From Myxococcales bacterium (GTDB taxonomy: Bacteria > Myxococcota > Myxococcia > Myxococcales > JAKAPL01): DNA of 48,383 nt. Made by a program: the position numbers and the translations under genes. Shown here in pieces: positions 1-48,383 of this stretch; the stretch's first letter is position 1, and the number at the start of each line of letters is the position of its first letter. Location: positions 1 through 48,383 of the forward strand of contig JAJXUD010000031.1 in the NCBI GenBank assembly GCA_021783235.1. Reading direction: 5' to 3'. The notes under the pieces were generated by a model, which saw only the letters and a list, made by a program, of their open reading frames with translations, searched no databases and was not told where the DNA came from.

Positions 1-1
1 G

Positions 2-751
2 CCCCGGCCCGCGCCCGCCGCCGCACGCCCCGCCCCGGCCGCGGCGCGGCCCGCTGCGCCGCCGAAGCCCGAGGAGGATCCGGCGGTCGTCTTCGCGCGG
101 CTCGAGAAGCAGAACCACTTCGAGCGGCTGGGGCTGCCGCGAGAGTCCGCCCAGTCCCCGCAGCTCAAGGGGAACTACTTCCAGCTCGCGAAGCGCTGGC
201 ACCCGGACGTGTTGGGGCAGGAGGCGTCGCCGCAGCGGCGGCAGCTCCATGAGGACATCCTCGCGCTCCTCAACGAGGCGTACGGCGTCCTCGGCGACGA
301 CCGGGCCCGGGCCGGGTACCTCGAGGAGCTCGAGGCCAAGGAGAGCGGCGTCGCGGATCTGGACGTCGAGGCGATCCTGCGCGCCGAGGAGGACTTCCAG
401 AAGGCGGTCATCCTCGTGAAGGCAGGCAAGCTCACCGAGGGCTCGGCGATGATCGACGCCTGCATCCAGCTGAACGCCAAGGAGGGCGAGTTCTACGCCT
501 GGCGCGGCTACGCGCGCTTTCTCATGTCGACCGACAAAAAGGCGGCGCTCGGGCCCGCGCTCGCCGACGTGAGGAAGGCGATCTCGATGAGCCCCCGCTG
601 CGCGCCCGCCCGCCTCCTCGAGGGGCAGCTCCACAAGCTGACGGGCGATGTCGAGAGCGCGAAGAAGGCCTTCAAGGGCTGCCTCGACCTCGAGCCGGGC
701 AACGTGGATGCCCAGCGCGAGCTGCGCCTCTTCGAGCAGCGCAAGAAGTAG
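2..751 (+). CDS. J-domain / TPR protein, 3' part (5' end outside window)
   Basis: The open frame enters from the left edge, so the true start is not visible; an internal ATG at 209 would cut through the J-domain. The visible N-terminus is a Pro/Ala-rich linker. It is followed by a DnaJ-like J-domain with the diagnostic HPD tripeptide (KRWHPDVLG), which in this family stimulates the ATPase of DnaK-type Hsp70. The C-terminal ~110 residues are helical and TPR-like (AWRGYARFL, then LEPGNVDAQRELRLFE). No zinc-finger or DnaJ C-terminal substrate domain is present, so this is a co-chaperone-like or regulatory J-protein and not DnaJ itself. Proteins with a Pro/Ala linker, J-domain and TPRs are common in myxobacteria; the role here is inferred. 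It stops 31 bp before the end of a convergent lipoprotein gene. Confidence 0.8.
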   Translation, partial: PRPAPAAARPAPAAARPAAPPKPEEDPAVVFARLEKQNHFERLGLPRESAQSPQLKGNYFQLAKRWHPDVLGQEASPQRRQLHEDILALLNEAYGVLGDDRARAGYLEELEAKESGVADLDVEAILRAEEDFQKAVILVKAGKLTEGSAMIDACIQLNAKEGEFYAWRGYARFLMSTDKKAALGPALADVRKAISMSPRCAPARLLEGQLHKLTGDVESAKKAFKGCLDLEPGNVDAQRELRLFEQRKK

Positions 752-782
752 CCACGGGGCGCCCGGGCGGGGCGCCCGGCTC

Positions 783-1667
783 TCAGCTCCCGCTCTCCTC
801 GGCGGGCGGCGCGGCGACCTTCGGCGCCGCGTGGTGCCCCTTCCCCTTCTTCTCGAAGCTGAGCGGCCCCGTCAGGTGGAAGGGCACCAGCGTGAGCCCC
901 ACGTCGATCGTCCCGTCCAGGGTAAAGGTGAGCCCGCCTGCGTCCGCGAGCTTCGTCAGCTCGGGCCCGCCGCTGTCCTTTCCCATCCGGGCGTCGATCT
1001 CGTACTCGGCCGTCTGCGACGCCGGCACGCGGTCGCCCGTGCTCGCGACGCCCTCGGAGACGAGCCGACCGCCCAGCGTCGCGTGGTAGGTGACGGACTT
1101 CACGTGCAGGACGAAGCCGTTCTGGTTCTCGACGCCGAGGAAGATCGCGAGCCCGAGCTCGCCGCCGTCGTAGCGGGCCAGCTCGGCGTCGTCGATCTTG
1201 GCGAGGGGCAGCCGCGGCGCGCGCAGCTCGCCCGCCCGGCCGAACGGCACGTCGCGGATGGCGCCGCCCTCGTCGATCTGCAGGGCGCCCTTCATGAGCA
1301 CCGGCACCGGCCGATCGGCGCGGGCCGCCCAGGCCCGCAGGGATGCCTCGTCGTGAATGGGCTCGCTCGTCGCGGGAATGTCGAGCTCGATCGATCCGTT
1401 GGGCGGGATCGCCTGCCCGAGCGTCGGGTGGCTCGACCCCGACAGGACGCCATCGAGCCAGACCTCGACGTCGGCCGCCTGCAAGCTCCAGGGGGCGGCC
1501 GTCGGGTTCGAGATTCGCAACTTCGTCGCGAGATCGAAGCGGGTGAGCGTCTGGTCGGTCACGGTGAGCGCCAGGGCCTCGACCGGATCGTTCGGGCCGC
1601 CGCCGGGCTTGGGCGCGGCCGAGGCGCAGCCGGTGGCGAGCGCGAGGGAGACGAAGATTCGCTTCAT
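783..1667 (-). CDS. LEA14-like (WHy domain) lipoprotein
   Basis: The 294-residue protein starts with a lipoprotein signal peptide: Met-Lys-Arg, a hydrophobic stretch and the lipobox LATGC with Cys14 as likely lipidation site. The body is beta-rich and contains the pattern TKLRISNPTAAPWSLQ. That recurs as alternating strands around residues 35-150 and resembles late-embryogenesis-abundant group 2 (LEA14/WHy) domains, which bacteria use in envelope or stress proteins. A second, similar half may follow (LGLAIFLGVENQNGFVLHVK), suggesting two WHy-like units. The start lies 8 bp after the stop of another lipoprotein gene on the same strand, so the two are probably co-transcribed. The LEA2 assignment is from pattern recognition; the ligand is unknown. 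Confidence 0.6.
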   Translation of the reverse strand: MKRIFVSLALATGCASAAPKPGGGPNDPVEALALTVTDQTLTRFDLATKLRISNPTAAPWSLQAADVEVWLDGVLSGSSHPTLGQAIPPNGSIELDIPATSEPIHDEASLRAWAARADRPVPVLMKGALQIDEGGAIRDVPFGRAGELRAPRLPLAKIDDAELARYDGGELGLAIFLGVENQNGFVLHVKSVTYHATLGGRLVSEGVASTGDRVPASQTAEYEIDARMGKDSGGPELTKLADAGGLTFTLDGTIDVGLTLVPFHLTGPLSFEKKGKGHHAAPKVAAPPAEESGS

Positions 1668-1675
1668 CGGTGACC

Positions 1676-2347
1676 TCAGTTCGCGGCGCAGGGAGCGGCT
1701 GGGCCCGTGGGCTTCTCGTCCACGAGCAGAAAGTCGACGTAGCTGCCCTGATCGTCGGGCAGGTAGAGGTCGACGAAGCCGGCGTCCGGCGAGAGCCAGC
1801 GCCGGTCGTTCACGGCCTTCGAGGGAGCGTTGCCGACGACGTTGAGCTCATCGGCGAAGAAGCTCCCGGCCGGCGTGGCGAGGGTCCCCGCCTGGATCAC
1901 GTCGACCTCGAAGCTCTCGGTCCCCGAGCCGCCGTCGGCCCCGGAGACGACATCCGAGTAGCTGCTCGACGAAGAGAGCGATGGCGCGGTGCTGGAGAGC
2001 GGCGCCGCGAGGTAGAGGAGCGGCGTCGCGAAGCCTCGGCTCGTCAGCGCGACCCCGGCGATGAAGTCCTGCCGTTCGAGGAGGACGAGGCCGCCGTCGA
2101 AGGAGAGGTGGTCGACGCGCTCTTCCTGCCCGTGGTGCGAGAGGTGGAGCGCGACGCCGCCCGGCTCCGATGCCGTCACGAGCCCCACCGTCGCCGGCCC
2201 CCCGTCGCCCTCGGCGTACTCGAAGCAGCGGCCGGGCGCGAGGCCGAAGTAGGCCTGCGCCGCGACGGGAGGCGCGAGGCCGTGGCCCGGGCCCACGGCT
2301 CCGCCGCAGGCCGAGAGGAGCGCAAGGGCGAGGAGGATCGGTCTCAC
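1676..2347 (-). CDS. Hypothetical lipoprotein
   Basis: The open frame extends far upstream, but the real start is most likely GTG at 2347. From there the protein opens with V-R-P-I-L-L-A-L-A-L-L-S-A-C, a short signal peptide with lipobox LSAC (Cys14), giving 223 residues. The rest is a beta-rich, Ser/Gly-containing globular domain (for example FGLAPGRCFEYAEGDGG and SYVDFLLVDEKP) that I do not recognise. It is the upstream gene of a two-gene lipoprotein unit with the LEA14-like protein (8 bp gap). A divergent metallopeptidase gene begins 39 bp away, so the promoters of both lie in a very short interval. Confidence 0.6.
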   Translation of the reverse strand: MRPILLALALLSACGGAVGPGHGLAPPVAAQAYFGLAPGRCFEYAEGDGGPATVGLVTASEPGGVALHLSHHGQEERVDHLSFDGGLVLLERQDFIAGVALTSRGFATPLLYLAAPLSSTAPSLSSSSSYSDVVSGADGGSGTESFEVDVIQAGTLATPAGSFFADELNVVGNAPSKAVNDRRWLSPDAGFVDLYLPDDQGSYVDFLLVDEKPTGPAAPCAAN

Positions 2348-2386
2348 GGCGCGACAGTCTAGCAACTTCCACGGTAGAAGAGGGAG

Positions 2387-2980
2387 ATGCGAAGGCACCT
2401 GGGACGCCCGCAGCTCGGGCCGCTGCTGCGGCGGCTCGTCCGCGACGCGGCGGCGAAGCTGCCCGAGTTCTCGCACGTGCGGGCCTCGCAGATCCTGATC
2501 GTCGCGGGTGATGCGCGGCGGGCCTCCCGCGCGACCATCCGGCCGCTCGGGGGGAAGGGGGCCGGGCGGCCCGAGGTCTACTTCCGGGGGAGGCGAATCC
2601 TCTACCTCGTGACCTTGCGCCCACAGTTCTTTCGCCGCTCCAGCCCCGCGCAGCGGGTCGAGACGATTCTCCACGAGCTCTTTCACGCGAGCGCGCGCTT
2701 CGACGGCACGCTCCACCGGGGCCGACGCCACGCCGCCCTGCCGGGGCCGAAGTTCGGCCGGCGGCTGCGGCCGCTCGTCCGCCGCTACCTCGAGGCGATG
2801 GATCCCGAGATCTTCGCGGCGCTCTCGTTCGACGGCGAGGTGCTCGTGCGGCAGTGGCTCGAGAAGCCGCCCCTGCGCGCGCGCGGTCGCGGCGCGGCGC
2901 GGCGTCGCTACGACGAGGCGCAGCTCTTCCTCGGGCCGATTGAGATGGTGACGGAGAGGAAGCAGAGGGCCGGCGGCTGA
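2387..2980 (+). CDS. Putative HExxH zinc metallopeptidase
   Basis: The protein has 197 residues and a purine-rich Shine-Dalgarno (gaagagggag) directly before ATG. The central motif TILHELFHAS is an HExxH zincin signature: two His as zinc ligands and Glu as catalytic base. A downstream segment FDGTLHRGRRHA may give a third ligand. The N-terminal half has two beta-like stretches (RASQILIVAG and RRILYLVTLRPQFF) typical of small metallopeptidase folds, such as the putative phage-type metallopeptidase group. No signal peptide is seen, so the protein is probably cytoplasmic. The C-terminus is highly basic (RARGRGAARRR). It converges on the leucyl aminopeptidase gene with 20 bp between stops. Substrate unknown. 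Confidence 0.6.
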   Translation: MRRHLGRPQLGPLLRRLVRDAAAKLPEFSHVRASQILIVAGDARRASRATIRPLGGKGAGRPEVYFRGRRILYLVTLRPQFFRRSSPAQRVETILHELFHASARFDGTLHRGRRHAALPGPKFGRRLRPLVRRYLEAMDPEIFAALSFDGEVLVRQWLEKPPLRARGRGAARRRYDEAQLFLGPIEMVTERKQRAGG

Positions 2981-3000
2981 ACCCCGGCGAGTTCGCTGCC

Positions 3001-4530
3001 CTACGAGCCCTTCGCGATCGCCCGGCCGCGGACCCACTCGACGAGCGTGCGCACGCCCATGCCGGTCCCGCCCTTCGGCAGGTAGCCGCGCTCGCGGGCG
3101 AGGAACGAGGGCCCGGCGATGTCGAGGTGGAGCCACGGGGTCTCGCCCACGAACTCCGAGAGGAAGTGGGCCGCGGCGATGGCGCCGCCCGGCCGCTCGC
3201 CGCTGTTGCGCAGATCGGCCACGTCGCTCTTCAGCGTCTCCTTCACCCACTCGGTCATCGGCAGCCGCCAGACGTCCTCGCCTGCCGCCCGCGCCGCCGC
3301 GAGGATCTCCTCCGCGAGCGCGTCGTTTGGGCTGAAGGCCCCGGCGGTCCAGCGACCGAGGGCGACGATGCAGGCGCCGGTGAGGGTGGCGAGGTCGACG
3401 AGCGCGGCCGGCTTCGTCTCCGCGGCGTAGGCGAGAACGTCGCCGAGCACGAGCCGCCCCTCGGCGTCGGTGTTCGTGATCTCGACCGTCTTGCCGCGGC
3501 GGGAGACCAGCACGTCGCCGAGCTTGTAGGCCCGCCCGCCGGGCATGTTCTCGCAGGCGCCGAGGAAGGCGTGGACCGGGAAGGGAGGCCGCAGGTGGGC
3601 GATCACCCGCATGGCGCCGAGCGCGGCGGCCGCGCCCGCCATGTCGCTCTTCATGTCCATCATGTTCTCGCTCGACTTGAGCGACAGCCCGCCCGAGTCG
3701 AAGGTGATCGCCTTACCGACGATGGCGAGCGGCCTCTCGCGGGCGGCGGCGCCGCGCGGCTCCCACGAGACGCGCACGAGCCGCGGCTCCTCGGCGCTGC
3801 CCTGCGCGACGCCGAGGAACATCCCCATCCGCAGCCGCCGGATCGCCGTGGGGCCGAGAAGCTCGGCGCGCAGCCCGTGCGCGCGGGCCATCCGCTGGGC
3901 CTCGTCCGCGAGGCGGCGGGGGGTCAGCTGGCCGGCCGGCTCGTTGACGAGGTCGCGCGCCCAGGCGACGGCCTCGGCCAACCGCTCGGCGAGGGCGATG
4001 GCCTCGCCGAGCGGCTCGTGCTTCGGGGAGCCGGCGCCGAGGATCAGGGTCGTGGGGCCGCTAGGCCGCTTCGGCTTCTCGGATCGCCAGCGGTCGAAGC
4101 GGTAGGCGCCGAGCAGCGCCCCCTCGGCGGCGGCGCGCGCCTCCAGCGGTTCGTCCGCCGCGCCAGGCAAGGGAAGCGCGAGCCGCTTCGCCGAAGCGCG
4201 GCCGGCGGCCTTGACCGCGGCGGCGGCGGCGTGGCGGAGCCCTTCTGTCTGGTAGCGCTCGCGCTTGCCGAGCCCGAGGAGGACGAGCCGTCCGAAGGGA
4301 AGTCGTCCGCCCGTGTGGAGGGTCAGCGTCGCCTCGGCGCCGCCGCGGAACTGCTCGTCGGCGATGGCGCGCGACAGATCGCCCCCGAGCGCCCGGTCCA
4401 GCTCGGCGAGCGGATCGCTGGCCCGCTTCGCACCCTTCGGGGCCGCGGGGAGCTCGCCCTCGAAGACCGGCAGCGCGAGGAGGTCGGCCTTCGTCTCGGC
4501 CGGCCGCGAGTGAGAGATCTCGATCTTCAT
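3001..4530 (-). CDS. pepA: Leucyl aminopeptidase (M17 family)
   Basis: Cytosolic aminopeptidase that removes N-terminal residues from peptides using two divalent metals. The M17 signature NTDAEGRL is present near residue 350, preceded by the metal and substrate segments VGKAITFDSGG and MKSDMAGAAAAL, so the catalytic Lys, Asp and Glu residues appear intact. The open frame extends further upstream, but ATG at 4530 starts the typical short N-terminal domain (MKIEISHS) and has a GGAGGAAGGG ribosome site upstream. This gives 509 residues, normal for the family. The next gene is divergent, with 70 bp between starts. E. coli PepA also binds DNA; nothing here tests that role. Confidence 0.93.
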   Translation of the reverse strand: MKIEISHSRPAETKADLLALPVFEGELPAAPKGAKRASDPLAELDRALGGDLSRAIADEQFRGGAEATLTLHTGGRLPFGRLVLLGLGKRERYQTEGLRHAAAAAVKAAGRASAKRLALPLPGAADEPLEARAAAEGALLGAYRFDRWRSEKPKRPSGPTTLILGAGSPKHEPLGEAIALAERLAEAVAWARDLVNEPAGQLTPRRLADEAQRMARAHGLRAELLGPTAIRRLRMGMFLGVAQGSAEEPRLVRVSWEPRGAAARERPLAIVGKAITFDSGGLSLKSSENMMDMKSDMAGAAAALGAMRVIAHLRPPFPVHAFLGACENMPGGRAYKLGDVLVSRRGKTVEITNTDAEGRLVLGDVLAYAAETKPAALVDLATLTGACIVALGRWTAGAFSPNDALAEEILAAARAAGEDVWRLPMTEWVKETLKSDVADLRNSGERPGGAIAAAHFLSEFVGETPWLHLDIAGPSFLARERGYLPKGGTGMGVRTLVEWVRGRAIAKGS

Positions 4531-4600
4531 GACGTGCGCCCTTCCTCCCCCGCTTTGGAGCGGGGAGCCTACCAGGCCGCGTGCTATGCTGCCACGCGTC

Positions 4601-5491
4601 ATGGCGCATCCTCTCCTCCACCTCGCGCTCCTCGAGCGGCTCGCCCGCGAGCCCGCGGTGCTGCCCGAGCCGCTCGCGCGCGCGCTCGTCGACGACGTGG
4701 AGTACGGCCGCTTCGGCGTGGTGCTCGCGGACCTGCCCGGCTTCGCGGCGCCGCTGCAGGAGCTGCGCGCGCCGCTCGGCCTTCGGCCTCGGCCCCGGCC
4801 GCTCTTCGCGCAGCTCTTCCATGCGCCGCGCCCCATGGCGGTGCTCCTCAAGATGGCCGAGCTCGTGGCGCGCGGTTCGCTCGTCAAGCGGTCGGCGGGG
4901 CTCGCGCTCCTGTCGGGCCACCTCGCGCACGCGGCCTTCGACCGCGCGCTCGACCCATTGTCGCAGGCGATCGCCGAACGGCACGCGCGGCCAGGCGAGG
5001 ACCACCGGCTCCTGCAGCGGCGCGTCGAGTGGACGCAGGCGATCTTCTACCTGCGCGAGCGCTTCGGCCGCGAGCCGCTCGGCGACCCGGAGCTCGTCCA
5101 CTGGATGCGGGTCACGAAGAGGCACGGCCTGCCCTGGGCCGGCGTCGGCGGCGGCATCTACGAGATCGTGCGGCTCTCGCTCTTCGAGGTCTACGATCGC
5201 TCGCCGACGAAGAGCGAGGTCGACGCCTGGGTGCGGGGCTTCTACGCCGCGAGTCGCCTCCTCGCGAGCCCGATGGGACGACGGCTCGCCTCGCCGAAGG
5301 CCCTCGAGCGCGATCGGCCGATCGTCTACCTCGGCCCCGGTGTGGACTTCCCGCGGGAGCTCGAGCGCGCCTTCGCCCTGGCCCAGAGCTACCTCGCGAG
5401 GCTCCACCAGCTCCTCGAGCGGGGCGACTTCGGCAGCCGGGCGCGCGGGAGGTTCCTCTCCGAGGTCCCGGACGGCCAGCTCGCGGCCTGA
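4601..5491 (+). CDS. Hypothetical protein, possibly zinc-dependent phospholipase C-like
   Basis: The protein is 296 residues from ATG 4601; an in-frame ATG at 4586 is an alternative and the frame is open back to 4529. The N-terminus (MAHPLLHLALLERLA) and the internal helix GHLAHAAFDRALDPL place several His and Asp residues on predicted helices. This resembles bacterial zinc-dependent phospholipase C / S1-P1 fold proteins, in which His and Asp residues bind zinc. There is no signal peptide, unlike secreted phospholipases. The resemblance is weak and the function should be taken as unknown. It is divergent from pepA and convergent with the large secreted-protein ORF. Confidence 0.5.
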   Translation: MAHPLLHLALLERLAREPAVLPEPLARALVDDVEYGRFGVVLADLPGFAAPLQELRAPLGLRPRPRPLFAQLFHAPRPMAVLLKMAELVARGSLVKRSAGLALLSGHLAHAAFDRALDPLSQAIAERHARPGEDHRLLQRRVEWTQAIFYLRERFGREPLGDPELVHWMRVTKRHGLPWAGVGGGIYEIVRLSLFEVYDRSPTKSEVDAWVRGFYAASRLLASPMGRRLASPKALERDRPIVYLGPGVDFPRELERAFALAQSYLARLHQLLERGDFGSRARGRFLSEVPDGQLAA

Positions 5492-5558
5492 GGGGGAGGG
5501 CGAATCGTGGGTCGAGACGGTACCAACCGTGGGGCGGGAGGATACCGACCCTGGGGCG

Positions 5559-8500
5559 CTACGGCCCGGTCACCGTGAACGGGAGCTGGGCCGACTGGAG
5601 CGTCGCGCCGTTCCAGACCGAGATCTGGTAGCTGCCGGGCGCGACGCCGGCCAGATTCTCGCTCACCACGATCTGCGTCGTGCTCTCGCTCACGTAGGGC
5701 GGCGGCAGGGCCTCGCTGCCGTTCATGCCGGCGACGTGGACGACGCTCGAACCGAGGAAGTACTGGCCGGTCAGGGTCACGTTCAAGGTGGTCCCGGTCG
5801 CGGCGCTCGTGGGCGAGATGCTCGAGAGGACGGGGGTGCCGGGCTCGACCGTGAAGATCGCGGCGTTGGAGCTGCCGCCGCCCGGGTTCTGGATCGTGAT
5901 CTCGTAGCTGTCGACGGTCATCGTCGCGGGGTCGACGGGGCTGCTCGTGGTGGCGGAGGCGCCGCCGCCCGCGACGGTGAGGCTCCAGGTCGCGGTCTTG
6001 GCGCTCTGCAGGCCGACGAGGCTCACGGTGGCGCCGGTCGCGAAGCCGGAGCCGGTGAGCGTGACGGTCTGCGGCGCCGCGCTCTGGGCGAGCTGCGCGG
6101 GGTTCACCGTGCCGAGTGTGAGGGCGGTGGACGTCACGGTGAACGGGAAGGCGCCCGAGGAGAGGCCGCCGCTGTTGTCGACGACGAGCTGGTAGCTGCC
6201 CGCGGGGGTCGAGGCCAGCGGCAACGCGGCCGTGAGGGCGCTCGCGTCGACGTAGGTCGTCGAGAGCGCGACGTCGCCCGTGCCGCCCGACCGCTGGAAA
6301 TGGGCGGTGGACGATGGGTCGAAGTTCTGGCCGGAGATGGAGATCGTCACCGTCGTCCCGGTGGCCGCCTGCGCCGGGCTCACCTGCCCGATCGACGGTG
6401 TCGTCGAGACGACCGTGAACGGCTGCGGGCCGCTCGTCAGGCCGCCCGCGTTCTGCACCGTCAGCTGGTAGCTGCCCGGAGCGACGTTCGTCAGGTCGAG
6501 CGAGGCGTAGAGCTCGCTCGCCGAGACGAGCGTCGTCGGCACGGCGGCCGGCGTCGCGCCGCTGGCGCCGAACATCACCTGCGAGCTGCCGTCGAAGCCC
6601 GCGCCGGCGAGATCGAGCGAGGGGTGGCCGTTCGATGGGGCGCTCGTCGGCGAGACGCTCGTGAGGGTCGGCGTCGCCGAGGTCACCGTGAAGCCGAGCG
6701 TGTTCGACTTCGGCGTGCTCGCGCCGGGGCTGAGGAGGTAGAGCGTGTAGCCGCCGGGGGAGATCTGCGTCAGGTCCCAGACGGCCGTCGCCGCGGTCGG
6801 GCTCTGCAGGGTCAGCGGCACGCTGCTGTCGGGGAGGTTACCGCCGACGGCGTGGAGCTGCGTGTCCGCCGCGAGGTTCTGGCCCGCGATGGCGAGCGAG
6901 ACCTTCGCGCCCGCCGGAGCGCTCGATGGGTTGACGCTCGAGAAGACAGGCGAGCCCGGCACGACGACGTCCAGCGGGAGACCGTTCGAGAGCAGCTTGC
7001 CAGGGTCGACCACCGCGACGGTGACGGTCCCCACGGGCGCGGCGCCGAGGTTCACGGTGGCGGTCAGCGTGCTCCCGGAGAGCGTCGCGGGGACGAGCGT
7101 CGGCGAGAGGCTGTCCCCCGTCAAGAGAAGCTCTGCGCCGCTCTGGAAGCGCTCGCCGGTCAGCGTGAGCTGCGCCTGGCTGCCCGCTTCCGCCGCCTGT
7201 GGCGAGATGGAGTCGAGGTGCGGCGTCACGGCCGTGGCGCCGCCGCAGGCGCCGAGCACACAGCTCTCGCCCGTCCCGCACGACTTGCCGCAGGCGCCGC
7301 AGTTCGCGGGGTCGCTCGCGAGGTTCACGCAGCTGCCGTTGCAGCGCGCGCAGCCGCTGCCGCCGCTCGCTCCGCTCGTGCCGCCGCTGCTCGAGAGGCC
7401 GCCGTCGGGGACGACGAGGCCGCCCGTGGTGCCGCCGCTGCCGCTGCCGCCCGCAGTGCCGCTCGTGCCGCCGGTCTGGCCAACCGTGTGGCCGCCGCAG
7501 GAGAGCGCGAGCGTGAGAAGGGCGAGCAGCGAGCCCCTCCTCCAGGCGAAGCGAGGGGCAGGAAGGGTGGGGTGGGGCCTCGAGACGGCCGCCCCGCGCC
7601 GGCGGCGCGCGGCGAGGAGCAGCCCCGCGCCGAGGACGAAGAGCCACGGCAAGTTGCCGTCGCCGCCGTTCGTGCCGCAGCCGCAGCCGCTCTTCGCGCT
7701 CGTCGCCCCGCCCGTGCCGCCGCTGCCGTTCCCGCCCCCGCCCGACGACGCCCCGGCCGTGCCGCCGCTCGAGGATGTGCCGGTCGTGCCGGCTGAGCCG
7801 CCGCCAAAGCCGGACGAGCCGCTGCCAGAGCCAGACGCGCCGCCGCCAAAGCCGGACGAGCCGCTGCCAGAGCCAGACGCGCCGCCGCCAGAGCCGGACG
7901 AGCCGCCGCTGGCGAGGAGGCCGCCGTCTCGCGCGATGGCGATGCACTGGCCGCCCTGGCACGTCATCACCCCCGGGCAGACGACGCCGTTGCACGGGTC
8001 GTCGACGCAGGCGCCGCCCTGGCAAACCTGGCTCGGCGCGCAACCGACGCCCGCGCAGGGATCGGTCGCGCAGCTGCCGCCCTGGCAGACCTCACCCGAA
8101 GGACAGCCGCCGCACGGGGTCGGGCCGCAGAAGCCGTTCACGTCGCAGCTCTGCCCGCTCGGGCAGCTGACGAAGCCGCAGGCCTGCACGCAGTAGCCGC
8201 CGCGGCAGAAGGTCCCGTCGGCGCAGCTGACGCCCGCGCAGGGATCGGGCGCGCAGCTCCCGTTCTGGCAGATGCCCGCATCGCAGCCGGTCGCGTAGCA
8301 GCCGCCCGCGACGCACTGGCCGTCGCTGCAGTAGGCGCCGCTGCCGCACTTCACGCCGGCGCAGGGATCGATGCAGCCACCGGTCTGGCAGGTCTGGCCG
8401 GGCGGGCAGATGCCGGCGTCGCCACAGGCGGCGGCCTGGCAGCTCCCGGCACTGCAGGCGTAGCCGCCGGGGCAGTTCGACAGCTCGCCGCCGCAGCTCG

Positions 8501-10958
8501 CGGGGACGCAGTTGCCGTTCACGCAGGCCTCGGTCACGGGGCAGGTGGCGCCCTGGTCGATCTTGCCCGTGCAGCTGTCGTCCTTGCCGTCGCAGCGCTG
8601 CACGCCCGGCAGCACCTCGCCGAGGCAGGCGCCCCAGGCGCCCGCCGAGCTGCACGTCTGCGTGCCGCCATGGCAGATGCCGACCCCTTGGGTCCCCGCG
8701 GGGCCGGTGTAGCAGGGCTGCGTCGCCCCAGGCGTGCAGTCGAGGCAGAGGTCGGGCTTGCCGTCGCAGTCGTGGTCGAGTCCGTCGCACTGGCCAGTCT
8801 GCGGCAGGATCTCGCCCGCGCAGGCGCCGAAGCCGCCGTCCGCGCCGCAGGTTTGACTGCCCGCCTGACAGGTGCCGACGCCGGCGGTCCCGGTGGGGCC
8901 GTCGTAGCAGGGGCGGGTCTGGCCCGCCGTACAGCCGAGGCACTGGTCGGGCTTGCCGTCGCAGTCGTGATCCTGCCCGTCGCAGAGGCCATACTGCGGC
9001 GTCACCTCGCCCGTGCAGACGCCGTAGGCGCCGTTCGTGCAGGTGGCCGTGCCGCCGACGCAGGGACCGATCCCCTCGGTGCCGGCCGGGCCGCTGTAGC
9101 AGGCCTCGCTGAGCGGCGCCGGGCTGCCCGGGGTCGCGTTGTCGACGTAGCCGTCGCAGTTGTCGTCGACGCCGTTGCAGACCTCGGTCGTCGGTCCGAC
9201 CGAGCCCTGGCAGGCGCCCCACTTGCCCGAGGTGCAGAACTGTTGGCCCGGGTGGCAGCCGCAGACGAAGCCGGCCGTGCCGGCCTTCCCCTGGCAGTTC
9301 TGCGTGCCGGCGGGGCCCGAGTAGCAGCTCTGGGGCGGCATGTCGTCGACGAGGCCGTTGCAGTCGTTGTCGAGCCCGTCGCAGATCTCGGGCGAGGGCT
9401 GGACGTTCTCGACGCAGGTGAGGCTCCCGTTCTGGCACTGGTAGGTCCCCGCGGCGCAGACGCCCGGCAGCCCGGTGCTGCAGGTCGCGGGCGAGGGGAC
9501 GGTGCACTTGGCCGCGAGCGTGAAGAGGGTGTTCAAGACCATCCGCTCGCCGGCGACGTTCTGGGTCCAGGTGATGCCGTTGCTCGGGTCGTTATAATTC
9601 GTGTAGCTGTGGCCGCCCTGGTAGGCGACGGTTCCCGAGGTGGCGCTCGGAGTGACTACCGAGAAGACCTCGCTGCTCGAATTGTCGGTGATCAGCTTCT
9701 CGACGCCGCTTCGGAAGCTGCCCGTATAGTCGCCGATGTAGCCCGTCTGCGGCACGAACGGGAAGTCGCCGATCTGGAGGAACGAGGCCGCGAGTGAGGA
9801 GAAGACCAGCGGCGTGGGACCTTGATAGCCGGTGCTGACGCCGCTCGTCGTCTGGAATTGAGTCGACGGAGAAACGCTGTAGTCCGTGAAATATCCGGTC
9901 GAACTCTCGAGCGAGCCGATCCCGGCGCACTCCGCGAACATGTTGTTTCCGGAGGCGACGTATTGGGCGAGGACATTGGCGAGATTCGTCAGCTCGCTAC
10001 CCGACAGCGGGTTACAGCAGGCACCACCGCAAGCGCAGCTCGGGTTGTCGTGGCACGCTACGCCGTCCGTGCCGTCGAGCTCCCAATGGGGCATCCAGAG
10101 CAACGGGAAGTTCTTCACGTTGCTCGCGGAAAGCTGGCCGTTTGCGAGGTCGAAGTCAGTGTCGTAGAGGGCCGTATAGAGCGATGCCGATCCCAGCGCT
10201 GCGTCGGCGAGGTACTGCGTCAGGATCGGCGCGGTGTCGAAGCAATCCCCGCCAGGCATCGCCATGATGCCGACCTTGGGCGGAGCCCCCTCGAGCGTCT
10301 TCGCGACGTTCACGGTGTAGGGCGTGCTCGGGTGGAGGACGTGAAGCTGGATCGTGCTCGCGGTGAACTGGTTGAACGGCGCGCCCGAGTTGAGCAGGCT
10401 GTTGACCTGGCTGAACTGCGAGCCGTCGATGACGAAGGGGCCGCCGCGGTAGCAGAGGCCAGCCCCCTCGCGGCACTGCGAGGTGTTCGCCGTGCCGCCG
10501 TTCATCATCGACAGGCTGGCGCCGGAGTGGGCCGCGCTGGTCGCGTTCGTCTGGCCGAAGTCGAAGAGGTTCGCCCCGTAGCCCGTGCCGAAGGAGGAAG
10601 ACGGGACGTAGAAGTCCTCGTCGGTGACCGCGCCCTTCTTCGGGTTGATTCCCCAGTAGACCGTGATGCCGTTCTGCATCAGGTAGTAGACGAGGCCGTA
10701 GGCGTAGAGCGCTCCCTTCGTGTACCGGCTCGAGCACGAGGAGGCGCCGTCGAGCGGGACTGAACCCGGCTCCTGGTCGGCGTTCGCGCCGCTGCCCTGA
10801 TATGGCTGCCAGCACTCGTCCATCGGGATGACGATCGAATCGTCGCCGAACTGGCGGGGGCCCGTCACCGGCCCCTGGCACGTCGGGGCGAGGAGTGGGA
10901 TCGCGAGGAGCCCGGCCGCGAGGGGGGCGAGCGGAAGGGCGAGTCGGCGCAGGCGCAT
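5559..10958 (-). CDS. Fused ORF: MopE-like MYXO-CTERM protein + IPT/TIG-repeat lipoprotein
   Basis: One uninterrupted 1799-codon frame that looks like two proteins. Part 1 (residues 1-1120) has a signal peptide. A domain around residues 225-440 resembles a class I amidotransferase-like fold (VGIMAMPGGDC; Cys344 in FAECAGIG). Five MopE-type metal-binding motifs follow (CDGLDNDCNG, CNGVDDNCDG, CDGQDHDCDG, CDGLDHDCDG, CDGKDDSCTG), then a Cys-rich EGF/dickkopf-like array, a Gly/Ser linker with 14-residue repeats, and a MYXO-CTERM tail: GCGCG, a hydrophobic helix and RRRR at about 1089-1120. Part 2 begins at once with a lipoprotein signal (lipobox ALSC, Cys1154), a short Gly-rich and Cys-rich stretch, and six IPT/TIG Ig-like repeats starting near SPQAAEAGS, NPSSAPAGA, SPTSAPSNG, SPAQAATGT, NPAQLAQSA and SPTSAATGT. 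No stop or ATG/GTG/TTG separates the parts. A ggaggacctcccg site precedes ATG 10958. Likely cell-surface proteins. Confidence 0.8.
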   Translation of the reverse strand: MRLRRLALPLAPLAAGLLAIPLLAPTCQGPVTGPRQFGDDSIVIPMDECWQPYQGSGANADQEPGSVPLDGASSCSSRYTKGALYAYGLVYYLMQNGITVYWGINPKKGAVTDEDFYVPSSSFGTGYGANLFDFGQTNATSAAHSGASLSMMNGGTANTSQCREGAGLCYRGGPFVIDGSQFSQVNSLLNSGAPFNQFTASTIQLHVLHPSTPYTVNVAKTLEGAPPKVGIMAMPGGDCFDTAPILTQYLADAALGSASLYTALYDTDFDLANGQLSASNVKNFPLLWMPHWELDGTDGVACHDNPSCACGGACCNPLSGSELTNLANVLAQYVASGNNMFAECAGIGSLESSTGYFTDYSVSPSTQFQTTSGVSTGYQGPTPLVFSSLAASFLQIGDFPFVPQTGYIGDYTGSFRSGVEKLITDNSSSEVFSVVTPSATSGTVAYQGGHSYTNYNDPSNGITWTQNVAGERMVLNTLFTLAAKCTVPSPATCSTGLPGVCAAGTYQCQNGSLTCVENVQPSPEICDGLDNDCNGLVDDMPPQSCYSGPAGTQNCQGKAGTAGFVCGCHPGQQFCTSGKWGACQGSVGPTTEVCNGVDDNCDGYVDNATPGSPAPLSEACYSGPAGTEGIGPCVGGTATCTNGAYGVCTGEVTPQYGLCDGQDHDCDGKPDQCLGCTAGQTRPCYDGPTGTAGVGTCQAGSQTCGADGGFGACAGEILPQTGQCDGLDHDCDGKPDLCLDCTPGATQPCYTGPAGTQGVGICHGGTQTCSSAGAWGACLGEVLPGVQRCDGKDDSCTGKIDQGATCPVTEACVNGNCVPASCGGELSNCPGGYACSAGSCQAAACGDAGICPPGQTCQTGGCIDPCAGVKCGSGAYCSDGQCVAGGCYATGCDAGICQNGSCAPDPCAGVSCADGTFCRGGYCVQACGFVSCPSGQSCDVNGFCGPTPCGGCPSGEVCQGGSCATDPCAGVGCAPSQVCQGGACVDDPCNGVVCPGVMTCQGGQCIAIARDGGLLASGGSSGSGGGASGSGSGSSGFGGGASGSGSGSSGFGGGSAGTTGTSSSGGTAGASSGGGGNGSGGTGGATSAKSGCGCGTNGGDGNLPWLFVLGAGLLLAARRRRGAAVSRPHPTLPAPRFAWRRGSLLALLTLALSCGGHTVGQTGGTSGTAGGSGSGGTTGGLVVPDGGLSSSGGTSGASGGSGCARCNGSCVNLASDPANCGACGKSCGTGESCVLGACGGATAVTPHLDSISPQAAEAGSQAQLTLTGERFQSGAELLLTGDSLSPTLVPATLSGSTLTATVNLGAAPVGTVTVAVVDPGKLLSNGLPLDVVVPGSPVFSSVNPSSAPAGAKVSLAIAGQNLAADTQLHAVGGNLPDSSVPLTLQSPTAATAVWDLTQISPGGYTLYLLSPGASTPKSNTLGFTVTSATPTLTSVSPTSAPSNGHPSLDLAGAGFDGSSQVMFGASGATPAAVPTTLVSASELYASLDLTNVAPGSYQLTVQNAGGLTSGPQPFTVVSTTPSIGQVSPAQAATGTTVTISISGQNFDPSSTAHFQRSGGTGDVALSTTYVDASALTAALPLASTPAGSYQLVVDNSGGLSSGAFPFTVTSTALTLGTVNPAQLAQSAAPQTVTLTGSGFATGATVSLVGLQSAKTATWSLTVAGGGASATTSSPVDPATMTVDSYEITIQNPGGGSSNAAIFTVEPGTPVLSSISPTSAATGTTLNVTLTGQYFLGSSVVHVAGMNGSEALPPPYVSESTTQIVVSENLAGVAPGSYQISVWNGATLQSAQLPFTVTGP
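7531..7579 (-). repeat. REP-like GC-rich palindromic element inside ORF
   Basis: On the minus strand this reads as a C-rich block (GGCCCCACCCCACCC) followed by a hairpin. The hairpin arms are GCCCCTC at 7533-7539 and GAGGGGC at 7553-7559. It lies exactly between the MYXO-CTERM Arg cluster and the second lipoprotein signal and is translated as an R-P-H-P-T-L-P-A-P linker. A related C-rich palindrome occurs at 43789-43832, so this is probably a dispersed intergenic repeat that has become part of the reading frame. It may once have been the 3' hairpin of the upstream gene. Confidence 0.45.
7590..7696 (-). other. Internal MYXO-CTERM sorting signal
   Basis: Within the large ORF, residues about 1089-1120 form the tripartite C-terminal signal typical of Myxococcota: a Cys-containing motif (SGCGCGTNGGDG), a hydrophobic helix (LFVLGAGLLLAA) and an Arg cluster (RRRRG). 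In this family the signal lies at the extreme C-terminus and is used for sorting and cleavage at the cell surface. Its position 680 residues before the stop codon is abnormal and is the main evidence that the ORF is a fusion of two genes or contains a sequence error. Confidence 0.75.
7799..7910 (-). repeat. 42-bp tandem repeat coding Gly/Ser linker
   Basis: Two full copies and part of a third of a 42-bp unit lie head to tail (the segment aaagccggac recurs at 7806 and 7848). They encode the 14-residue unit A-S-G-S-G-S-G-S-S-G-F-G-G-G in the minus-strand ORF. The in-frame length means copy-number change would alter linker length without a frameshift. The flexible linker sits just before the MYXO-CTERM tail, as expected for a spacer that lifts a surface domain off the envelope. 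Confidence 0.75.
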
Positions 10959-11092
10959 CGGGAGGTCCTCCGGAAGGGGGGGCGACCTGCAACTCTAGCA
11001 CCAGGTCTGCTCCCGGTCGAAGGGCACGGGCGCCGCTTCGACGCCGAGACACGACGGGCGGGCCAGGGCGTTCCCGGTTATCATGCAGCTCC

Positions 11093-12439
11093 GTGCCGCG
11101 CGACGCTCAGAAGCCGAAGCCGCTCCGCTCCCTCGCGACCTCAGCCCTCTCGCGGGGGCTGCGCGGCTCGATGGCGGGCGCGGGCGCGGCGGCTCGGCTC
11201 GCGGGGGGCGCCCTGCAGAAGCTCGTCTCGTCGTCCGAGACGGCGCAGGCCATCGACGCGCGCACCCGCGCCGTCCTCGCGAGCCGGCTGCGCGACGAAC
11301 TCGGGGAGCTCAAGGGGCTCGCCATGAAGGCCGGCCAGCTGGCGAGCTACATGGACTTCGCGATGCCCTCGGGCGCGCGCCGGATCCTCGCCGAGCTGCA
11401 GGACCGGACCGTCGGCATGGCGCCCGACGTCGCCGCCCAGGTCGTCCGCGAGGAGCTCGGGGCTCCGCCCGGGGAGCTCTTCGCCGAGTGGGACGAGAGC
11501 CCCTTCGCGGCGGCCTCCATCGGCCAGGTTCACCGGGCGCGCCTCGCCGACGGGCGCGAGGTCGCGGTGAAGGTGCAGTACCCGGGCATTGACCGCGCCA
11601 TCGCCTCCGACCTGAAGAGCGTCGGGGCGCTCGACGCCATCGGCGGGCTCGTCTTCCGCGGCCTCGAGCGGGGCGCGGTGCTTCGCGAACTCTCCGACCG
11701 GCTCGCCGAGGAGTGCGACTACCGGCACGAGGCCGAGAGCCAACGGGAGTTTCGGCGACTCTTCTCGGACCGGCCCGAGATCGTCGTCCCCGCGGTCGTG
11801 GCCGAGCGCTCGACGCGGCGGCTCTTGACGACCGAGCTCGTGCACGGCCGCCGCTTCCAGGAGTTCGCGCGGGAGGCCTCGCAGGAGGAGCGCAACCGCG
11901 CGGGCGAGCTCATCTGGGACTTCGCCTTCGGCGCCATCTACCGCTGGGGCATCTTCAACGCCGATCCGCACCCGGGGAACTACCTCTTTCTCGAGGGCGA
12001 TCGCGTCTGCTTCCTCGACTTCGGCTGCGTGAAGCGCTTCCCCGACCGGCTCGTGGCGGCCTGGAAGCGGCTCATCCCCGCCTGCGTGCGGGGCGACCGC
12101 GCCACATTCGACGCGCTCGTCGGCGAGTTCGGCTTCGCGCCGAACCCGGCGAGTTACGACTACGACTACCACCACCGGATGACCCTCTGCGTCTACGAGC
12201 CGTTCCGCGAGGATCGGACCTTCCGCTTCACCCACGAGTACGTCCGCAAGACCTGGGAGGTCCTCGTCCTCGAGAACCCGAACAAGACGCGAATGAACCT
12301 GCCGAAGGACTGGCTCTTCGTGAACCGGCTCCAGTGGGGGCTCTACGCCGTCCTCGCCGAGCTCGGCGCCGAGTCGAACTGGCACCGGCGCCTCTGGCCG
12401 CTGCTCGATCACGGCAGCGCCTCGGCCACCGGGAGCTGA
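11093..12439 (+). CDS. ABC1/UbiB/ADCK-family atypical kinase
   Basis: Atypical protein-kinase-like ATPase. Family hallmarks are present in order: the KxGQ motif (AMKAGQLASYMDF), the Ala-rich nucleotide loop AAASIGQVHRARL, the catalytic Lys in EVAVKVQYPG, NADPHPGNYLF as catalytic loop, and FLDFGCVKR as the DFG metal site. UbiB/Coq8 members support ubiquinone biosynthesis or lipid homeostasis; myxobacteria have several paralogues, so the exact role is open. GTG at 11093 gives 448 residues with a basic N-terminus. No good ribosome site is visible, and a later ATG at 11170 is possible. No transmembrane tail is obvious. An insertion sequence lies 34 bp after the stop codon. Confidence 0.88.
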   Translation: MPRDAQKPKPLRSLATSALSRGLRGSMAGAGAAARLAGGALQKLVSSSETAQAIDARTRAVLASRLRDELGELKGLAMKAGQLASYMDFAMPSGARRILAELQDRTVGMAPDVAAQVVREELGAPPGELFAEWDESPFAAASIGQVHRARLADGREVAVKVQYPGIDRAIASDLKSVGALDAIGGLVFRGLERGAVLRELSDRLAEECDYRHEAESQREFRRLFSDRPEIVVPAVVAERSTRRLLTTELVHGRRFQEFAREASQEERNRAGELIWDFAFGAIYRWGIFNADPHPGNYLFLEGDRVCFLDFGCVKRFPDRLVAAWKRLIPACVRGDRATFDALVGEFGFAPNPASYDYDYHHRMTLCVYEPFREDRTFRFTHEYVRKTWEVLVLENPNKTRMNLPKDWLFVNRLQWGLYAVLAELGAESNWHRRLWPLLDHGSASATGS

Positions 12440-12473
12440 GCGAGCGCTTGCCTGGCGCCCGATCTCGGGGTTA

Positions 12474-12508
12474 GGCGCCGTGCATGAATTACCGAGCCTG
12501 AATGTCAT
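12474..12508 (+). repeat. IS left inverted repeat (IRL)
   Basis: Left terminal repeat, beginning GGCGCCGTGCATGAATTACC and ending GTCAT. It aligns with the reverse complement of 13789-13822 over 34-35 bp: the first 11 bases are identical, followed by a few mismatches and one single-base gap. The first possible ATG of the transposase lies inside its inner end. Confidence 0.85.
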
Positions 12509-13785
12509 ATGGGGAAGCGATGATGATCTCCATGGGACAGCACGTGGATGATGAGGTGGTGGAGCAGATACGAAAGCGGTATCAGATGCTGAGACCGGCC
12601 CTGGATGAGCGGCAGGTTCGATTGTGGGTGGCGGCAGAGGCAGAGGCATTGGGGCACGGAGGGATGGCGGCCGTGACGCGAGCGACCGGCATTCTTCACA
12701 AGCGCATCCTGGCGGGGCGGCGGGATGTCCGATCGGGAGCGCATCTGGCGGCCAGCGAGGCGGGAGCGAAGCACCCTCGACGCATTCGTCGGCCTGGTGC
12801 CGGGCGCAAGAAACTGACCGAGAAGGACCCGACGCTGCTGAAGGATCTCGAGAGCCTGGTGGCACCCGAGACCCGCGGCGATCCGCAGTCGCCGCTACGG
12901 TGGACCTGCAAGAGCGTTCGCCGGCTGTCAGTGGAGTTGGGATCGATGGGTCACCAGGTGAGTTGGGTGAAGGTCGCGAAGCTCCTCAAGGAGTTGGGCT
13001 ACAGCCTCCAGGGCACCCGCAAGACACGGGAGGGGACGAACCATCCCGACCGCAATGCCCAGTTCGAGCACATCAACGGCCAGGCAAAGGCGTTCCAGAA
13101 GCGCGGTCAGCCGGTGATCTCGGTGGACACCAAGAAGAAGGAGTTGGTGGGCGACTTCTCCAACAAGGGGCGGGAGTGGCAGCCCTCGGGACAGCCCGAG
13201 GAGGTTCGCGTTCACGATTTCATCGACGAGAAGCTGGGGAAGGCAATTCCCTACGGCGTCTATGACGTGGGGCGAAACGAGGGATGGGTCAGTGTAGGCA
13301 TCGACCACGACACCTCGGAGTTCGCCGTAGAGACGATCAAGCAGTGGTGGCGCAGGATGGGGGCACGAGCGTATCCAGCCGCCCGGGAGCTTCTCATCAC
13401 AGCCGACGGTGGCGGCAGCAACGGCCACCGGACCAGGCTCTGGAAGCTTGCCCTCCAGGGCCTGGCTGATTCGACGGGGCTCACGATGACCGTCTGCCAC
13501 TACCCTCCCGGCACCAGCAAGTGGAACAAGATCGAGCACCGCCTGTTCTCCCACATCACCGCGAACTGGCGTGGACGGCCGCTCGAGAGCGTCGAGACCG
13601 TCGTCAATCTCATCGGCAACACCAGCACCGCGGCGGGGTTGCGAGTACGAGCCGCGAAGGACGCGCATCGCTATGGCACTGCCAAGCAAGTCAGCCAAGA
13701 TGAACTTCGCTCCATCTGCCTCGCGCGCGCACGCTTCCATGGCGACTGGAACTACACCATTTCCCCTCGCGCCGGATTCGCGTAA
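12502..13785 (+). CDS. ISAzo13-family DDE transposase
   Basis: The 427-residue transposase cuts and joins the ends of the surrounding IS. The DDE catalytic acids are recognisable: Asp209 in VISVDTKKKELVG, Asp302 in LLITADGGGSNG and Glu345 in GTSKWNKIEHRLFS; the latter two contexts are characteristic of the ISAzo13 group. The N-terminal ~100 residues are helical and likely bind the ends. The first ATG (12502) lies within the inverted repeat; ATG 12520, preceded by ggggaagcg, or ATG 12532 may be the true start. The frame is intact with no frameshift signal. Codon use is less GC3-biased than in neighbouring genes. Confidence 0.9.
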   Translation: MSYGEAMMISMGQHVDDEVVEQIRKRYQMLRPALDERQVRLWVAAEAEALGHGGMAAVTRATGILHKRILAGRRDVRSGAHLAASEAGAKHPRRIRRPGAGRKKLTEKDPTLLKDLESLVAPETRGDPQSPLRWTCKSVRRLSVELGSMGHQVSWVKVAKLLKELGYSLQGTRKTREGTNHPDRNAQFEHINGQAKAFQKRGQPVISVDTKKKELVGDFSNKGREWQPSGQPEEVRVHDFIDEKLGKAIPYGVYDVGRNEGWVSVGIDHDTSEFAVETIKQWWRRMGARAYPAARELLITADGGGSNGHRTRLWKLALQGLADSTGLTMTVCHYPPGTSKWNKIEHRLFSHITANWRGRPLESVETVVNLIGNTSTAAGLRVRAAKDAHRYGTAKQVSQDELRSICLARARFHGDWNYTISPRAGFA

Positions 13786-13788
13786 CAC

Positions 13789-13822
13789 ATGAAATTCGAC
13801 TCCGTAATTTCTGCACGGCGCC
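13789..13822 (-). repeat. IS right inverted repeat (IRR)
   Basis: Right terminal repeat; its reverse complement begins GGCGCCGTGCAGAAATTACG and ends TTTCAT, matching the left end. It starts 3 bp after the transposase stop codon. It is followed directly by TTA, the right copy of the target duplication. Confidence 0.85.
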
Positions 13823-13859
13823 TTAGCCTCGCGGCCCCGTTCTCGCAGGAGGCCTCTCG

Positions 13860-14693
13860 ATGCAGCTCGATACCCGCACGCTCCAGTTCCCGGCCGGCGA
13901 CGGCCCGCTGCCGGCCTTCGTCGCGCGGCCCGTCGCCGCGAAGGAACCCTTGCCGGCGGTGATCGTCGTCCAGGAGATCTGGGGCGTCGATCCCCACATC
14001 GAGGACGTCGCGCGCCGAATCGCCGCGGCGGGATACGTCGCCTTCGCGCCCGACCTCTTCTCGCGCGGCGGCATGCGGCCCGCGGCGCTCGCCCACCCGC
14101 GGCTCGAGGCCGCGAAGGGCTTCCTCAACTCGCTCGATCACTCGCTCTGGGCGAGCGTCATCGATCCCCAGAAGCGCGGGCCCTTGATGGAGAAGCTGCC
14201 CGCTGCCGATCGGGCGCCGCTCGCCGAGACCATCGGCGCGCTCTTCTCTCCCGAGCGGATGGCGCAGGCGCCGGCCTACCTCCAGGATCTCCGCGCCGCC
14301 GCTGCCTTTCTGCGCGCCCAGCCGTTCTGCGCGGGGCGCAAGGTCGGCGCGGTCGGCTTCTGCATGGGCGGCGGCCTCGCGGCCTCGCTCGCGACGGTCG
14401 ACGCGGAGCTCGCGGGCGCCGTCGACTTTTACGGCCAGCCCCCTCCCGCCGAGAAGCTGTCCTCGATCCGCTGTCCCATCCTCGGCCTCTTTGGGGAGGA
14501 CGACCCGAGGCTCGTCTCGCAGCTCCCCGCCTTCGAGGAGAACATGAAGAAGGCGGGAAGAGAGCTCGAGCTGCGCGTCTACCCGGGGGCGCCACACGCC
14601 TTCTTCAACGACACGCGGCCGTCGTACCGGCTCGAGGCGGCCCGCGACGCCTGGGCGCGGACGCTCTCGTTCTTCGCCCGCAACCTCGCCTGA
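13860..14693 (+). CDS. Dienelactone hydrolase family protein
   Basis: Alpha/beta-hydrolase of 277 residues. The Cys-His-Asp triad of dienelactone hydrolases is visible: Cys168 in VGFCMGGGLAAS, Asp214 or Asp215 in LFGEDDPR and His246 in YPGAPHAFFND. Classical members open dienelactones in chlorocatechol breakdown. Isolated members in other genomes have varied ester or lactone substrates, and no catabolic genes lie nearby, so the substrate is unknown. There is an insert of about 50 residues (ASVIDPQKRGPLMEKL onward) before the nucleophile, longer than in the shortest family members. ATG 13860 has an aggaggc ribosome site. The IS end lies 37 bp upstream, so the native promoter may be displaced. 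Confidence 0.88.
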   Translation: MQLDTRTLQFPAGDGPLPAFVARPVAAKEPLPAVIVVQEIWGVDPHIEDVARRIAAAGYVAFAPDLFSRGGMRPAALAHPRLEAAKGFLNSLDHSLWASVIDPQKRGPLMEKLPAADRAPLAETIGALFSPERMAQAPAYLQDLRAAAAFLRAQPFCAGRKVGAVGFCMGGGLAASLATVDAELAGAVDFYGQPPPAEKLSSIRCPILGLFGEDDPRLVSQLPAFEENMKKAGRELELRVYPGAPHAFFNDTRPSYRLEAARDAWARTLSFFARNLA

Positions 14694-14977
14694 AGGCGGG
14701 AGGCATCCTCTCGAGCGTCAAGGGGAGCCTCGTCGTCGATCCCTGGACGACGTCCCGGGCGATGCGCTCGAGCTCCACTTTTCGCCCGACGCGGCGCTCT
14801 GCGCGCCGAGCCACGGCATCACCCCGACGAGCTGCCCGACCGTGTCGATCGGCGGCAGCCTCGCGGTGCGGCTCGGCAAGCTCGGGATCCGACGGCCGCT
14901 TCGCCCCCGTTCGCCCTGGCAGCCGCCGGGGCGCTCCTTGAGCCCCCACCGGCTCCCGGGCTATCTCTGGATCCAAG
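14694..14977 (+). other. Intergenic region with possible decayed coding fragment
   Basis: Between the hydrolase and the kinase-like gene no intact gene is visible. Two frames carry protein-like text. One reads G-G-I-L-S-S-V-K-G-S-L-V-V-D from about 14700; then, after a shift near 14745, L-D-D-V-P-G-D-A-L-E-L-H-F-S continues to about 14890 with ISIGGSLAVRLGKLG-like sequence (actually VSIGGSLAVRLGKLGIR). This may be a frameshifted remnant of a secreted protein. It could also be chance in a GC-rich frame. Confidence 0.25.
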
Positions 14978-16585
14978 GTGGCCTCTCCCTCGCCAGCGGC
15001 GAACGACGCCCAGATCGTCGATCGGCTGGTGGCCGCGACGGCGCAGCGGCAGCTCTACCGGATCCGCGGGCGAGACGGCGGTTCGCAGGCGCTGCTCCTC
15101 TTGCCGCGCGCCTTCGCCTCCGCTCCGGGCTGGGCGGAGCGGCTCAGCGCGCTCGCGCTACAGGGCGGAGGGCTGCGGCCTGGCGGGGCGATCCCCTTCA
15201 CGCGGGCGGGAGCGGTCGCGGACGCCGCGGCGCTGTCGCGGCCCTGGCTCGACGGCATCGGGGCGCGAACCTTCGCGAAATCGAAGGTCGACGGGCTGCC
15301 GCCGCTGCTCGTCGTGCTCGCGCTCGTCGACGCCGCCACCGCGCTCGCCGAGCTCCACGCGGCCGGCCTCCGCCACGGTGGGGTCGCGCCCGAGAGCGCC
15401 ATCCTCGGGAGCGACGGGCGGCTCGTGCTCGTCGACATCGGGCTCTGGCCGGCGCTCACCGGCAAGCCGGGGAGCGAGGCGCAGGACATTCGCGACTTCG
15501 GCCGCATGGCCTATCGCTGGCTCGCGGGCCGCGACGTGCCCGGCGACCGGGACGAGCCGCCGCCCGCGGATCTGCCGCCGCCGTCGCGGCTCGACCGGCG
15601 CGTGCCGGCGCAGGTCGATCCCCTCGTCCTCCGGGCGCTTCGGGCGGGGGGCAGCCGCGGGCTCGCGCGAAGCGGCGAGCTCGTGCAGGGGCTGCGGCAG
15701 GTGCTGCGCGCGGCGGGGGCCGCCGTCTCCCCGGCAGACATCGTCAGCTGGGCGCAGAAGCACCCGTCGGAGGTCGCGCCATCGGCCGGCGTCTCTGCCT
15801 TGCTCTCGCCCGGTCAGGCCGTCGTCTGGGGCCCCCTCGTCGAGAAGGCGGCCTCCGGGACGCCGGAGCTCCCGTTCGACGGCGAGCCCGACACGGTGCG
15901 CGACGTCCCCGTGATCCCCATCGCGCCGTCGCTACGGCCGCCGCGGCTGGAGCCCTTCCGGAGCGCGGTCGAGGCGCCGGCCCCCTCGGAGCCGTCGCGG
16001 CCGTCGCTCGCGGGCGCGACCCACGTCTCCCACACCTCGGCCTCGGTGGTCGCCGAGCGGCGCCGCGATCGCTGGCGGCGCTTCGGCGGTCTCTTCCTCG
16101 CGCTCGCCGCCGCCGGCGGCGCGCTGGCCGTCTACGCGACGGTCTCGGGGCGCCCGCGGCGAGGGATGCACGAGGCGGCGCCGAGCCCGGCCGCGCTCCT
16201 CGAGCCGCCCGCGCCGGCGAGGATCGCGCCGCCCCCGACTCCGCCGCCCCCGCAGTACCAGCCACCTCCCTTGCCGGTGTACGACGAGCACGCGCCGCCC
16301 CCGCGGCCGAAGCCGAGCGCGGCCGAGAAGCGGGCCGGGCGGGAGCGGGCCGAGCGGCGCGCCTTCGGCCGCGGGGCCTTCCTCTCGGTCGAGGCCAGTC
16401 GCGTGGCGCGCGTCGTGCTGGACGGCCACGACACCCACCGGTTGACGCCGCTGCGCCGCTTGCCGATCGCGCCCGGACCCCACCGGCTGCGGCTCGTCGG
16501 CGCGCTGGGCCACGGCAGCGCCGAGTTTCGTTTCGTCGCCCGCAAGGGGCGCGAGGTCTACCGCTATGGAAACCTCGCAGAGTGA
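14978..16585 (+). CDS. Kinase-like (probable pseudokinase) membrane protein with PEGA-type tail
   Basis: The 535-residue N-terminal half follows the layout of Hanks-type Ser/Thr kinases but lacks catalytic residues. Where HRDLKPEN is expected it has LRHGGVAPESAIL (around 131-143), and DFG is replaced by DIG at 153-155; no glycine loop or clear VAVK is seen. The helix ALVDAATALAELHAAG before the catalytic-loop position supports the kinase fold. A transmembrane helix follows near 369-388 (LFLALAAAGGALAVYA). Then comes a Pro-rich stretch and a C-terminal PEGA-like beta domain (LSVEASRVARVVLDGHDTH to the end). The likely role is a non-catalytic scaffold or receptor. Start GTG 14978 has a weak ribosome site. 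The 3' end overlaps the response regulator gene by 20 bp, which suggests translational coupling. Confidence 0.7.
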   Translation: MASPSPAANDAQIVDRLVAATAQRQLYRIRGRDGGSQALLLLPRAFASAPGWAERLSALALQGGGLRPGGAIPFTRAGAVADAAALSRPWLDGIGARTFAKSKVDGLPPLLVVLALVDAATALAELHAAGLRHGGVAPESAILGSDGRLVLVDIGLWPALTGKPGSEAQDIRDFGRMAYRWLAGRDVPGDRDEPPPADLPPPSRLDRRVPAQVDPLVLRALRAGGSRGLARSGELVQGLRQVLRAAGAAVSPADIVSWAQKHPSEVAPSAGVSALLSPGQAVVWGPLVEKAASGTPELPFDGEPDTVRDVPVIPIAPSLRPPRLEPFRSAVEAPAPSEPSRPSLAGATHVSHTSASVVAERRRDRWRRFGGLFLALAAAGGALAVYATVSGRPRRGMHEAAPSPAALLEPPAPARIAPPPTPPPPQYQPPPLPVYDEHAPPPRPKPSAAEKRAGRERAERRAFGRGAFLSVEASRVARVVLDGHDTHRLTPLRRLPIAPGPHRLRLVGALGHGSAEFRFVARKGREVYRYGNLAE

Positions 16586-17228
16586 GATCGAGGTCGCGCT
16601 GGTCGAGGACCAGCCGCCCTTGCTCAAGAACCTCGTCAAGCTGCTCTCCGCCTTTCCCGAGCTGCACGTGCAGGCCACTTACGCGACCGGCGAGGAGGCC
16701 GCGCGCGGGCTCGTCGAGCGGCCCCCCGAGGTGGTCTTGCTCGACCTCGAGCTGCCCGGGATGGACGGCATCGGCGTCATCCGCGAGGTCAAGCCGAAGC
16801 GGCCCGAGATCGCCATTCTCGTGCTCACCACCTTCGACGACGAGGCCAAGGTCTACGAGGCCGTGACCGCCGGTGCCTCGGGCTACCTCGTCAAGCGCGT
16901 CGCCATCGAGCGGATCGTCGCGGCGATCCGCGAGGTCAGGGAGGGTGGCTGCGTCATCGAGTCGGCGATCGGCCGCCGCTTCTGGAACTACTTCCAGAGT
17001 CTCGGCCGGCCCGCGGCGGCGGTCGACCCGTTCGGCCTCTCCTCCGCCGAGCGCCAGGTGCTCCAGTTCGTCGCGAAGGGGCTCTCGAACGCCGAGGTCG
17101 GGCGCGCCCTGCAGATCGAGCGGCGCACCGTCCGCACCCACCTCCTGCACATCTACGAGAAGATGGGCGTCCACTCCCACGTCGAGGCGGTGGTCAAGGC
17201 GCTGCAGGCGGGCCTCGTCGAGCCCTGA
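16566..17228 (+). CDS. NarL/FixJ-type response regulator (REC-LuxR HTH)
   Basis: The 220-residue two-domain regulator has a receiver domain (about 8-128) with an intact phosphorylation site: acidic pair Glu14-Asp15, acceptor Asp60 in VVLLDLELPG, Thr88/89 and Lys110. It is followed by a LuxR-type helix-turn-helix (about 155-216: LSSAERQVLQFVAKGLSNAE, then IERRTVRTHLLHIYEKMG). It should bind DNA as a phosphorylation-controlled dimer. No histidine kinase gene is in this window, so it is an orphan regulator. Its start lies inside the end of the kinase-like membrane gene, in a different frame, which makes that protein its most likely partner by context. Confidence 0.92.
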   Translation: METSQSEIEVALVEDQPPLLKNLVKLLSAFPELHVQATYATGEEAARGLVERPPEVVLLDLELPGMDGIGVIREVKPKRPEIAILVLTTFDDEAKVYEAVTAGASGYLVKRVAIERIVAAIREVREGGCVIESAIGRRFWNYFQSLGRPAAAVDPFGLSSAERQVLQFVAKGLSNAEVGRALQIERRTVRTHLLHIYEKMGVHSHVEAVVKALQAGLVEP

Positions 17229-17254
17229 GAGCGTCGCCCGCTGCGGAGGGGACC

Positions 17255-17270
17255 CTGACGTGCCTGTCAG
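17255..17270. promoter_or_regulatory. Inverted repeat, candidate activator site upstream of sigma54 promoter
   Basis: CTGAC-N6-GTCAG, two perfect 5-bp arms, centred about 72 bp upstream of the -24 GG of the sigma54-type promoter. Dyads in this position commonly serve as enhancer sites for sigma54 activators. The identity of the binder is inference; the adjacent sigma54 activator gene is the obvious candidate. Confidence 0.35.
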
Positions 17271-17333
17271 ACCGAGGCCCGCGGGCGGCGTCAGTGATCT
17301 CGCCAACTGCGCGGAATCCCGAGCCGTGAACGC

Positions 17334-17349
17334 TGGCATGGCCGCTGCG
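17334..17349 (+). promoter_or_regulatory. Sigma54-type promoter (-24/-12)
   Basis: TGGCATGGCCGCTGCG matches the sigma54 consensus TGGCACG-N4-TTGC. The invariant GG and GC are at the correct spacing (GG 17335-17336, GC 17347-17348) and two positions differ. It lies 45 bp before the ATG of the zinc-ribbon gene, which would leave a leader of about 30 nt. The nearest downstream gene on the other strand encodes a sigma54-dependent activator, which strengthens the assignment. Confidence 0.6.
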
Positions 17350-17392
17350 TCACAGGAACGTGGAAGGACCCCACGAGAAGACGAGGTCGGCC

Positions 17393-17689
17393 ATGCGCGA
17401 GCCCGTTCACTGCCACTTCTGCCGCGGCGAGGTTGAGTTCCCCGCCGCCGTCTGCCCCCACTGCGGCGGCCCGATCGTCGAGGGCGGCGCCGAGCCCGTG
17501 ATCGGGCGCGGGCCGAGCCACGCCCAGAACGACGACGGCCTCGAGATCTCCTTCGACGACGAGGCGGGCGAGGGCTTCGAGATCCTGCCCGTCGGCGTGG
17601 ACGACGGCACGCTGTTCGATCGGCCGGCTCCCCGCGCCGATCCCGCCGGGAAGCCGCGGCCGCCGCCGCTCAAGATCGGCCGGGCGTGA
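17393..17689 (+). CDS. Small zinc-ribbon protein
   Basis: The 98-residue protein opens with two CxxC knuckles, CHFC (Cys7, Cys10) and CPHC (Cys21, Cys24), a classic zinc ribbon. A long acidic segment follows (DDGLEISFDDEAGEGFEI) and then a Pro-rich basic tail (KPRPPPLKIGRA). ATG 17393 is preferred because of the gagg ribosome site; a GTG at 17360 in the same frame would fall at the predicted transcription start. It is probably transcribed from the sigma54-type promoter upstream. Its stop is 7 bp from the end of the convergent sigma54 activator gene. The function is unknown; the shape suggests a protein- or nucleic-acid-binding adaptor. Confidence 0.75.
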   Translation: MREPVHCHFCRGEVEFPAAVCPHCGGPIVEGGAEPVIGRGPSHAQNDDGLEISFDDEAGEGFEILPVGVDDGTLFDRPAPRADPAGKPRPPPLKIGRA

Positions 17690-17696
17690 CGGACTC

Positions 17697-19268
17697 TCAG
17701 TCCAGCTTGTACTTCTGGATCTTGTAGAGCAGGTTCGAGCGCGAGATGCCGAGCTCGCGGGCGAGGCGCGAGCGGTTGTTGCGGGTCCGCTCGAGCCCCT
17801 GCGCGATCACGTCGCGCTCGACCGCCTCGAGGGCCGAGCGGAGCCGCCCCGCCTTCGAGCCGATCTCCTCGCGATCCGGCCCCTCGTCCTGCGGCCGGAA
17901 GCGCGAGGAGAGGAGGTCCGGGGTGAGGACCGCGTGGTCGGTGCCGAGCACCAGCATCCGCTCCATCTCATTCTGCAGCTCCCGCACGTTGCCAGGCCAG
18001 TCGTGTTGCACGAGCGCGCCGAGCGTCTCGGCCGAGAGCTGCTTCGGCGGCACGCCCCGCGCGAGCGAGAGCTTCCGGAGGAAGTGCTCGGCGAGGAGCG
18101 GAACGTCCTCGCGCCGCTCGCGCAAGGGCGGGACGCGGACGCGGATGACGTTGATCCGGTAGTAGAGATCCTGTCGGAACTGGCCCGAGGACGTCATCGC
18201 CTTCAGGTCCTTGTGGGTGGCGGCGATGATGCGCACGTCGACCTGGCGCGGCTCGGTGCCGCCGACCGGCGTGAAGATGCCCTCCTGGAGCACCCGCAGG
18301 AGCTTGACCTGGAGCGCCGGGCTCATGTCCCCGATCTCGTCGAGGAAGAAGGTCCCGCCGTCGGCGATCTCGAAGAGCCCCTTTTTGTCCTGAATGGCGC
18401 CGGTGAACGACCCGCGCAGGTGGCCGAAGAGCGCGCTCTCGAGCAGCTCGTCGTTGAAGGCAGAGCAGTTCTGGACGACGAACGCCTTCTGGGCGCGCGG
18501 GCCGTTCGCATGGATGGCGCGCGCGACCAGCTCCTTGCCGGTCCCGGACTCGCCTTCGATGAGGACCGTGGCGTCCGAGGGGCAGACCTTCTCGAGCAGA
18601 CGCACGAGCTCCGCCATCGGCTCGCTCGTGCCGACGAGCTCTCCGAAGCGCTGTGCCCCGCGCCGCGGTTGCGACGCGAGCGTCACCTCGCCCACCGCGA
18701 GCTCGAGCAGATCGGAGAGACGCGTCTCGTCCGTGGGCGAGAGGACGGGGAGCTTCTCGATCGCGCGATCGAGGTTCGTCGAGACCGCCCCCAAGGTCAC
18801 CTCGGCGAGCTTGAGCTTGAGCGTCTCGGCGTCGGCGCCGGTGGGCTGGCGGCGGGCATAGCCCTCGACGAAGACGGTGCCGCAGCCCTCGCCGTCGATC
18901 GAGATCGGCGCGCCGAGCACCTCGAAGCCGAGGTGGCAGTCGTGGCAGGCGGGGCTGCGAAGCTTGCCCTGGCCGGCGGCCTTCTCGGAGAGGACCCTGA
19001 CCGACTGCGAGCAGCGGCTGTAGCCCTCCTTGGCGAAGAGGGAGAGCCGGCAGAAGTCGTTCTGCGGCGGGACGATGGTCTCCTCCGTGCGGCCCACGAC
19101 GCGGCCCGTTGGGTCGGCGAAGGAGAGCTCGAGGCCGAACCACTTGCGGATGACGTCCTTCAAGAGGACGAGCGAGTGCAGCCTCTGGAGTCGTTCGAAG
19201 TCGAGCACGTCGGGCGATGGTAGCACGCGGCTCGCCGGGATCGTGGAGGCATGGAGTCGCCTGGCCAT
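17697..19268 (-). CDS. Sigma54-dependent transcriptional activator with PocR sensor domain
   Basis: The 523-residue enhancer-binding protein has three domains. The N-terminal PocR-type sensor (about 25-175) carries four clustered Cys (73, 86, 108, 111; the last two as CHDC). The AAA+ domain has Walker A GESGTGKE at 239-246, a GAFTGA loop in the variant form GSFTGA at 286-291, and Walker B TFFLDEIGD near 306-314. The C-terminus is a Fis-type helix-turn-helix (SRLARELGISRSNLLYKIQK). It should remodel sigma54-RNA polymerase at -24/-12 promoters. ATG 19268 has a GAGGA site, but GTG 19226 or 19208 are alternatives that would avoid overlap with the divergent kinase start. PocR domains bind small ligands; here the Cys set also allows metal or redox sensing (inference). 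Confidence 0.9.
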   Translation of the reverse strand: MARRLHASTIPASRVLPSPDVLDFERLQRLHSLVLLKDVIRKWFGLELSFADPTGRVVGRTEETIVPPQNDFCRLSLFAKEGYSRCSQSVRVLSEKAAGQGKLRSPACHDCHLGFEVLGAPISIDGEGCGTVFVEGYARRQPTGADAETLKLKLAEVTLGAVSTNLDRAIEKLPVLSPTDETRLSDLLELAVGEVTLASQPRRGAQRFGELVGTSEPMAELVRLLEKVCPSDATVLIEGESGTGKELVARAIHANGPRAQKAFVVQNCSAFNDELLESALFGHLRGSFTGAIQDKKGLFEIADGGTFFLDEIGDMSPALQVKLLRVLQEGIFTPVGGTEPRQVDVRIIAATHKDLKAMTSSGQFRQDLYYRINVIRVRVPPLRERREDVPLLAEHFLRKLSLARGVPPKQLSAETLGALVQHDWPGNVRELQNEMERMLVLGTDHAVLTPDLLSSRFRPQDEGPDREEIGSKAGRLRSALEAVERDVIAQGLERTRNNRSRLARELGISRSNLLYKIQKYKLD

Positions 19269-19289
19269 GCTAGAGTTTCCTCGTCCCGA

Positions 19290-20579
19290 ATGAGGCCCAC
19301 TCTCCCCAGTCCCCCGCCTGCGGAGCTTCCGGGGATCGGCACGCTCCTCGGCCCCTATCGCCTCGTCGATCGGATCGGCGCCGGCGGGATGGGCGAGGTC
19401 TTCCTCGCCGAGCACCAGCAGCTCGGCCGCAAGGTGGCGGTGAAGTTCCTCCGGCCGGAGTACGCCCGGCGGCCCGACCTCGTGCGCCGCTTCTTCCAGG
19501 AGGCCCGCGTCGTCAACCAGATCGACCACGAGAACATCGTCCAGATCTTCGACTTCGTCGAAGGCCCGCTCGACCTCTGCTACCTCGTGATGGAGTTCCT
19601 CGTCGGCGGGGACCTGGCGAAGCTCCGGGAGGAGGGGCCCTTCGCGGTCGGCCGCGCCGTGGCCGTCGCCTCGCAGGTGGCCGATGCGCTCGGGGCGAGC
19701 CATCGACGCAAGGTGATCCACCGCGACCTGAAGCCCGAGAACGTCTTCATCGTGCGGCGTCCGGGGAGAGGCGAGGTGGTGAAGCTCCTCGACTTCGGGC
19801 TCGCGAAGCTCTCGGAGAGCATGGCGGGGGAGGGGGCGATGAGCCAGCCAGGCCTCGTCGTCGGGACCCCCGACTTCATGGCGCCCGAGCAGGCCGCTGG
19901 CAAGACGGTGGACGGGCGCGCCGACATCTACGCGCTCGGGCTCTTGCTCTACTGGATGCTCTGCGACGACGTGCCCCACCGGGGGGGCACGCCCACCGAG
20001 ACCCTGATCCAGCGCGCCACCCGGCCGCCGCCGCCGTGCCCCGAGCGGACGAGCTCGGGGGAGCTCGTTCCGGCGCCGCTCGGCGAGCTGATCGACCGCT
20101 GCCTCGCGCGCGAGCCCGCCGATCGGCCCGCGAAGATGGAGGAGGTGGCGCGAGTCCTGGCCGAGCTTGCCGGCTCGGTCTCGGCGCGCCCGCGGGCTCG
20201 CCGGCTGCCGTGGGCCGTGGCCGGCTTGGTCGCCGCGGCGGCGCTCGCGGTCGTGGCGGCCAGCAGGTGGCGACCGGTCCGCAGCGGCGCCCCCATCCCT
20301 GCCGGCTCGCCTTCGGGCGCCGCCGTCCCGGCAGTTCGGGCCCCGGCGAGCGCGCCCCCCCCGAGGGTGTCCCCGCCCGCGGCGGTGGGCGCGCTCCCTG
20401 CGTTTCAAGCGACGGCCCCGCTGCAAGTCGTCCCAGCCCCGAAACCGAAGCCGAAGCCGAGCCGCGCCGCCGCCTCGGCTCGCCCGCGGCGTCGCGCCGT
20501 GCACGCGCCCCAGCCGTTGCGGGGGCCGTCGGCCTCGCCCGACGCGCCGAACCCCGACGCCCTCCTGCTCCCCCAATGA
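19290..20579 (+). CDS. Transmembrane Ser/Thr protein kinase (Hanks type)
   Basis: Complete eukaryotic-type kinase, 429 residues from ATG 19290. Conserved elements: glycine loop GAGGMGEV (30-37), VAVK Lys52, HRDLKPEN (144-151), DFG (168-170) and APE (198-200) with a GTPDFM activation segment, so it should be active. A single transmembrane helix near 307-327 (AVAGLVAAAALAVVAAS) is followed by an Ala/Pro-rich extracytoplasmic tail with KPKPKP. An upstream in-frame ATG at 19251 has a better ribosome site (gtggagg) but overlaps the divergent activator start. It is the first gene of a four-gene chain; its stop overlaps the next start (ATGA at 20576-20579). Confidence 0.93.
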   Translation: MRPTLPSPPPAELPGIGTLLGPYRLVDRIGAGGMGEVFLAEHQQLGRKVAVKFLRPEYARRPDLVRRFFQEARVVNQIDHENIVQIFDFVEGPLDLCYLVMEFLVGGDLAKLREEGPFAVGRAVAVASQVADALGASHRRKVIHRDLKPENVFIVRRPGRGEVVKLLDFGLAKLSESMAGEGAMSQPGLVVGTPDFMAPEQAAGKTVDGRADIYALGLLLYWMLCDDVPHRGGTPTETLIQRATRPPPPCPERTSSGELVPAPLGELIDRCLAREPADRPAKMEEVARVLAELAGSVSARPRARRLPWAVAGLVAAAALAVVAASRWRPVRSGAPIPAGSPSGAAVPAVRAPASAPPPRVSPPAAVGALPAFQATAPLQVVPAPKPKPKPSRAAASARPRRRAVHAPQPLRGPSASPDAPNPDALLLPQ

Positions 20580-21226
20580 GCCTCCTCGTCGCCCTCCTCC
20601 TCGCCGCGGGTCCCCAGGATCACGAGCGGGCGCACGCGCTCATCCGGGAGGCGACCCTCGACTACAAGGCGGGCGACTTCGATGGCGCGCTCTCGGTCTT
20701 CACGAGCGCCTACAAGCTCGAGCCCGCGCCCGAGCTGCTCTTCGACCTCGGCCAGTGCCATCGTGCGCTGCAGCATTGGGAGCGCGCCGCCTTCTTCTAC
20801 CGGGGCTATCTGGACGAGCGCTGCCGCGACAGCTCGTGCCCGGAGGTGCAAGCGCTGCTCGCGGACGTGACGGCGCGGGCCCGGCCGACGAAGGAGGAGG
20901 CGCGAGTCGAGCAGCGGGCGCCGCTGGAGCTTCCCGCCCCGCTGCCCGCGACCACCATCCTCGTGATGGCGCCGCCGGAGTCGCCGCGGCCGGTCCACCA
21001 CCCGCGCAGGGCGTTCTGGTGGCTCGGTGGGGGTGCGCTGGTGGCGGGCGCGGCCTGGGGGATCGCCGGCGGAGAGGTGCTGGCCTTGCGGGGCCAGGAC
21101 GCGGCCATCGGCCGGCCGCTGAACCAGGGACCCGAGTCCGCGACCCTCTCCGGCTGGGCGATCGCCTCGGACACGGCGATGGCGCTGACCCTGGGCCTGC
21201 TCGTCGCCTCGGTGATCGGGTGGTGA
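20576..21226 (+). CDS. TPR-like membrane protein
   Basis: The 216-residue protein starts at an ATGA overlap with the kinase stop. A short hydrophobic N-terminus (MSLLVALLLAAG) looks like a signal peptide. Residues about 15-100 form TPR-like helices (YKAGDFDGALSVFTSAYKLE, then LFDLGQCHRALQHWERAAFF), as found in many myxobacterial kinase-linked proteins. The C-terminal part has two hydrophobic helices (WWLGGGALVAGAAWGIAGG and AMALTLGLLVASVIGW). It probably anchors a periplasmic TPR domain to the inner membrane. The last codons overlap the next gene (GTGA, 21223-21226). Confidence 0.75.
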   Translation: MSLLVALLLAAGPQDHERAHALIREATLDYKAGDFDGALSVFTSAYKLEPAPELLFDLGQCHRALQHWERAAFFYRGYLDERCRDSSCPEVQALLADVTARARPTKEEARVEQRAPLELPAPLPATTILVMAPPESPRPVHHPRRAFWWLGGGALVAGAAWGIAGGEVLALRGQDAAIGRPLNQGPESATLSGWAIASDTAMALTLGLLVASVIGW

Positions 21227-22470
21227 GGTGTGCCTTCGCCTGCGCGCTCGTCGGCCTCGGCGGCTGCACGCTCTTCGATCCGATCGGCCTCGAGTGCGTC
21301 TCGGACACGAACTGCTCCCCGAACGGCACCTGCGTCGCGTACCGCTGCGTCTACCCGGGGGGCGGCCCCGACGCGGGCCCGACGATCCCCGACGCCGGAA
21401 GCTGGCGCGTCACCATCCTCGCGGGCGCTCCCGACGGCGGCGCCGGGTTCGCGGACGGCGTGGGGACAGCGGCGAGCTTCTTCGGCCCCTCCGCCGTGGC
21501 GCTCGACCCCACGGGGCGGCGGCTCTACGTGGCCGACACCGGGAACGCCGCCGTCCGGGTCATCGACCTGGGGACCAAGGCGGTCACGACGCTCTCCACG
21601 GGCGGATTCACGCTCGATTCCCCGCTCGGAGTCGCGATCGACGATCAAGGGACCCTCTACGTCTCCGACGAGCAGCGCGCGTGCGTGGTCCTGTTCTCCC
21701 CGGGCGGCGCGTTCCAGGAGGTCGCCGGCAGCTGCGATGGGACGATCCTCTCCTGCCAGGACACGAACGAGCACTATCCGAGCGACCAGACGGCCGCGAC
21801 GCTGAACGCGCCTTCGGGAATCGCCGCCTGGGCAGGAGGGCTGCTCGTCGCCGACGAGGGCAACTCGCTCGTCCGGTATGCCTCTCCGTACAGCGGCAGC
21901 CCGCCCGCCGAGACATGGCTCGTGGGCACGTTCGCGGGCATCCTCGGCACCATCGGAAGCACCGGCCAGGCCTGTGGGGGCGTCGTCAATTTCGACTGCG
22001 GCCAGAGCGTGACTGGCGCCGGCTCGCTCGAGAGCCCGGTCGCGGTCGCCGCGGTCGGCGGGAGCGACGGTGGAACGTCCGAGATCTTCATCGCGGAAGG
22101 CTGCGGGATTCACGCGGCGTTGGTCAACGGAACGGCCTGCCAGCTCTCGCCCTACGCCGGAGGGCCCTGCTCGGTGATCCGTGGCGAGGCGTCGCTGCTC
22201 TCCGGGCCGAAGGGACTTGCTGCCTCCGTGCAGCCCGGCGGCATCGTCCTCTACGTCTCCGACACGGACGACCACCGGATCGTCGCCTTTCCAGCCGCCG
22301 GGAGCGCGCCGGTACCGGTGGCCGGCAACGGCCTCGCCGGCCTGCTGCCAGGGCGGGGCGATCAGGCCGAGCTGAGCAAGCCCTGGGGGATTGCGGTCGC
22401 CTCCTCTGGAACGACGCTCTACGCCGCGGATCACGACGGAAACCTGGTCTGGGAGATCGACGCACAATGA
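21223..22470 (+). CDS. NHL-repeat lipoprotein 1
   Basis: The 415-residue lipoprotein starts at GTG 21223, overlapping the TPR gene stop. The signal peptide ends in lipobox GLGGC (Cys15). A short Cys-containing segment (CVSDTNCSPNGTC) precedes a beta-propeller of NHL-type blades, recognisable from repeats such as GPSAVALDPTGRRLYVADTG, SPLGVAIDDQGTLYVSDEQ, APSGIAAWAGGLLVADEGN, SGPKGLAAS and SKPWGIAVASSGTTLYAADH. NHL propellers usually mediate protein or ligand binding. A homologous gene follows directly (ATGA overlap), which points to tandem duplication. Extracytoplasmic location is inferred. Confidence 0.85.
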   Translation: MRCAFACALVGLGGCTLFDPIGLECVSDTNCSPNGTCVAYRCVYPGGGPDAGPTIPDAGSWRVTILAGAPDGGAGFADGVGTAASFFGPSAVALDPTGRRLYVADTGNAAVRVIDLGTKAVTTLSTGGFTLDSPLGVAIDDQGTLYVSDEQRACVVLFSPGGAFQEVAGSCDGTILSCQDTNEHYPSDQTAATLNAPSGIAAWAGGLLVADEGNSLVRYASPYSGSPPAETWLVGTFAGILGTIGSTGQACGGVVNFDCGQSVTGAGSLESPVAVAAVGGSDGGTSEIFIAEGCGIHAALVNGTACQLSPYAGGPCSVIRGEASLLSGPKGLAASVQPGGIVLYVSDTDDHRIVAFPAAGSAPVPVAGNGLAGLLPGRGDQAELSKPWGIAVASSGTTLYAADHDGNLVWEIDAQ

Positions 22471-23675
22471 GACGAACCTCTCTCTTCGCGCTCGCCGCCC
22501 TCGCGGCCTGCGTCCCTTCCTCGGGCGCGTTCGACGGCGGCGGTTCGAGCGGCGGCGGCTCGACCGGAGGTGGCGGGAGCAGCGGTGGTCCGAGCGGGGG
22601 CGGGACGGACGCGGGTGCGTGGGTCGTCTCGACGCTCGCGGGCGGCGGCGGAAAGGGGCTGCGGGACGGCCGGGGCCGCACGGCGTTGTTCGATCAACCC
22701 ACGGCCGTGGCGCTCGACGGGCAGGGTCACCTCTACGTCGCCGACACCGGCAACGGCGTCGTGCGGCAGATCGACCTTTCGACCGGCGACGTCTCGACCC
22801 TCGCGCCGCAGCCCTCCTGGGACACCACGGCCCCGCCGCCCGTGTTCGGCCGACCGACTGGGGTGGCGGTCGATTCCCAGGGGGACGTCTTCGTCTCCGA
22901 CCCCGCGCACCAGTGCCTCTGGCGGCTGGACCCCACGGGCGTTGGGACGGTCTATGCCGGCATCTACGACGGCGGCGTGCAGGATTGCAGCGACGCGTCC
23001 CCCGGTTCGGCCTTCGGCGCCCAGTCGGCCTCGATCAGCGCACCGTCGGGCCTCGCCGTCGCGGACGGGGGCGTCCTCTTCTTCGGGGACGTGAGCGCCC
23101 AGGAGATCCGCTGGACGGACGGGACGCTGGTCGGGAGTCTCGCCGGGGAGGGGGACTACCGGGGAACGGACGACGGGGCATGCGCCGAGAACTTCGTCTG
23201 CGGTCAGCCGGTCGCGCCGCCGCCCTATCAGCCCGCCCCCGCAATCACCCGCTTCGACGGCCCGACGGCCGTGGCGGAGGCGCCGAACGGCGATCTGTTC
23301 GTGACGGACACGGGCAACTGCGCCGTCCGCTGGATCCGCTCGCCGTCCACCGGCGCGTGCGAGGTCCTCACGTTCGCGGGGGCGGGCGGCTGCTCCACGA
23401 GCAGCGTGCTCCAGTCTCCCGCCGGGGTGGCCGTGGGACCCGACGGGCGCGTCTACGTCGCGGACACGGGTGACGATCGCATCGTCTCGTTCGATCCGGT
23501 CGAGGCGCCGCCGCGGCAGCCGACCGTGATCGCCGGCGGCCAGCTCGGCTCGGCCGATGGCGTCGGAACGGCGGCCTCGTTCGCGGGCCCGGCGGGGTTG
23601 GCCGTCGACTCGCTCGGACGAATCTACGTCGCGGAGCCCGGCAACGACGCGATCCGCCTGCTCGCCCCGCCCTGA
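22467..23675 (+). CDS. NHL-repeat lipoprotein 2
   Basis: The 402-residue paralogue of the preceding gene has signal peptide MRRTSLFALAALAAC with Cys15 as lipid site. A Gly/Ser-rich tether (about 23-47) follows, then an NHL propeller with blades DQPTAVALDGQGHLYVADTG, GRPTGVAVDSQGDVFVSD, APSGLAVADGGVLFFGD, DGPTAVAEAPNGDLFVTDTG, SPAGVAVGPDGRVYVADTG and GPAGLAVDSLGRIYVAEPGN. The first and last blades share a DGxG-TALF/TAASF pattern seen in NHL proteins, which probably closes the ring. It is the last gene of the four-gene overlapping chain. Its stop codon lies in a palindrome shared with the convergent Rieske gene. Confidence 0.87.
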   Translation: MRRTSLFALAALAACVPSSGAFDGGGSSGGGSTGGGGSSGGPSGGGTDAGAWVVSTLAGGGGKGLRDGRGRTALFDQPTAVALDGQGHLYVADTGNGVVRQIDLSTGDVSTLAPQPSWDTTAPPPVFGRPTGVAVDSQGDVFVSDPAHQCLWRLDPTGVGTVYAGIYDGGVQDCSDASPGSAFGAQSASISAPSGLAVADGGVLFFGDVSAQEIRWTDGTLVGSLAGEGDYRGTDDGACAENFVCGQPVAPPPYQPAPAITRFDGPTAVAEAPNGDLFVTDTGNCAVRWIRSPSTGACEVLTFAGAGGCSTSSVLQSPAGVAVGPDGRVYVADTGDDRIVSFDPVEAPPRQPTVIAGGQLGSADGVGTAASFAGPAGLAVDSLGRIYVAEPGNDAIRLLAPP

Positions 23676-23684
23676 ATTCAGGGA
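23671..23684. repeat. Perfect palindrome spanning two convergent stop codons
   Basis: CCCTGAATTCAGGG is a perfect 14-bp palindrome that contains the TGA of the NHL gene and, on the other strand, the TGA of the Rieske gene. It is too short, with no loop and no T-tract, to be a convincing terminator. It may be chance caused by mirrored stop codons. Confidence 0.5.
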
Positions 23685-24181
23685 ATCGTGGCGACGATGG
23701 CCGTCTGAGTGAGCTGGGTCCGATAGCCCTGGAGCGGCATGTAGGCGGGGCCGCTGAGGACCGAGCCGTCCTCGGAGTAGACGGAGCCGTGGCACGGGCA
23801 GGTGAAGGTGTGGGTCGAGGGATCGAGGGGGTTCACGGTGCAGCCGGCGTGGGTGCAGATGGCCTGGAGCGCCTCGGCGTTCGCGGCGTCGAGCCGGACG
23901 ATCGCGACCGGGACCGTCCCGCTCGTCGCCTCGACCTGGACGAAGATCGACCCGCCGGGGCTCTCGAGCTCCGGGTAGCTTGCGAAGTCGAACGAGTAGC
24001 TGTTCGACGGGGCGTTCGGGATCACGGTCGACCCGCCCAAGGGGCCGCAGCCGGCGAGCTCCAGCGCCCGTGGTGCGATGAGGGCGGTCGCGGCCGCGCG
24101 GGCGGAGAGCCCGAGGAAACGGCGGCGTCCAAGGCAACCCTGGCAGCGCCCGGGAGAGGCTCTCGAGTCGGAGTTTGCCAT
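23678..24181 (-). CDS. Tat-exported Rieske [2Fe-2S] lipoprotein
   Basis: The 167-residue protein has both Rieske boxes: CTHAGC (Cys109, His111, Cys114) and CPCHGS (Cys128, Cys130, His131). These give two Cys and two His cluster ligands plus the disulfide pair. The N-terminus has a twin-arginine motif (GRRRFLGLS) followed by a hydrophobic stretch ending in LAGC (Cys45), so it is probably folded with its cluster, exported by Tat and then lipidated. ATG 24181 is chosen; ATG 24205 is possible. No cytochrome b or oxidase partner lies nearby, so it is a solitary Rieske protein rather than part of a visible bc1 operon. Confidence 0.9.
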   Translation of the reverse strand: MANSDSRASPGRCQGCLGRRRFLGLSARAAATALIAPRALELAGCGPLGGSTVIPNAPSNSYSFDFASYPELESPGGSIFVQVEATSGTVPVAIVRLDAANAEALQAICTHAGCTVNPLDPSTHTFTCPCHGSVYSEDGSVLSGPAYMPLQGYRTQLTQTAIVATIP

Positions 24182-24262
24182 CGGTCCGGATCGATACCAC
24201 GGCATCGCCGGGGGAAGAACGGGCAGCCGGGCGAGCCGTGCCGCGTGGTAGAACGGTCGGCG

Positions 24263-24772
24263 ATGGCCAAGCGTTCCAAGAAGTCGGCGCCCGCGCCCTG
24301 GGTCGGCGTGATCATGGGGAGCCGCAGCGACCTCGCGGTCATGCAGGGGGCGCTCGACACGCTGCGCGAACTCGGGATTCCGCACGAGGCGCGAGTCGTC
24401 TCGGCTCACCGGACGCCCGACTGGATGGCCGAGTACGCGAAGGCCGCCGAGGGGCGTGGGCTCGAGGTCCTCGTGGCGGCGGCCGGCGGCGCGGCCCACC
24501 TTCCGGGCATGGTGGCCTCGCACACGCTCGTTCCGGTGCTCGGGGTGCCGATTCCGGCCACGGCGCTCGGCGGCCTGGACGCGCTGCTCTCGATCGTCCA
24601 GATGCCCGGTGGCGTGCCCGTCGGGACGCTCGCGATCGGCCGGCCGGGGGCGATCAACGCCGCGCTGCTCTCGGCCGAGATCGTCTCCCTTCGCCACCCC
24701 GAGGTGCGCGAGCGGCTGCGTCGCCTTCGCGCGGCGCGCGCCCGCGAGATCCTCGGCGCACGGGAGATCTGA
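24263..24772 (+). CDS. purE: N5-carboxyaminoimidazole ribonucleotide mutase (PurE)
   Basis: Class I PurE of 169 residues; it converts N5-CAIR to CAIR in purine synthesis. Signature segments are intact: GVIMGSRSDL (Ser20, Asp23), SAHRTPDWM (His49, Arg50) and the glycine-rich AAAGGAAHLPGM loop, followed by GVPIPATALGGLDALLSIVQ. The stop codon is immediately followed by the ATG of purK, so the two enzymes of the ATP-dependent carboxylation step are coupled. A basic N-terminal extension (KRSKKSAPAP) is slightly longer than usual. Confidence 0.96.
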   Translation: MAKRSKKSAPAPWVGVIMGSRSDLAVMQGALDTLRELGIPHEARVVSAHRTPDWMAEYAKAAEGRGLEVLVAAAGGAAHLPGMVASHTLVPVLGVPIPATALGGLDALLSIVQMPGGVPVGTLAIGRPGAINAALLSAEIVSLRHPEVRERLRRLRAARAREILGAREI

Positions 24773-25933
24773 ATGGCGATCCTTCCCGGCGCGACGATCG
24801 GCTTCCTCGGGGGCGGGCAGCTCGGGCGGATGGCGGCGATGGCGGCCCGCTCGCTGGGCTATGGCGTCGCCGTGCTCGACCCGGACCCCCGCTGTCCCGC
24901 GGCGGCGATCGCCGACCGCTGCGTGGCTGCCTCCTTCGACGACGAGGCGGCCGCCGACGAGCTGGCGCGCGGCTGCGCGGTCGTCACCTACGAGATCGAG
25001 CGGATCGCGCCGGCGGCCCTCGCGCGTGCGGCTGCGCGGGCGCCGCTCCGGCCGTCCCCGCGGCTGCTCGAGCTCGTGCAGGATCGAGCCCGTCAGAAGC
25101 GCTGGCTCCGGGAGCAGGGCTTCCCCGTGGGGCCTTACGCCGAGGCCCGCTCGCCGGCGGAGGCGCTCGCGGCGGCGCTTTCGCTCGGCGGGTCGCTCCG
25201 GTTCAAGGCCTGCCAGGGAGGCTACGACGGCCGGGGCCAGGCGCGAGCCGAGGGCGAGGCCGAGGCCGCGCGGGCCTTCGGCGAGATCGGCGGCGTCCCC
25301 TGCGTCGCCGAGCGGGAGCTCGACCTCGCGGCCGAGCTCTCGGTGCTCGTGGCGAGACGGCCGGCGGGGGAGACGCGGCTCTTCCCGGTCGCGCGCAACT
25401 GGCACGAACACGGGATCCTGCGCGTGTCGGTCCTGCCGGGCGAGCTGCCCGGGGACGTCGCGGAGCGGGCCCGCTCGATCGCGAGGGCGATGGCCGAGCG
25501 GCTGGGCCTCGAGGGGCTGCTCGCCGTCGAGTTCTTCTGGACGAAGGGCGGCGAGCTCTTCGTGAACGAGCTGGCGCCGCGGCCCCACAACACCTTCCAC
25601 GCCACCGAGGCGGCCTGCCCGACGAGCCAGTTCGAGCAGCTCGTCCGCGCCATCTGCGACCTGCCGCTCGGCGCCACCGAGCCCGCGCGCCCGACGGCCC
25701 TCGTCAACCTGCTCGGCGATCTCTGGCTCGCCGCCTCGCCGCCGGACCTTCCCGGGGCGCTCGAGCTGCCGGGCGTCCGGCTCCACCTCTACGGAAAGGA
25801 GCCGCGCCGGGGGCGCAAGATCGGCCACCTGCTCGCGGAGGCGGAGACGAGCGCGGCGGCGCTCGAGCTCGTCCGCGAGGCCGCCGCACGCCTCTCCCCC
25901 GCGATGGCGGCCGAGCTTCCCCCGGGGCTCTGA
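24773..25933 (+). CDS. purK: N5-carboxyaminoimidazole ribonucleotide synthase (PurK)
   Basis: ATP-grasp enzyme, 386 residues, converting AIR, bicarbonate and ATP to N5-CAIR. It opens with the Rossmann-like GFLGGGQLGRM, followed by DPDPRCPAAAIADR. ATP-grasp elements include RFKACQGGYDGRGQ and the metal-binding segment AVEFFWTKGGELFVNELAPR with PHNTFHATE. It starts directly after the purE stop with no gap. It is the usual purE-purK pair; the rest of the purine pathway is not in the window. Confidence 0.96.
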   Translation: MAILPGATIGFLGGGQLGRMAAMAARSLGYGVAVLDPDPRCPAAAIADRCVAASFDDEAAADELARGCAVVTYEIERIAPAALARAAARAPLRPSPRLLELVQDRARQKRWLREQGFPVGPYAEARSPAEALAAALSLGGSLRFKACQGGYDGRGQARAEGEAEAARAFGEIGGVPCVAERELDLAAELSVLVARRPAGETRLFPVARNWHEHGILRVSVLPGELPGDVAERARSIARAMAERLGLEGLLAVEFFWTKGGELFVNELAPRPHNTFHATEAACPTSQFEQLVRAICDLPLGATEPARPTALVNLLGDLWLAASPPDLPGALELPGVRLHLYGKEPRRGRKIGHLLAEAETSAAALELVREAAARLSPAMAAELPPGL

Positions 25934-25945
25934 TCCGAACGGCCG

Positions 25946-26869
25946 ATGGTCGAGACGAACGAGCGTCACGCCGGCCATTCCCACGGACAGGGGCCCTCGC
26001 GGCCGGCCGAGATCGGCTCGCTGCTGGCGGCGCTCGCGGTGACGCTCTTCATCATGCTCGTCGAGGGGGTGGGCGGGATCCTCTCCGGGAGCCTCGCCCT
26101 GCGGGCGGACGCCGGCCACATGCTGACGGACGCCTCGGCGCTCCTGCTCTCGCTCGGCGCCGTCTGGCTCGCGACGAGGCGGCCGGACGTGCGCCGGACG
26201 TTCGGCTACTACCGACTCGAGATCCTCGCGGCGGCGCTCAACGGGATGGCGCTCGTCGGCATCGCGATCTTCATCCTCTGGTCGGCCTGGCACCGGCTGC
26301 GCGGCCGGCCGGTCATCGACACCCGAACCATGCTGGTCACGGGCGGCGCGGGGCTGGTCGCGAACCTCTCCGGCTTCTGGTTCCTCGCGCGCGCGCACGT
26401 GAGGAGCCTCAACGTCCGGGCGGCGCTGCTCCACCTCGCGGGCGACCTGCTCTCGTCGCTGGGCGTCGTCGTGGCGGCGCTCGTGATGGCCTGGACCCGG
26501 CTCTGGCTGATCGACCCGATCCTCTCGGCGGTGATCGCGCTCGTCATCGTCTACGGGGCGGTGCGGTTGCTCGCCGAAGCGGTCGACATCCTGCTCGAGG
26601 CCGTCCCGGGCCACCTCGATCTCGCGGAGATCCTCTCGCACATGGAGCGGGCCGAGGGCGTGCTGGCCGTCCACGACCTCCACCTCTGGACGATCTCGAA
26701 CGGGATGTACGCGCTCTCCGCCCACCTCGTCGTGCGGGGGCACGACGCGCGGCAGAACGACGCGATCCTGACGGCCGTCAAGACCGAGCTCCATGAGGCC
26801 TTCGGCATCTCGCACACGACGCTGCAGATCGAGAGCGAGCGTTACGAGCACGTCGAAGAGGTGCACTGA
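25946..26869 (+). CDS. Cation diffusion facilitator family transporter (CzcD/ZitB-like)
   Basis: A 307-residue, six-helix divalent metal/proton antiporter of the CDF family. The zinc-type HxxxD signature is present twice, His58-Asp62 in helix 2 (DAGHMLTDA) and His163-Asp167 in helix 5 (LLHLAGDLLSS), which points to zinc and related metals. A short His-containing N-terminus (HAGHSHG) and the cytoplasmic C-terminal domain (VHDLHLWTISNGMYALSAHL) are typical. It starts 12 bp after purK and may be read on the same transcript. The likely role is metal export and resistance at the inner membrane. Confidence 0.94.
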   Translation: MVETNERHAGHSHGQGPSRPAEIGSLLAALAVTLFIMLVEGVGGILSGSLALRADAGHMLTDASALLLSLGAVWLATRRPDVRRTFGYYRLEILAAALNGMALVGIAIFILWSAWHRLRGRPVIDTRTMLVTGGAGLVANLSGFWFLARAHVRSLNVRAALLHLAGDLLSSLGVVVAALVMAWTRLWLIDPILSAVIALVIVYGAVRLLAEAVDILLEAVPGHLDLAEILSHMERAEGVLAVHDLHLWTISNGMYALSAHLVVRGHDARQNDAILTAVKTELHEAFGISHTTLQIESERYEHVEEVH

Positions 26870-26905
26870 AGGTCGGGCGCTCGCTCCGCCGCCCCGGCGA
26901 AGGTC

Positions 26906-26930
26906 GTCTGTCAGACCGTTCTCCTAATTT
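26906..26930 (+). promoter_or_regulatory. Small dyad and AT-rich element before exonuclease gene
   Basis: The 11-bp dyad GTCTG-T-CAGAC (26906-26916) is followed by ctcctaatttacc, whose TAATTT resembles a -10 box 8 bp before the ATG. If used, transcription would start at or near the start codon, giving a leaderless or very short-leader mRNA. This is a tentative reading of an otherwise GC-rich 68-bp gap. Confidence 0.25.
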
Positions 26931-26937
26931 ACCGTCC

Positions 26938-27672
26938 ATGTCCTCGGGCGTGATCGTCTTCGACATCGAGACCGTGCCGGACACCGAGCTGGGAGGGGCG
27001 CGGCGCGAGCGGGAGCGCGGCGAGGGCGATCCCTTGCCGAAGATCCCGTTCAACCGCGTGGTGCTCGTGGGCGCCGCGACGCTCTCGGGCGACGGCGATG
27101 GCTACCGGCTCGAGACCTTGGACGTCCTGTCGGGTTCCGAGCCCGAGATGCTCGCGTGCTTCTGGCGGCTCGCCGAGGGGAAGCGGCTCGTCAGCTTCAA
27201 CGGGCGCCGCTTCGATCTGCCGGTGCTCGAGGCGCGCTCGCTCCGCCACGGCCTCGCGGTGCCCTGGTACTTCCGCGACCGGGAGCTGCTCGAGGGGCCA
27301 GAGCGCCACTTCGACCTCCTCGACTTTCTCTCGAACGGCGAGCCCCGCAACCGGGCCAAGCTCGACGACTACTGCAAGCTCGTCGGGCTCCCGGGGAAGA
27401 TGGGCGTCGACGGTTCGCAGGTGGCGGACCTCTTCGCGAGCCAGCGGGTCGAGGAGCTGTCGGCTTACTGCGCGACCGACGTCCTCCAGACGCTCGGGCT
27501 GTTCTTGCGCGTCGAGAAGCTCCGGGGCGCGCTGCAGCCGCAGGGCTACCGCGAGCTCCTCCGGGGCGTGCGCGACGAGATCGAGCGGCGGGTCGAGGAG
27601 CGCGCCGGCCTCGAGCGGGAGCGGCTGCGCGCGTTCCTGGTCCAGAGCGAGCCCTTCTGGGCGATGGCCTAG
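26938..27672 (+). CDS. DEDDy 3'-5' exonuclease (PolB-like exonuclease domain)
   Basis: The 244-residue RNase H-fold nuclease has DEDD acids in order: Asp9 and Glu11 in VFDIETVPD, Asp93 in LVSFNGRRFDLPVL, and Asp181 with Tyr177 in AYCATDVLQT, which makes it a DEDDy type. It fits the predicted 3'-5' exonuclease family related to DNA polymerase B proofreading domains (PF10108-like), found as stand-alone proteins in many bacteria. The C-terminal ~60 residues form an Arg/Glu-rich helix. Role in DNA or RNA 3'-end processing is inferred. It converges on the GMC oxidoreductase gene with 13 bp between. Confidence 0.87.
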   Translation: MSSGVIVFDIETVPDTELGGARRERERGEGDPLPKIPFNRVVLVGAATLSGDGDGYRLETLDVLSGSEPEMLACFWRLAEGKRLVSFNGRRFDLPVLEARSLRHGLAVPWYFRDRELLEGPERHFDLLDFLSNGEPRNRAKLDDYCKLVGLPGKMGVDGSQVADLFASQRVEELSAYCATDVLQTLGLFLRVEKLRGALQPQGYRELLRGVRDEIERRVEERAGLERERLRAFLVQSEPFWAMA

Positions 27673-27685
27673 ATCCCGCGCGCCC

Positions 27686-29230
27686 TCAGGCACGCCCCAG
27701 CGCCGCGAGGACGTGCGGCGCGGCCCAGCTCGAGATCCCGTAGATCGAGAGCTGCGGGTTGACGCCGAGCGAGGTCGGGAAGACCGAGCCGTCCACGACG
27801 AAGAGGTTCTCGAGCCGGTGGTGGCGCAGGTCCGAGCGGACGACCGCGCGCGCGGGATCCGAGCCCATCGCGCAGCCGCCCATCTGGTGCGCCGTGAACA
27901 TCATGAGCCGGTTCGGGCCGAAGGGGGCGGCGTCCAGGGCGGCGAGATCTCTCTCCGAGGAGAGGATCACGGGCGGCTGGTGCAGGCTGCGCAGCTGCTT
28001 CGCGCCGGCGGCGAGCAGCAGGCGCGCCATGTCGTGCTGCGCGGAGCGGGCCGCCTCTTCCATTCGCGGATGGAACGGGTAGTCGAGCTTGGGCATCCCG
28101 TCGGACTTGAGCGTCACCGTGCCGCCCTCCTCGCCGGGCGCGAAGCCGTCGATGAGGAGACCGATGGTCGCGCTCGTGTGGGCGAGCTTCGCCATCTGGT
28201 CGCGCAGCTCGCGGCCGTGCGCGTCGATGGCGATCGCGGCGAGCATCGGGTGGACCGGCGCGGCCTCGAAGAAGTAGCCCATCTTCTCGCCGCGCCGGGC
28301 GAACTGGTGGCTCGAGACCGATTGGGGCGGGCCGTAGAAGCCGTCGACGGGATCGTCGAAGAGCGCCACCATCGCGACGACGGGGTGGAGGAAGGTGCGG
28401 CGGCCCACCTGGCCGCTCTCGTTGCCGAGCTTCGAGCGGAGCAGGAGCGCCGGGTCGTTGATGGCTCCCCCCGACAGCACGCATACCTTGGGGCGAACGA
28501 TCAGCCGGCGCCCGTTGGGCCAGAGCGTCTCGGGGTCGATCGCCTCGCCGTGGACCGCGACGATCCGATCGCCCTGCGCCTCGATCCGCGAGGCGCGGCA
28601 GTGGGCCCAGAGCTCGGCGCCGTGCGCGACGGCCTCTGGGATGGCCGTGATCAGCATCGACTGCTTCGCGTCGATGGGGCAGCCCATGCCGCAGTAGCCG
28701 AGGAAGCCGCAGCCGCGGACGTTGCGCCGGGTCCGCTGCCGCTCCCAGCCGAGCGCGCCGAGCCCGTCCCAGAGCTTGCCGTTGTTCCGGTTCACTCCCT
28801 CGGGCGGGACCTCCGCGATGCCGAGGTAGCGCTCGATCTCCTCCCAGTGGGGCGTCAACGCCCCCTCGGTCAGCCCCTCGACGCCGAAGACGCGGCGCCA
28901 GTGGTCGAGGACGTGGGCGGGCGTGCGGAAGCTCGTCGTCCAGTTGACGGTGGTGCCGCCGCCCACCGACCGGCCTTGCAGGACGGCGATCGAGAGGTCC
29001 GCGGTCGCCCGGTTCCCCTGCTCCTGGTAGAGCATCGGGTAGGCGGTCGCCTCCTCGAGGTCGAACTCGCGAGAGGTGTGGTGTCCTCCCTCCTCGAGCA
29101 GGACCACCTTCGCCCCCGCCTTCGAGAGGGCGCGCGCGGCGATGCCGCCGCCGGCGCCCGTGCCGACGATGGCGACGTCGCAGTCGACCTCGTGGTCCTG
29201 CGTCAGCTCCCGGGCGGCGTCGTGGATCAT
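27686..29230 (-). CDS. GMC-family FAD-dependent oxidoreductase (catalytic subunit)
   Basis: The open frame runs far upstream, but ATG 29230 places the FAD-binding motif VAIVGTGAGGGIAARAL at residues 19-35 and gives 514 residues. Other GMC elements: QGRSVGGGTTVNW, and the C-terminal FTAHQMGGCAMG and NLFVVDGSVFPTSLGVNPQL with the conserved Asn. A Cys cluster RGCGFLGYCGMGC (Cys174, 180, 184) sits where FAD-dependent glucose dehydrogenases carry an iron-sulfur site. No signal peptide is present; the co-encoded small subunit has a Tat signal, and its stop overlaps this start (29227-29230). The substrate is likely an alcohol or sugar (inference). Confidence 0.9.
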   Translation of the reverse strand: MIHDAARELTQDHEVDCDVAIVGTGAGGGIAARALSKAGAKVVLLEEGGHHTSREFDLEEATAYPMLYQEQGNRATADLSIAVLQGRSVGGGTTVNWTTSFRTPAHVLDHWRRVFGVEGLTEGALTPHWEEIERYLGIAEVPPEGVNRNNGKLWDGLGALGWERQRTRRNVRGCGFLGYCGMGCPIDAKQSMLITAIPEAVAHGAELWAHCRASRIEAQGDRIVAVHGEAIDPETLWPNGRRLIVRPKVCVLSGGAINDPALLLRSKLGNESGQVGRRTFLHPVVAMVALFDDPVDGFYGPPQSVSSHQFARRGEKMGYFFEAAPVHPMLAAIAIDAHGRELRDQMAKLAHTSATIGLLIDGFAPGEEGGTVTLKSDGMPKLDYPFHPRMEEAARSAQHDMARLLLAAGAKQLRSLHQPPVILSSERDLAALDAAPFGPNRLMMFTAHQMGGCAMGSDPARAVVRSDLRHHRLENLFVVDGSVFPTSLGVNPQLSIYGISSWAAPHVLAALGRA

Positions 29231-29844
29231 TTCGCGCTCCCCGCCGGGGCCGCCCGCAACGAGTCGAGGTACGCCCGGCGACTCGCGGCCGTGCCGCCGA
29301 CCACCGTGCCGTCCGCCCTGGGGACGAGCGGCGGGCCAGGGTAGCCCACGGTCGAGTAGCTGCGTGGGTCGGCGTAGTAGAGCGCGGCGCAGAGCCGCTC
29401 GAGCGCCTGGAAGCCCGAGCGCCTCAAGGCCAGCCGGCTGTCTCGCCAGTCCACGAGCGCCCGGTCCTGATCCTCGGGGGAGAGGCGGGTGAAGGGACGG
29501 GTCCGGCCGTCCAGGAGGAAGGCGGCGAGAGCGCTGTCGAAGAGGCCGAGCAGCTGCTTGAAGTCCCGCTGCGTGTCCGGGTCGGCGCGCGAGAGGAGCA
29601 GGTCGGCCTTCTGCGCGACGCCGATCTCGGCGGCCGTGGGCTGATCGGCAGCGGTGCGGGGCACGATCCGGTCGGCGACGGCCGCGAGGACGCTGTACTC
29701 GGCGGGGTCGAAGAGGCGAAGCGGCTCGGCCGGCGCTGGGCGGAGCAACGTGCGCCGCAGCGCGAGCGGGATCGCCCCGGCGAGGGTGAGCCCCGCCCCG
29801 CCGATGAGGGTCCGCTTCAGGAAACCGCGCCGCGAGACGGCCAC
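29227..29844 (-). CDS. Gluconate 2-dehydrogenase subunit 3-like protein (Tat signal)
   Basis: The 205-residue protein has a twin-arginine signal (SRRGFLKRTLIGGAGLTLAGA). The body (EYSVLAAVADRIVPRTAADQ, then DFKQLLGLFDSALAAFLL and YYADPRSYSTVGYPGPP) matches the small subunit of membrane gluconate or sugar dehydrogenases. In those complexes the small subunit escorts the signal-less flavoprotein through Tat. The ATGA overlap with the GMC gene supports one complex. The usual third subunit, a multiheme cytochrome c, is not encoded here; a thioredoxin-like gene takes the upstream position. Confidence 0.87.
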   Translation of the reverse strand: MAVSRRGFLKRTLIGGAGLTLAGAIPLALRRTLLRPAPAEPLRLFDPAEYSVLAAVADRIVPRTAADQPTAAEIGVAQKADLLLSRADPDTQRDFKQLLGLFDSALAAFLLDGRTRPFTRLSPEDQDRALVDWRDSRLALRRSGFQALERLCAALYYADPRSYSTVGYPGPPLVPRADGTVVGGTAASRRAYLDSLRAAPAGSAK

Positions 29845-29856
29845 GCGGCCACTCTA

Positions 29857-30225
29857 TCAGCTCTCGGGCGGGGCGGGCCCGAGAGCGTCGAGGACGATCG
29901 GCAGCAGCGCCGCGCGCAGCCCGAGCGCGAGCTGCTCGCCCGCGGTCAGGTAGCCGAGCGTCAGCTCGAGCAGCCGGCCCCGCCAGAGGATCGCCGTCGC
30001 GGGAAGCGAGTGGACGCCGAGCGCGCGGGCCGCCCCACGGTCCTCGGTGGCGTCGACTTGCACGAAGGAGACCCAGCCGGAGAGCGATCGGGCGACCCCG
30101 TGGAAGGCGGGCTCCATCTCGAGGCAGGGCGCGCACCAGGGGGCGCCCAGGCGAAGGACGATCGCCTGGGCGTCCCGCGCCGAGCCGGGCAGGGCGAGCG
30201 TCAGCGCGAGGAGGAGCGGCGTCAT
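29857..30225 (-). CDS. Exported thioredoxin-like protein
   Basis: The 122-residue thioredoxin fold has active site WCAPC (Cys31, Cys34) and the cis-Pro segment VHSLPATAILWRGRLLELTLGY. The N-terminus (TPLLLALTLALPGSARDA) is a signal peptide, so it probably works in the periplasm. It lies 12 bp upstream of the Tat-signal small subunit and is probably the first gene of that operon. It could maintain Cys residues of the oxidoreductase complex or help deliver a cofactor; this is inference from position. Confidence 0.87.
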   Translation of the reverse strand: MTPLLLALTLALPGSARDAQAIVLRLGAPWCAPCLEMEPAFHGVARSLSGWVSFVQVDATEDRGAARALGVHSLPATAILWRGRLLELTLGYLTAGEQLALGLRAALLPIVLDALGPAPPES

Positions 30226-30252
30226 CGCCCCGAAAGTTAGGGAGCGGCCGCC

Positions 30253-30708
30253 CTATTCGACAATCGGAAGCCTCGACCCGGCCGGCGCGCGCGGGCCCTC
30301 GGCCGTCACCTCGGCCCAGAGCCGGGCTCTGCCCCCGATCTCGAGGTAGGCGTGGACGCCGTCGAAGAGGAGGCGCGCGCGGGGAGGGAGGCCCAGCGGC
30401 CGGGACATCCCGCTGGCGGGCGAGAACGAGACGGCGGCGATCGTGCGGTCCCCCGCCGGCGTGGGCAGCCGCACGAGGTCGATCTCGAAGGCGCCGAGCA
30501 CCGAGAGGGGATCGAACAGGTAGCCGCGGTCGAACTCGATCCCCTCGAGCAGGGCGAGGGCGACCTCGGCGGCGACCTCGCGCTCGTCCCCCTGGAGCTC
30601 GTCGAAGCCCTCGAGCCGCAGGTCGACGTGCTCGAGCGGACGGGCGAGCTCGTGACCGAGGAACCGCAGGAGCCGGAAGAGCGCGTCGGAGAGCGGGGGC
30701 TCGAGCAT
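30253..30708 (-). CDS. Hypothetical protein
   Basis: The 151-residue protein starts at ATG 30708; the open frame extends to 30834 but would then overlap the divergent esterase. No signal peptide, transmembrane helix or familiar motif is seen. The N-terminal half is helical and acidic (DEREVAAEVALALLEGIEFD). The C-terminal half is beta-rich (TIAAVSFSPASG, ARLLFDGVHAYLEIGGRARL). It stops 27 bp before the thioredoxin-like gene on the same strand and may belong to that transcript. I do not recognise the family. Confidence 0.6.
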   Translation of the reverse strand: MLEPPLSDALFRLLRFLGHELARPLEHVDLRLEGFDELQGDEREVAAEVALALLEGIEFDRGYLFDPLSVLGAFEIDLVRLPTPAGDRTIAAVSFSPASGMSRPLGLPPRARLLFDGVHAYLEIGGRARLWAEVTAEGPRAPAGSRLPIVE

Positions 30709-30733
30709 CGCGCCGCGTGGTATACCATGGGCG

Positions 30734-31768
30734 GTGCCTCCGCCCCACCGCCAGTCGAAGCGAGAGCGAGGCCGGGTCGAGGCCGTTTCCTTCGACAGCG
30801 GCCTCTTGCGCGGCAACCCCTTCGACGATCCCACCGAGCGCGAGCTCCTCGTCTGGCTCCCGCCGGGCTACGACCGCGAGCCGGACCGGCGCTACGCGAC
30901 GCTCTACTTCCTCGCCGGCTACACCGGCACGGGCCGCGCGTTCCTCAACTGGAGCGCCTGGCAGGAGAGCCTGCCGGAGCGGCTCGAACGGCTCGTGGCC
31001 GAGCGCCGCTGCCCGCCGTTCGTCGCGGTGATGCCCGATTGCTTCACCACCCTCGGGGGCAGCCAGTACGTCGATTCGCGCGCGCTCGGCCCCTACGAGA
31101 GCCACCTCGCCGAGGAGGTCGTGCCGCTCGTCGACGCGCGCTTCCGGACGCTCGGGAGCGCGGGGAGGGCCGTCCTCGGCAAGTCGAGCGGCGGCATCGG
31201 CGCGCTCTGGCTCGCGATGCGGCGGCCCGGCCTGTTCGCGGCGGCGGCCTCGCACTCGGGCGACTGCGCCTTCGAGATTTCGCTCGCGCAGGCCTTCCCG
31301 GGGGCGGCGGTCGCGCTCGAGCGCTGGGGCGGCGTCGAGCCGCTGCTCGCGGCGCTGCGGCGTGGCGAGCCGCCGGACGGGCGCGACATCGACCTCTTGG
31401 GAACGCTCTGCTGCGCGGCGGCCTATTCGCCCGAGCCCGCGCCCGAGCCGTGGGGCTTCTCGCTGCCGTTCGATCTCGAGACCGGCGCCACCCGCCCCGA
31501 GGTCTTCGAGCACTGGCTCTCCTTCGACCCGGTCCGTGCCGCCGCGCGCCACCGGGACGCCCTCGCCGGGCTGAAGCTCCTCTACCTCGACGCCGGCCGG
31601 TCGGACGAGTACCAGCTGCAGCTCGGCGCGCGCCTCCTCTCGCGGGAGCTCCACCGGCTCGGCGTCCCCCACCGGCACGAGGAGTTCGACGGCGGCCATC
31701 GGAACACCGCGCACCGCTACGACGTCTCGGTCCCGGCGATCTGCGAGGCGCTCGACCTCGTGGTATAG
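30734..31768 (+). CDS. Esterase (alpha/beta-hydrolase, esterase D-like family)
   Basis: The 344-residue cytoplasmic hydrolase resembles putative esterases of the esterase D / antigen 85 group. The N-terminal segment ERELLVWLPPGYDREPDRRY is the typical entry into the fold. The nucleophile elbow is GKSSGGIGAL; the acid is probably Asp in LDAGRSDEYQ and the base His in FDGGHRNTAHR. A cap-like insertion (GVEPLLAALRRGEPPDGRD) lies between. The start is GTG 30734, 25 bp from the divergent hypothetical gene. The substrate is unknown; family members hydrolyse short esters, S-formylglutathione or siderophore esters. Confidence 0.87.
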   Translation: MPPPHRQSKRERGRVEAVSFDSGLLRGNPFDDPTERELLVWLPPGYDREPDRRYATLYFLAGYTGTGRAFLNWSAWQESLPERLERLVAERRCPPFVAVMPDCFTTLGGSQYVDSRALGPYESHLAEEVVPLVDARFRTLGSAGRAVLGKSSGGIGALWLAMRRPGLFAAAASHSGDCAFEISLAQAFPGAAVALERWGGVEPLLAALRRGEPPDGRDIDLLGTLCCAAAYSPEPAPEPWGFSLPFDLETGATRPEVFEHWLSFDPVRAAARHRDALAGLKLLYLDAGRSDEYQLQLGARLLSRELHRLGVPHRHEEFDGGHRNTAHRYDVSVPAICEALDLVV

Positions 31769-31777
31769 AGCGGCGCC

Positions 31778-32230
<453 letters not shown>

Positions 32231-32260
32231 GCCGGCCAAAGGCGGCTCCCCCGGGGGCTC

Positions 32261-32878
32261 CTACAGCTTCACGTCGAGCAGCGGATCCTTCAGCGCGCCG
32301 CGGAAGTCGTAGTGCCACCACTCCTTGCGGATCGCCGTGAAGCCCGCGGCCACCATCGCGCGCCGCAGGATCTCGCGGTGGCGCTGGGCCGCCGCGGGCA
32401 CGCCCTCCGTCGCGCCCTGCCGCGCCTTCGCGTCGAAGCTGTCGAACGGCGTCGGCATCTCCACGGGCCGGCCCGCGCGGTCCACGAGCGTGAGGTCGAT
32501 CGCCGCGCCGCGGTTGTGGTTCGAGCCGGTGCGCGGGTTCGCGACGAGGCCGGGGTGGGGGCAGACGCGCCAGAGCGCCCGCTGCGCCGAGAGCGGCCGG
32601 TAGCAGTCCCAGGCGAGCAGGCCATAGCCCTCGCGCGCGAGGGCGGCCTGCGCGCGGGCGAGCGCCGCGGCGACGTCCGGGCGGAGCAGGCAGCGCGACT
32701 CCGAGTAGAGCGGCCTCCCGGTCAGGTTCGCGGCGGTGGCGTAGCGGAGGTCGATCCGCAGCCCCGCGACGACGGACGTCGCGTCGACGAGCGGGGCGGC
32801 GCGCGGGGCGGCGCGCGGGGCGGCGCGCGGGGCGGAGGGCCCGGCGGCGAGGGCCGCGAGCAGGGAGAGGAGGCGCAC
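32261..32878 (-). CDS. D-alanyl-D-alanine dipeptidase (M15D, VanX/DdpX-like)
   Basis: Zinc dipeptidase that cleaves D-Ala-D-Ala. The M15D motifs are intact: SNHNRGAAIDLTLVD (His121, Asp128) and KEWWHYDF (Glu186, His189), with DLRYATAANLTGRPLY near the N-terminus. GTG 32878 gives a short signal-like start (V-R-L-L-S-L-L-A-A-L) and 205 residues; ATG 32920 is an alternative. A signal peptide suggests periplasmic action, for example recycling of peptidoglycan peptides, rather than cytoplasmic vancomycin resistance; no van genes are near. Residues 18-29 are a triple A-A-P-R repeat encoded by a GC-rich 12-bp tandem repeat. Confidence 0.87.
   Translation of the reverse strand: MRLLSLLAALAAGPSAPRAAPRAAPRAAPLVDATSVVAGLRIDLRYATAANLTGRPLYSESRCLLRPDVAAALARAQAALAREGYGLLAWDCYRPLSAQRALWRVCPHPGLVANPRTGSNHNRGAAIDLTLVDRAGRPVEMPTPFDSFDAKARQGATEGVPAAAQRHREILRRAMVAAGFTAIRKEWWHYDFRGALKDPLLDVKL
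32791..32836. repeat. 12-bp GC-rich tandem repeat
   Basis: About three copies of a gcgcggggcggc unit lie head to tail within the dipeptidase signal-peptide region and encode A-A-P-R repeats just before the mature domain. Slippage would change linker length in whole codons. Confidence 0.7.
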
Positions 32879-32930
32879 GCGATCATCATAGATCGGCCCC
32901 GGCGGCAAGGCGCCTCCCATGGGCCGCAAG

Positions 32931-32964
32931 GGAAAGAAAAGGTGCCCCTCTCGAAAGAGGCACT
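32931..32964 (-). terminator. Possible intrinsic terminator on the minus strand
   Basis: Read on the minus strand, GTGCCTCT-TTCG-AGAGGGGCAC forms a hairpin with a stable TTCG loop and a two-base bulge, followed by the T-rich run CCTTTTCTTT. It would stop leftward transcription antisense to the HU gene before it reaches the dipeptidase gene. It overlaps the region where a dipeptidase promoter might be expected, so the assignment is tentative. Confidence 0.4.
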
Positions 32965-32992
32965 TGACGCGGGCTTTCGGAGACGACATAAC
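32964..32992 (+). promoter_or_regulatory. Sigma70-type promoter for the HU gene
   Basis: TTGACG (32964-32969), a 17-bp spacer and CATAAC (32987-32992) make a good housekeeping-type promoter. The -35 box matches five of six consensus bases and the -10 box four of six. It would give a leader of about 130 nt before the HU start codon, which is long and could hold regulatory structure. Confidence 0.5.
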
Positions 32993-33128
32993 GCCACGCG
33001 CTGCTAGAGCGGACTGTTGCAGAGAGGCCGAAGCGTCAGAGCCCGCTGCTAGCTTGCACGCGCTGCTCGCGAGAGGTCTCGCGGGTGACGATCACCAACG
33101 CGCGGCGAACGGCCGCCGGGAGGCTCAA

Positions 33129-33416
33129 ATGACGCAGGCTCAGTTCTTCACCGAGGTCGCGGAGAAGGCGCAGATCAGCAAGGCTCAGGTTCGCGAGGTC
33201 TTCGCGGGCGTCGAGGAAGTCATCAGCAAGAAGCTCAAGGCCGAGGGCAAGATTCCGCTCGGTGGGCTCGGCTACGCCAAGCTGGTCGACCGCAAGGCTC
33301 GCATGGGCCGCAACCCCCAGACCGGCGAGCCCGTGAAGATCCCGGCCAAGACCGTCATCAAGCTCATGCCCTCCAAGGTCATGAAGGACACCTTCAACAA
33401 GAAGGGCAAGAAGTAG
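33129..33416 (+). CDS. HU-family DNA-binding protein
   Basis: The 95-residue basic histone-like protein has the typical helical N-terminal half (MTQAQFFTEVAEKAQISKAQ). It is followed by the beta-arm region with the conserved MGRNPQTGEPVKIPAKTVIK, in which the Pro intercalates into bent DNA, and a Lys-rich tail (KDTFNKKGKK). It should act as a dimer in nucleoid organisation. ATG 33129 has a gggaggctc ribosome site. It is a stand-alone gene with its own promoter; mobile-element debris begins just downstream. Which HU paralogue this is cannot be judged from the window. Confidence 0.94.
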   Translation: MTQAQFFTEVAEKAQISKAQVREVFAGVEEVISKKLKAEGKIPLGGLGYAKLVDRKARMGRNPQTGEPVKIPAKTVIKLMPSKVMKDTFNKKGKK

Positions 33417-33449
33417 CTCGGATCGCGCAGCCGCGCGTTCGATCGGGAT

Positions 33450-33530
33450 AGGGGGCAGAGGCGAGTAGGTAGCCTCTGCTCCCCTCCCACTCCACCGGAC
33501 GTGCGGGTCCGCATCCGGCGGTTCGGACGG
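33450..33530 (-). ncRNA. Group II intron 3'-end remnant (domain V/VI-like)
   Basis: On the minus strand the sequence after the reverse-transcriptase fragment folds into a bulged hairpin, CCGGATGCGG...CCGCACGTCCGG (33495-33518), flanked by GAACCG and GGTGGAGTGGG. This resembles bacterial group II intron domain V in shape and context. A second strong hairpin follows (GGGGAGCAGAGGC / GCCTCTGCCCCC, about 33451-33485) with TACCTACTCG in the loop, like a domain VI and intron 3' end. The 5' intron domains are not seen, so it is a truncated element. Confidence 0.5.
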
Positions 33531-33547
33531 TTGTAAGGTTGGCCGGC

Positions 33548-33958
33548 GAGCTTTGGGAAGGCCCATCTGGTCGAAGTCGCTGATGCGCAGGGCGATGTGG
33601 ATGGCGAGGTGGGAGTTGAACCTCCAGCGGCGGGGGACCGCCGCCACCTGGGCCGCGGCCTTGGGGTCCAAGCCTCGGGCCCGTAATTCGCGGAAGGTGG
33701 TCGTGCCGCGCTCCCACCCGCCGCCGGACCTCGCCTCCCTTGGCGTACCAGAAGCTGTAGCCGAGGAACTTGCGGTCCTGCGGTCGCGCGACCGCTCTTC
33801 TTCTCGTTGACGCGCAGCCGAAGTTTCGCGCACAGGCCGCGCAGCGCCTGCATCACCCGCTCTCCCGCCCGCCGTGACCGCACGTATACGTTGCAGTCGT
33901 CGGCGTAGCGGACGAACAGGCGCAGGCTCGCGAGCAGCTGCTCGAGGTCGTCAGTCAT
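33548..33958 (-). pseudogene. Decayed group II intron reverse transcriptase/maturase
   Basis: Minus-strand fragments of one RT lie in order but in different frames. First comes FVRYADDCNVYVRSRRAGER with the catalytic YADD box and KLRLRVNEKKS. After a frameshift near 33795 follows RKFLGYSFWYAKGGEVRRRV. Then, after loss of about 70 residues and another shift, comes the C-terminal end FRELRARGLDPKAAAQVAAV and ALRISDFDQMGLPK, typical of group II intron maturases. The N-terminal RT half is missing. The domain V-like hairpin sits directly downstream, as in a normal intron. The element cannot be active. Confidence 0.7.
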
Positions 33959-34222
33959 CGGAGCCGTCCTTGCCTGTGTCCACGTTGACCGGGTCGTGAT
34001 CGATCGGCAAGACGAGGTAGTCGGTGGCGATCTGCCGCAGGACCAAGCGCTCGAGGCGGTCGAGGTCGAAGAGGCCATACTGCTCGGCACGGCGGACGGC
34101 AGCGAGGAGAGGCGGGCGGGGATGGTCGCGCAGCAGTCGCAGGAGATGGCGAAGGACGAGCGTGCGGCCGCCGGCGTGGGCCAGGCCCCGTACAGCGCAC
34201 CCACCTGCCGGCTGCTCGGCTG
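33951..34222 (-). pseudogene. Transposase-like C-terminal remnant (possibly IS21 IstA-type)
   Basis: The minus-strand frame reads LAHAGGRTLVLRHLLRLLRD, then RRAEQYGLFDLDRLERLVLR and QIATDYLVLPIDHDPV, ending at a TGA at 33951-33953. The helical, Leu-rich pattern with a terminal Asp-rich tail resembles the C-terminus of IstA-like IS21 transposases. No DDE core or IstB gene is present, and the upstream sequence passes straight into the minisatellite. Its stop overlaps the first Met of the RT fragment, so the two remnants were joined by recombination. The family name is a guess. Confidence 0.35.
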
Positions 34223-34224
34223 GC

Positions 34225-34640
34225 TCTCACCTTCGAGGAACGAGCGCTCGTCTGGCTTGAACGAGCCTTCATCTTCGAGCGACGAGCCACCATCTGGCTT
34301 TGACGGGCTCTCACCTTCGAGGAACGAGCGCTCGTCTGACTTGAACGAGCCTTCATCTTCGAGCGACGGGCCCCCATCTGGCTTGGACGGGCCCTCAACT
34401 TCGAGGAACGAGCGCTCGTCTGGCTTGAACGAGCCTTCATCTTCGAGCGACGAGCCAGCATCTGGCTTTGACGGGCTCTCACCTTCGAGGAACGAGCGCT
34501 CGTCTGGCTTGAACGAGCCTTCATCTTCGAGCGACGGGCCCCCATCTAGCTTTGACGGGCTCTCATCTTCGAGGAACGAGCGCTCGTCTGGCTTGAACGA
34601 AGCGTCATCTTCGAGCGACGAGCCCTCGTTCCTCACGGGT
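34225..34640 (+). repeat. Minisatellite block 1: 21-bp unit, 84-bp higher-order repeat
   Basis: Five copies of an 84-bp repeat; ttcgaggaacgagcgctcgt recurs at 34232, 34316, 34400, 34484 and 34568, exactly 84 bp apart. Each 84-bp copy is four diverged 21-bp units with approximate plus-strand consensus TTCGAGGAACGAGCC followed by CTCATC. A 12-bp palindrome, ACGAGCGCTCGT, recurs in the first unit of every copy. The unit length is a multiple of three and several frames on both strands stay open, for example S-R-N-E-R-S-S on plus and D-E-R-S-F-L-E on minus. No credible start or domain was found, so coding is not claimed. Confidence 0.88.
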
Positions 34641-34658
34641 TGGTCCCCGTCGCTCGAC
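34611..34658. repeat. Inverted junction between the minisatellite blocks
   Basis: TCGAGCGACG (34611-34620) and CGTCGCTCGA (34649-34658) are perfect 10-bp inverted arms separated by 28 bp. They are repeat units in opposite orientation and mark the point where the 21-bp unit changes strand. This is what a past inversion, or a hairpin-mediated fold-back duplication, would leave. Confidence 0.7.
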
Positions 34659-34860
34659 GTCGGGCGGCCGTTCCTCGAAGACGAGCCTTCGTTCCTCGAC
34701 GACGAGGGCCCGTTCCGGCTCGATCGGGCGTCGTTCCTCGCAGTCGACCCTTCATTCCTCGTCGCCGAACCACCGTTCCTCGAAGTCGGGCCTTCATGTC
34801 CCGAAGTCGGGGGCTCGTTCCTCTTGGACGGGGCTTCGTCCCTCGAAGTCTCCGAACCGC
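34628..34860 (-). repeat. Minisatellite block 2: 21-bp unit in opposite orientation
   Basis: The same unit read on the minus strand has consensus TCGAGGAACGAAGGCTCGTC. The plus-strand core GTTCCTC or a close variant stands in strict 21-bp register at 34628, 34670, 34691, 34712, 34733, 34754, 34775, 34796, 34817 and 34838. Units are more diverged than in block 1 and lack the 84-bp higher-order pattern. On the minus strand the block could encode S-R-N-E-G-S-S heptads. Confidence 0.85.
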
Positions 34861-34861
34861 C

Positions 34862-34880
34862 GACGCCAGATCCTGGCGTC
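34862..34880. repeat. Perfect hairpin at the end of the minisatellite
   Basis: GACGCCAG-atc-CTGGCGTC is an 8-bp perfect stem with a 3-base loop immediately beyond the last 21-bp unit and about 230 bp upstream of the next gene. There is no T-tract. It may be a boundary structure of the array or an unrelated regulatory hairpin. Confidence 0.55.
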
Positions 34881-35111
34881 GGGCGTCGGGTGGGGATGTC
34901 GCGAAGGTGTCGTTGGAGCCCGAGCCACCTCGATGACCGATCGAGCGCGTCGTCGTGGCCCCACCTTCCGAGATCGATGTGGGCATCGGTAGGCGACAGT
35001 TGTCCATTTCTTACATTGACGAAGACGATTGTCTGATGGGACCGTGAACTCCTCGCGCCATCTTGGAACCATGCGCATGTCGCGTGATTCCGCAGGAGCC
35101 GCGGAGGGGTC

Positions 35112-38100
35112 ATGGGACGACGGCTATTCGTCGTGGGAATCGGTCTGCTCGCGTCGGTCGCGCAGGCGCAGTCGGCCAGCCAGAGGGCGGGGTCGTACCT
35201 CCTCTCGAGGCAGGCGCTCGATGGCAGCTTCGGCGGCGCCACGGGCACGGATCCCGTGCTCACCACCATCGAGGCGACGTTGGCGCTCCGGCCGCTGCTC
35301 GGGGCCACGGCTCCCGAGATCGGCTCGGCGCTGGCCTTCGTCCATGCGCAGTCGCCCGCGGAGGTCGACCTGGCGGCGCGGCGGCTCCGGCTCCTCCAGG
35401 GCACGCTGCTCGCCGACCCCATCGCCGCAAGGCTCCTCGCGGCGTCGCTCCGGCCTCAGGTCGTCTTGGACGGCGCGCAGCTCGGCTCGGCGTTTACGGG
35501 CAACGGGTTTCTGTTCGGCGACCGGCAGGCCTCGGCCCTGGACACCGCGCAGACGCTGGCCTTCCTTGCGGCCGGCGCGGAGGCGCAACCCGGGCCCATC
35601 GTGCTCGGCCAGTCGGCGAACCTCTGCGGGGCCAGCTCAGCGATCTGCGCGGTCGTCACGCCGCTCCTCGAGACCTTGCTCGCGCTTCAGCACGCGGACG
35701 GCGGCTGGGGCTACGCGGACGGCGACAGCGACGCCCGGCTGACCGCGGAGATCCTGGCGGTGGTGATGCCGCTGGCCGGCCAGCTCCAGCTCAGCGGGCC
35801 GCTCTCCAACGCGGCGACCTATCTTCTCGGGCAGCAGGCCGCCGATGGGCACTTCGGCGTGGCCCAACCGTCCACCTCCGACACCGCGGTCGCGATCCTG
35901 GGGCTCGTCGGCGCCCCGGTGGCGACGAGTTCGGCGGTGCTGAAGGCGGTGGCTGAGCTCGGCGCGAGCCAGGGCTCGGACGGGAGCTGGGACGAGAGCG
36001 AGCTCGACACGGCCCTGGCGCTGCGCGCCCTCCAGGCGAGCCAGGCGAACCTCCAGGTCGCGCCTGGGACCTCGGGGCTCGACTCCTCGCTGAGTCTCTC
36101 CAATGCGCAGCCGCAGCAGGGAAGCGCGACCACGGCCACGGTGACCGTTCCCAACGCCGGCGCCATGGCCTCGAGCCCGACCAGCGTCACCTTCGTCGCG
36201 ACGTGCCCCGGGAGCGCGCCGGTGACAGTGGGAACGGCCACCGTGCCATCCGTGGCGGCTGGCGGGCAGGTCACGGTGTCGGGCACGATTGACACGTCGG
36301 AGCTCGCGGGCGACTGCCAGATCACCGCGGAGCTGGGCACGAGCAGCCCGACGGGGAGCGGGGGCCTGGCGACGACGACCTCGCTCCAGGTGGTCGCGCA
36401 GGATGACCTCGCCATCGAGCCGACGGACGTCCAGTTCAGGTCGGTGAACGCGGGGCTGGTGGAGATCTCGGCCACGGTTCACGAGAACGGCGCGGCGGTA
36501 GCGCAGCCGTTCGAGGTGGGGATCTACCAGGGAGCTCCCGACGGCGGCGGAACGCTCATCGGCTCGGCGGCGGTCGCGTCGATCGGGGCGTCGGGGTCCG
36601 CCACGGTGACCGTGGGCTGGAACCCCGCCACTGCCAACGGGCCGACGCCCATCTACGCGGTGGCCGACGTCCAGAACGTCGTCCCGGACGCCAACCGGTC
36701 GAACAACGTCGCCGAGCGCTACTACGACGCGAACCCCGGGAGCACGGATCTCGCGGTCATCAGTTCCGGCATCATCTTCGATCCGGCGATCCTCCACCCG
36801 AACACGCCCGCGAGCGTCCAGGTCGTGGTGCAGAACCTGTCGGCCGTGGACGCGTATGGCACCGAGGTCGAGCTCTGCCAGATCAGCAGTCCCTTGTATC
36901 CCGCTTGCGTGCCAGGGGTTGGCCAGCTGGCCACATTGGACCTGGTGCCGGCCAACGGAACTGCGATTGCGAGCTTCCCTCTCCCCGGTAGTTCGATCAC
37001 CCTTCCCCCCGAGGGTCAGTACAACCAGCTCACCTTTCTGGCGGCTGTCGACCCCAATGACCTCGTCTCGGATCCATATAGGGGCAATAACCAAGCGATT
37101 GCCACCGCGAACGTGGGACTCTATGCCGCCCTCACCGCGGGTCTCTACGCCCAATGTGTCTTGTCGAGCGGAGGCCAGGTCCAAGGCACCGTCTCTCTCT
37201 CCGGATTAGTCCAGGTGGAAGGCGGGGCAGGTCCGATCGCCGTTCCCTACGCGCTTTACTACGGCGCGCCCGAAGCGGGGGGCATGAAGATCGACGAAGG
37301 GATCATGCTGCCGAGCGACAACCGATTCGTGTTCGAGGCGCCCCCTCCATCGTCCGCAAACCCGCTCTACGTTCTCGTGCTGGATCCCGAGGATACTCTC
37401 CACAACCCAACGCCCTACCTCGCGCGCGCAAGTGCGACCTGCGAAAGCTACACGGCAAAGTCGAAGGTCGTGATGTCATACGACGACATCCGCGTCTCGC
37501 CGGTCGGGCCGGCGATTGGCGAGACCAGCACGGTTACGGCGACCGTCCACAACGAGGGAGTCGTCGATTCCACAGTGACACTCATGGCGTTCATTGGCGA
37601 CCCCACTACCCCGAACGGGCAGAAGCTCGCTGAGTGGCCGCTCTCAGTCGCTGCTGGGGCGAGCGCGACGGTCTCCTTTCCTTGGACCCGAACGGGAGAA
37701 GAGACAAATCTCTACTTCGGGATCTTCGATGTCGATCCCCAGCAATCGATCGATGTGCCAAACCGCTTTTTCGCGCCAAGCCAGACCCAGTTCTACACCT
37801 ATCGAAATGCCTTTCTCGAGGCCGTTTATACCTCCGGCCGCTCCGATTCGTTCCTCTATTCGACAGGAGCCGCGCCTCAGACATCCCCGCCGACAATCGG
37901 CGATCTGCTGCGCACGGGGCAACCGGTAATCGGCTATGGCGAGGCTCGCATGGTCCTCGGCGATGGAGGGGAGTACGACCAGGAGTACGAGGGCGCGCTC
38001 ACGATTATTCAGAAGCTTCCGGATAACTCGATGCAGACCCTCTGGTCGAAGCAGATCGACGACGCCGTGGGCCAGCCCATCTTCGCGGATCTCGGATTCG

Positions 38101-41100
38101 ACGCAGGCCCGCAGATCGTCTTCATGAGCACGGTCGGGCCCTATGCCGAGAGTTATTACTCGAAGAACAGTAACGCCTTTAGGGGGAATGTGATCCACGT
38201 CTGGAATCCAGACGGAACGGTCGCCTGGGAACGAAGCTACGTCCTCGGGCCGGATGGCGGGCCAGTCGACGCTTGCATGAATGAGGGCAACCTCGTCGCC
38301 CCGGGGGTGGGGGATGTCAATGGAGACGGGGTGGCGGATGTCATCTTTCCGACCGCGGACGGCGTCGTGCATGTGCTCGACGGCCGAACCGGCAACCCGG
38401 TTTGGGAGGCGGGCCTACCAAGCGGCATCGGCTGCCGGACCTACGTGAGGACACCTTCTGGATGGCAACCCTCGGTGCTGGACCTATTCGGGGACGGCAA
38501 GCGGGAGGTCGTCGTTGGGGTCGCGAGCCACCAGTTCTCGTACTACGGCGGTGAGGGAAACGTGGAGGTGTTCTCGTCGACTGGGGTCGACCTGACGGCG
38601 GACGGGGGGCTGTTCGGGTCATTGGCCGGGTTCGACACGTTTGGAGGCAACGTGGTTGCCTACGGTCTCTCTGGGCCGGGCGCGTCTCCAAGCCTGACCT
38701 CCACCTCCGTGGCGGGTTGGGCTACCGCGGTTGCTCCGTCCGGGCAGCAGAGGTGGTTCTACGCTGGCAATTCGCACCAAGTCTTCACTGGGCCTTTTGC
38801 GGTCGCCGATGGGACGGCAAGCGGCACGCCTCTCTTGTTCCTCGGAGCGCTCGGCGGTCCGTTTGCCCTGAACGGCGATGGGACGCCACTCTGGTTCGGG
38901 GATCCCACCGGCAGCGACGGCTACCCGAGCAGTCCCTCGCCCATCATCACCCGCGCGGTCGCTGCCGCGGACCTTCTCGGGCTAGGCAGCCCGCAATACC
39001 TCGGTGTGGCCAACGAGAACGCGCTCTTCGTTCTGGATGGCAGAACAGGAGCGGATCTCCTGAAGACGCACGTCAGACTCGCGGACCCAGACAACGGGGA
39101 CGACGAGGGCGAGTTCTCCGACCTCGCGATCGCTGATGTGGACGGTGACGGCCACGGCGAGGTGGTCGTCAACGTTCAGCCCGATGGTAGCGATTACGGC
39201 CTGAGCCCCGGCTACGAATCTCACGCCTCCCTCTACATCTTTGGCTCGGACGCCCATTGGCAGGCCATGCCGAACGTCTGGTCGGGGAACCAGTACCACC
39301 ACCAGTTCAACCCCGACCTGACGCTGACGAAGGACGCGTATGCGCCGTGGACCACGCACAACAGCTGGCGCGAGCAGTTCTTGAACCAGCCCGTCACGCT
39401 CCGGCCGGACCTGGTGGTGGGCCGGCCGGACGGGGGCTCGGACATCCAGGTGACGCCCACGGGGCCGCTGACCGGAGCGACGGCCAGCGTCGCGGTGACG
39501 GTCCACAACGAGGGCGGCGCGGCCGCCTCGGACGTGCCGGTGGATCTCTACGTCGGCGATCCGGATGGCGGCGGCACGCTGGTCGGCAGCTCGGTCATCC
39601 CCGGGCCGCTCGGGGTCCGCGGCGGCAGCGGCGTCGCGACCTTCGCGTGGGACGCCTGGCCCGAGGGCGTCGACCAGCTCTACACGGTGGTGAACCCGGC
39701 GTTGCCCGACGGTGGCCACCCCATCGCCGAGAGCCGCTACGACAACGACGAGACCTGGACCTCAGTCTACGTGGGCGTTGGCACGGCGCTGGCCGATCTC
39801 GAGATCGCGAGCGCCGACATCGCCTTCAGCCCGACCTTCGCGGTGGGGGGGCAGCCGGTCAGCGTCTCGGTGACCGTCCACAACCTGGGCGTCGCGACCG
39901 CCGGTCCATTCGAGGTCGCGATCAGCGACGGCGCGGGGGGCGACGGGCCGGCCATCGGGACGCTACCCATCGCGGGGCTCGCGCCCGGGGCGCGGGCCAC
40001 GGTGACGGCGACGGGCTGGCTGCCCGTGGAAGGGCCCCACCTCGTGACGGCCATCGCAGACCCGAGCCACCTGGTCCCCGACCTGAACCTCTCGAACAAC
40101 ACCGCGGTGGCGAGCTTCACCGTGGGGCAGTCTGGCTTGCCCGACCCGGCGGTGGCCGCGGCGGACCTGACGCTCTCGCCCGCGGGTCCTGTGGAGGCGG
40201 GGACGCCAGTGCAGCTGACGAGCGTGATCCACAACGACGGAGCCCCGGTGGCGAACGTGCCCGTGATGGTGACGATCAACCCCGGCACCCCACAGGCGGT
40301 CGTGGTGGGCTCGATGGTCATCGACGCCACGATGGACACGGGCGCCGCGGTGACCCTCGTGACGACGCTGGACAGCTCGCAGCTCTCGGGCAGCAACGTG
40401 GTCCAGGTGCAGGTGAACCCCGGGCTCACGATCCACGAGTACGACACGGCGAACGACGTGGCGCAGGCGACGTTCTCGGTGCAGAGCGGGGAGGCGAGGG
40501 TGTCGGTCTTCACGGACGCGCCGAGCTACACGGCGGACAGCCCGGTGACGCTCACGGTGCTGGCCGCGCGCGAGGTCGCGAGCGGGGCAACGTACGCGCT
40601 CGCCGTCTCCATCGAGACCGCGACGGGGCGCCCCGTCGCGCCGGTCGTGAGCGGCTGGAGCGAGGTGCTGGGGGGCGGGGTTGCGCAGACGCTGCCCTTC
40701 TCCTGGAGCACGGGCAGCACGGCCCCGGGCAACTACCTGGCCGTCGCGACGCTCACCGACCCCGCGACCGGCCTCGTGGTGGCGCGGGGACAGGCGCCGT
40801 TCGTCATCAGCTCGGATCTCCGGCTCTCGCTGACCGTCGGGCCGCAGCTCGGGGCTTACCAGCCGGGCGCGACGGCGGTGATCGCCTCGACGATCGTCGA
40901 CCGGAGCGCGAACACGGGGCTCGTGGGCCTGGGGCTGCGGTTGACGGTGCTCACGCCTGGCGGGCTGCCGTTCTACTCGTCGAGCCGCCAGGGGATCTCG
41001 GTGCCGCTCGGCGAGGAGCTGCGCGAGCTCGACGCGGTGGTCACGGGCAAGTCGACGGCGCCGGGAGCCTACCCGATCTCGGCCACGCTGACGGACGCCC

Positions 41101-43733
41101 AGGGGAACAGGCTCGCCGCGGCGAACGGGCTGCTCACCATCCAGCCGGCGAGCGTCGCCACGGGCATCAGCGGGACCATCGCGGCGACGCCGGGGACCTT
41201 CGGGGTGGGGCAAACGGTCACCCTGAGTGCCACGGCGACGGACGTCGGCAACGTGCCCTACCCGGGCGAGCCGGTGGCCATCGAGGTGGGGAACCCATCC
41301 ACGCACACGCTCGTCGCGAGCTTCGGGAGCAGCGAGAGCTTCGTGCCCGGCCTGCCGGTGACGCTCTCGATCCCGTGGGGCAGCGCGGGGATCGCGCCGG
41401 GCGACTACCTGGCCGGCCTGGTGATCGGCGGGACCACGGTGGCCCACGCGGTGCTCCACGCGTCGAGCGCGCCCGTGGACAGCGTGCCGCCGACCATCGT
41501 GGTGAGCGGCGTCTCGGACGGCGAGATCACGAACCAGCCGGTGACGCCTCAGATCACGATCACCGACGACACGGCCTTCACGCAGACGGTGACGCTCGAC
41601 GGCCAGCCGTACGCCTCGGGGACACCGGTGGCGGCACAGGGAGCGCACACGCTCATCGCGAGCGCCACCGACACGGGGAACAACGGCACCACGGTGACGA
41701 TCCGCTTCGTGATCTGGGAGACGCCGCCGGCCATCGTCGTCACCGGCGTGACGGACGGCGAGGTGGTGAACGTCCCGTCGCTGACGCCGGTGGTCGCGAT
41801 CACGGACCCGTACCTGGACCCCACGAAGACCGTGATCGCGCTCGACGGCGCCCCCTTCGCCTCGGGGACCGCGGTGACGGTGGAGGCGGACCACGTCCTC
41901 TCGGTCAGCGCGGCCGACCTGGCCGGCAACAGGGCCTCGGCCACGGTGCGCTTCGCCATCGACCGGACGCCGCCCGCGATTGTGGTGAGCGGGGTGAGCG
42001 CGAACGACTGCACGGCGGCGGCGGTGACGCCGCTGGTCTCGGTGACGGACCTCCACCTCGACCCATCGAAGACCGAACTGCTCCTCGACGGCGCCGCCTT
42101 CGTCTCGGGGAGCCAGGTGGCGGCGCAGGGGCAGCACACGCTCACGGTCTTCGCCGAGGACCTGGCGCAGAACACGAGCCGCACGAGCGTGAGCTTCACG
42201 ATCGACCAGACACGGCCGACGGTGACGGTGAGCGGGGTGACGAACGGCGAGGTGGTGAACAGCCCGTCGCTGACGCCGATGGTGGCCGTGGGGGACGACG
42301 CGGCCATCGTGCAGCAGACGGCGACCCTGAACGGCCAGCCGTACACGCCTGGGACGCCGGTGAGCGCGGAGGACGACTACGTGCTCGTGGCGAGCGCGAC
42401 GGACTGCGCGGGGCTCTCCTCGAGCGTCACGGTCGACTTCGCGATCGACCGGACGCCGCCCGCGATCGCGGTGAGCGGGGTGACGAATGGCGAGGTGATC
42501 GACGCGCCCGAGCTCGTGCCGGTGATTCAGGTGAGCGACCGGCACCTCGATCCGAGCAAGACGCGGATCACGTTGACGACCGCGGGGCAGGGGAGCGGGC
42601 CGTTCGCCTCGGGGACGGCCGTCACGGCCGAGAACGATTACGTGCTGACGGTCTTCGCCGAGGATCTGGCGCAGAACACGAGCAGCGAGACGGTGCATTT
42701 CGCGATCGACCGGACGCCGCCCACGATCACCATCACGGGGGTGAGCGACGGGGAGGTGAGCGAGGAGCCGGTGGCGCCGGTGATCGTGGTGACGGACAAG
42801 CACCTCGCCTCGGTGACGACCACGCTCGACGGGCAGAGCTTCACATCGGGGACGACGGTGTCGGCGCTCGGGCAGCACGTCCTCTCGGTGGTGGCGCTGG
42901 ATCAGGCGCAGAACCGGGCGCAGGCGACGGTGCGCTTCGACCTGCGGGCGCCGCGGCCGAATTTCGATCACGGGAGCTGCGCTGCCACGGTGGCGCTGTC
43001 GAACCAGGCGCTGGTCTCGGCGCCGAGCGCGCCGGGGCTGCCGCAGCTGGTCGCCACGCCGGGGACCTTCACCGGCGCGAACCAGGCGGCGGTCCAGGGA
43101 GCGGCGGTGGTGGGCGGCGACCTGGCGCTCTCGAACAAGGCTCGGATCGCGGGGACGGTGTACCTGGGAGGGACGCCGTCCCTGACGAACCAGGCCACGG
43201 TGGGCGCCATCGTCCAGGAGAGCCCGCCGCCCTCGCCGTGCTGCCCCTATGACCTCGCGACGGGGATGGGGAACGCCGGGGCCGACAACGACGATGGGCA
43301 ACTCGCTGGCACCGCGGTGGCGCGGCTCGTGAGCCAGGGGGCGTTCGCCGAGTCCTCGGGAGCGGTGAGCTTCCCCTCGGGTCGCTTCTACTTCACGAGC
43401 TTCCGGGTGACGAACCAGGGCCAGGTGGGGATCGCGAAGGGGGCTCGGGTGGAGATCTTCGTGAACGGCCCGGTGACGGTGAGCCAGCAGGGGGTGCTGA
43501 CGGGCGACGCGAGCGACCCCGAACGGCTGCTCGTGGTGGCGAGCGGGCTGGTGGACCTGGACAACCAGGCGGAGACGTCGGGGCTGATGTACGGCGGGGG
43601 CGGGGTGACCGTGGAGAACCAGGCGAGCCTCTCGGGCGCCGCCGAGGGGGCGAGCCTGATCCTGCGCAATCAAGGCAGCCTCACCGTGCCGCCCGGCCTC
43701 GTGCCGGGGAGCCCCCAGCTCGGGTGCCAGTGA
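35112..43733 (+). CDS. Giant modular secreted protein (toroid, CARDB, FG-GAP, Ig-like repeats)
   Basis: The 2873-residue protein has signal peptide MGRRLFVVGIGLLASVAQAQ; ATG 35112 has a ggagggg site. Modules in order: an alpha-toroid like prenyltransferase/terpenoid-cyclase repeats (about 20-310; LLSRQALDGSFGG, LLALQHADGGWGY, YLLGQQAADGHFG, DGSWDESELDTALALRALQA); several CARDB-type adhesion domains (from about 335, again about 800-900 and 1440-1850); an FG-GAP/VCBS-like region (DVNGDGVADVIFPTADG near 1070, DVDGDGHGEVVVNV near 1342); more beta-sandwiches; six ~77-residue Ig-like repeats (2126-2614) each opening like PPAIVVSGVTNGEV; and a C-terminal beta-helix-like part with recurring NQA motifs. 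It is probably a cell-surface or extracellular-matrix protein. The stretch about 36960-39250 is less GC-rich. Its stop overlaps the next start. Confidence 0.87.
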   Translation: MGRRLFVVGIGLLASVAQAQSASQRAGSYLLSRQALDGSFGGATGTDPVLTTIEATLALRPLLGATAPEIGSALAFVHAQSPAEVDLAARRLRLLQGTLLADPIAARLLAASLRPQVVLDGAQLGSAFTGNGFLFGDRQASALDTAQTLAFLAAGAEAQPGPIVLGQSANLCGASSAICAVVTPLLETLLALQHADGGWGYADGDSDARLTAEILAVVMPLAGQLQLSGPLSNAATYLLGQQAADGHFGVAQPSTSDTAVAILGLVGAPVATSSAVLKAVAELGASQGSDGSWDESELDTALALRALQASQANLQVAPGTSGLDSSLSLSNAQPQQGSATTATVTVPNAGAMASSPTSVTFVATCPGSAPVTVGTATVPSVAAGGQVTVSGTIDTSELAGDCQITAELGTSSPTGSGGLATTTSLQVVAQDDLAIEPTDVQFRSVNAGLVEISATVHENGAAVAQPFEVGIYQGAPDGGGTLIGSAAVASIGASGSATVTVGWNPATANGPTPIYAVADVQNVVPDANRSNNVAERYYDANPGSTDLAVISSGIIFDPAILHPNTPASVQVVVQNLSAVDAYGTEVELCQISSPLYPACVPGVGQLATLDLVPANGTAIASFPLPGSSITLPPEGQYNQLTFLAAVDPNDLVSDPYRGNNQAIATANVGLYAALTAGLYAQCVLSSGGQVQGTVSLSGLVQVEGGAGPIAVPYALYYGAPEAGGMKIDEGIMLPSDNRFVFEAPPPSSANPLYVLVLDPEDTLHNPTPYLARASATCESYTAKSKVVMSYDDIRVSPVGPAIGETSTVTATVHNEGVVDSTVTLMAFIGDPTTPNGQKLAEWPLSVAAGASATVSFPWTRTGEETNLYFGIFDVDPQQSIDVPNRFFAPSQTQFYTYRNAFLEAVYTSGRSDSFLYSTGAAPQTSPPTIGDLLRTGQPVIGYGEARMVLGDGGEYDQEYEGALTIIQKLPDNSMQTLWSKQIDDAVGQPIFADLGFDAGPQIVFMSTVGPYAESYYSKNSNAFRGNVIHVWNPDGTVAWERSYVLGPDGGPVDACMNEGNLVAPGVGDVNGDGVADVIFPTADGVVHVLDGRTGNPVWEAGLPSGIGCRTYVRTPSGWQPSVLDLFGDGKREVVVGVASHQFSYYGGEGNVEVFSSTGVDLTADGGLFGSLAGFDTFGGNVVAYGLSGPGASPSLTSTSVAGWATAVAPSGQQRWFYAGNSHQVFTGPFAVADGTASGTPLLFLGALGGPFALNGDGTPLWFGDPTGSDGYPSSPSPIITRAVAAADLLGLGSPQYLGVANENALFVLDGRTGADLLKTHVRLADPDNGDDEGEFSDLAIADVDGDGHGEVVVNVQPDGSDYGLSPGYESHASLYIFGSDAHWQAMPNVWSGNQYHHQFNPDLTLTKDAYAPWTTHNSWREQFLNQPVTLRPDLVVGRPDGGSDIQVTPTGPLTGATASVAVTVHNEGGAAASDVPVDLYVGDPDGGGTLVGSSVIPGPLGVRGGSGVATFAWDAWPEGVDQLYTVVNPALPDGGHPIAESRYDNDETWTSVYVGVGTALADLEIASADIAFSPTFAVGGQPVSVSVTVHNLGVATAGPFEVAISDGAGGDGPAIGTLPIAGLAPGARATVTATGWLPVEGPHLVTAIADPSHLVPDLNLSNNTAVASFTVGQSGLPDPAVAAADLTLSPAGPVEAGTPVQLTSVIHNDGAPVANVPVMVTINPGTPQAVVVGSMVIDATMDTGAAVTLVTTLDSSQLSGSNVVQVQVNPGLTIHEYDTANDVAQATFSVQSGEARVSVFTDAPSYTADSPVTLTVLAAREVASGATYALAVSIETATGRPVAPVVSGWSEVLGGGVAQTLPFSWSTGSTAPGNYLAVATLTDPATGLVVARGQAPFVISSDLRLSLTVGPQLGAYQPGATAVIASTIVDRSANTGLVGLGLRLTVLTPGGLPFYSSSRQGISVPLGEELRELDAVVTGKSTAPGAYPISATLTDAQGNRLAAANGLLTIQPASVATGISGTIAATPGTFGVGQTVTLSATATDVGNVPYPGEPVAIEVGNPSTHTLVASFGSSESFVPGLPVTLSIPWGSAGIAPGDYLAGLVIGGTTVAHAVLHASSAPVDSVPPTIVVSGVSDGEITNQPVTPQITITDDTAFTQTVTLDGQPYASGTPVAAQGAHTLIASATDTGNNGTTVTIRFVIWETPPAIVVTGVTDGEVVNVPSLTPVVAITDPYLDPTKTVIALDGAPFASGTAVTVEADHVLSVSAADLAGNRASATVRFAIDRTPPAIVVSGVSANDCTAAAVTPLVSVTDLHLDPSKTELLLDGAAFVSGSQVAAQGQHTLTVFAEDLAQNTSRTSVSFTIDQTRPTVTVSGVTNGEVVNSPSLTPMVAVGDDAAIVQQTATLNGQPYTPGTPVSAEDDYVLVASATDCAGLSSSVTVDFAIDRTPPAIAVSGVTNGEVIDAPELVPVIQVSDRHLDPSKTRITLTTAGQGSGPFASGTAVTAENDYVLTVFAEDLAQNTSSETVHFAIDRTPPTITITGVSDGEVSEEPVAPVIVVTDKHLASVTTTLDGQSFTSGTTVSALGQHVLSVVALDQAQNRAQATVRFDLRAPRPNFDHGSCAATVALSNQALVSAPSAPGLPQLVATPGTFTGANQAAVQGAAVVGGDLALSNKARIAGTVYLGGTPSLTNQATVGAIVQESPPPSPCCPYDLATGMGNAGADNDDGQLAGTAVARLVSQGAFAESSGAVSFPSGRFYFTSFRVTNQGQVGIAKGARVEIFVNGPVTVSQQGVLTGDASDPERLLVVASGLVDLDNQAETSGLMYGGGGVTVENQASLSGAAEGASLILRNQGSLTVPPGLVPGSPQLGCQ

Positions 43734-46700
43734 TGGAGACGCCGATGCCAGGAACGTCAGGAGCCGTTGCCGCCGGGAAGCCGGCACGGGCCCCCACCAC
43801 CGCGAGGCGGGGTAGGGCTGGGGTGGGAGGGCCACGGCCCGTCCACGCCCCGTGGCTCCGCCTCACCTCCCTCCTCGTCCTCGTCTCCTTCGTCTGGAGC
43901 AGCACGGCCGATGCCCTCGTGCCCCGGCCGAGCGCCCGGGACCTGGACCGCCGCACCATCGAGCGGCGCCGCCTCGCGGCGGTCGCGAAGATGCGGCGGG
44001 AGACGGGGCCGGACCCCAAGAAGCTCGCGGCGCTGCATGAGCGGGCCGAGGCCATCCGCGAGGCTCATCTGCCCGCGCGAATTGCGGGGCTCGGCAAGAC
44101 CGAGGAGGATCTGCGGCGCGCCCTCTCGGACCTCGACCGGCCGGGGAGTTCGCCCGAGGCCCGCGCCGACGCGCTCCGCCGGCTCAGGGCGAGCGCGGCC
44201 ACGCTGTCCGCGACCGCGCCCGCGGTCCAGCGCTTCGTGAAGGAGCGGGGCGAGCGCACCATGGGCTCGCGGGGGAGCGCGGGTGAGAGGCTCCGCCACT
44301 CGGCGCGCCTCGCCTCCGAGCTCCAGAAGCTCACACGATCCGGCTCGGACGGCGAGCTCGTGGGTGGGCTCCGGGACCTCCTCGGCGAGCGGCCGAAGAA
44401 GAGGCACGCGCCACATCCGTCGACGGGGAAGCAGGGCCTCGCAGTCCCCAAGATCCGCAGCCGCCGGGCGACCCTCGAGGAGGAGCATCGGATCCAGCCG
44501 CGGCTCGCCTCGGCCAGCGTGCTCACCGACGCCGCGAGCTCGATCTTGGATCTCGACCAGGCAGCGCTCGCGCCGCCCAGCTCCGCGGACCTCGCCCCCA
44601 CGGCCGAGGCACCGCTGACGGCCGACCTCGCGTCGCTCGCGAAGCAGCTCGGGGGCGACCCGGTGCGGATCTATGAGTACGTGCTGGGTCACTTCCTGCC
44701 TGAGCCCTACTTCGGCAGCAAGAAGGGGGCGGCCGGCGCCTTGGCCGAGGGAACCGGCAACGACGCCGACCTCGCCTCGTTGCTCGTCGCGCTCTTGCGA
44801 GCGGCGAACGTCCCCGCCCGTTACGAGACGGGGATGGTGCTGCTCACCCCCAAGCAGGCGATGGACTGGGCGGACACGCAGGACCCCACCGCCGCCGTCA
44901 CGGCGATGGAGACCGCGGGGATGCAGGCGACGGCTTTGACTGGCGCGGACGGGAGCATCACCAGCGTGCAGCTAGACCAGCACGTCTGGGTGCGCGCCTA
45001 CGTGCCGTATACGAGCTATCGCGGGAGCAACGCGCCGGGGAGCCGCAGCGTCTGGGTGCGGCTCGACCCGACGGTGAAGCCGATCGAGCGGACGCTGCCG
45101 CCGGTGTACCCGGGGCGCAAGCTCACCTTCGACTTCCAGGGGTACCTCACGGGCACGACCCCTGGGAGCGCGAGCGGCTCGCCGCTGGACGTCTTCGACG
45201 CCCAGGTGAAGGCGTACGCGCTGGCGAACGGCCTGCCGTGCGACAGCCTGGGCCAACTCCTCCCGCAGCGGACGGTGGCCGCGCCGTCGCTTCGCCTCCT
45301 TCCCTACGAGCTCGGCGTCCCGCTGCTGCAAAGCGAGTCGGTCGGCGACGTGGTGCCGATGGGCGACTACTCGGTGGTCGTCGATGTGGACGGCGACGAC
45401 TCGCCGTCCGTGAGCCTGCCGCAGAGCTACGGCCAGCCGCTCGCGCTCGTCTACGTGGGCGACACGGCGACGGACCAGCAGGCCATCCAGCAGGCGGGGT
45501 CGATCGGTAACGTCGACCCGTCGGCGGTGACGGTGGATCCCGCGCTGGCGGTGAACGGCCAGCTGGTCTGGCGCGGCAGTGGGGTGTCGGTCGGGACCGC
45601 CCAGACGCTCACCGTGACCGTGACCGAGCCGGGGCTGGGCCAGGTGACGATGACGCACGACCTCATCGCGGGGAGCATCTACGCGCTGGGGCTCGCCGCC
45701 GGCCATCCCACCGACGCGCAGCTAGCGGCCGCGAAGGCGGCCGTGTCGCAGGCGCAGTCCTCGGGGGCGAGCTCGGACGCGGTGGACGAGCGATGGGCGC
45801 AGGCCCTGGCGCTCACCTACCTGCACCACATCGACCGGGACGAGAGGCCGATCTTCGGCCTCTACGGCCAGGTGGGCGTGAAGGACGTGACCGAGATCCT
45901 GGCGGGGCGGCAGCTCGAGCCCACGTACTTCTTCGGGGTGCCGGTGGGGGTCTCCTGGGCCGACTGGGGCGTGGACGTGAAGCGCGAGGCCAATACGCCG
46001 ATCCCGCAGGACGGAGACAACGGTGGCCTGGCCGCCATCAACGAGCTGGCGGGCTTCCAGGGGAGCCACTGGGAGAACCGGCTCTTCCAGGAGCTGTTCA
46101 ACGCGCCGGGGGTTTCGTCCACGAACGGCTGCCAGCTCGCGGTGGCACAGGGGATCCCGCTGCTGACGCTCACGGCGCCGGGGCAGGAGAGCCAGCTCAC
46201 GGGCTACTCGAGCGATTCGATCGCCGAGCTGCAAGGGGCGCTCGGGCAGGGGTCGACGGCCATCGTGCCGCAGCGGTCGTTCACGAGCGGGCAGTTCTCG
46301 GACGTGGAGGTCATGCTGTTGATCAATCCCGACGGGACGGGGCTCTACCTCGAGGGGGCGACGATGAACGGCGGGTCGTGTGGCGGGCCGAACGCTCCGG
46401 CGCCCACCAACGGCGGCTGCACGTTCTGCTCGGGGACGAACACGCAGACGAACTCGATGACGAACCTCGCGAACGGCAACTACTTCTTCACGAGCACGGA
46501 CCTGAGCCTACCTGCGGTGGGGATCCCCATTGCCTTCACGAGAAGCTACGACAGCGGCGCCGGGGTGACGGGGACGCTCGGGGCCAATTGGTGGAACGAC
46601 TACGAGCGCAAGCTCGTCGCGAACGCCGACGGCTCGGTGACGTACGTGACGAACGAGGAGCAGGCGATCCAGAGCCTGGTGTTCGTCTGGGCCACGAACC

Positions 46701-48383
46701 TCTACACCGGCGTGAGCGGCTTTCAGTCGCCGCCCGGCTGGCAGCTGACGCTCGTGAAGAACGCCGACCAGAGCTACACGCTGACCCACAAGGACGGTCG
46801 CTCCTCGAGCTTCGACGCGAGCGGGAAGCTGGTGTCGGACGAGGAGCTGAACGGCAACCGAGTGACGGTGGTCCGCAACGGCGATGGGACAGTGGGGAGC
46901 GTCATCGACGCCTCGGGGCGGACGGCGCTGAGCTTCAGCTACGACGTGGCGGGGGAGCTCGTGGGGGTCTCGGACGCGGCGGGGCGGACGGTGAGCTTCG
47001 CCCACGCCGGCGGAAACCTCACGGGGGCCACCGACGTGCTCGGCGAGACCGAGGGCTTCGCCTACGACGGGGCCCACCGTCTCGTGGGCCACACGGACAA
47101 GAACGGCCACGCCTGGGCGATCGCCTACGACGCGAACGGCCGCTGGGACGAGGAGGTGGATCCCTCGGGTAGCGCGATGAGTGCGAGCTACGACAGTCAG
47201 GGGAGGTCGACGGCCTTCACCGACCGGACCGGGGCGGTGTCGGTGACGAGCTACAATGCGAGCGGCAACCCGACCGCGGTGACGGATCCCTTGGGCAACA
47301 CGAAGACGATGACGTGGGACGCGGATCTGAACAAGCTCACGGAGACGGACGCGCGGGGGAACACGACGAGCTACTCATACGACGCGAACGGGAACCTGAC
47401 CTTGAAGCGCGACCCGGCCGGGGTGAACTGGAGCTGGGGTTACGGTGCCTACTCTCGGGTTGCGTACAGCGATTCCCCTGGGGGGCCGCAGACGAGGAAC
47501 AGCTACGACGCGCACGGGAACCTCCTGAGCAGCGCGGATGCGCTCGGCAGCACGACGAGCTACGCCTACGACGGGAAGGGGCAGCTCGCGAGTGTGCTGC
47601 AGCCGGGCAACGCGACGGCGACGAGCTTCACGCACAACGCCGATGGGACCATCCAGTCGATGACCGACCCCACCGGCGCCGCGACGAGCTTCGGCTACGA
47701 CGGCGCCGGCCACCTGACCCAGCTCACGGACCCCATGGGCCACAGCCGCACGATGCAGCTGGACGCCCGCGGCCAGGTCGTCTCGATGACCGACGCCGCG
47801 GGGAGCGTGACGCGCTTCGGCTACGACGCTCAGGGCAACCGCACGAGCTTGACGGATCCCACCGGCGCGAAGACGACCTTCGGCTACGACGCCCTGAACC
47901 GGCTGACGGCCACCACCGACGCGCAGGGGCACGTCTCGACGACGGCCTACGACCCCGACGGCCGAGTGATCTCACGCACCGACGCGAACGGCCACACGAC
48001 GAGCTACCAGTACGACGCCGTGGGGAGGCTGCTCCAGACGACCGACGCCACGGGGGCGGTGTCGAGCTCGGGCTACTGCGCGGACGTCGCGGGGACGCCG
48101 TGCGAGGAGGTGGACGCGAACGGCGACGTGACGGCACGGCTGTTCGACGTAGACGGCCGGGTGGCCCAGGTGACGGACGGCGCCGGCGACGTCACGAAGA
48201 CCCAGTACGACGGCAGCGGCCGGCCGACCTTCGTCACGGACGCCAACGGAAACCCGACCCAGTACACCTACGACCCGACCGGGCGGCTACAAGGCATCTG
48301 GGCGCCGGCGGGGGTGACCTTCTACACCTACGACGCCCGTGGCAACCGGACCCAGATCATGGACCCGAACAACCACGTGACGA
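43733..48383 (+). CDS. RHS/YD-repeat protein with transglutaminase-like domain, 5' part
   Basis: The frame is open from ATG 43733, which overlaps the upstream TGA (TGATG), to the window edge: at least 1550 residues. After a 40-residue basic extension comes a signal or anchor helix (LTSLLVLVSFVWSSTADA) and a coiled-coil-prone stretch. A transglutaminase-like domain near 315-450 follows (DADLASLLVALLRAANVPAR, then DQHVWVRAYVPY and WVRLDPTVKP). The catalytic Cys expected before the first of these is absent while His and Asp remain, so it is probably non-enzymatic. A DUF6531-like segment (SMTNLANGNYFFTSTDLSLP) introduces the RHS/YD array (YDANGNLT, YDGAGHLTQLTD, YDALNRLTATTD and many more). RHS shells usually encase a C-terminal toxin or adhesin; that end is outside the window. 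Confidence 0.88.
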   Translation, partial: METPMPGTSGAVAAGKPARAPTTARRGRAGVGGPRPVHAPWLRLTSLLVLVSFVWSSTADALVPRPSARDLDRRTIERRRLAAVAKMRRETGPDPKKLAALHERAEAIREAHLPARIAGLGKTEEDLRRALSDLDRPGSSPEARADALRRLRASAATLSATAPAVQRFVKERGERTMGSRGSAGERLRHSARLASELQKLTRSGSDGELVGGLRDLLGERPKKRHAPHPSTGKQGLAVPKIRSRRATLEEEHRIQPRLASASVLTDAASSILDLDQAALAPPSSADLAPTAEAPLTADLASLAKQLGGDPVRIYEYVLGHFLPEPYFGSKKGAAGALAEGTGNDADLASLLVALLRAANVPARYETGMVLLTPKQAMDWADTQDPTAAVTAMETAGMQATALTGADGSITSVQLDQHVWVRAYVPYTSYRGSNAPGSRSVWVRLDPTVKPIERTLPPVYPGRKLTFDFQGYLTGTTPGSASGSPLDVFDAQVKAYALANGLPCDSLGQLLPQRTVAAPSLRLLPYELGVPLLQSESVGDVVPMGDYSVVVDVDGDDSPSVSLPQSYGQPLALVYVGDTATDQQAIQQAGSIGNVDPSAVTVDPALAVNGQLVWRGSGVSVGTAQTLTVTVTEPGLGQVTMTHDLIAGSIYALGLAAGHPTDAQLAAAKAAVSQAQSSGASSDAVDERWAQALALTYLHHIDRDERPIFGLYGQVGVKDVTEILAGRQLEPTYFFGVPVGVSWADWGVDVKREANTPIPQDGDNGGLAAINELAGFQGSHWENRLFQELFNAPGVSSTNGCQLAVAQGIPLLTLTAPGQESQLTGYSSDSIAELQGALGQGSTAIVPQRSFTSGQFSDVEVMLLINPDGTGLYLEGATMNGGSCGGPNAPAPTNGGCTFCSGTNTQTNSMTNLANGNYFFTSTDLSLPAVGIPIAFTRSYDSGAGVTGTLGANWWNDYERKLVANADGSVTYVTNEEQAIQSLVFVWATNLYTGVSGFQSPPGWQLTLVKNADQSYTLTHKDGRSSSFDASGKLVSDEELNGNRVTVVRNGDGTVGSVIDASGRTALSFSYDVAGELVGVSDAAGRTVSFAHAGGNLTGATDVLGETEGFAYDGAHRLVGHTDKNGHAWAIAYDANGRWDEEVDPSGSAMSASYDSQGRSTAFTDRTGAVSVTSYNASGNPTAVTDPLGNTKTMTWDADLNKLTETDARGNTTSYSYDANGNLTLKRDPAGVNWSWGYGAYSRVAYSDSPGGPQTRNSYDAHGNLLSSADALGSTTSYAYDGKGQLASVLQPGNATATSFTHNADGTIQSMTDPTGAATSFGYDGAGHLTQLTDPMGHSRTMQLDARGQVVSMTDAAGSVTRFGYDAQGNRTSLTDPTGAKTTFGYDALNRLTATTDAQGHVSTTAYDPDGRVISRTDANGHTTSYQYDAVGRLLQTTDATGAVSSSGYCADVAGTPCEEVDANGDVTARLFDVDGRVAQVTDGAGDVTKTQYDGSGRPTFVTDANGNPTQYTYDPTGRLQGIWAPAGVTFYTYDARGNRTQIMDPNNHVT
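43789..43832 (-). repeat. REP-like GC-rich palindrome at the 5' end of the RHS gene
   Basis: Arms GGCCCCCCACC-like at the left and GGTGGGAGGGCC at the right enclose a GC-rich loop. On the minus strand it reads CACCCCAGCCCTACCCCGCC, close to the C-rich block in the element at 7531-7579. It lies just after the start codon and is translated as the odd basic extension before the signal helix. If the element inserted upstream of an older gene, the real start could be a later codon such as GTG 43823. Confidence 0.45.

Follow-up and report, generated by a model that had tools for sequence, protein, structure and literature searches.

A two-part surface-protein precursor predicted in Myxococcales, with an internal MYXO-CTERM tag directly followed by a lipoprotein signal

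The window is the whole stretch of DNA analysed, 48,383 nucleotides of contig JAJXUD010000031.1 from a Myxococcales bacterium. Its minus strand carries a long ORF with a MYXO-CTERM tag and a lipobox in its interior. From the N-terminus on, the features are:

5559..10958, minus strand: whole ORF, putative two-part surface-protein precursor, 1799 aa; ATG start, continuous in 16/16 orthologues
10878..10958, minus strand: predicted N-terminal export signal, residues 1-27, MRLRRLALPLAPLAAGLLAIPLLAPTC; hydropathy peak, closing Cys invariant in the alignment
9459..10877, minus strand: N-domain, approximately residues 28-500, a family without assigned fold; profile searches and alignment of relatives
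7944..9458, minus strand: Cys-rich region with Cu-binding_MopE motifs (PF11617), residues ~501-1005; Pfam
7704..7919, minus strand: Gly/Ser-rich spacer ahead of the MYXO-CTERM tag; sequence
7596..7691, minus strand: internal MYXO-CTERM tag (SGCGCG, TM helix, RRRR), residues 1090-1121; TIGR03901, 34.6 bits, cut-off 20
7533..7595, minus strand: predicted cytoplasmic turn, residues 1122-1142, GAAVSRPHPTLPAPRFAWRRG, open frame without a start codon; hydropathy and codon scan
7497..7532, minus strand: second hydrophobic segment with lipobox (SLLALLTLALS-C1154), predicted internal lipoprotein signal; PS51257-like pattern and hydropathy
7239..7379, minus strand: Cys-rich stretch, partial match to an MXAN_6577-like family; 37.1 bits, below the cut-off of 100
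5562..7226, minus strand: six choice-of-anchor Z / IPT-TIG repeats, putative second surface protein; NF058597, 180.3 bits, cut-off 30, and PF01833

The single frame, the internal tag and the lipobox were confirmed as originally predicted. KSGCGCG occupies residues 1089-1095 and RRRR residues 1118-1121, and ALSC carries Cys1154. A codon scan between tag and lipobox found neither a stop nor an in-frame ATG, GTG or TTG. GC3 is 0.80-1.00 throughout the ORF, as expected of a single coding frame. The IPT/TIG repeats predicted for the C-half were recovered as six CoaZ_rpt_PGGG (NF058597) stretches, the repeat that defines choice-of-anchor Z repeat proteins, overlapping five stretches found by Pfam.

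Further ORFs lie in the window. One (35112-43733, plus strand) encodes a 2873-aa secreted protein that combines CARDB and Ig-like repeats with a weak cyclase-like N-part and has no internal MYXO-CTERM match. An ISAzo13-type transposase (12502-13785, plus strand; PF07592, 471.8 bits) is located just past a divergent ABC1 kinase neighbour. A 716-aa ORF (33272-35422, minus strand) matches reverse transcriptase weakly and below threshold (PF00078, 24.3 bits).

The tag has the invariant Cys, TM helix and Arg cluster of the MYXO-CTERM signature and is the best-scoring of 21 TIGR03901 matches in its genome. It is followed by 678 residues. In each of the other 20 matches the stop comes 1-9 residues after the tag, so this sole internal tag is truly exceptional in the genome. 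In seven genomes searched with TIGR03901 alone, at E-value limits that differed between genomes, 59 of 62 matches lie 0-19 residues before the stop. The three internal tags of this sample (in the window, in the G015 orthologue and on G137:C105) are each directly followed by a second export signal. The genome also encodes the processing enzymes myxosortase MrtX (NF040593, 242.7 bits, cut-off 180) and LspA (TIGR00077, 100.3 bits, cut-off 73.95).

A first contig scan had detected two relatives in which the ORF is likewise continuous, 1808 and 1811 aa long. The N-domain profile was then searched in 147 and later in 195 genomes drawn from the class and phylum, together with a profile of the joint. 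Sixteen orthologues, the window included, have contigs spanning the joint. They belong to three families of the order: f1 (G000, the window genome, G039 and G040), f3 (G013, G014, G015, G019, G022, G023, G030, G031, G032, G034, G035 and G036) and f7 (G137). The orthologues of G020, G026 and G033 were left out since their contigs end before or at the joint. All sixteen keep the halves in one frame across the joint. N-domain identity to the window protein is 58-71% within f1 and 30-38% in f3 and f7. At so low an identity synonymous sites must have reached saturation, and an accidentally open frame would not be expected to persist.

On these alignments, the continuous ORF is neither an error nor a recent accident. 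The original prediction had offered a fusion by stop loss, and the fusion stands; a recent loss of the stop is rejected because the frame is shared by orthologues of three families. The proposal that an assembly or sequencing error had deleted a stop could appeal to the draft state of the window genome (133 contigs). It is refuted by the identical frame in the relatives, among them the single-contig genomes G013, G014 and G015, and its probability is practically nil. The search for homologues with the halves as separate adjacent genes, suggested at the outset, found none in the 44 loci scanned; in these loci the C-half profile likewise detected no C-half homologue outside fused ORFs.

The joint was aligned from 12 orthologues and one unrelated protein. 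The MYXO-CTERM Cys is the sole invariant column; one Arg and the lipobox Cys come close to it. The lipobox pattern was present in 14 of 15 joints tested, compared with 14% of shuffles, and also in the sixteenth (L049), hence in 15/16 orthologues overall. About 24-39 residues separate the start of the Arg cluster from the lipobox Cys in the orthologous joints. Pooled joint codons have a coding-like GC content of 0.87, 0.73 and 0.94 at positions 1-3. In the window, a positive n-region, a hydrophobic segment and a lipobox ending in Cys form the lipoprotein signal WRRGSLLALLTLALSC, which is located inside the chain with no start codon nearby. The residue at position +2 of the lipobox is mixed among the orthologues (G, S, T, Q, K) and so does not point to one compartment; in M. 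xanthus, Lys at +2 has been linked with inner-membrane retention (PMC3222651).

For the N-domain itself, Pfam gave no match and the solved structures no relative; AlphaFold, run on the N-domain with three sequences only, gave a pLDDT of 31.6. In f2 and f6, distant N-domain relatives stand ahead of a PilY1 propeller that is weakly recognised. The C-terminal beta-propeller of PilY1 (PF05567) is absent from the window protein by Pfam. Some N-domain relatives in other families (L113, L114, L125) carry a MYXO-CTERM-like tail at their C-terminus, a hint that the N-half used to be a tagged surface protein in its own right. A role as adhesive or matrix surface proteins would suit the MopE motifs, Cys-rich modules and TIG repeats.

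Several observations concern the N-domain family more widely. Its N-terminal hydrophobic segment closes with a Cys (APTC and variants; 10878-10880 in the window) that is invariant in 15/15 aligned N-domains; the APTC Cys of the window fails the lipobox pattern at position -1. Each f1 genome has a second, longer ORF of ~2100 aa that matches the N-domain weakly (L034, 3431-9859, minus strand, on G000:C22; L035; L036), and no MYXO-CTERM match was found in these ORFs. Locus L044 of genome G009 encodes two stand-alone N-domain proteins of ~700 aa on one contig (17537-19657 and 3633-5825, both minus strand), and both terminate directly after the N-domain.

The original prediction held that both signals are terminal and should not occur inside one polypeptide. 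This is contradicted by two proteins with internal tags, MXAN_5598 of Myxococcus xanthus (PMC11980579) and HVO_0405 of Haloferax volcanii (PMC7157517), and sorting tags are stated to function inside proteins (PMC11980579). In the published model, the MYXO-CTERM helix has its N-terminus outside and its Arg tail in the cytoplasm, and the tag is cut by MrtX (PMC11980579). With this orientation, a second helix would start inside behind positive charge and end outside at the lipobox, which is the topology of Lgt and LspA substrates.

The ORF probably encodes a hairpin precursor of two surface proteins cut by MrtX and LspA (probability about 0.65). From the single frame, the two signals and the MrtX and LspA genes, we infer its topology, cleavage, lipidation and surface location. 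The N-half would be exported via the N-terminal signal until the MYXO-CTERM helix halts transfer, its N-side lying outside. The Arg-rich turn would stay in the cytoplasm and also provide the positive n-region for the helix that follows; this second helix would re-enter the membrane oriented like a lipoprotein signal peptide. An MrtX cut at the GCGC motif would leave the N-half anchored by its C-terminus. Modification and cleavage at Cys1154 by Lgt and LspA would leave the TIG-repeat half anchored by its N-terminus. One mRNA may thus yield two oppositely anchored surface proteins in a 1:1 ratio. Cleavage proper goes a step beyond the conserved signals, and we estimate its probability at about two in three. 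Several points count against the precursor: the second segment of the window is short (11 residues past WRRG), the MYXO motif of five orthologues has a single Cys, short of GCGC, and LspA is not known to accept an internal signal of this type.

Both helices may instead form a permanent inner-membrane hairpin that holds two periplasmic domains, with neither site cut. Such a topology is plausible from hydropathy and the Arg position. A hairpin left uncut is nevertheless quite unlikely: both processing Cys are kept while the remaining joint drifts, and the genome has an MrtX gene in addition to its other MYXO-CTERM proteins. Processing at a single site is unlikely too. MrtX would free the N-half and leave the C-half held by a signal-anchor that is not cut, or the other way round. 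For internal tag cleavage there is an archaeal precedent (PMC7157517); we found none for internal cleavage by LspA. The conserved lipobox and the encoded LspA argue against a single cut.

The C-half could also be made apart by internal initiation, the fusion being only apparent. The original prediction had pointed to a restart at a non-standard codon, and GGAGGAGG is indeed present in the window, with a gap of 6 bases to a CTG (Leu1144). The GGAGG-like motif is restricted to the window and one relative (L002), 13 of the 16 orthologues have no ATG, GTG or TTG at least 14 codons ahead of the lipobox Cys, and the N-half is never ended by a stop in any of the sixteen. Internal initiation is therefore very unlikely. 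The CTG restart was rejected as a candidate; it is not conserved among the orthologues.

Similar joints occur in unrelated proteins. The 2520-aa ORF L150 (G137:C105, 5345-12907, plus strand) resembles a string of three secreted proteins connected by two MYXO-CTERM/signal-peptide joints. Its order is domain 1, MYXO-CTERM, a signal ending in AHA-S, domain 2, a second MYXO-CTERM-like tag, a lipobox and Cys-rich domain 3. In L183, L188, L189, L190 and L195, the tag is followed by a signal-peptidase-I-type signal and an OmpA-type C-end; this is the architecture of MXAN_5598. Pfam detected Ig-like repeats and OmpA (PF00691) in L183. Tag and lipobox follow each other in L185-L187, with 13 MopE stretches seen in L186, and in L191 and L181. 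L192 of genome G124 (1398-4595, minus strand) encodes trypsin, a MYXO-CTERM tag, a lipobox, trypsin and a terminal tag, likely a tandem duplication kept in one frame. Some unrelated joints (e.g., L183, L184, L191) contain an internal Met as a possible translation restart. The survey favours joints with a second segment because the joint profile (A4) contains that segment; it cannot measure how often internal tags stand without one. With somewhat better than even odds, a MYXO-CTERM tag and a directly following signal peptide that share one Arg cluster represent a general Myxococcota joint for surface polyproteins. It would be reused in unrelated families and join up to three proteins at fixed ratios and with chosen anchors.

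A conserved joint that serves as exit and entry tag together would mean that a single chain can be handled by both the myxosortase and the lipoprotein pathway. A precursor of the window type would offer a direct MrtX assay through a large change in size, like that of HVO_0405 with ArtA. Annotation that treats MYXO-CTERM as terminal misdescribes such proteins.

Bacterial envelope polyproteins are rare. The cytochrome b/c1 precursor FbcH of Bradyrhizobium is cut at an internal signal peptide and yields two envelope proteins from one polypeptide. Unlike the window ORF, it has no sorting tag and no lipoprotein, and the proteins are unrelated. The C-half repeat domain of the window protein is like that of choice-of-anchor Z repeat proteins (NF058597), but would be anchored via the predicted internal lipobox inside a longer precursor. 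TraA, a MrtX substrate, shares motif, helix and Arg tail with the window tag; its tag ends the ORF, and TraB is encoded by an overlapping ORF of its own (PMC11980579). HVO_0405 is likewise a two-gene fusion with a sorting tag mid-protein, and its central archaeosortase tag is cleaved in vivo. It differs in being archaeal, ArtA-dependent and described as a strain-specific fusion, and the available text describes no second export signal (PMC7157517). The closest match is MXAN_5598, for which a two-gene fusion and processing were proposed (Guo, Haft and Wall 2025, PMC11980579). Both ORFs combine an adhesin-like N-part, an internal MYXO-CTERM tag and a second envelope domain. The second part of MXAN_5598 is an outer membrane barrel with OmpA, as in L183, whereas the window has a lipobox and TIG repeats; the main-text passages on MXAN_5598 mention no signal peptide after the tag (PMC11980579). 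An internal MYXO-CTERM tag is, on these sources, already known and rare. What appears to be new, compared with the papers available, is that the tag is paired in a conserved way with a signal peptide right behind it, together with the age of this pairing and its recurrence in unrelated families.
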